DNA of 43,188 nt, taken from assembly GCA_900128565.1 (NCBI GenBank), contig LT635932.1, positions 1 to 43,188 of the forward strand, given 5' to 3'. The notes under the pieces are model-generated. The model was not told the origin of the DNA, searched no databases, and saw only the letters and a program-made list of their open reading frames with translations. Positions 1-43,188 of the stretch are shown here, in pieces. Source of the DNA: Stramenopiles sp. TOSAG23-6 (taxonomy: Eukaryota; Sar). Every line of letters begins with the position of its first letter. The stretch's first letter is position 1. A program made the translations under genes and the position numbers.

Positions 1-45
1 ATGGAATTAAAAGATGAAATGTCAGAGGCCGATTGTGTTGGGAGA
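1..45 (+). other. Exact 45-bp duplicate of 19680-19724; probable chimeric contig end
   Basis: Bases 1-45 are identical to 19680-19724 of the same gene and diverge at base 46. At 19680 this stretch is read as MELKDEMSEADCVGR. In the window's first exon the same bases would have to be read in a different frame to continue into the cysteine-rich coding sequence that follows; in the original frame a stop comes at once. That makes a real exon duplication unlikely and a chimeric read or assembly join likely. Confidence 0.75.
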
Positions 46-3000
46 GACGAATAACCAAGCATATACTAAATGTGAACCTTGTCCAAATGGAAAATATAAC
101 AAGGATGAAGGAACTGCTTGTCTATTGTGTGCTCCTGGCAAGACTACCACTTCTTCCAAAGTTAAATGTGACCCATGCACGGCTGGTAAATTTTCTGACG
201 ATAATAGAATTTGTCAAAATTGCCCTGGAGGTGAGTACGTTTTCATAATTCATTTCAAATTATTTTTTTTTTCATCCCAAATTATATATCTAATGAAATT
301 CAAACTATCCACATATTTCCCCAAAATACATATACACTAACGACAGCGGGAAATCAGATTGCATTGAATGTGGGGTATCAAAATGGAAAGCAGTAAATGG
401 AAACACAAAATGCGAGTATTGTCTAGCAGGCAAAGGTACGATTGTTGGTAGTGTATCTGATTCCTCAGACGACTGCATCCCATGTCAAAGTGGTCAGTAT
501 AGAGATAAAGAAGATGATACTGAATGTAAAAAATGCGATCATGGGAAGTACACAGGCACAGCCGGACAATCAACATGTACAGACTGTCCTAGTGGGAAAA
601 AAGTAAAGGACACACAAAACCCTGTAGTATGTTTAAAATGTAAAGACGGGAGATATCAAGATGAACCTGGACAAACAACATGCAAAGAATGTGATCCAGG
701 AACTTATGCCAATGATGTTGAACCCAGTAAAATATGTACACCATGTGAAAAAGGAAAAACACAACCTGGTTTTGGATCAGCGTCTTGCACGAGTTGTGTA
801 GGAGGGAAATATATGGATGATTCTGGAAGTCCGGCGTCAGTGTGCAAAGCTTGTGAAACAGGTAAATACCAAAGTGGTGAAGAACAAAGTGAATGTATCG
901 CATGTGCATTAGGAAAATATGGTGAAAAAAGTGCTGAAAAAATTTCTGCTACGGATTGTATTGTTTGTCCCCTTGGGAAATATGCTCTTGTAGAGGCGAA
1001 GTGTGAAGTATGTGAACGTAATAAATATTCAGACAGTGTTGGGGCAACATCATGCACATTATGTACACGGTGCGCTCCAGGAACATATAATGACTCCTGT
1101 CGTGAAAGACCAGGTGGTAATACAACTAGTGGCTCTTGTATAACTTGTGAAACGGGTACGTTCTCATACGAATACACATATAGTAAAGAATGTAATGACT
1201 GTGATGCTAGTTTTGGGGAGGATGTGGGAATGTTGACACAATCGAAAGATATTGCAGACAAATATGGACACATGTGTGTACTTTGTCCCGAGAAAACGTA
1301 TTTCAGTGGAATTTGCAATACTGGAGTTGATCTCATTGAAAATCATTCATTTGAACTTTGGGAAAAAGAAAAAAAATGTCTAGATTTTCCTGTAGAAAAG
1401 ACACCAAAGGAAGAATACAATATCACTACTGGATTTTTAATTTTTAATAGTAATACAAGTAGTACAACGGAAGAAGATAATTGCAAGAACAAATGTATAG
1501 AATATGCATACATGTCATTTAAAGATGACAGTCAGACAATCGAGTGTCACTGTTCCAATAAAGAATGTGTAATAAACGATAAAGATGAAATTGAACTTTA
1601 CCAGGATGAGAACACGAATACCTATCGAAAAGTTACACAACTGGATTGCATTGCTTGTCCGAATGGTAAACACACAGATGAATATGATCCTTCAAACGTT
1701 ATCGGATGTACTGGGACGTGCGACCCTTGTGAAAAAGATCATTATAATAAAGATTGTAATGCTGATGACGCTGGGAAAAAAGGGGGGAAATGTGAAGAGT
1801 GTAAATGCAAAGCAGGTGAACATGTCACCCTGTGTAACGAAGGAGTGAGAGGCACAGAAAATCTTATTTGTGAGGTGTGTGAACGTGGGAAATACTCCGA
1901 ATACAAAGAAGACTCCAGTCGGCACCCACAAAACAGTCGGGAGTGTGAACTTCATGAATGTCCTGCTGGAGAGTATGTTGAAGGAAATATCACTCCTTTT
2001 AGTGGTGGGGAAAAAATATGTACTCCATGCCCTCAGGGGGAAAGTTATAGAAGTGTCGCTTTAAAAGGTCTAGACCTCTACAATGATAATTCAAAAACGG
2101 GAAATGATTATACTTCAGATATGGGCAAAGAGTGTGATCCGTGTGTATGTGGTCTAGGACAGAGTTATGGGGGTTGTACTGAGACATCTGTTACATGTCT
2201 TGATTGTGATGATAATTTTTTTCAAGATCAAATTGACCATAGGCTGCCGTGTGAACAATGTGAATGCCCTGGAGGATATAAACTAAATACAGGATATTGT
2301 ACAACAAAACAGAAACGAGCTAAGTTTCCAATATTTCCAACATGTGTGGATGATAATTGCGATGCAAAAAAAAAATGCTGTCCTAAGGAACATGATATTA
2401 TTAGTTTTTCCCCTATTTCTAAATATTTTTACGCTTGTGGATACACTATCCAAGATAAAGAATATACAAATAAAACTAGATTTGAATGTCAAAAAGAGTG
2501 TGATGAAGATGAAACTTGTTCTGGTATCTCCTGGAATGCGACTATTGATAGTTGTAAACTGAAAAATGTGTCTGCGGATGAGCTTTCAAAGGAACAATGT
2601 GTACCTGATGAAGGATACTTTTTCCAAAAAGACGATGAATATAAAATGCAGTCTATTAAACCAACCCTATTGTATGCTTGTGAAGAACACACAATAACAA
2701 ATGAAGGTACTCATACAGTTTCAACCAGATTTGATTGTCAACAAATGTGTGATGAAAAGGAGAGTCCTTTGTGTTTTGGTATCTCCTGGAATCCAGATGC
2801 CGCTGTTGGTACTGATAATTGTAAACTGAAAAAAACGCTGTCTCCTGAAAATGACCTTACAACAGAAAAATGTGATCCCGACGAAGGATACTTTCTTCAG
2901 AAGAGCAAAAAATATAGAATACTGAATAGTCAGGAGGAGATACGTTGTGAAGAAACAGAAAACTGTAAAGTAGAACATAATCATATGTGTACTAAATGTG

Positions 3001-6000
3001 AAGCTGGAAAATTTGGTGATGGTACTAGTACAGAATGCACAGAATGTACGTGTCCTGAAGGTACCTATTTAGGATCCACATGTGATGGAGAAGGAACCGC
3101 TGTATTCAACAAAAAAGACCACTGTATCGCATGTCCTGAAGGCAAACAAAAAAGTGAGGAAAATGCTGAGAAAGCGTGTCAGGATTGTGTATGTGCCGAT
3201 TTTGGCTTTAGAAGTTTGGGTTGTAACAATAAAGGAAATGAATCAAATTGTGTCGAGTGTGATGGTGGAACGTATGGTACACTACAAGAGGAAAGTCAGG
3301 GAAACACAATTCTAAAAAAATTAGGCTATGATCACAATTCTCAACTACATGCGTGTATAGGATGCGTAAATTGCCCAGCTGGAAAAGAATCAACATGTAA
3401 AAAGTATGTACCTGAATTTAAGCCAAGTGCTCAGGATAAGTGTCTTGAAATATCATTTAATAAAAAAAACGATTCTAAAACAAGAGCTCAAAAGGAAATT
3501 GCATGCAACACTGATTTTAAATTGTGTGAATGGAAAGAAGATAATACTTGTGAGTATAATTTAGATTGGACGGAATTTGATGACAACTTGGTTTATGGAC
3601 AATGTTCTGTAAATGAAGATGAAGCAAGTTGTCTGACAGCAAGTGTTTGTAAATGGGGCATCTCAGAAGATCAGGCAGAAGTAGACAAGTATTGTCAAAT
3701 AAATGATGTACAAATGATTGCACTTAAAGGAAGCACGGGCATGTCCAAGAATGATGACACATTCGCGACATGTCAACCATGTCCTGCAGGGAAATATCGA
3801 AGTAGTGATCATGTAGAATTATGGTGTGTACCTCTTAAGAAATGTTACAATGGCGAATTAAATGAGAATAGAGGACAGCAGGAAATGATTGATGAAGGTA
3901 AATGTTCTGGGTGTCCATCGGGAAAGTATAACCAAAGTACCCACCTTGGTTTATGTAAACCAATTCCATATCAAGGGATTTGTCGGGACTCCGAGAATGA
4001 GGAAGATTGTAATAAAAACGACATTTGTAAATGGAATGAGAGTGGGTGTCAACTAAAAAAACCAGTACACACAGGCACAATGGCACTTTGTTCGAATACC
4101 CGTGTAACTAAACAACGATGGGACAATGATGACTTAACTGTAGCAACAACTGGTTGTTTTTCTATTAAAGATGAACATGGTGAACGAGCATGTTATTTTG
4201 AAAAATTTCCTGAAAATGAGATACCAAAAGAGATGTTGTGTGTACCTTATGTTCCACAAAAAGAATTCGTTTCAAATGTTAAGATAGCTATGCAGGAAAA
4301 TTCTACATGTGAATCTAATGAAACAAGAATATTTATGGAGAATGTTGTAAATTTTTGCAAGAATATTCCAGAATTTTATACTTGTTCTTCTATTTCCTGT
4401 AATAGTGGCGTCTCTCATTTTAGGGTTACTCTAATAGAAGAAACATCAGGACGAAGACGACTAAACACTGCAGATATTGACGTACAATCCTTGTTAGAGA
4501 AGGCATTTGAAGATAATAATTTTCTAGACCAAGTAGATACGACTCAATTAGTTGCAGAAAGTCCTGTACAACTTCCTTCAGATTATAGCTGCAATATTGG
4601 TTGTGTTAACACAGACTGTGATTTAGATATCAAACTAACAACTGGTCCAAATCAATGTAGGCGTTGCACAGAGTTAGGCTATTATCTGAATAAAGCGGCG
4701 AAAAGATGTTCAGCTTGTCCAATTGGTAGATACTCTGATATTCCTGAATTGGAAAGTAAAGATGACTGTAAGTTATGTGGACCCCACAAATATCAAGACG
4801 AGATGGCGACGTCAAGTTGTAAGTTTTGCCCAGTTGGTAAATATGTGAATTCGCAAGGGTCCTTTGGTGCAGAATTTTGCGAAGATATACATTCTCCATG
4901 TGATAGCAGTCCTTGTCAAAATGGTGGAGTATGTATTGATAATGATGAAGATGTGAACATTGCACTGTTTATCTCTGATATTCCCGATACAAATTGGGGT
5001 CATATATTTAATGGTCAATACTTCAATAATATCTTTGAAAAGGATTGTACAGCCGAAGGCTGCAAAGAAGGTGTATCTGATTGTAATGGAATTACACAGT
5101 ATAGAAAAAAAACATCGTATCAAAATGGTCCATATTTGTATTTGTATTATGAACCTATGCGAGAAAATACAGGATTCTGGCACATATCAATAACAGAATG
5201 TTCAGGGTCACTTACTCGTAGATTTGGTACATTAGAAGAAATCAATACAGACACAACAAAACAATATTATATTCCAAAATTTGACAATGCAGATGCAGAT
5301 AATTCAAAATGGGGTGACTCTAAATGGGGAAACAATGTCACTGAGGCACACCTTGAATCCTATGTGAGCTTAAGTAGGGATAATGTATCTTTCCAAGGAT
5401 GTCTTCGTTCAGTTAACAGATTTGGTGATGCAAACTCTGGAACTTGTGTTACAAGCGGTGAAAGTTCAATACGATTACGTAATGGTGATCCATCTATTTC
5501 GAAAGATGACATTGCAAAGAATTGTCATACACTATGTTACAATAAATCCGCTGCGTATAATGAAAAACCATGGCCTGAAGGTGAAGATAAGGCACTTAGT
5601 TTTGAAGTATTTGACAAAACATCTTTGGATGATGATATCAATGTTCCAGCAACATGGATCATGGAATGTAAGGAAGCAGGTACGATATTTTTACAATTGA
5701 CATGGAGAGAGAAATATATCAAAATAGTGGCAGAATCAATGACAATTACTCAACTGTCTGATAAAATAATTGACGTATTAAATAATGGAAAAAATGAAGC
5801 AGATAACTGGGATGCAAGTAACTATGGTGCTACAAGTACTGATTCTTCAAGCCTTGTATGTTCTTCAACGCCACAATCTATCACAATTACATTGCCTTTC
5901 TCAATGTCATTATACTCGTTGAAACCCGAGCTTACTACGACTCAGACTGTAGGTGGTTCTGACTGGCGTAATGGAGAGTGCACATGCACATTCAAGACAT

Positions 6001-9000
6001 GGGATTCTACGTGTACTGACAATTCGGAAAATGGACAACACATTAAGAACTACACAATACAATCTCCAACGGGCCCAGCCATATCATTTAAAGACCCAGA
6101 AAATGAAAATATTTGGAGTTTCAAATCATCAGGGAGGTGTAGCGGGCAATCAATTTATCTCATTAAACCAAATTCACAATCCTCAACTAGGACACAGTTA
6201 GGAAGTGGAACTTACTCCGCTGATTGTACATGTGGTGATAATGATGATGGAGATCCTTCTCAAAATGAGAACTGCTGTACAGGGGGTGTCACCACACTAA
6301 ACGATTGTAAAGACTTATGCTCTGCGGAAACTGATTGCGAATACTTTTCATATTATAATGGACACTGTTTTCAAGAAAATTTCCAATTAGATAATAATGG
6401 TTCACCAATAGGATTAGAGGAAGGAAATTTTGATGTATATGAAATAGGATACGATCATGTCATTAGCACTACTAATAGTGAATCTTTAGATAGCTGTAAA
6501 ACAGCTTGTATGAGTCACAATGAGTGTAACTATATATCCTTTACCGAGGGAAACCCAACGAAATGTAGTATTTTCAAAGGTCAATGTAAAAATTTTGATA
6601 CTACAATTTCAAGAACATCAACATATCAAATAATTCGAAAAGTTATGCGAAATTTAATTGTAGAGGACCATATGCGTGTTGGTCGTCCAAATATTATATA
6701 TACTAAGTATAATGGTAGCAGTATTGCCAATGCACATAACTGCCGGCAAAAGTGTGTCACACTCGGCGAGGAGGGATATTATTTTAATTGGAATGCAGGA
6801 AATTCAAAATGTTCTTGTTCTCCTGTCGATGCTGCGCTAAAACCTGATGAACATTTCATTTCTGGTCATGCTTACGGAGGAGTTGGTCTACCAAAATGGT
6901 GTGAACCAAAAGATGGCGAATCATATTGTAATGGAAACGATCCACTCTTTACTGAAATCACACAACATGCGATTGATTTTGGTATTGATTGGTTTGCATT
7001 ATCCTGTCACATAAATGACAGTGGTGAAGCTGATTGTTCACATTCAGATTCCACATGGAAATTTGGAGCCTCTATCATCTCCGAAATAGTTTTTTCAAAA
7101 TGCGCAGGAAATAATATTGGGTGCTCAGACTCCTCTGATAAGACATGTGGCAATAAGCAAGATAAACTATGGGCTGTGTATAACATAAATTATCTTTCGC
7201 GAAAGTTTACAGAATACAAAATTAAAGCTAGAAGATATGCAAAGACTGGAGTAAACGCCAATGAAACAAACATTCCAACTTTATTAAAACGTCAATATCT
7301 TGGTAAATATGTAGATTTTGGTTTATCACCACCATGCTACAGTAAAACAGTGAGTTCAACAGTTCCCGCATCAGTTAGTGCTCTAGTATCTAATTTAACT
7401 CCATCAGTCACTGAGGTTTCATTTTCAGTAAGAAATGACGAATATGTAACATTTTATCTTAGTGAGGATGAAGAGATGGGATCAAGTGACATTTCAATTA
7501 CTTTGGGAAAAAAAGTCAGTGGTGATACAATCGATACAATTAAGTATAATGGGACTGAGTATTTATTCAAGCACTCCGAGCAGGATAGTAATGAATATTC
7601 TGATCTTGTTCAAAACAATAAAATGTCTAATTATTGGGTGAGGTGGAGAGACGATAAATTAACAATTGGTTCTCCAGATCGCAAAGGATCATGGGGTGAT
7701 TGGACGACTTGTGCAAATGATGGGGGATCTTGTTCATGTGAGCGTGGTAGAGTTCGATATGGCCTAGAAGGGAATTGGAAAATACTCCCTTCACACACTG
7801 AACTTTCTTGTACATCAAGTACTTTTGGTGGTGAACAGAACAGTAATAATATTTGTGAATGCAGTACTTCACGAAATGAATGGTTTATGGATATTTCAAT
7901 TGATAATGTATCTATAAATTACTTTTTAGTCTCAACTGGGCATTGGTGGCTTAGAAGTCCATGTGAAAGAAACCACGGGAAAGAATTTGGAATGCATTCA
8001 ACAAGAGTAATTGGTCCGTCTTCAAATAGAACCTCTTTTGATGAACGAAAACAAGGGTGCAATGAAATAAATATTGATACTGCTGGTGGAGATTCGCCTC
8101 AAGCATTAATCAGCATACCAGACGATACATTTAATATGGTCCTTGAAATTAAGCCTACATCAACTTCAAGTTCAATCGATATTATACTAAGTTCCGGTGA
8201 GTCGGATTCTTCGTCTTTTCTTTACAAAGTTTCTCTAAATGTTCAGGAAACAGACGGTAATAGCAATGACAGAATAGTGAGCAATGATGGTGATATTTTA
8301 ATCAAATCAGTCGATACTCTTATAAAATCAACAGACAGTTTTGTGAAACTTTGGATTTCCTGGGAAAATGGAATTATACGCGTTGGAAAAAATGCAGTCG
8401 TAGAACATGAAGAGTTTTTACAGGCATTTGTCCCGCGTTCATATCGCAAAGTAAGTCATGTGCAGGGACACTCGGATGTAGATGTGTCCTGGCGTATATG
8501 GGATTCTTGTAACATAATTACAACTTTAGATGATTGTAAGAAAATGTGTGACGAGTGTGATGGTTTCAAACTTAATTGTGAATGTGACTGTATTTTATTT
8601 GGTAGTTTAAATAGACTTGAAATGCAAGGTAGAAAATCCCATTATCCAGGTATTTTATCTAGTTCAAAGTATTTGGGGTGTCTTGAGTTGAATGACGTAA
8701 ATCGAAGTAAAATATCGATTTTGAATTCACCTGCAAATCATTCCATTCATAATTTGATGNATGCTNGNTTTTTGGATGCAAAATATTTTGGAACGAAATG
8801 CACCGTGAGAAGAGGGAGTACATGTGAAACGATTCAGGGATTTGCTTTTGAAAACCCACCTCCTATAGTTGATTGTCCAGGGGAAAAGATTGAGTGTTTC
8901 GAACAGCCTGGTATACGAAAATATTGCGGGATTCGTGGTGCTGGAGATGAATATATGAATTACCTTACTGTTTATGAAACCCCTGGAGTTTGTCGTTTGC

Positions 9001-12000
9001 AAAAACAATGCTATACTCCAAGTGTATTCCTCGATATCACTGAAATACCAGACATGTCATCATTTGGAGGTAGTAAGGTAATTTACAATACGTATATTAA
9101 ACCCCAACATAAATGTAAATGTCCGCTAGGTTTTGGAGGTGAATTTTGTGAAGAGGAAGATTTACAATTTAAGTGTGCTTCTTTGTATAATAATTGCTAT
9201 GGACATGGAACTTGTAGGAGGGGTGTGTGTGACTGTCAAGCGAGTTTTGATACAAATACGCACTGTAGAACATGTTTGGATGGTTATATTATGAATGAAG
9301 ATAATGAATGTAAACCTATTGAAAATGTTACGAAAAATCGCTGCACAAATTTCTTACAAAATTCGGGCTGCTTCAATTTAAATGGAGCTCCGACCGGAGT
9401 AAGTCTATATACTTGCGGAAGTTGCAATGATCCAGAGACTTCAGAAACACAATGTAAACCACGTGATGATCTCTGTCTTGATGCCTATATAAAAGGTATT
9501 GGAAGCTGGGGCTCTGAAAAATGTACAAATAATAATAGCTGTATCTGTGGGGCAAAGGGCGATTGTGACGGAAATGGCGAAGACTGTGATGCAGCAGGTA
9601 TATGCACAACAAAAGTAGACGAGAATACCCATAAAAAAGAAATTGAATGCACATGTGAAGATGGTTTTGAAAAGGTAACATGCGACACCGATGAAAGCAA
9701 TACCAAAACTGGTGTTTGTGCATCTATAGATATGGGACTTACAGATGATAATTATTATTCACGATGTTATGACATAGATGAATGCAAATTAGATGATTCA
9801 AATCCATGTGGTATTGGTGGTGTTTGTACACAGACGGATGATGGAAAAAGACTAACGCGAAATGCATTTCATTGTACGTGTTTGGAAGGCTACAAAAAGC
9901 ACCCCACTTCTGAACCTCAATGTGTTTTAGAAGATCCTTGCAATCAAGGAGATACATGTCCTGAAGAAAGTAATCCGAATTCTTCATGTCTGGAGACTAC
10001 ATATGGTCATATTTGTCCTTGTAATGGAGGTTACGGTAAAGATTTGCCGATAGAAAAATGTATAAAATGTGCAAAAGGTAAATATAGTAACGCGAAAGCG
10101 CATGGCAATTATTTCTTTTTGGATAATCAGCGTCATGTTTTTCATAGCTGTGGTAGGAAGAGTGGGCCATCAGGACCAACTGCAGGAGAATGCAAGATGA
10201 AGTACACCACAGGTACAAAAAATAAGTGGGCAAATGATATACGTTTTTTTAATGTAAAAGAAGGCGTTCAAATATGGACAGTACCAGCCACTGCATATTA
10301 TGATATAACTGCCGTTGGTGCAGATGATCCTTGGTCAGTCTGTGATGAAGGTGAACCTAATTGTAATACAACTGCTGATAAATCAGGATGCCGGGAATGG
10401 TTTTATCCAACAAATAAGCAAACAGTTGAAAGAGGTTGCCGTTCTTCAAGTAGAGTTAAAGGGAAGGGAGGGAAAGTTAGTGGGAAATTTCGGCTATTGA
10501 AAGGGTCCCAAATATTAATGATTGTAGGACAAAAGGGCACAATTGGTACTAGCACTGACTCTACCAATCCCGGTTGTCGCCGTATAGGCCAGGTGTGTAG
10601 TTTTAGTTCTGGGGGCTCCGGGGGTTCATTTGTCGTCCAAAGTCCTGCTATAGTGACCATTACACATCCATTACCTGATGGTCAATTTATTCCTATTGAT
10701 ATTCCAGACACTTTTGATGTAGAAATAAAAGATTTCCCTTATCTCAAGTGCCCAAATAGTGTATTAGGTTGTGAAACAGGAGAATCAGAATGTTTAATAG
10801 TGTTGTCGGTCATAACTTTTTCATCAAATGAAAATGAAGAGAATAAAACAATTAGAGTAACTACATCCGGTGAAGGCTGGAAAGGCACAGTGAAGTTTAC
10901 ATGTACAACTCATCAAGTAAATAATGAAGAAGAGCAATTTACCATTACATCGTCAGTTGGAAATGTATTACTTGTTGCTGGTGGCGCAGGAGGTAGCGAA
11001 GCTAATTTAAAAAATCCAAATGATGGCCGAGAAGGCGGAAATGCTAGATTTAATGTTTTAACAAACCATACACAAGTAGACAATTTAAGTGGTCGCGGCG
11101 GTAGTGAGCGTTGGCTTCCTAGAACCATCACCCATATAAATTTTACAAGTGAGGGTAGTACTGTTGGTGGCAAACATTATACCTCTGGACTTGTTGCATT
11201 TGAGTGCGAAGATCCTTGTACAAATGAACTGAATGCAGCAGATTGTAGTAGCAGTAACAATAATTGTGAATGGGAGTCTACCATACAAATGTGTTTTTCG
11301 AAAGAAGCAAGAGGTTGTGGTTGTGACCCACTGCCGGAGGCATTTGTTGAAATTACCGATTGTGATACTCCAACAACATGTGAAAATCGCTGTACAAGTG
11401 AAGGACATTGCTGTAAAAGGTCTCTTGGTTTTATACCATGTGTTGAGTCGTGTGAATGGAGAGAAGAGAATAATAAAACTGAATTAGAATGTATCAATTA
11501 TTGTAACACTTCATTGAATGGGGAGCGCGAGCCTAATGACGATGTTGCAAGCTGTTCTTGTGAAATCCAAAGTATAGAAGAGTGTCGGAGAGGGTGTAAA
11601 CTAGCTGGATCCTTGGGAACAAATCAGTGTCGTCTTAATGATGTGTGTGATTCTCAGTCAATTGAATCCATTACTGTGACTAAAGGCGGACGTTGCCTCA
11701 AACCTCCAATAGCAATTGCTATTAAACCTACAGGCGTAATTGCAAAGTATGTTTACCGTGAACTAAGGGAGTTAGTAGTCACGGGTAAGATGGTGACTGA
11801 TATTAACTTTAAGTCAGGTGATATTTTATATATATATCGTCACATTGATCGCGAATACAAACCTCTAGGTCGCGTTGAGTCTATCACTAAAACAAATTAT
11901 TTAGATGTACTCACAAGAGACGAAGATGTTACTACATCAGAAACTAGAAATCATGTTTCATCATCAATTATATTTAGTAAAGTTTCTATTGAAACTGCAT

Positions 12001-15000
12001 CTGGAATGCTTAACAGTGACGACCTATTAGAAAATCTATTGAATGTTGTTGAAAATGAGGAGATATTTAATGGATCGGGTTCCAATGATAATACAGAAGA
12101 TGTGTCGTTGCAAGTTTATACGGATCGTCTTCGGGCAGCAAATGCTTCTTGTGATGGATCTGGTGGCGGAGGATTTTTGAGCTCTGGAAGTACATATTTA
12201 TTGAGTGAGAAAACTGGTGGGGCTTCATTTGTTAATCTAGGTAAAGGGAGCCACAAAGATGGTATTCATTATGGAATGGGTGGGTTTGGTGGTGGCGGTA
12301 GAGGTGGCACAAATTGTGGTGGCGGTGGCGGAGGAATGGTTGGTGGAGATTTTGGTGCAAGTGGAGAAGATGCAACCAACCCTAACGAAATCTCTTCTGA
12401 AAGAGGTGGGCAAGGTGGAACAAATTATGTTAGTCATGTTGCGGAAGAAAACAGTTCAACAGATACGTTGCGTACAGATACACTATATTATGGAAATGGT
12501 TATATTGAGATCAAATTCAGCGATCCGAACCACCCAATCAACAGTTCTTGTATAACTTGTCCTTCAGGTAAATTTTCTGATCCAAATAAATATGAAAGTG
12601 GGAGACCTACTGTAGACTGCAAAGCTCATACTATAATTGTTGATGATTGCAGTAGCCAACAGAAAATATTTATTGCTGGAACTTCAGAAACTGATTCAGA
12701 ATGTTTACTTTGTCCAGCCGGGAAGACATACACATCACATATTGAAGATGATGTTTGGGAAGGATGTGCTGTATGTGCTGTTGGAAAATGGAATCACTAT
12801 AACTATAGAGATCCTGAAAATTGTAGAATCAAAAATAACAAAGCTTCTTGTGAAAGTATGGTAAATTGTGAATGGAAGCGGGAAGACGCGTGTATGGTGG
12901 GAGATATAAATATAGCGTTCTTAAATGTGTGTGTACGTGAAACAGGTGATAGCATTCTCGATAGTATATCAAATGAAAATGATTGTGTTAATCTGGGTCA
13001 TATTTGGCATTTAAGTGGTTCACGTACTGATGGTTGCCCATGGACTAATGCTTGGGCTGAAGGAAATCCAATGTGTGTAGATGATTCATCCTGTGATAAT
13101 CATTCTCAGCAAGATTGTAATGGAACTTCCTATTGTCAGTGGAGTGACACAGACAATATATGTAGCTTACGTGTTGGTTTTTCTCCATGCAATACAACTT
13201 TGAACAGAGACGATTGCAATTCAAAGTCGCTCTGCAAGTGGGATGATGACAATTCAACACTTCCACGCTGTAAAGGAATAAATATACAGCATGCTTGTAG
13301 GAACTGTCCCATTGGTTTTTATATTTCAGACAGTACAAATGCTAGCAAGCACTCTTCAATAATAGAATGCATTGATTGCAGTACTGGTTATTATACTTCG
13401 GACCAAGTCAATTGTACCGCTTGTGTTCCAGGAAAGTACTCATACCATCGAGAAGTGGCTTGTACAAATTGTGAAAAAGGGNTTTTTTCTGCTAATCCTG
13501 GTTCTGCGCAATGTACCCCATGCATTCCTGGTCGTTACACTTCTGATGGAGGAAATTCTGAATGTCGGCTTTGTGAAAATGGCTCTCATACATATAAATT
13601 TAATAAACGGATAAAAGAGGTCTGTCAAAAATGTATTGAGGAAAATCCTGATGACCCTGAAGAGTGTCATTGTGAATACAAATTCAATAAACAGAAAAAA
13701 GAGGTCTGTCAAAAGTGCATTGAAGATAATCCTGATGACTCTAGTGAATGCCATTGTGAATATAATGCATCAAATATCATTTTTTTAAATACTATGTATC
13801 AATCTACAGAACTTTTTAATTTTACAGAAATTCTATTTGATGCATCTGCAGCAGATTATGCAACAGCAATTGAAAACTGTGATGATACAAAACCCGTTCT
13901 CCCCAAAATTGCAGATGGTAATGGTAATGATGAGTTATATTGTAGTCGTGGTGCCTTTGCATGCAGACAGTGTATTGTTGGCAAATACTCGCCCGAATCT
14001 ACTACAAAGTGTATAATATGCCAGGCGGGAAAGTATCACTCATCAAGTGGTCAAAGCGAATGTATTGATTGTCCGATGGGAACTTATAATGATAACCCCG
14101 ATCCTACTAGAGATGCTTCAGAAGTAGCCAAAGTAGAGGAACATATCAATATAACCTCATGTCATATTTGTAAAGGTGGAAAGTATCAACCTAATTTAGG
14201 AGTGGAACGAGAAATCGGTTGCATTTTATGTCCTGCGGGTACAATAAACGAGGATTGGACAAACACAGATTCTGATTATGCATCTGCTAGATCAAATGCA
14301 CTGGCAGAGGGTGGTTCAATTCAGGATTATTTAAACTTTGCTAGTATGTATGATAATGAAATAGATTGTGACTTGTGCCCGCATGGTAAATATTCTACAA
14401 CTATTGGAGCAATGACATTCGCAAATAATTGTATAGATTGTCCTCAAGGATCATGGAATAACGGATATTTGCAGTTACCATATGATGCAACCAAACAGAA
14501 AAAATCGGATTTCCACAATAAACTTGATGACTGCATTGTATGTGAAGCTGGGAAGTACCAAAATATTACTGGGGCTACCGAATGTAAAGTCTGCTTCCAT
14601 GGTAAATTTAATCCTACATCTTATACCAATGATCAAGATCATGTGGCATCTACAGCAAATAATGCCGTTGAAAGAGGCTTTGATTCTCTTGATGATTGTA
14701 AAAATTGTCCTGTTGGTTCACACATTAAAGATCACCAGACGCTTGCAGAAAACCACGACCAACTATCGGATTGTAAAACATGTGTACATGGTGAATGGAT
14801 GTCAACTGGAGGATATAATCAACCTTGTACAAAGTGCTATGCTGGAAGGTACCTTTCTAGTGAGTCATACCCAAGAAGTGCTGATGGCATCGAAGAGAAA
14901 AAACATAATTCGAGATGGGATTGTAAACTTTGCCCTGCAGGCAGGTTTAATGAAACTCCAGGTTCAAAATTTTCCAATCAATGCTTGTCATGTCCAGCAG

Positions 15001-18000
15001 GAAAGTTTATTCTTGAAAGCGAGAAATGTATAATTGATAATGGGGTAGATGTATTTGCTCAGCCAACATGTGTAGAATTGGAGGAGGATAAAAGCTGTTT
15101 CTGTAAAAGTGTTCAGGAGTGTGAAGTAATGAATAGTAATACAGGTGAACATTGTAGTAACTTTGACTCTGAAGAAGCATGTGTTGATTTATCAGTGGGT
15201 TTTCCAATGTATTGCAAGTGGGAGTATTTACCAAGGGCCGTTACACATGAAGTGGAAGGCAAAGTAGTATATTCTGAGTGCTCTAAGGAAGAGCAAATCT
15301 GGTTACCTGTACCAACAAATATGGATGAATGTTTAGGAACCTATTCATCACCACTAGCGGAGACTCGCAACCAAGCCTCTGATTGCATTGTTTGTCCTCC
15401 AGGGAAATATAGTGGTGAAGGCCATGGGGATATTTGCATCGATTGTGAAGCTGGTAAGTTTAATGGCAACACTGTTCCCAGGGCAATGTATCGATTACGA
15501 GAAAGCTGTGAAGCGTGTGCTGCTGGTCAATACGAACCCGAGACAGGACAGACAGAATGCACCAAGTGTGCCGCAGGTAAATATAATCCTTTGACTTATT
15601 CAGAAGACGAATCAGCATGTATATTATGTCCCGACGGGCGATATGCTTCATTCGAAGGTAACACTAGTTTTGAAAGGGAAGATAATTTATCATGTAGATT
15701 ATGCCCAATTGGATATTATATTGGAGGAAAAGGTCAAAGTGAGTGTGTTCCAAAACCCACTGTCCATGGATGGTCAGGTTGGCTCAATGGTTTGTTCAAC
15801 AAAAAAGTCCGATTAACATTCAAAGTAAAACATTTACTGCCACACGAAGCTATGGAAAATCGTAATGATGGTGGCACTCCAGAGGAAGGTACATATTACT
15901 GGACAATGTTGCCGTATATTAAATTTACTACAAATGAGTGCAACTCATCAGATACTTTTGATGATGCTACTGATGGTTTACATGGCGAGCTACAATATTC
16001 TAGTTCAACTGAAGCTTACATTGATCTACAACCAATAGAAAAATGTGTACCATCTGTGGGTATTGACAAGGGAGTATTTTTTTCAAGAAATGTTACAAAA
16101 GAAAATTGTGAGAAAAGTTTCAAATTTGGATGTATTGTTCAAGGTCAAAATATATCAGATAAGGACACATGTTTAGAAAGATTAACTGATGAAAATGGTG
16201 TATTGGTTTTAAGGAAAAGATCTGGTGATAAGAACGAATGTTTATCTAAAGGTCTGCTATGGGTACCAAAATTCAGTGGTGAAAAAACATGTCCATCTCC
16301 TGCTGAATGGAAGAAGATTTTCGGTGTTTGGGGGCACCATCCTAGAAACGATCACAATTTGTGCTGGACTAATTACTACCCAACAACGAGATGGAACGAT
16401 GTTCGGTACGCTTTCCCTCAAGGTCAAAGTCTGCATGGGATTGGACCGTACCAGAAGTTGCCCAATTATCATTGGAATGCTAATATTTGTAGACTTGATG
16501 AGCCACCAGAAGATGTGACAGGTGATGATTTAGCTGCATATTTAGTAGCCAAGTGTACTAAATGTTTTAATGATGTGGTAACTGATGATATAAATATGGG
16601 AGGAGAACTTGTTATGAAAGATAATAGATGTGAATTAACATCCCCACCTTATTGGACTACTCCTTTTGTATATGATCGAGTAGCTTTACAAATAGTCTCA
16701 GTAGGTGACATAATCGTTGCTAAAGCACCTGAAGCATATGGGCTTGATATGAACTTGGAAAATGTCACAGAATATATGTTTTATTATAGATATGAAACAC
16801 CTGGAATAGTTGGTAAGTGTATGGTAAGAGATTCAAATGAAAATCTTGTCGACATTGAATCACAAAATGTATGTGTAGGCCCTAATGCAATTATCAATGA
16901 GGATTGGGATACAAAAGATGCTTGTGAGGAAAATGATGGTATATGGCATCTTATGAACACAAAAGAGGCTGGGTGTCCTTGGTGTATAATTGACAATGAA
17001 GACATACACAACAAATCTGTGTGTGTACAAGCTCCTAATTTTACAAGTCTTTTAAAAGATAGGAGTGAAAGTAACTGCGCAACTAATATCAATGGAAAAA
17101 AAGGTATTTGGAAGAAACCGAGTGATGCTTGCCGATGGTGTTTATTAGATAATGGATTTAATATTATGTCTGGTTCAGGTCAACATTGTGTAAAGCTTGA
17201 TTTTTCTAAAGTTATACCTAATCGTACTATATCCAATTGCTCCACTGGTGACGAGGTTGGACTATGGTATATTAATGGCGAAAATCCTCTTAATGTATGT
17301 GTAAAGTCTGACTCAAAAGCAATTGAAGATGCAGATGATAAAAGTTGCGCAACAGGAGAATTTGCTGGGTACTATTTAAAACGTGAGAAAGGTCTTGTAA
17401 CATCCCAATGTGTCGATCGAACACGAGTGGACCAATCTGGTGGAATGCCACCAAATCCAGCAGCTGTCAATTTGTCTGAAACTGATTGTGCAACATATTC
17501 AGGGTATGATTGGATAGATGCTGGTAGAGGTATCATTGATTGTAAAACAAGAGCATCATGGCAAGAAATCAAGTACATTGACTGGCAATTATCACAAGTT
17601 ATTGTTGATGGGAAAGTCGTCCCCAATGTAGGAGGTGTTCAAATTATTGATGGGCTTTTAAATCAACAGGGTATTGAAGTGAAAGTTGTAGCCATAAATG
17701 GAATGAGTGGTGACAATTTGGATGAATTGCTCGCTACTAAATCTAGTCACACGCTTGAGGTGCTTATGGAAGTTGTACCCCCTTCTCCGCCAACATGGAG
17801 TAAGAAAAATCCTGTTGTGAAACACCGCAATGAAGAAATTCATTTCATAGACTTGGACTTGACATTTAAATGTCCTTTTGATGGTGGTCGCGATATTAGA
17901 AGATTTACATTTAACATCAATGGCGAGGATGTGATCCCCCCCCCTCCACCACTGGAAGTACCATGTAAAAAGGACTCAGAACTAAATTACATTCTCAAAA

Positions 18001-21000
18001 CTACGCAATCCGGGAAATTTTCACTAAAGATGAGAGCAACTAATGGCCCATTACCATCAGATTGGGGTGCATATAGCACAGTACAACAAGTAGAGGTATG
18101 TGGTAAAGGTACATTCTACAATAGCAATACAGATTCTTGTGATGATTGCCCACAAGGAAGATATAATCAAACTGGGTTACAACAACGAGAGTGTATAGAA
18201 TGTGAAGCTGGTTTCTATTGTCCTGCAACCCCTGAAGGTAGAATTACACCTGAACCATGTGGAGGTATACCAGGGAGTTATTGTGAGGCTGGAAGCCATG
18301 CCCTTGGTTCATGTCCTCGTGGCTTTTATTGTACCAAGGGAAAATTCAAGCACTCTTGTGATCCACCATATGATCGCGCATGTATGGTGGGTGGTGTAAA
18401 TATTGCAATGAAAAATATATGTGTAAATCTATCAGGTTCTGGTATTCTTGATGATATCTCAAACCAAGAGGACTGTGAAGAAGCTTCTGGAATTTGGCAT
18501 ACCCGTGGTTCAGGTGCTAGTGGTTGCTCATGGAATAAAGCTTGGGTTAAAGTAGAAGATGAGGATTCTCAGATAAGTTGTAATGACTCTGATACATCTA
18601 GGTGTAAAGCTTTATATTGCCCAAGTAATTCTTCTCGCCCAGAAGTTTGTACAGCTGGGTCATATTGCTACACATCATCTACTAAAGTCTCTTGTGGAGG
18701 TAACGGTAATCATTGTCCTCAAGGGTCATGGGAAATATCATCGTGTCCTATTGGACATTACTGTCCAACGTCTTCAAAAATGTATCCATGTGAATGGATT
18801 CCAGCTGGAACTGGAAATGATCGATGTCTACCATTCTGCGATTCCGTTGAACAAAAATTCAGATTGATAAGTCCGGATATTGGGTGGATTTGTGAAGGTG
18901 CAAACCGAGTCCCAAAGAAATGTGATGCAGGGTTCTACTGTGATGGTGGCGATAGAAAGTATTCATGTGATTATCCCTTTTCTGGTTGTATGATTGGAAA
19001 CGAATATCATCCGGAATATACAGATGATTCAACTTGTGAAGGCAAGGGTGGTGAATATTCCGCTTTTGAATACGATGAAAGTGATAAAGGAATACAAAAT
19101 AAGTATTTTAAGGCTGGTAATGAAGAAAGTATTGAATTGGCATTTTATTGTGAAAAGGGATCATCAGAACCCAAAATTTGCCCCGAAGGCTATTTTTGTT
19201 CAACATCTGAAAAAAAGGAAAGATGTTCTGCTAGTGGTTCATATTGCCAGGCTGGTAGAAAATCAGCTGAAATATGTAGAGCAGGATATTTTTGCCCAGA
19301 TTCAAAGACATCCATTAGTTGTGAAGATTCAGGAGATAAAAGGTGGTTGTGTAATGCTGGATCAGCTGTAAGAACCCCATGTCCACCAGGTTATACATGC
19401 CCAAATGCAAAAACAAAAGAAGCTTGTCCACAAGGTTTTTACTGTCCAGGAGGCGTTGCACCTAAATCGTGTGTATATTCTGATGATATTGAGGACGAAA
19501 ATATCATTGAAGAGTTTGCATTTTACTGTCCACCAGGAGCATCAAAGCCTCAGAAGTGCCCTCGGGGTAATTATTGTACGCTGGGTTATAAATTACACTC
19601 TTGTCATTCATACAACGTTGATACATGTATGGTATCGGGTGTAAATATAGCAGCACAAGATATATGTGTATCTGAGAGCATGGAATTAAAAGATGAAATG
19701 TCAGAGGCCGATTGTGTTGGGAGATATACATGGCATAAAAAAAATATTGGTCAGAGTGGATGTATGTGGTGTGGAGTAGGTTCTGTTGACATTCATGATA
19801 AGAGTGTATGTGTAAGTATTGATGGTAAAAATATTCTTAAGCGAGCAGATCGTAATGCATGTGAAGATCCATCAGACGGACAAGATAAAGGTGTTTGGCA
19901 CGTTGCTGGAGGTGAATGTCTGTGGCCATCCTGGTATATTGCAAAAATGCCTGAAGAAGCTAGATATTGTCCTCCTGGATCAAAAACATACAAAATATGC
20001 TCAAAAGGGCATTATTGCGAAGATGCAAATGCAGAAGTTGCATGCCAAGCAGGTAATTTAGACCAACGTGCATATTACTGTAAAAAGGGTTCTTTTTCTA
20101 TGAAACTATGTCCTGCGGGGAGTTTTTGTCCATCAAATATTGAAAAATATTCATGTGTATGGAACGAAGCTGAAGGTGCTGAAAATGCAATTGAGCTGAA
20201 AAATCCAGATAAGCGGTGGTTTTGTAAAGAAGGTTCGGAAATACCAATTCCCTGTCCGGGTGGAAAAGTGTGTGGTGAATTTGCATCTTCACAGGAAGAC
20301 TGCCCAAGTGGGTTCTATTGTCCGGGTGGGGAAGCTCCGATTAGTTGTGCAATAAATACCAACAACAAGGCATTTTACTGCCCCAAAGGATCTTCAGAAA
20401 AAACGTTGTGCCCTAAAGGCTATTATTGTGAATCAGGAACAAACAAATATCCATGTGATGCACCTTTTCATCATACATGTATGGTTGCAGGGGTGAATAT
20501 AAATCCATTAGACATATGCGTTGATGCGAAGGGAGAATACTTAATGACTGAAATTTCAGAAAAGAAATTATGTTCTGGTGTTTGGCATACTAAATGGAGT
20601 GGGGCAAAGGGTTGTACTTGGGCTTGGTGTATTGTTGCAGGCCAAAATATTCATGATAGGGACGTTTGTGTTAATGATGATCATTCGAATATCTTAGAAA
20701 GAAATGAAGCTACATGTACAGATGTCATTGATGGTGTATTTGGAAGTTGGCATAATATTGGCGATACTTGTAAATATAATTATATAACATCTTGGTCGGA
20801 ATCAATAGATTCAACAAATCCTATTGGAGAATGTAACAATCCAGCTTATTCGACTCCAAATGAATGCCTAGTATATGGTGGGATATGGACTGCTCTGCCA
20901 AATTCTCACGAGTGGACAAAAGGAAAAGGAATTGATCTATATTATTATTGCCCGGAGGGTTCAAGTACATACGAGCCTTGTGCGTTTGGTCATTATTGTC

Positions 21001-24000
21001 CAACCGCAAGCATACAAATTCCTTGTTTGAGTGAGATTGGTATTTCATGCCCACCAGGAGTTAATAAACCACTTTTATGCGAAGCGGGGTATCATTGTAA
21101 AACACCAATGCATAGAGCATCATGTGAATGGGATGCCAATTTAACAGGTGAGGAAATGGCAGAGCAAGAAAACACATTGAAAACACCAGACGATGCGTGG
21201 TTTTGTCCCCCAGGCACTAAAATTATAGCCAATTCTGAGTGTCCAAGTGCTTATTATTGTACAGAAGGGATGTACAAACATCGATGTGATGCGCCATTTG
21301 AAACGTGTTCCATTGATGAAAGAAAGACTGAGTCAGAATGCATTTGGGGTTTATTCAATGATTATACAATTGAAGCTACTGATTCAAAATATGATGGTTG
21401 TACTTCTACAAGTGATACTACAGCATGTGATCATTTTTGTAATGTATGGACATTGATTGGTTCATTAGATGATTGTAAAGTTAAATGTGGTAATTTAACA
21501 GATTGTATCGGCTTTGACATGACAACTGATGTGTGTATTGTTGCCAACGAAGATATTACACATAAACATAAATGTATTGCTACTGATGGCCAAAGTTTTA
21601 TTGAAGTCAATACGAAAGTTGATTGTGAAAACGGTTCTGGAATCTGGCATGAACGAGGTGGAGGAAAAGAAGGATGCAAGTACTGCTTTGTTGGGGGCGA
21701 AGATATCTCAAAAATTGATGTATGTCTAAGTGCGGATGGAAATACTATTTTAGGCCGCGATGAAACGGATTGTGCTGGTACTTGGAATCTTAGTGGAACT
21801 TGTCAATCACCATCTTGGATAACAAATACGTTTTGTATTGGTAAGATGGCAGACTGCTCTCTAGCGGAACCAAATATACTTTACAATGGTTACACTCCAT
21901 ATACTAAGGTAGAAGAGTATACCCAAGAAGATCCAGGTAGAAAGTTTAGCGTGTGTGACAATTGTGGTAATGATTGTCAAGCATGGGACCCTACCCCTAA
22001 ATGCAGCATCGAAGAGTGTAAATCTAGGTGTAATAATGATCCATATTGTTATGGTATCCAAACAACACCTATAGATGTGTGCATGGTTGGAGATGTTGAC
22101 ATATCACAAGAAAGTGTTTGTGTTCAGGGTGGTGTTTCAATATTGAATGATGACGACATTGACGAGATTGCTTGTGAAGAAGGTGGTAATGTGTGGCATC
22201 GAACAGGTAGTGGTGAGAATGGATGCTTGTGGTGCATTGTTGATGGTATAGATATTCACGATGAGGACATATGTGTCAGCATCGATGGAAAATCTTTTCT
22301 CTCACGAAAAGACCCGGGTGATTGCGAAAATCCAGAGTCAGATGATGCAGTTGCTGGTATATGGCATTCCGAAGGGGGAAAATGTAACTGGCCTTCATGG
22401 TATTCTACTTTTGATTGTAAAGGAGTATACAAAACTTGTAAATTAGGAGCTTCAGGTAGTAATAAGAGTGTTATTTCGTATACTCGTCGAATAGAAAGTA
22501 ACATTGGTAAGTGGCTGAAACCAGAAGAGGGTAATCCAGATTTTGATAGAAATAAAGCACACTACTGTCCAGCGAAATCCAAAGTCCCCCAACGTTGTGC
22601 CCAAAACCATTTTTGCCCCGATTCCAAATTCCAGTTTGAATGTGCAGCGGAAGGTAATCCAGGCGGTATTTTCTGCCAAGAAGGCTCATTTGAGGCTAGA
22701 CCGTGTGACTCAGGAAGTTTTTGTCCCGATTCAAACACCAAAACAAGTTGTGTATGGGATACACAAAACCCTAAAAATAATGATGCAGAGAATCTTGTAG
22801 ATGCAGAACACGAATGGTACTGCCCACCAAGCTCCAATAAACCTATTCCGTGTCCTGGTGGTCATCAATGTGAAGGCGCAAAACAAATTATTCCTTGTCC
22901 TGTAGGAAGCTACTGCAGTGAAGGAAAATCAGCAATAGAGTGTGTAAATTCTGATAGTTCAACCGGGGGTTTTTACTGTCCATTGATGAGCGAGGAAGAA
23001 CAATTTTGTCATGCTGGATTCTATTGTAAAACTCCGACTGAGAAATTCAGTTGTGATTTCCCGTATATTCAAGGTACATGTGTGAAGGACACTAGATATT
23101 GGCCAACTTCAGGAAATCTCCCAGAAGCAAGTGACTTGAATCATTGCAAATCTCTTAATGGAAATTGGCAATATAAAACTGACGAAAATATTGCTAGATG
23201 TATGCTTCCTAATGGCGCCGATGTTGTCCAAAATAGAAACACCCCAACTCTTTGTGAATCTCCTGGTAGTGATGGATTAGTAGGTGTATGGACTCGTGCA
23301 ACATTAGCACGATATTGTCCTCAAGGTTCAAAAACACCAAATGTTAAATGTGAAGCCGGTTTCTATTGCCCAAAGTCAGATACAAAGATTCAATGTACAG
23401 ATTCTACAAGTTATTGTCCCGAAGGATCTTACGAACAAAAAAAATGCCCAGTCGGACATGTTTGTCCAAAGGGTTGTCTACGCAAGTTTACAAACAACGA
23501 GAGAATTCCCGATAGATTGTGCCCGGATCCAAATTCTAAGGGTACTTGTATATTAGATATACCTGGAGGAATTTATCTTTTAGATTTATCAATAACTGTA
23601 TCGTCTGATTGCACCAGTGGAGATGGAAATTCAGAAAATATTTGGCTTGGTTCAACCCTGGCAATATCGTGTATGTATTCCTCGGGTGGGTTATCACAAC
23701 AATATTTAGATGCAATTATAATGTCTATGTTCAATGACAATATTGATAATTATAATAGGTTGTCACTTCAAAATGGTATTTTAGGACATGCTATAAAAAG
23801 AGATGGCTCTGTCAAATGTTCTGACAAGAGAGAAGACGACAGTGGAAATAAATATACACAACGTCTTATTATCCTTGATGATCAACAATGGCATTGTGAT
23901 GATGGTCGGTATCTTATTGAATACAAGTATCGTCGTTGGTCATGCTTAGATGTACTAAATGCAAACGAGAAGAAAAAAGAAAAAGGTGCCGTGGGCAGAA

Positions 24001-27000
24001 ACGTCTTTACTTTAGACGAATGTCAAAATTTGATAGAATTTGAAGATCGTCAATGGTATTGTCCAAAGGGGAGTCAAATACCATTGCTTTGCAGTAATGG
24101 ATTTCGATGTCCAAATGCGAGCTCTGTAAGTAGATGTGAAGCGGGTAATTATTGCGCCGAAGGTCTATTTCCATCCACATGCATATATGATAAGGATTTA
24201 CCTGATGCTTCACTGCAACCACCTACTGCTTGGTTTTGTGAAGCAGGAACAGGTGATATTCTTGAAAGAGATTCCGATTATGCTTGTGTATATAATATCT
24301 TTCATCCAGAATCTAAAAGGGGTGGGCTAGCTGAGTTTACTGCTAAAATCGATATTACTGGCTATAATGTATGTGTACAGAATGGCACACTAAAAACCGT
24401 ATTAGGCAATGTTTTCACAAAAGAAGAATGTGATGGAGTTACAAATGGATACTGGCACGAGAAATATACCGGTGTAAGTGGATGCCAGGAACCATTTGTA
24501 TGGGAGCAACCCCAAAAACTAGTTCGCATCTGCCCTGCTGGGTACTATTGTTCTAAGGGGAAAGTTAAAATATCATGTGAATATCCATACTATGATAAGT
24601 TTTTCAAGGCATGTGATATTAATGGAATTATAGATTATAATATTACAGACTCCACTTCCTGTGTGAATCAAAATGGGGTTCTCAAAGAAATTGAAGAGAG
24701 ACGTGGTAGACATGAACCCGGGAATCCAAGACTTGGTCGTTGTTTTGTCGGTAATCGTGATGTTACAGAGGAAAGACCTGTACCGAGCATGTGTACTGCT
24801 GACCCTGATGGCATTGGTGGTGTTTGGGTTGCAGAGGAATTAACCAGATATTGTCCACCTGGATCAAGCACACCCGGAATTTGTGCAGCTGGATTCTATT
24901 GTCCTAAACCTATCGTAAAACTGCCTTGTAAAAATGATGGAACCTTTTGTCCTGCTGGTACAATGACACCTGGGATTTGCCCCGAAGGATATTATTGTGA
25001 ATACGCAAGACAGAAAATGAGTTGTCAATGGGATGATGATGTCTCTGATTCAAATTTGATAGACAATACTAGATCTTGGTATTGTGTTGAAAAATCCCAA
25101 TCACCTGAGCCTTGTCCTGCTGCACATTTTTGTAAGGAAGCAATAAGTTATGAGGGATGCCCTATAGGCTACTTTTGTGAAGAGGGCAGATTTAAGAAGA
25201 CATGTAACCCGATATTAGAGGAAGATGATTCAGTAACGTGCGTAGAAGGAAGCACAAAAGCAGATGAAGTTTGCCCGGAAGATTTTTTTTGTTTGGGTGA
25301 AAAATGCAAGCCTCAGTCTTTCTATTGTATGGCTGGAAGTGGTGAAAAAACATTATGCCCGGCCGGATATTATTGTGAAGAAGGCAAAAACAAATATTCG
25401 TGTGATTATCCATTTTATGGGTGTATGATTGGTGTAAATGGAGAAAACTCCATACATTTAGGCAAAGATACATGTGGTGATGCTGTCGACGAAGCGAAAC
25501 TTTTGAATGATATAAGCTATTGTGAAGTCACAGATATTCTGCTAGGCAATACTACTTATGCCCACATGGGTCGAAGTCCAAATTCTTGTACAATTGCTGG
25601 TATATGGGATACAAGTGGTAAAATACCAATATGCATTGAAGATTCTGCAACTCCGTCAAATTCTACAATGAAACTTTTGTCAGTACGGACAGAAGCTGAT
25701 TGTGTAGTTTCAGGAACTTGGCAAGAGCGTACTGTAGTATCTCCGCGTTCAAAAGAAGACTGTGAGCGCATTCTTTGGTATGATTACACTAAAGAAATCC
25801 GAAAAGCTACAATACAGTTTCCATTCAAACCTATATTGAAACCAAGTGGTATATGGTACGAGGCACGGCTAACTAGAGAAGAATGCGAAATGCCAGTAAT
25901 TCAAGTACCTGAAAATTGGAGCTATAAAGATATTAGAGGGTATTGGTCTGATAATTTACAAGGGCCGGGTGATCCCATTGTAGCACCAGGTGGATTGTAT
26001 TATGGTCGAGCTTATCAATGTAATGCAGGTACAGGATATCCAATACCATGTGACGTTGGATATGAGTGTCCTGACTCAACAACCAAAAATGAATGTGTAG
26101 GTCAGGGTAGATATTGTGGTGTACGAGGTGAAGAGGGATCAAAAATCGCTGGCTGGAGAAAGTCGGTTCTTTGTCCTGAGGGGTTCTATTGTACTACAAC
26201 AAAAATGAAAGTAAAATGTCAAGGTATTGAATTCTGTGCTGCTGGGCAATTTAGACCATTAGAATGCCCAACTTGGAACAATGTTAAATTAGTTACAGGT
26301 GATGCTATAGGTGGTGATCGGAGTAGATGCGAATGCCCTGTATCTTTTTATTCTTTTATTGGTGCTGATACACCATATTGGTCTGGTAGTTGGGATGAGG
26401 ACTGCGCACGCGAGGCAAAAAAAATTAAAGATGCTGGCCCTGATTCTAGAATAAGTAGTGCACAGCCATGTCCGTCAACTAGAACTTTTCAGCTTAAGTA
26501 CACAGATAAGTATTTTAATGATACTTACTTTGAGTATGCAGATGATTGTAATGGGCGAAGACCCAAAGATGCGACATTTGGTCTTCGTACTACACAAAAG
26601 TTGTTTAATTGCAATGATACAGGGGCTGCAGTGACTGGGCTATCGATTAATGTAGAGGCTCTTATAGGAACCGATACATGGGCGCAAAAGTGTTCACCGT
26701 GTCCTCAAGGAGCCCGCTGTGATAAATATGGTCTTTCATTACAAACTGCTGCACCAGATAGAAAGATTCATCTCGTACCATGTTTGGGTAATCCATATAC
26801 TTTGGGATCATGCGAAGAACCACTTCCAGGTATCGAAAAGGGCGAACAAATCAATGGATACTGGCAAGACCCAGTACTACTGCGTCAACATCCAGACTGG
26901 TTTTGCCCAAAGGAAGTCACTGATGATTGCAATGATAATCCATGCGTTGAATGTAAATGTGCACCAGATCCGTTGGCACAAAAGGCCTATCGTGATTGTA

Positions 27001-29594
27001 CACTAAGAAGCTGTTTGGCTCCTGATAACTGCGAAGCTGGACCCTTACGTGGAAATCTCACAAGCAATTGGCAAAATTGTAGAGAAGGCCATGAAGGTAT
27101 TCTATGTGGAATTTGTCAACTTGGATATGTTATGTCCGCAGATGGGGTTCATTGTACAAAATGCGAAGCACAATCTAAAAGTGCTAAAGGTAACACTTCG
27201 GGTATGATGCTGTTGTGTATAATATTTGGTATTTTTGCATACAGTACAATGCTTTGTATTATGACAAGAAAAGCGGATCAAGGTTATTATAATGAAAAAT
27301 ATATGAAACGCCTTACAAGTCTTCAATCTCGAGTAAGATTGGCAGCAAAACGAGCATCTTTATCGCATATTTTATCGATGGATGCAAAGACACATACAAA
27401 AGGACACTTACATATCGAAGACATGAGCCGTGAAAATATATTCGCTGAAAAGAGTCAAGCCAAACTACAAGAAAAGATGATGCTTATGGAAGCAAAAGCA
27501 CTTGTGAGGAAGAGGACCATGAGACAACTTGAAATAGAAAACATGGTCTCCTCAAAGAAAGGAACCAAAAAACTTATGCATGAATTGCACAGAAAGAATA
27601 AAATGGAGTTCGTGCTTAAGAAAGATTTAAAAGTTCGTAAAAGGTTGCATCACGTAAGTAATAAAGCTGCAGTAAAAGCCCAGCAATGGGCAGAGTTTGG
27701 GGCTACAATCAAACTCCTTATGAGCTACTTTCAAGTGCTATCTCAAATGCAACATTCTGGGGGTTCCGAATATCCACCAAATTTTATTGCATTTTGTGCA
27801 CAATTTGATATCATTAATTTTGATATCATGAAGTTTGCTACATTCATTGAACCTTGTGCATTCTCTACCGATTTTGCTACTTCATTTTATGCATACATGT
27901 GTGCGGTACCACTCGTATTGTTATGTACATTCACGGCTTTAAAGACTGCCCATACGATTAAACGTTTTGGTCAAGATCGAGTTAAATTTAATAGACTTAG
28001 CGCAGAAATGTATGCGTCAAGAATACTTATATTAGTAATATTCTGTATATATCCCGCTTTATCCGTTCGATGTTTTCGCGTGTATAACTGCTTTGAAGTT
28101 AATGGATCCAATTATTTAGTAGCAGATTTATCTGTCAGTTGTGATGACTCATCGTATAAAATGCTAACCATGGTGGCATTGTTATGCATATTTTTATACG
28201 TCATTGGCATTCCATTATTTGGTTTTCTTTGGCTATATCCAAAACGAGTATGGCTTGTAGCGGAAGATGAGATGGGCAACGAAATGCACGATGCGTTATT
28301 ACACCATAGAACATTAAGAGAAATGCATCATAAATTGACAAATGAGTATGGTTCGCTTTTTATGAGTTATCATCATAATTTATGGTGGTTTGAATTTTCA
28401 GAATTATTTCGGAAGGCAATGATGACAGGAATGCTCTCAGCTCTCCCCGGAGGTATATTTCGCAATTCCATTGCGGTTGTATTAGCTGTATTATTTTTCT
28501 GTTTTTGTGCTATTCTCAGTCCGTTTCGAATACCTTCTGACTTTCATTTACAACTGATCTTATTATTCGCGGTGACTATGACATTTTATTGTAATCTGTT
28601 GATTAGTGCAAATGCTTTTAAAAAGCACGAACATTTCTTACTTATGGGAGAGTTTCTTATTTGGGGAAATATTGTGATATTTTCATTTTCATTTTTTACA
28701 ATAGCTAGAATGTTACCAAAGTTTAGACATTTCGGCGATCACATTGAAAAGATGCTTAGTGAGGATGAAGATATCCTCGATTTGAATGAAAAATCTCAGT
28801 TGAATGAGCTATTTGCTCAGCGACATGAGCGAGCTAAATTGATTCACAAAAAACAGAAAGTAGAAGTAGTCAAAAGTTTTAAAGTTGCACCAGTCAATTC
28901 AGAAAATGAACACGAAGAGAGAGTTCAAGGTTTGACGGAAAAGTTTCTATACAAATTGAGGAGGAGAAAGACGAGAGAGCTTGCTGCGAAAAAAGCAAAA
29001 AAAGCCGCCAAGAAAAAAGCTAAGAAAGCTGCAAAGAAGGCTAAAAAGAAAGCCAGAAAAGAAGCAATGAGTTCTGGCTTTGTAGTTTCTGAAACTTCTG
29101 GTAATGACAAAAAAGCTAAAAAGGAAGCCAAGAAAAAGGCAAAGGCTATCAAGAAGGCCAAGAAAGCAGCAATGAGTTCTGGTGCTGAAGTTTCTGAAAT
29201 TACTGGCGATGATGTTATTAAAAAAACAAAAAAAGATAAAAAAGCTAAAAAGGCTGCAAAGAAACTGAAGGAAACTGAACTTCTCAATAACACGGACTCA
29301 CTCACCAAAGTTGGAGTAGCTATTGGTAATGATGGTGTGGTCAATAGTGAAGAGAAAATTCAAGAATCAAAGAAGCCAAAGAAAGCAAAGAAAGAGAAGA
29401 AGGCTAAAAAAGAGAAGAAGGCTAAAAAAGAGAAGAAGGCTAAAAAAGAAAAGAAAGCCGCGAAAGAGGCTAAGAAAGAAACTCCTGTGATTGATTTAAA
29501 TGTCCCTCCACCTCAGATTGATAAACGCGAAGTTTCCGAGTTTGAAAATGAATACTCAGAATCTGATGTAGAAAATCTTGAAAAGTGGGTGTGA
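46..29594 (+). CDS. Giant cysteine-rich multi-domain surface receptor with C-terminal 7-TM region (5' partial)
   Basis: One reading frame stays open from about 347 to the TGA at 29592-29594. The protein continues upstream across one short intron to an exon at about 46-234, so it has at least 9,700 residues and lacks its start. The ectodomain is a mosaic: long tracts of CxxCPxGxY-type repeats (GCC2/GCC3, ephrin-receptor-like), PAN-like pairs, EGF domains, an ALK/LTK-like glycine-rich domain, a fibronectin III-like domain and a repeated module I do not recognise. An EGF-like segment (CREGHEGILCGICQLGY, near 27080) leads into the first membrane helix at about 27200. About six more helices end near 28715, and a lysine-rich tail follows. 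This layout matches giant GCC2/GCC3 proteins with TRP- or GPCR-like membrane regions known from stramenopiles and algae. An adhesion, sensing or cell-surface role is inference. An ATG at 813 is inside the protein: coding sequence clearly continues upstream of it. Confidence 0.9.
235..346 (+). other. Short intron in the giant gene
   Basis: The exon frame runs ...CQNCPGG and then into low-complexity T-rich sequence. Downstream the giant frame resumes at GKSDCIEC. A donor GTACGTTTTCAT at 235 and an acceptor GACAG ending at 346 keep the frame (phase 2), with a CTAAC branch-like motif at 337-341 just upstream. An alternative canonical pair is GTGAGT at 231 with TCAG ending at 357. A third junction, with a repeated TAC on both sides (exon ending at 238, restarting at 336), would give the best match to the repeat pattern (GGEY then TNDSGKSDC) but is not GT-AG. 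That an intron is present is solid; its exact ends are not. Confidence 0.7.
2400..2935 (+). repeat. Tandem pair of PAN/apple-like domains in the giant protein
   Basis: Two consecutive units of about 80 residues share the order YACxxxxI, TRF(E/D)CQxxCDE, C(S/F)GISWN, CKLK and CDPDEGYF(F/L)QK, with matching cysteines. The C...C...C.GISW...C pattern resembles PAN/apple domains, which bind proteins or sugars. The similarity of the two copies suggests a local tandem duplication. Confidence 0.6.
4887..4945 (+). other. EGF-like start (SPCQNGGVC) interrupted by unrelated sequence
   Basis: The translation CDSSPCQNGGVCIDN is the classical first half of an EGF domain. The expected closing CxCxxGxxGxxC does not follow directly; a region of several hundred residues with few cysteines comes instead. 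It may be a truncated EGF or one carrying a large insertion. Confidence 0.5.
6280..6840 (+). other. PAN/WSC-like cysteine segments in the giant protein
   Basis: Three successive segments have a DC....C......C.Y.S/W....C arrangement: LNDCKDLCSAETDCEYFSYY, SLDSCKTACMSHNECNYISF and HNCRQKCVTLGEEGYYF followed by CSCS. This is the usual PAN- or WSC-like spacing of small carbohydrate- or protein-binding domains. The family call rests on pattern only. Confidence 0.4.
7400..8440 (+). other. Two possible farnesoic-acid-methyltransferase-like (PF12248-type) beta domains
   Basis: Two stretches have the pattern of alternating strands ending in a W-x-x-W/G-x-(L/I)-x-(I/V)-G motif: NYWVRWRDDKLTIGS near 7630 and KLWISWENGIIRVGK near 8350. 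Each is preceded by a segment on the theme of F.V...(E/D)....L. This resembles the domain named after insect farnesoic acid O-methyltransferase, which is often found in extracellular lectin-like settings. The assignment is tentative. Confidence 0.35.
9100..9930 (+). other. EGF and calcium-binding EGF domains in the giant protein
   Basis: CKCPLGFGGEFCEEE closes one EGF near 9117. NCYGHGTCRRGVCDC begins another near 9195. DIDECKLDDSNPCGIGGVC with FHCTCLEGYKK (about 9774-9897) is a full calcium-binding EGF signature, with the D-x-D-E-C start and cysteine order of the family. Such domains rigidify extracellular rods in a calcium-dependent way. Confidence 0.75.
10105..12522 (+). other. ALK/LTK-like glycine-rich domain split by insertions
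   Basis: The first part carries the landmarks of the metazoan ALK/LTK glycine-rich domain in order: GPSGPTAGEC, GVQIWTVPAT, YYDITAVGA, LLKGSQILMIVGQKG, QVC and GGSGGSF (10150-10640). GNVLLVAGGAGG follows near 10960. The final part, GGFGGGGRGG, CGGGGGGMVGG, ERGGQGGTNYVS and GNGYIEIKF, occupies about 12280-12520. Between them are a beta-rich insertion (about 10650-10950) and a cysteine-rich insertion (about 11200-12130). In animals this domain binds cytokine ligands. No kinase is present here. Confidence 0.7.
12545..15770 (+). other. Second GCC2/GCC3 repeat block of the giant protein
   Basis: Typical units include CPSGKFSDPNKYES near 12558, CVPGKYSYHREVACTNC near 13420, CIPGRYTSDGGNSEC near 13520 and CPAGRFNETPGSKF near 14933. 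Short C...DC....C-x-W units (near 12820, 13090 and 13190) are interspersed. A single N lies at 13482 inside one repeat and does not change the frame. Confidence 0.8.
13593..13760 (+). repeat. Tandem 84-bp duplication (2 copies, 28 residues each)
   Basis: Copy 1 is 13593-13676 and copy 2 is 13677-13760. Each encodes YKFNK..KEVCQKCIE.NPDD..ECHCE, with only a few differences. The near identity points to a recent in-frame duplication. Confidence 0.85.
17775..18095 (+). other. Fibronectin type III-like domain
   Basis: The segment begins PPSPPTWSKKNP, continues with a strand pattern ending in DIRRFTFNING, and closes with FSLKMRATNGPLPSDWGAYS. This is the usual fibronectin III order: a proline-rich start, an alternating middle and an (A/V)-x-N-x-x-G-x-S-x-(W/Y) end. 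It links the second GCC2/GCC3 block to the third repeat region. The run of C at 17937-17945 encodes a polyproline loop. Confidence 0.6.
18110..26340 (+). other. Third cysteine-repeat region (CxxGxYCP units alternating with the WH module)
   Basis: Units such as CPRGFYCTKGKFKHSC near 18315, CRAGYFCPDSKTSISC near 19276, CPAGSFCPSNIEKYSC near 20110 and CPEGYYCEYARQKMSC near 24979 repeat at about 20-40 residues. They often follow an R/F-x-YCPPGS lead-in. They look like a diverged form of the GCC2/GCC3 repeat specialised in this half of the protein. Confidence 0.75.
27200..28720 (+). other. C-terminal multi-pass membrane region of the giant protein (about 7 helices)
   Basis: Hydrophobic segments lie at about 27202-27264, 27876-27940, 28014-28076, 28161-28240, 28468-28520, 28548-28612 and 28650-28715. 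Helix 1 is followed by a long basic stretch of about 200 residues. The segment CFEVNGSNYLVADLSVSC between helices 3 and 4, and GIPLFGFLWLYPKRVW after helix 4, fit the conserved C-terminal domain seen in many protist GCC2/GCC3 proteins, which some annotations call TRP-like. Channel or receptor function is not proven by the sequence. Confidence 0.75.
28960..29480 (+). repeat. Lysine-rich tail with AKKEKK repeats
   Basis: The cytoplasmic tail is dominated by K, A and E in KKAKK patterns. A near-perfect 18-bp unit encoding KEKKAK is repeated about four times at about 29389-29460. A longer two-copy repeat contains KKA(K/M)xx(A)MSSG followed by VSE(T/I)(S/T)G at about 29060 and 29165. Such tails are probably disordered and may bind acidic lipids, nucleic acid or cytoskeleton. 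Confidence 0.8.
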
Positions 29595-29662
29595 ACTTAA
29601 GAGACATGGAGTATATTATATTATTCTAGCATGAAAATAAAAGATAGAAATTACTATACATG
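29595..29662. terminator. Convergent 68-bp intergenic spacer with AATAAA motif
   Basis: The stop codons of the giant gene and the histone deacetylase gene face each other across only 68 bp. An AATAAA lies at 29636-29641 on the plus strand and could be the giant gene's poly(A) signal. The two transcripts probably overlap at their 3' ends. Confidence 0.4.
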
Positions 29663-32236
29663 TCAATTTTTTAATTTTGCCGTTGCTACTGCCTTGGCTT
29701 CAGCATCCAATTTCTTATTAAGTGCTGCATAATCCACTGGCGTGCCACCACGTCGACGTTTTCTAGGTCTGCTATTTTCATCAGTATTTGTAATATTCAA
29801 TACAGGTACATTATCTGCACTTGTCTCTTGGACTATTTGTTTTGAACGTATACTTCTTTGTGTGATATTTTCTCTTTCATCTTCTTCATCTCGATGACGC
29901 CGAGGTTCTTCCTCAGCACGCCACATTTTCTCTCGACTTGCTGCTTCTGGTGAAGGATCCCATGTATACTTATAATCTGTTCTATGCATTGCTCGTACAT
30001 GAGCTGTTACACTTCTTGCAAATGGCGAAGCAGCACCAGAATGAACGCGGTATCCACCTTCAAGCACAGACACAACACGACCTTCGCAGCAAATATTCGC
30101 AATACTTTGAACATGCTCTGTAAACCACGCATAGTCTTCATCTTGCAAATTAATGAAATCATGATTGAGAGCATCTTGTTCATGAGCATCGAAACCTGCA
30201 GATATAATAATTAAATCAGGATTAAAGTTGAATAATGATGGTAAAACTTCATCACGCCATGCCTCACGCCAAGCCATTGCACTGTGTTTCGGTAAACCAA
30301 CATTGACAACATTACCGCCAATGTGTTTTGCACTATTTCCGGAACCTGGATAAAAATAAATTTCACCATCATCTCTATCCCGTGGCCCATATCCATGAAC
30401 AGATGCAAAAAACACATTTTCATGGTCTGTATCATTTCTCCAGGGTTTATATGATTCAAATGATATTTTACTACCATGTAACATACCTGCTCCAACCATT
30501 TTCATTTCAATTTCACGAACTTGTGGAGTGAGATTACGAACAATAGCTTCAGTACCATTCCCATGATGGACATCAAAATCTAATATTGCTACACGATCTA
30601 TCTGGTCTCTCAACACACACCGAGCATATGCTGCACCAACTGCTACATTATTAAATAAACAAAACCCATGGCTACCACAAGTATCATGCTCTGAGTTTTC
30701 AATACCTGAAGGACCAGCATGATGACCAGGTGGACGTGTCGCACAGAATGCGTTACGAGCTTTACCAGAACAAACCTGTTCAATGGCGTGACAAACAGCA
30801 CCTGCAGCATGAAGTGCAGCTTCAAAAGACTGTCTTGACAAAGTAGTATCAGAATCCAAATGAGCAATTTGAGACACATCATTTGCTGTTTTCAGATTAG
30901 AATCCTTTTTACTTTGTTTCTGTTTTGGATTAGTTTCAGAATCTGAATCACCAAATAATTTATTATCAAGGTTATCATCCTCTGATTCATCAGAATCTGA
31001 GATATTTTCCAAATCATCCAAAGTCACACCATTGGATTTAACTTTATTATTAGATTTATCATCAGAGTGATGTACAGGTAACGCATTACACATCTTCGCA
31101 ATATTAGAGACATAACCGTGATCGTGACAACGCATGACATCAACAATTGCACAACGAGGTGGATCTTCCATAATTACGAGACCATTTTCTCCCGAAAATT
31201 CTTTCGTCCTTAACACACCATTCATATCATCTAGTAGTACTTGAAGTCGACGAATATTTTCAGGTGGTGGATGTGGTCCACATCGTTTGTAGGCAGAATT
31301 TTCACAAGTATGATGTTGCTCACAGGTGGGATGAGTTACCACAAGTGTCTTCCTAAGTTGCTTCTTGGGGTTGCAGGTTTCTGCCCATTGAGCTGGCGTT
31401 TTGAGTGTATAATCAAGAATTTTATCATCCGCTTTGTTATCGTATAATATCTCAGCACATTTCCCAGTCATAGATGTACTTGCAGCAGCAAGATGAAGGG
31501 GTGTGCGTCCCATACGATTTTGTTCATCAACTTTTGCGCCGTGAGATAAAAGTATTTTCACAGTTTCTGGATGATTGAAACGACTCGCCATGTGTAATGC
31601 CGAACATCCATTTCTATCTAATGCATTGACAAGGAAAGATTTATCCTCGACAGAATTTATCAAAGCGGTGACACAACCTGAGAGACCTGCAGTAGCTGCA
31701 ACATGAAGAACTGTACGAGAGGCTCCGTCTCGTATTAAACTATGCACAGCGCCAATTCCACCACCCCCCGGCGGAGAAGCATATGCTACAGCTTTATACG
31801 TCAACAAAAGGGGAATAATATCACGCGTAAATTCAGTTCTTACTTCATCATTAAAGGTACCAGCAATTATAGCGAGGTGCAGAGGTGAACTACCGTGACA
31901 AAGTTTATTTACATTGGCACCAGCATGTACCAGTACCTTTACACATCCCGCATGACAACGCAGAAGCGCAATATGCAATGGGGAGCATCCAGATTTATCC
32001 CGCTTGTCCAAGTAGAAACCTCGGGATGTTGGATCCATTTCTCCATCCGCAAGTGCGTTCCTAATCACCGTCTGTAAAACTTCAAATTTACCAGATTCCG
32101 CGGCGTTGTGTAGGGCGAAAGCACCTTCTTCAGACTCAATTTCCATATCTGATTCAGGCATATCTTCTGGACAAAAATCATCTTCATCACTATCATCATC
32201 CGTCAAATTATCTTTGAAGAGATCAGCAAGCGACAT
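29663..32236 (-). CDS. Ankyrin-repeat class II histone deacetylase
   Basis: This 857-residue protein should remove acetyl groups from lysines of histones or other proteins. After an acidic start (residues 5-35) come about six ankyrin repeats (about 36-295; for example SPLHLAI, CSALHMASRFNHPETVKILL and TPLHLAAA). The deacetylase domain occupies about 325-770. Catalytic and zinc-binding motifs are intact: RPPGHHAGPSG near 498, DFDVHHGNGT near 553, SAGFDAHEQD near 678 and EGGY near 724, whose tyrosine is the catalytic one replaced by histidine in vertebrate class IIa enzymes. An acidic, serine-rich insertion (about 387-456) interrupts the domain between its first helices and LDSDTTLS. A basic RPRKRRRGG near 822 is a likely nuclear signal. 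I chose the ATG at 32236 (MSLADLF), because the frame upstream holds only a TTG. There are no introns. Confidence 0.9.
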   Translation of the reverse strand: MSLADLFKDNLTDDDSDEDDFCPEDMPESDMEIESEEGAFALHNAAESGKFEVLQTVIRNALADGEMDPTSRGFYLDKRDKSGCSPLHIALLRCHAGCVKVLVHAGANVNKLCHGSSPLHLAIIAGTFNDEVRTEFTRDIIPLLLTYKAVAYASPPGGGGIGAVHSLIRDGASRTVLHVAATAGLSGCVTALINSVEDKSFLVNALDRNGCSALHMASRFNHPETVKILLSHGAKVDEQNRMGRTPLHLAAASTSMTGKCAEILYDNKADDKILDYTLKTPAQWAETCNPKKQLRKTLVVTHPTCEQHHTCENSAYKRCGPHPPPENIRRLQVLLDDMNGVLRTKEFSGENGLVIMEDPPRCAIVDVMRCHDHGYVSNIAKMCNALPVHHSDDKSNNKVKSNGVTLDDLENISDSDESEDDNLDNKLFGDSDSETNPKQKQSKKDSNLKTANDVSQIAHLDSDTTLSRQSFEAALHAAGAVCHAIEQVCSGKARNAFCATRPPGHHAGPSGIENSEHDTCGSHGFCLFNNVAVGAAYARCVLRDQIDRVAILDFDVHHGNGTEAIVRNLTPQVREIEMKMVGAGMLHGSKISFESYKPWRNDTDHENVFFASVHGYGPRDRDDGEIYFYPGSGNSAKHIGGNVVNVGLPKHSAMAWREAWRDEVLPSLFNFNPDLIIISAGFDAHEQDALNHDFINLQDEDYAWFTEHVQSIANICCEGRVVSVLEGGYRVHSGAASPFARSVTAHVRAMHRTDYKYTWDPSPEAASREKMWRAEEEPRRHRDEEDERENITQRSIRSKQIVQETSADNVPVLNITNTDENSRPRKRRRGGTPVDYAALNKKLDAEAKAVATAKLKN

Positions 32237-32502
32237 TACAGCATACAATATTTGGTTTCCAATATGTTCCTCGGGATGCTTTTATGATGTGTGAATTTAT
32301 AATTTTCGATTCGATCAACTGAGAAACAAACCTGTTTGCGTTTTGACCGCGAGTCGTCGACTGACTTTGTTGTTTGCGTTTGCTACTTTTTATACAGTCA
32401 GTCCACACGAGGCACGAAGTGCACGACGTTGGTGCAGGATAAGGCGCATGTTCCGCGATTTCATCAGTTGTTTGCTCTATTCACTGTAGTATGTGTTGAA
32501 CT
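32237..32502. promoter_or_regulatory. Divergent promoter region between the histone deacetylase and EngB genes
   Basis: This 266-bp gap separates two genes transcribed away from each other, so it must hold both promoters. I see no clear TATA box or known operator. Short open frames across it look like chance. Confidence 0.4.
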
Positions 32503-34671
32503 ATGTGGGCAACCCGGACTAGTTCCAGTTTATTCTATAGATCATTCAATTTAAGATCATGTAAAGATACAACAACTGCGAATTCCATAAGCGCTTTTGT
32601 TTGTAAGAATTTCTTCTCCTCGAAGGCAAAAAAACTTAGTCGTCATGTCTTTGAGACTTCCAGTGGTGTTTTTTCCAAAGTATTAGGTAATAACACATGT
32701 AGTGATTCTCTTGCCAATGGCAAGGAATACGATAGGATAAAGGACGTACCTGAATCTTTTAGACAGAAACTAAAGAAAGCTCCTGTGACTCCCGAGATAG
32801 CCAAAGAAATTGAGTTTCTGCGCGTTGGCCGTAGTCGAAATCGTCGTAAAAAATCGGATAGCCTCAAACAAGTTTCTCAGAGGAAGGACCTTTTATTAAA
32901 GCAGATGAATCTTCGTCCTAAACTAATTGTTTCTGCAGAAAACAGCAAAGAGTTTCCATGCGATGATGGCTCTAATTGTCGTGAAGTTGTATTTGCTGGA
33001 CGTTCCAATGTAGGAAAAAGTTCTCTTCTTAACGTCTTAACTGGGCGTCGCATTTCTGCCAAGGTTTCGGCCACACCGGGTGAAACTCGTGCTATTGACT
33101 TTTATAACTTAAAAAGTAATTATAATTTTTCAGAAAGAAAAAAGTATACTAGTACTAGTGTGTTGCTTCCTCGATTTGTTGATTTACCTGGATATGGTTT
33201 TGCGTATGCGTCTTNAAGTGNAAAAAAAAATNGGNAGNACTCATTTCATATTATTTCAATAATAGGAGTGTTTTAGATACAGTTTGTTTAGTGATAGACA
33301 GTCGTCATGGTTTAAAACACGCCGATAGAATCACTCTTGAACGTATTGATGCTCGTCTACAAGGAACTCGTGTTCTTCACCATAGAAATAATAACTCTTT
33401 ACGTGCTGTAAAGGAGCGTAGTCGTTTACGTGTCGATGTTATTGTAATTATGACAAAATCGGATCTAGTTGAGCAGGTACGTTCATCTTTCACACAATCA
33501 CGATGTATTCATTCGTTTTCATATATATTTTGAAATTTGTTTTTTTCAAAATATAATCTTTGTACAACGACACACTAGAGGTGAATTTCTTCAATGAGGA
33601 AACACTTATACCTTCACGACGGTCTAATGAGGCTTTGGTCTTTGATATTAGCCTTTCTCACCTGAGAAGAATTCCTCTAGGGTTAGGGTACTCGGTACTC
33701 ATTTTTTTTACATTATGTTTTCTTTACATGTTTTTTACAAGATTTGCCAATGATGATGAATTGTGTGTAAATATCATTTACCGATGATATAATGTGCATC
33801 ACAAAATCATTTCGGATTATCCTACTGAGGCATTTTCATGTTGTATCTAGTGTTCATTGATTTTGTGTTTTTTTCATTTTTATGCTGAATGATTATCGGA
33901 TTTTAACCATCTTTCGACTGACTTTGGGCTTTGCAACCCGTTTAATGTGATTACATATACGGTCCCAACATTCTGACAGTAATTCAAATGATTATTTTAC
34001 ATCAAACTATGAAACAAACAATGAGTTTTTTAAATTTTCACTTTTCGTATTATTTTTTTTTTCATTCTTTTCTTGTCCAATGACTACAAATAATCCGCTC
34101 TAGAATTAATCTGCAGTCTGCTTCGGCGATGACGACATTTGTACTTTACTACGGTTAATGAGGACAAATCTTTTGAAAAAATCTTTTTTTTTTTTTTGAC
34201 ATGAATGAAAACTAATTATATATCAATTATCTATGAATGAAAACTAATTATATATCAATTCATATATATAGTAATTAAAACAGAAGACATTAGCGAAAAT
34301 GAAATGGATTGTACAACAGGAACTGGATGGATTTTCACGGATTAGTAGTAGAATTTCACTTGTGAGTTCAAAATCACTTGCTGGAATTTCAGAACTTCGT
34401 GAAATTATATTTGGTNCNAAAATCANTCNAAAAAANAAANCCNTTACCAAATTATCAAAAATCATCAACGAGAAAAATCACTACAGTTTTACCGAGACGT
34501 GGAATGAAGCAAAGTTTTCAAGAAAGACGAAATAGTAGAAAACAAAACAGTAAGCGAAGTCTACGTGAGAAATCTTTAAGATGCGAAAAACAATATTATA
34601 AAGAAGCGGATGATTATGGCTCTGTAACTGGATATTCCTTAAACGCACGGAAGAAACGTAAAATGCGATGA
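32503..34671 (+). CDS. engB: EngB/YihA-type GTPase, organelle-targeted, one intron, frame broken at N clusters
   Basis: EngB GTPases act in ribosome assembly; eukaryotic forms serve mitochondria or plastids. The first 40 residues ([19 protein letters not shown]...) are rich in R and S and lack acids, like a mitochondrial presequence. G1 is GRSNVGKSS near residue 167, the switch region is SATPGETR, G3 is DLPGYG near 227, G4 is TKSD, and the G5-like VSSKS lies in exon 2. Exon 1 is 32503-33476, the intron is 33477-34283 (phase 0), and exon 2 starts at 34284. The frame slips once near 33215-33238, where a poly-A run next to Ns seems one base short; after it W[24 protein letters not shown] continues the family pattern. 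It slips again near 34416-34443, after which a basic tail ends with ARKKRKMR and TGA at 34669. Length is about 450 residues. The breaks are most likely sequence errors. Confidence 0.85.
33477..34283 (+). other. Intron of the EngB gene (807 nt)
   Basis: The donor is CAG followed by GTACGTTCAT and the acceptor is TTAAAACAG. Both sit at codon boundaries, and the joined protein (MTKSDLVEQ then [16 protein letters not shown]) matches the spacing of EngB proteins. The intron is far longer than the other introns here. It holds a stray open stretch (about 33583-33715), poly-T runs and a 28-bp direct repeat near its 3' end. Confidence 0.75.
34201..34260. repeat. 28-bp direct repeat within the EngB intron
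   Basis: The 28 bases at 34201-34228, beginning ATGAATGAAAACTAATT, recur exactly at 34233-34260 with a 4-bp spacer. Read on the minus strand each copy contains GTTTTCATTCAT, similar to the motif that opens several introns in this window. The repeat lies just before the acceptor. Confidence 0.9.
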
Positions 34672-34905
34672 TGTATATGTTGTGTATCATTATAGATAAA
34701 TATAAACAAGAAAATAAAACTATAATTACTATATTGATTCATTATACCAAGAAATATTCTATCTGGACGAAATATTAGATTTATTGTTGAAAGTATTTCA
34801 AAAAAGTCTTTTTTCATCATCATTTTATTATACCCTGTGAAATATATTTTTACTCTTCTATGAATTCTATTCTATTCACCAGCTCATGTATAAAGAGCCT
34901 AGGTA
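34672..34905. other. Convergent intergenic spacer, nothing recognised
   Basis: This AT-rich stretch of about 230 bp lies between the 3' ends of the EngB gene and the coiled-coil gene. Two AATAAA-like strings are present, but no gene or repeat is visible. Confidence 0.4.
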
Positions 34906-37809
34906 TTATTTCAGAGTTATTTTTGTGTGCACATTCAATTTCTTTGCAAGTTCTTCAGCATCTAAAACTCTGTTTACTTTATTCTTCCAATTTAGTTCTA
35001 ACTTCATTTGCATTTGATCTCTCAAAGAATTGTTTAGTTGATGTTGTAATTCCCTTCGTGTATGTGTTTTGGCCCAAGCAGCTCTTTTTCTCTCCATTAC
35101 TTTGGTATCCAGTCCCGCAATTTGACTTTCTAGATAGTCTCTTCTATTATCTATATCGCCGACTAAATTTATTGCTTCTTCCATCTTTCTATCAGTCTTA
35201 CACATAGTTTTACTGTACAAAGAATTTGCGTTCTTTTCTTCCGCAAACATATTCATCAGTTGTGTTGTTTCTTCATTTTTTGTCATCAGTAGAGATTGAA
35301 GTTTAGTCTTTCCTCTCTTGACGTCGTCTAATTGTTTCTGCAAGTCAAATGAAGTGCTTTGCTCTTGATCTATCATCGACTCAAGTGTGTTTTGTGCGAC
35401 TGCAGCTTCTGTTTCTGACATCTCGAGGCGTTCTTGTAAACGTTTAGCTTGTAATTTTGCAGTGTACGTTTGTTTAGTAAATATTTCTACTGCGTGATTT
35501 TTTTCAATTAATTCATCTTGTAAAAGAGTTATTTTTGATTGTACCATATGTGCATCTGCTATATGAAGTGCTTCTTGTCTTGAATAAGCCTCCTTTAACT
35601 TGAATATTTTTTCCGAATTTACTTCGATCTGCAAGCTTAATTCTTTACCTTTGTGTAAGGTTTGTTTTAATTCTTTCTGTAATAAATTATAATCTGTCTG
35701 TGTATTTTGTGACAATAGCTTCATTTTTTCAATGGTTTCTTTTTTATGTCGGAAGTGACTCTTATGCATTTTGTATTGTTGTTCAACATTGGCTAAGTGA
35801 TTTGCCTCGGTACATTGTACAGTGACCATTTGCTGAATTTGGGTATTGAACTGGTCTTCATTAGCTTTTTCGTCTCGTAGCTCTTGAAGTGTCACCTTTT
35901 GTTCATTTCGTAAAATTTCAAATTGTGTTGATAAATCATCGACTTCTGCTCTTGTTCTTGCTTCCTCATTTTGTAACTTTTCAAGCTGAGATAATTCATC
36001 ATCTACTTGTCTCTTGAGTTTTATAATTTCTTCGCCATTAATAGTAGACATTCCTACAGCAGTTTTTTCATTTGAAACAATTTGAGCTGTAATCCGTTTT
36101 GTACGTTCATTTGCTGTATTGAGATCAGCAGTTATAAATGCATTACGAGATATTTCATCCTTAAGACCGCTTGTGAGTTGCTCATTTTCTAATTCAAGTT
36201 TTGTTATCATATCCCTCATTTCTACCTTCGTTTTCAAAAATTGTTTTCTTTCATCTTCGCATATCTGATTTGCATTATTCAACGATTGCTCCGATAATTG
36301 AACTTGATTCATTTGTTGGTTGACTTTATCAGTGATATTATCAAGACTTTCGTTTAATGATTCATTTTCGTTTGCAATAGATTTGTTTGCTTCATTTAAA
36401 TTGGTAACTACGTCTTCCATTTGATTTTTCAATTGCACTAAATCTGAAGCTACATTATCGAATTGATGGCTGATATCTGCATAATCAATTTCTGCTTCCT
36501 CAGTTTCACAACAAAGGGCACCATATGCACCACGAATATCACTTAGTTCAGCTTGTTTGTCCTCTTTTTGTTTTCCCCACTGTAATATCTTCTCATTGAA
36601 TACATTTCGATCAGCACGGGCTTTCTGTAATCGAATTTGTATGAAACTTTCTTGATTTTTAAGACGTGTCGATTCATTCTTTAATTCTAAAGTATTTTCT
36701 ACAGCTGAACGACACAGTTTTGATAAATCCTTATTCTGAGCGACGATAATTTCAATGCTAGCTTCCATAACATCATTCTCACTTTTAAATGTCTCTTTCT
36801 TTAGAATATATTCTTCCTGCAATTCTGTTTGATTATGAATTTCTTCAACAACGGACGAAATTTTCATATTACTTTGATTCAAACGATTAGCTAAAGTTAA
36901 TGACATCTTTTCCTTTTCCTCTAACTGTGTTTTAAAAATTTGAATTGATGCATCCATTTCTTCTTTTTCAGCTAAATTATTTATCTCTTCTTTTTTCTTT
37001 TCTGCAATTTTTGTGCAAAGAATATTATTATTATTTTCTTGTAGTTTCAAACGATTTTCCATTTCGACCTTCATCTTGTCGAGTAAAGTCCATCGTAATT
37101 CAATATCATCTGCAACAACTTCAAGTTTCATTTGTTTATCTCTTAATTGTGTATTAAGAGACCTAAGCTTTTTTTCTTTAGCCGTGATATTGCGGTCGAT
37201 AGACGAAGCGTCCATTTTGTAATTTTGTAAAGTTTGTAATAATTCGGAGCATTCCTTTTGATTAGTTTCTTGCAACCTTTTCACTTCACTTTTGCTTACC
37301 TCTAATTCATCTATCATCTTTTTATTATCCATTAGAATATCCTGTAAAGTACTTTCCATCGCACGAATATTTGCATTACTTTCAGATAATCTGTTAGATA
37401 CTTTGCGACTTGACTGAAGATCAATTTCAAGTCTCTCTCGCATCTTTTTTAATTGCTTTTCGCTTTGAACAACTTTCATACCTATCTCATAGCATTTGCG
37501 CTCAGATTCAGTATTATCTGTCTTTAATATTTCATAGCTAGATCGTAATTCTTTGCGCAGTTCTAATCGCTGAACTCGAAAAGACTTTTCATTGACTAGA
37601 CTTTGACGTAAAGCCTCGTCTTTGGCTTGAGCTGCGTGTAAATTCCTGAGTAAAACTGTCTCATAACGAGATTTATCAAGAATTCTTGTCTTCAATAAAT
37701 CATGAACCGAACCTGTAATATCTGCGCTTGTATATCGCTGCCCATTTGAGGACAGCGATTCGTTATAAGGTTCATATGCGTTAAATAGATTAGGCACTTC
37801 ACAGGACAT
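34906..37809 (-). CDS. Long coiled-coil protein, unrecognised
   Basis: This is a 967-residue protein without introns, starting at the ATG at 37809. After about 30 residues of ordinary sequence (MSCEVPNLFNAYEPYNESL) almost the whole length is predicted alpha-helix with heptad-like spacing, rich in E, K, Q, L and N and nearly free of proline. There is no membrane segment and no enzyme motif. The C-terminal part has a conserved-looking basic-aromatic stretch (KRAAWAKTHTRRELQHQL, then WKNKVNRVLDAEELAKKL). Length and composition fit structural coiled-coil proteins of cilia, basal bodies or cytoskeleton (compare the CCDC39/CCDC40 class), but I could not match it to any of them. Function is unknown. 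Confidence 0.8.
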   Translation of the reverse strand: MSCEVPNLFNAYEPYNESLSSNGQRYTSADITGSVHDLLKTRILDKSRYETVLLRNLHAAQAKDEALRQSLVNEKSFRVQRLELRKELRSSYEILKTDNTESERKCYEIGMKVVQSEKQLKKMRERLEIDLQSSRKVSNRLSESNANIRAMESTLQDILMDNKKMIDELEVSKSEVKRLQETNQKECSELLQTLQNYKMDASSIDRNITAKEKKLRSLNTQLRDKQMKLEVVADDIELRWTLLDKMKVEMENRLKLQENNNNILCTKIAEKKKEEINNLAEKEEMDASIQIFKTQLEEKEKMSLTLANRLNQSNMKISSVVEEIHNQTELQEEYILKKETFKSENDVMEASIEIIVAQNKDLSKLCRSAVENTLELKNESTRLKNQESFIQIRLQKARADRNVFNEKILQWGKQKEDKQAELSDIRGAYGALCCETEEAEIDYADISHQFDNVASDLVQLKNQMEDVVTNLNEANKSIANENESLNESLDNITDKVNQQMNQVQLSEQSLNNANQICEDERKQFLKTKVEMRDMITKLELENEQLTSGLKDEISRNAFITADLNTANERTKRITAQIVSNEKTAVGMSTINGEEIIKLKRQVDDELSQLEKLQNEEARTRAEVDDLSTQFEILRNEQKVTLQELRDEKANEDQFNTQIQQMVTVQCTEANHLANVEQQYKMHKSHFRHKKETIEKMKLLSQNTQTDYNLLQKELKQTLHKGKELSLQIEVNSEKIFKLKEAYSRQEALHIADAHMVQSKITLLQDELIEKNHAVEIFTKQTYTAKLQAKRLQERLEMSETEAAVAQNTLESMIDQEQSTSFDLQKQLDDVKRGKTKLQSLLMTKNEETTQLMNMFAEEKNANSLYSKTMCKTDRKMEEAINLVGDIDNRRDYLESQIAGLDTKVMERKRAAWAKTHTRRELQHQLNNSLRDQMQMKLELNWKNKVNRVLDAEELAKKLNVHTKITLK

Positions 37810-38180
37810 TTTTTTTCAATATTGCGCACTATATTACGACGTTAATAAGTGCTTCTTCAAGGACGTCGATTATAATTTGTGATTCAGTGTACAACAAAGT
37901 ACTGGTAATGTGATACAATAGGGAAATGTTGAATCTTAAAGAGTTGCTTCTTATTGCAGACAATTATTTCGATGATTTTGAGATCCACTTGAAGGAATTT
38001 CCTTATCCTTTCAACACGACGTAACGGTTAGTAACGTCCCATTGCTAATCTGATTTCGTGTTTTAACAGTTCGTTTGACTGCGACTGGCTTCTTTTCGTA
38101 AGGTGTAGTACCGGTAACTTGTAAGTACTTTGCAAAAATAGACCAGGGTAGTCCTGTAATTACTTTCATTACAAATAGCA
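37810..38180. promoter_or_regulatory. Divergent promoter region between the coiled-coil and methyltransferase genes
   Basis: This 371-bp gap separates two genes pointing away from each other, so it should contain both promoters. I see no recognisable element. Weak open frames here look like chance. Confidence 0.4.
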
Positions 38181-39065
38181 ATGCATAGCCCTGCCGTCGT
38201 TCCAGATATATCGCATATGTCTTATAGAGATTGGGATAGTGTTTATGAACCAGCGGAGGATACATTTTTATTTTTGGACTCTCTGAAGGAAGAAAGTTCA
38301 TTTTTAAAAACCTTGCAACCTACAATTTGTCTCGAAATTGGTTGTGGAAGTGGTTGTGTTGTGACATATTTGTCACAGTTGTTACGCTCGTTGTTACCAA
38401 ATATGGCACCCCCTCTTCTCTTTGCTACAGATATTAATATTCGCGCTGCACAAGTAGCAACTAGAACTGCACTTAGAAATGGTGTCAGTCTTGACGTGGT
38501 TTGTACTGACCTTACTGAAGCGGTCCACTCACGACTCACTGGAATTGTAGATATCATTGTGTTTAATCCCCCATACGTCCCATCTCCACAATCCGAGGTT
38601 GGATCGCGTGGTATAGAAGCTACATGGGCAGGTGGAATTGATGGTCGTGAAGTAATTGATCGAACTCTTCCTTTAATTAAAGAGTTGCTATCGCCTATTG
38701 GAGTATTTTATCTAGTTGTTGTAATTGAAAATAAACCGAAAGAGCTTGCTGAAGCAGCCGCACGTATTGGACTCAGTTGTCAACGTGTAGCAGCTCGTAA
38801 TGCAAGAATGGAAAAACTTTCTGTGTTGAAATTTACTCATAGTGGACAATATATTGATGCTCATATTGCTAGTCTGGAAATGACGCGTACTGCGAGTGAG
38901 ATTCTTCCAGCGGCACACGATACTCTCTTTACTAGAACAATTTTTGCTGATATTGATGAAAAAGTAGATCAAACAATAGATAGCAAAATGGACCAGACAG
39001 TAGATGATAATGTTAAGCGTAGCGTTGAGAACAAGTTCAGTGGCTGTACTTTTCTATTCGGTTAG
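38181..39065 (+). CDS. N6AMT1: eRF1 glutamine methyltransferase (MTQ2/N6AMT1/HemK2 family)
   Basis: Members of this family transfer a methyl group from S-adenosylmethionine to the glutamine of the GGQ motif of release factor eRF1, usually together with the small partner TRM112. Residues 20-27 are the family hallmark YEPAEDTF, EIGCGSG near 52 is the cofactor-binding loop, FATDIN follows, and NPPY at about 129-132 is the catalytic motif of amino- and glutamine-methyltransferases. The core ends near residue 225. About 70 further residues (rich in D, K, V and T, with DEKVDQTID and SKMDQTVDD) form an extension not usual for the family, which normally has about 215 residues. The ATG at 38181 is used; MSYRDWDSVYEPAEDTF at 38217 is a possible alternative start. 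There is no intron. Confidence 0.9.
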   Translation: MHSPAVVPDISHMSYRDWDSVYEPAEDTFLFLDSLKEESSFLKTLQPTICLEIGCGSGCVVTYLSQLLRSLLPNMAPPLLFATDINIRAAQVATRTALRNGVSLDVVCTDLTEAVHSRLTGIVDIIVFNPPYVPSPQSEVGSRGIEATWAGGIDGREVIDRTLPLIKELLSPIGVFYLVVVIENKPKELAEAAARIGLSCQRVAARNARMEKLSVLKFTHSGQYIDAHIASLEMTRTASEILPAAHDTLFTRTIFADIDEKVDQTIDSKMDQTVDDNVKRSVENKFSGCTFLFG

Positions 39066-39100
39066 TTTTAACCCTAAATTTTCTATTCGGTTAGTTTTAA
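39050..39100. repeat. 22-bp direct repeat across the stop codon of the methyltransferase gene
   Basis: The 22 bases at 39050-39071 (starting TTTTCTATTCGG) recur exactly at 39079-39100. The first copy contains the stop codon (39063-39065). An AATAAA, a candidate poly(A) signal, begins at 39099. Confidence 0.9.
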
Positions 39101-39136
39101 TAAATGAAATAAGAATCTATTTAGTTAGTTATAGTT

Positions 39137-39738
39137 TTATACATCAGCATAAATTTTGATTTTTCTTTTTGGTGAAATCACATCAAAGTCAGTATACTCA
39201 AATACTGGTTTAATATTAGGAATATTCGAAAACGAACTTTTACAACAGGGCATTACAACTGCAATACGAGGCATCGGCATTCTTTGCCAGAATTCATGTA
39301 GTGGTGCATGACTATGACAACCAACAACTATACTAAGACAATGTATACGCTGTTTTGGCAAAACAAAGTTTTGACTAAGACCCTTGAACATGAAAAAAGA
39401 ATCTCCATACTTTGAATCTTTAATCGCTTTTAATGAAGGGTGGCTTATTTCTAAAAGTGGATCAATAGAAAACATTGTAAAATCAATCCCCTTATTTTTT
39501 ACGTTTTTTACTTCATTTGTACTATTTGTACTATTTGTACTATTTGTAGTAGTAGTCAATTCATTAAAACCATACATTTCATTTTCATTTGACTTTACAA
39601 CTAAATCATAAGAAACTTGTTTCATGTTAGCTTTCCGACAAAGTAAAGAATTATTTTCTATTGCAAGTCGTATAGCTGCAGCGCATAATGGAAGTTTCCC
39701 ATCACCAAGTACATACACTTTTACATTTGCTAAAGTAT
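39137..39738 (-). CDS. C-terminal exon of an unrecognised protein (HSHAPLHEFW / MPCC motifs)
   Basis: The frame has no ATG upstream of VYVLGDGKLPLCAAAIRLAI, so it must be joined to an earlier exon, most simply the RRM-like one at 39850-40715 on the same strand. Conserved-looking blocks are VYVLGDGKLPL, FTMFSIDPLLE, VVGCHSHAPLHEFWQRM and IAVVMPCC, and the end is PKRKIKIYADV. A run of NST (residues in TTTTNSTNSTNSTNE) is a low-complexity insertion. I have the impression of a family shared by protists but cannot name it, and no catalytic function can be claimed. The likely exon start is 39738, after the acceptor CGGCAG. Confidence 0.6.
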
Positions 39739-39855
39739 CTGCCGGTTTGTGTATTATGTATTGTAAATAAATATGTCAAATTTAAAATTCGTCAGCTACA
39801 GAATTGTTTGGGAAAATAAATAAATTTGAAATTCATAATGAAAACCAACATATAC
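39739..39855 (-). other. Short intron joining the two parts of the RRM-like gene (ends unresolved)
   Basis: Coding sequence fades after ...ATEKALKY and resumes at TLANVKVYVLGDGK. Donor candidates are GTATAT at 39855 and GTTGGTTTTCAT at 39849; the best acceptor is CGGCAG ending at 39739. Both donors are in phase 2 and all nearby acceptors need phase 1, so no simple GT-AG pair keeps the frame. ATA is present at both ends of the gap, and joining there would restore the frame. A stem TCAAATTTA/TAAATTTGA lies inside. Confidence 0.5.
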
Positions 39856-40715
39856 TTCAGGGCTTTTTCTGTAGCAGCAACTATCGACATGACTTCAGTT
39901 ATTTCCTTGTCGTACACTTTTTTACCAATTAAATCAACATTAGTAAGTAAATTCATGAGTGGATTTGAAATTGGATGAAAAGACCGTGATAAACTTAACA
40001 TTCTTGTCATATACACCCCAGTAGGTATAGGACAAGTAGAATGAGTAATACGATTTAGATTTCCTTTCAAATTATTTTGGCTCACTACTCTGCTCTTCTG
40101 TCTATTACTCAAGTGCTCACAACTTTTGACTACTAAGTCTCTATTACCATACTCTACACATAATTGATTTAGCGACATCTTTTGGAACTTCTCAATAGTT
40201 TTAACACTTCGAATATGAGGATCTCTTGCAGATTTCCAAAGAATTTGTTCACCAGTGTCCGAGTTGAAGCCAAGTTCGAAGCCAACCAATAAATTTGTTG
40301 GCGCATACAAAGTGTTAGAATCTGGGATACACACAAAAGAACATTGACCAGATGTTTTTTTCTGTTTGTTACTGCTTTTTTTATGGAGAGGCACAAATTC
40401 AGTTGAAGCAAAATTTGATTGAAATAGACCCTTGCTAGAAGATGTACAACGCTGTTTCTGGAGACTGAGTTGATGAAGACTAGTAATTACAGTCCGAGCA
40501 GACCTAACATCTTTGTATAGAACCCAAATAGATCCCTTTGTTTTTCTACAAGAAAAATCAACTGCTACGTGAGGTACTCCCGTTGTCGATAACAACTCAA
40601 TAACATCATCATTAGAAAATTTACTAGGCATCAAGCCACGGATATATATACAATCACTTTGACCAAGCCTGAAATCTCTACAAATAGGCCATTCGTGCAT
40701 ATGTGCCGGAATCAT
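39850..40715 (-). CDS. N-terminal exon of an RRM-like protein
   Basis: I start at the ATG at 40715 (MIPAHMHEWPICRDFRLG), because the frame upstream has only a TTG. Residues of about 20-90 look like an RNA recognition motif: CIYIRGL matches RNP2, KGSIWVLYKD matches RNP1, and the strand-helix spacing between them fits. The following 200 residues contain basic and serine-rich stretches (KKSSNKQKKTSG) and LLVGFELGFNSDTGEQILWKS, which I do not recognise. The exon ends about residue 288 at ATEKALKY, just before T-rich sequence. RNA binding is a reasonable inference from the RRM pattern; the biological role is unknown. Confidence 0.6.
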
Positions 40716-41098
40716 GATTTGCAATCAAATAAAGGAAGAAAAACTAAAATCTTCAAAGATTTTTCATCTTTAGGAAACACGTGTAAAGCAATTTGGAAAT
40801 TGGAAAGAGAAGCACACGCGAAGGATGAGCCTTAAAAAAAAAGCCGGAAAAACGCAAACAAAAAAAACAAAAAGTCGTTAAGTTTGAAGGAAGACTTCGT
40901 ATTGGAAAATGCAGTCCAAACGAACTGAACTGGTACAAATTTTCATACTAAAAAGAAGAATAAAGTTTTTATGATTCCACTATATATAAATAAGCACATA
41001 TTACAGTATGTGTACTCATGCGCGAAGAATAAATTATTGTCCGATAAGTAATATCATAATTATAACGATAAGCAGATTTTTATTCTGTAAAATAGTAG
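40716..41098. other. Intergenic region, nothing recognised
   Basis: About 380 bp of AT-rich DNA separate the start of the RRM-like gene and the stop of the hydrolase gene, both on the minus strand. It should hold the promoter of the former and the 3' end of the latter. A long A-rich stretch (40826-40872) is the only striking composition. Confidence 0.4.
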
Positions 41099-41851
41099 TT
41101 ACTTTTTCAAAACTTGAGATAGAAATGTTTCCTTCAACATAGGAGTACTAAACATTGTATAAGTACCCTCGGTAGAAGCTTTTTGACCAATTTCCGTTGT
41201 TGTTGCAGTGCAATCAGTCAAAGTGATTACATTGAAACCTTTTTCATATGCGGTTCTCATGTATAGCGAAAAATATGTGACTGTTTTTTTTGTTAGGTAC
41301 GGAATTTAGTACAAAAAAAAATTGAAATTTAGTATGAAAACGTACATTGTAGACTCCACACAACAATTAGTGAGAAAGCCTCCAAGAATTACTGTTTCAA
41401 TATCATTCGATATGAGAAGATTTTCAAGATTCGTATTTGTGAAGGCATCTAGTCCTTTTTTGCCCTTTACAACAAGGTCATTTTCATCCGGTTTCATTTT
41501 TTCGTAGAAATCTGCATTCCAGGTATTTTCAGTAAAAAGAGAACCATCTTTGCACCCTGCAAGAATTCCAAGTTTGGAATTGGGATTATCACTTGAGTCA
41601 GCTTTAAACATTATTGGAGCATGTATAACAAGCATTCCACATTCACGAGCTTTCTTCGCAACTTCAACTGAATTTTCAAGCATATTTGTTTTTTGCATAA
41701 CATTTAGAACAGCATCATACATTTTCCCTCCCTTTGAAGTAAACTCATTTTGATACTCAATGAAAACACACGCCGACTTTTGAGGAACAATATCACAGCC
41801 TCCTTTAGCATCGGTGGCATTAAATACACGGTCTGAAATAGTATTTGTCAT
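41099..41851 (-). CDS. Isochorismatase-family cysteine hydrolase (two exons)
   Basis: This family hydrolyses amides or vinyl ethers with an Asp/Lys/Cys triad; the substrate here is unknown. Exon 1 (41851 to about 41345) encodes ACVFIEYQNEF, where glutamate 32 stands at the position of the usual catalytic aspartate. It also has the lysine in VVKGKKGLDAF (residue 129) and GGFLTNCCVEST, with nucleophile cysteine 164. Exon 2 (about 41257-41099) continues MRTAYEKGFNVITLTDCTATT and ends FLSQVLKK. The product is about 221 residues, normal for the family. The intron sits five residues after the nucleophile. The family pattern VEST-M-R-T-AYEKGF fits if the exons join at the ATG present on both sides; GT-AG splicing (41345 to 41256) also keeps the frame but gives VEST-I-T-AYEKGF and loses the conserved arginine. 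Confidence 0.85.
41256..41345 (-). other. Short intron of the hydrolase gene
   Basis: The donor region is GTACGTTTTCAT, identical over 12 bases to the donor proposed in the giant gene. A clear CCTAAC followed by AAACAG lies inside, but that acceptor gives the wrong phase. ATGAG ending at 41256 is the only nearby AG that keeps the frame. ATG occurs at both edges, so a junction at ATG (removing 41344-41258) would restore the expected protein exactly. Confidence 0.7.
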
Positions 41852-42021
41852 TTTATAAAGACCAATTCCTGATTTTCAAAATTTTACAATCAAAACAAGT
41901 TTTTGTTGATCAAGCAATTTGTACATGCCCATGTCACATGTCACACATAAAAAAACAATATTATATGACAGCAGCAGGCCAATGTAAAAAATTGTCAATT
42001 TGAATTTTCAACTAAAAACAT
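41852..42021. promoter_or_regulatory. Upstream region of the hydrolase gene and downstream of tRNA-Gly
   Basis: A run of five T (minus strand, 42015-42019) directly behind the tRNA is a Pol III terminator. The rest, up to the ATG at 41851, should hold the hydrolase promoter; I see no specific element. Confidence 0.4.
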
Positions 42022-42092
42022 TGCACCGACCGGGAATCGAACCCGGGTCTTCCGCGTGGCAGGCGAATATTCTACCACTAGACCACCGGTTT
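42022..42092 (-). tRNA. tRNA-Gly (anticodon GCC) with mismatched acceptor start
   Basis: The minus strand folds as a 71-nt tRNA including discriminator A. The anticodon loop CTGCCAC gives GCC. The A box TGGTCTAGTGG and B box GGTTCGATTCC are intact, and there is no intron. The 3' acceptor strand TCGGTGC expects GCACCG at the start, but the gene begins AAACCGG, leaving positions 1 and 2 mismatched (A against C72, A against G71), with a G-U pair at position 7. A T-run terminator follows within a few bases. It is a real gene or a recent pseudogene. Confidence 0.85.
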
Positions 42093-42536
42093 ACTTCTGC
42101 CGCATCATATGATTTTCATCAAATACAATCTGGTTGATCACTTTTAGTAATGAATACTCCGACTCAAATTGACAAAACAAAAATTTATTTACCTGGAATC
42201 GAAGTAATCTCTCACATAGTTGTCAAAATAAGGGACAAATGAAAATTTTGTAGAAAAAATTATACGGGATGAAAAAAAAATTCGAAATCTAATCGTAAAA
42301 TAAAATAGACCAAGATGTTTTTTATTTAAAAGTGTAATGTAAAAATGATTTTCTCTCCCAGTAGGTGATCCTTTTCTTATCAAAATCTCAAAATTTGACA
42401 AATTCAAAAAATGAAACTACTCCAAATTTGGAAAATGTTGAGTGTCACACCTCCCTTAGTCATCAAGTGTTGTACTACTTTACTGTAAGAATATTTCAGA
42501 TATTTATTTCTTCCATTCTTATTTTTTTTATTAAAT
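42093..42536. other. AT-rich spacer with one intron-like fragment
   Basis: No gene is convincing between the tRNA and the membrane-protein stop. A 72-codon open stretch at 42189-42407 (-) is phenylalanine- and isoleucine-rich and looks like chance in AT-rich DNA. Within it, minus-strand 42288-42266 reads ATTTCGAATT, T-run, CATCCC, which resembles bases 251-279 of the giant gene's intron. Confidence 0.4.
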
Positions 42537-43188
42537 TTACGATAGTTTAGCTTGATGAAGTGAAGTTTTGAATAATCCTGAAATATTTCCAATTTTTTCA
42601 ATTAGTTTTACTAGGAGAAGTTTTAAATTTGAATTGCTAACAACAATTGTTCTTGTGTCATTTGAATCATTTGAAAATGCAGTTGAAAGACAAATGGAAA
42701 CAAAAATAGCAAAGAAGACGATGACTAGAGTATTGAATAAAATACTTGAAACTAGGAAAAAGTTGAAGCATCTGTTGTTCCACGTAGATTTTGTGTTGTA
42801 TTTTGGTGTTACTGTTGATGTTTGGGACTCAGTCTGACCAGCTATGTATTTCGTACTTTGTAATGTTGTACAATGAGTACTTTTTGGTTTTGAATCTATT
42901 TTGTAAAATAATTCATCATTTAGAGCAGTTTCTTTTTCTAATGGTTTGAATGCTATTGGATGAGTTCCATCAATTATTGACAAGGTCGAATTCTCTGTAG
43001 CAGTTTCTGTTGAATGTAAAATATTTGGTTCAACCTCTACGTTTGATAATATAGAATCATTGATATTTTCAAGTTTATCAGCAGTAGGAGTTTGTGGTGG
43101 ACATACTTTAGATAATATAGAATCATTGATCAGTTCAAGTTTATCAGCAGCAGGAGTTTGTGGTGGACATACTTTAGATAATATAGAA
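42537..43188 (-). CDS. Single-pass membrane protein with N-proximal 22-residue repeats (5' partial)
   Basis: The frame is open from the right edge to the stop at 42537-42539, about 217 codons, and the start lies outside the window. The first part consists of tandem units SILSKVCPPQTP(A/T)ADKLE(L/N)IND, then diverged serine/threonine-rich sequence. One membrane helix (FFLVSSILFNTLVIVFFAIFVSIC, about 42700-42775) is followed by about 50 residues (LKLLLVKLIEKIGNISGLF). Asparagine-linked glycosylation sites flank the helix. I do not recognise the family, and orientation in the membrane is unclear. Confidence 0.65.
   Translation of the reverse strand, partial: SILSKVCPPQTPAADKLELINDSILSKVCPPQTPTADKLENINDSILSNVEVEPNILHSTETATENSTLSIIDGTHPIAFKPLEKETALNDELFYKIDSKPKSTHCTTLQSTKYIAGQTESQTSTVTPKYNTKSTWNNRCFNFFLVSSILFNTLVIVFFAIFVSICLSTAFSNDSNDTRTIVVSNSNLKLLLVKLIEKIGNISGLFKTSLHQAKLS
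43057..43188 (-). repeat. 66-bp in-frame tandem repeat (2 copies, continues off the edge)
   Basis: 43123-43188 and 43057-43122 differ at only a few bases, and a third, decayed unit follows at 42990-43056. The unit encodes 22 residues, including CPPQTP. The array is cut by the window edge, so more copies may exist. Confidence 0.85.

What the first reader, a model, noticed from the sequence alone, without database searches (positions are those of the whole stretch)
12886..24860. Unrecognised repeated domain (CMV...GxWH...GCxWC), at least 14 copies, often in pairs
A 50-60 residue unit with fixed landmarks (C-M/I/F-V-x-G-x-D/N-I, VCV, GxxIL, DC, GxWH, GCxW) is repeated through half of the giant protein. 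It often forms doublets in which the last cysteine of one unit starts the next. It is longer than, and different from, the GCC2/GCC3 repeats around it. I know no named domain with this pattern. It could be a new extracellular disulphide-rich fold.
Basis: partly seen in the sequence, partly recalled or inferred. Interest (0 to 1): 0.75.

Follow-up and report, generated by a model that had tools for sequence, protein, structure and literature searches.

The report
Undescribed cysteine-rich repeat in giant protein
A giant membrane protein of an unidentified single-celled eukaryote carries 14 copies of a small cysteine-rich module that matched no named domain in the libraries searched, and related genes in the same genome carry longer versions of it.

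Summary
The repeat is real. A profile finds 14 copies in the 9,593-residue frame at 813-29594, spanning nt 12891-24488; ten form five back-to-back doublets. No significant match was found in Pfam, NCBIfam, PDB sequences, or by fold in PDB and BFVD. AlphaFold2 predicts a compact unit of short hairpins, helix and strand (pLDDT 83.1, pTM 0.58). A new fold is possible but not shown.

The unit is the short form of a wider family. Paralogous giant genes on contigs C405, C399, C404 and C88 carry short or long forms, the long with an extra cysteine-rich segment; stretches of eight other contigs gave none.

The C-terminal membrane core is shared by seven genes. Three of seven match Pfam TRP (PF06011) in one register, one of them above the cut-off (29.6 vs 28.5 bits); the window's own does not.

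Best reading: a disulphide-stabilised contact module in the ectodomain of a giant, possibly TRP-like membrane protein. Its function is inferred; no relative outside this genome was found, within limited searches; the host lineage is unidentified.

The parts
813..29594 (+). Open frame of the giant protein (9,593 aa from the ATG at 813). The true gene starts further upstream: the frame is open before 813 and more GCC-type sequence lies in another frame near the contig start.
12891..13046 (+). unit 1 (aa 4027-4078), type A, single
   Evidence: 70.0 bits
16131..16295 (+). unit 2 (aa 5107-5161), diverged single
   Evidence: 18.1 bits; 38.7 bits
16818..16982 (+). unit 3 (aa 5336-5390), type A, first of doublet 1
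   Evidence: 56.6 bits
16983..17141 (+). unit 4 (aa 5391-5443), type B, second of doublet 1
   Evidence: 51.9 bits
18381..18536 (+). unit 5 (aa 5857-5908), type A, single
   Evidence: 72.8 bits
19626..19769 (+). unit 6 (aa 6272-6319), type A, first of doublet 2
   Evidence: 59.5 bits
19770..19928 (+). unit 7 (aa 6320-6372), type B, second of doublet 2
   Evidence: 54.1 bits
20478..20627 (+). unit 8 (aa 6556-6605), type A, first of doublet 3
   Evidence: 61.1 bits
20628..20780 (+). unit 9 (aa 6606-6656), type B, second of doublet 3
   Evidence: 49.5 bits
21534..21683 (+). unit 10 (aa 6908-6957), type A, first of doublet 4
   Evidence: 64.0 bits
21684..21809 (+). unit 11 (aa 6958-6999), type B, second of doublet 4
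   Evidence: 41.9 bits
22080..22232 (+). unit 12 (aa 7090-7140), type A, first of doublet 5 (the doublet modelled by AlphaFold2)
   Evidence: 64.8 bits; model
22233..22394 (+). unit 13 (aa 7141-7194), type B, second of doublet 5
   Evidence: 57.5 bits; model
24342..24488 (+). unit 14 (aa 7844-7892), diverged single, first cysteine missing
   Evidence: 21.7 bits; 40.8 bits
12801..15800 (+). stretch with 12 Ephrin_rec_like (GCC2/GCC3-type) matches, containing unit 1
   Evidence: PF07699 E 2.9e-34, 12 stretches
26853..28832 (+). C-terminal cysteine-rich stretch and multi-pass membrane core shared with paralogues
   Evidence: seven hydrophobic segments; alignment A6; PF06011 TRP matches in 3 of 7 members, not the window's own; sub-threshold DUF7630 at its start

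Best explanation
The repeat is a disulphide-stabilised extracellular module, absent from the domain libraries searched, in the ectodomain of a giant multi-pass membrane protein. A typical short-form unit has four cysteines and is predicted to fold as two small hairpins (around CMVxGxxI and VCVxxxGxxIL), a short helix carrying the third cysteine, and a strand with the GxWH motif. Units stand singly or as A-B doublets among GCC2/GCC3-type repeats, so the ectodomain would be a long cysteine-rich rod with many similar modules. I infer that the modules make repeated, avid contacts with a partner cell, matrix or neighbouring copies of the protein, and that the C-terminal core, distantly TRP-like through its paralogues, turns that contact or pull into a signal such as ion entry. 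Shown: repeat, family, subtypes, predicted fold. Inferred: surface location, disulphide pairing, binding, gating.
For: 14 copies far above shuffled controls. Copies in paralogous giant genes: the first profile, before iteration, scores 12-40 bits at six places in C405 and 13.3 bits at one in C88; after iteration 6 in C405, 3 in C88, 1 in C399. The long-tolerant profile finds 45 copies on five contigs and none in three shuffles (not fully converged). Short and long forms: hhalign probability 81.1%, E 1.2e-5 over 31 columns. Models: short doublet pLDDT 83.1, pTM 0.58; long form 81.2, 0.60. 81 N-glycosylation sequons in residues 1-8800, 7.3% Cys in residues 1-8700, seven hydrophobic segments near the C-terminus. 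Membrane core shared by seven genes; 3 of 7 match PF06011 in a consistent register, C101 at 29.6 bits against a cut-off of 28.5; the window core matches C101 at 47% identity over 224 residues, E 9e-70.
Against: The window's own membrane core and those of C404, C399 and C405 do not match PF06011. pTM 0.58-0.60 is moderate, and the alignments (17 and 18 rows) come only from this genome. No signal peptide was seen, because the gene start is not identified. No relative with known biology was found: none at E <= 1 among 283 candidates for the doublet region, none at E <= 0.001 among 1757 candidates for the core. hhalign joins short and long forms only over their second half. The position of the units in the rod is not strictly fixed: 17 of 27 CDxP[FY] motifs open a significant module, and in the window protein only 2 of 14 units follow such a motif directly. 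Stretches of eight of the twelve other contigs fetched hold no significant copy.
Confidence: 0.45

Rival explanations
1. The unit is a far-diverged member of a known cysteine-rich family (PSI/plexin repeat, Paramecium surface antigen repeat or thyroglobulin type-1), too diverged for the searches used.
For: Long-form members give weak Pfam hits: Paramecium_SA in 4 of 18 (best E 0.014), PSI in 1 (0.46), Trefoil in 1 (0.29). The long-form profile touches a trypanosome variant surface glycoprotein chain, 2jwg_A, at E 0.22. The motif [TSNDE]xxxCx(2-12)[GC]xW occurs 29 times in the window protein against a mean of 5.55 and a maximum of 16 in 200 shuffles, and its Cys/Trp spacing resembles such repeats (recalled). 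GCxWC..V recalls the CWCV of thyroglobulin type-1 (recalled; not tested by profile-profile comparison).
Against: No hit for the 12 short units except an unrelated one. Longer stretches of C404, C88 and C399 show no such family at E up to 1. The best single Pfam hit of the 18 long forms is a zinc finger (zf-CCCH_DUS3L, E 0.0019, 1 of 18), which shows how little such weak hits mean. No PDB fold match for either model.
Confidence: 0.3
2. The units are only spacers that stiffen the ectodomain, with no binding role of their own; their layout follows from duplication.
For: A and B subtypes fit duplication as pairs. A 423-nt exact internal repeat in C404, which covers a long-form module, shows recent duplication or an assembly effect.
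Against: Conserved positions go beyond cysteines (Ile and Trp 12 of 12, Val at column 3 11 of 12, His 10 of 12). Form and number differ between paralogues, which fits varied function slightly better than a plain spacer; a weak argument.
Confidence: 0.35
3. The repeat count is an assembly artefact.
For: The first 45 nt of the window recur exactly at 19680, inside unit 6, and the first 55 nt of C399 recur inside that contig.
Against: Units differ from each other (mean identity 33-41%) and lie in one open frame of 28.8 kb. With 30-base seeds the only other exact repeat found inside the frame is 41 nt in the Lys-rich tail. The paralogue C405 carries units too.
Confidence: 0.03

Closest known systems
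GCC2/GCC3-type (Ephrin_rec_like, PF07699) repeats
   Same: Cysteine-rich repeat of the same protein, interspersed with the unit.
   Different: CxxC..C..C spacing, no GxWH, no VCV; profile-profile probability 2.9%.
Apicomplexan cysteine repeat modular proteins (CRMP)
   Same: Large proteins with cysteine-rich, ephrin-receptor-like and EGF-like parts and a multi-pass core; the two T. gondii CRMPs have 9 membrane segments (PMC9815656, passages read).
   Different: No sequence comparison was made; seven hydrophobic segments counted in the window protein; the unit is not mentioned in the passages read.
Tetrahymena mating-type proteins MTA/MTB
   Same: [quoted passage not shown] used in recognition between cells (PMC10901506, passages read).
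   Different: Not compared by sequence; five membrane helices against seven hydrophobic segments here.
TRP family PF06011
   Same: 3 of 7 paralogue cores match in a consistent register, one above the cut-off.
   Different: The window's own core does not match; a giant cysteine-rich ectodomain is not typical of that family as I recall it.
Paramecium surface antigens (PF01508)
   Same: Cysteine periodicity in large surface proteins (PMC9788069, passages read); weak hits in 4 of 18 long forms.
   Different: Best E 0.014, none in 12 short units or longer stretches; classical Paramecium antigens are GPI-anchored.

Membership tests
Ephrin_rec_like / GCC2-GCC3 (PF07699) | Significant match of the unit to the profile | tested here: not met
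   hmmscan of 12 units: no hit; unit profile against eight GCC-type repeats of the window: probability 2.9%
Paramecium surface antigen domain (PF01508) | Profile match of the module | tested here: not met
   0 of 12 short units; 4 of 18 long forms, best E 0.014, not significant; none in longer stretches
PSI / plexin repeat (PF01437) | Profile match of the module | tested here: not met
   0 of 12 short units; 1 of 18 long forms at E 0.46
Thyroglobulin type-1 repeat | Profile match; six cysteines in three pairs (recalled) | tested here: not met
   No Pfam hit at E up to 10; four cysteines in 12 of 14 units. Profile-profile comparison not done
TRP-like membrane proteins (PF06011), for the C-terminal core | Profile match over the curated cut-off | tested here: inconclusive
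   C101 member 29.6 bits vs cut-off 28.5; C386 25.1; C19 19.8; window, C405, C399 and C404 members none
TRP-like membrane proteins (PF06011), for the C-terminal core | Cation channel activity | not testable with these tools
   needs electrophysiology
Cysteine repeat modular proteins (CRMP) | Conserved core of two EGF-like domains and membrane segments homologous to CRMPs | not tested
   No CRMP sequence was compared; architecture only, from passages of PMC9815656

The most novel reading that the evidence does not exclude
A lineage-specific disulphide fold, built from a helix-strand element that ends in a GxW or CxW strand, expanded into short and long modules along giant ectodomains of thousands of residues fused to TRP-like cores: a family of giant tethered sensor channels in an unstudied protist.
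Probability: 0.25. Interest if true: 0.7.

Novelty: new variant of a known kind. Interest (0 to 1): 0.45.

Why it matters
Large cysteine-rich multi-pass proteins serve in contact between cells or with hosts in some protists (T. gondii CRMPs, Tetrahymena mating-type proteins; passages), and what their repeats bind is largely unknown as far as I recall. A module of about 50 residues with a clear profile is small enough to express and solve, and gives a handle on one such family. A TRP-like core, if confirmed, would join a giant ectodomain directly to a channel-type membrane part.

Tried and rejected
Searches for relatives outside the genome led nowhere. A 958-aa piece found 27 proteins among 1721 candidates, but the unit profile scores above 3 bits in none of them (the half-unit profile gives 3.1 bits in one, not significant); the top hits read are rich in GCC-type repeats. 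A search restricted to two doublets found none at E <= 1 among 283 candidates of about 330-1050 aa. The C-terminal core found none at E <= 0.001 among 1757 candidates of 2200-7000 aa. Other lengths were not searched, and the tool needs shared 5-residue words, so absence is not shown. IMG/VR and GTDB scans gave no confirmed relative. PHROGs gave only weak unrelated hits.

The host lineage was not settled: the 18S search did not complete. An ankyrin-HDAC neighbour and interrupted frames in the paralogue suggest a eukaryote. A PDB search with a neighbouring coiled-coil protein gave nothing.

I first took the unit as an isolated domain; the half-unit profile and the long forms changed that. Mixing short and long forms in one alignment (A3) set short units against the inserted segment, so the long forms were modelled alone (A4). 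PDB sequence searches with the membrane core gave only weak hits that look irrelevant. Six paper searches were seen as listings; their terms name families and architectures, not this unit, so they do not show that it is absent from print.
Full report
WHAT WAS CHECKED. The window holds one open frame of 9,593 residues from the ATG at 813 to 29594. It lies on contig C390 of an 8.03-Mb assembly in 408 contigs. A neighbour with histone deacetylase and ankyrin domains and interrupted frames in the paralogue C405 point to a eukaryote. Its lineage was not identified, because the 18S search did not complete.

THE REPEAT. Twelve units picked by motif give an alignment with invariant C, I, C, C, W, C. 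A profile from them scores 41.9-72.8 bits at the 12 places, 21.7 and 18.1 bits at two more and at most 3.4 bits elsewhere in the protein; the best score in 50 shuffled copies is 2.5 bits; leave-one-out scores are 36.0-72.0 bits. Before iteration the profile also scores 12-40 bits at six places in C405 and 13.3 bits at one in C88. Iterated over the window protein and the fetched stretches it settles on 24 copies with E below 0.001: 14 in the window protein, 6 in C405, 3 in C88, 1 in C399. Ten of the 14 window copies form five doublets. First and second members are separate subtypes: mean identity 0.378 within A, 0.406 within B, 0.329 between, label-permutation p 0.0016.

THE WIDER FAMILY. A profile from the second half of the unit also hits C404. 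Reading C404, C88 and C399 shows a long form with an extra cysteine-rich segment (roughly GCxG..C........C.....CxW) between VC[VI] and GxxLL (alignment A4). A profile that tolerates it finds 45 copies (C399 18, window 11, C404 7, C88 5, C405 4) and none in three shuffles. That profile was still gaining copies after four rounds (34, 37, 39, 45) and misses three of the 14 window copies, so its counts are rough. Short and long forms are related by profile-profile comparison (probability 81.1%, E 1.2e-5) over 31 columns of the second half. All counts cover the window and 23 fetched stretches, 209,629 bases, not the whole genome. No significant copy was found in the stretches from C19, C101, C400, C377, C386, C24, C323 and C176.

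LAYOUT. In the window protein and the fetched frames a motif CDxP[FY] occurs 27 times, each time with a cysteine within the next 8 residues. 17 of the 27 are followed directly by a module that is significant or 66 (C404 5 of 5, C88 3 of 3, C399 6 of 7, window 2 of 6, C405 1 of 6); the other ten look degenerate or cut off by eye. In the window protein only 2 of 14 units follow the motif directly. So the motif marks a preferred place in the long-form genes rather than a strict rule. A short motif [TSNDE]xxxCx(2-12)[GC]xW occurs 29 times in the window protein against a mean of 5.55 and a maximum of 16 in 200 shuffles; some of the 29 lie in GCC-type repeats.

KNOWN FAMILIES. Pfam, NCBIfam, PHROGs and PDB sequences give no convincing match to the module. 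For the 18 long forms the lowest Pfam E is 0.0019 (zf-CCCH_DUS3L, 1 of 18), and the family hit most often is the Paramecium surface antigen domain (4 of 18, best 0.014); neither appears when longer stretches are scanned at E up to 1. The long-form profile touches three PDB chains at E 0.22-0.45, among them a trypanosome variant surface glycoprotein. GCC2/GCC3-type repeats are different.

THE HOST PROTEIN. The C-terminal part has seven hydrophobic segments behind a cysteine-rich stretch with a sub-threshold DUF7630 match. It aligns with six paralogues; C405 is 54% identical over 632 residues. Pfam TRP (PF06011) matches 3 of 7 members: C101 29.6 bits (cut-off 28.5), C386 25.1, C19 19.8; the window, C405, C399 and C404 members do not match. 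In the alignment the matches of C19 and C386 start within one column of each other in register, and the ends of all three agree within five. A distant TRP-like core is therefore plausible but rests on relatives, not on the window protein itself.

MECHANISM. Shown: repeat, subtypes, paralogues, predicted compact fold. Inferred: surface location, disulphides, binding, and gating of a channel-like core. The architecture resembles CRMPs (PMC9815656, passages) and ciliate mating-type proteins (PMC10901506, passages), both used in contact with other cells, but no sequence comparison with either was made.

VERDICT. A real cysteine-rich domain family, unnamed in the libraries searched here, in a known kind of giant membrane protein. 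Whether it is described in print was not tested: the six paper searches were seen as listings, in an open-access library, with terms that do not name the unit.

Noticed in passing
window 1-45 and 19680-19724: The first 45 nt of the contig are identical to a stretch inside unit 6, followed by sequence in another frame; the first 55 nt of C399 likewise recur inside that contig. Contig ends appear to fall in shared repeats.
   Followed up: partly
window, about 235-335 (by eye): Possible intron upstream of the ATG at 813: GCC-type sequence switches from one frame to another, so the ATG at 813 is probably not the gene start.
   Followed up: no
L014 7865-8287 and the matching stretch of contig C404 3,762 nt further on (L015): An exact 423-nt internal repeat that covers a long-form module: recent duplication or assembly effect.
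   Followed up: partly
contigs C404, C19, C399, C101, C405: Further giant frames of 4,515-7,594 residues in the same small assembly; all five contigs carry a core related to the window's.
   Followed up: partly
window 28988-29458: Lysine-rich C-terminal tail with short tandem repeats, of unknown role.
   Followed up: no
window 8169-8504: Best stretch of a match to Farnesoic acid O-methyltransferase-type domain (PF12248, 36.9 bits, above its cut-off of 24.2) in the N-terminal half.
   Followed up: no
window 10449-10628: Sub-threshold match to the ALK/LTK glycine-rich domain (20.2 bits, cut-off 24.5).
   Followed up: no
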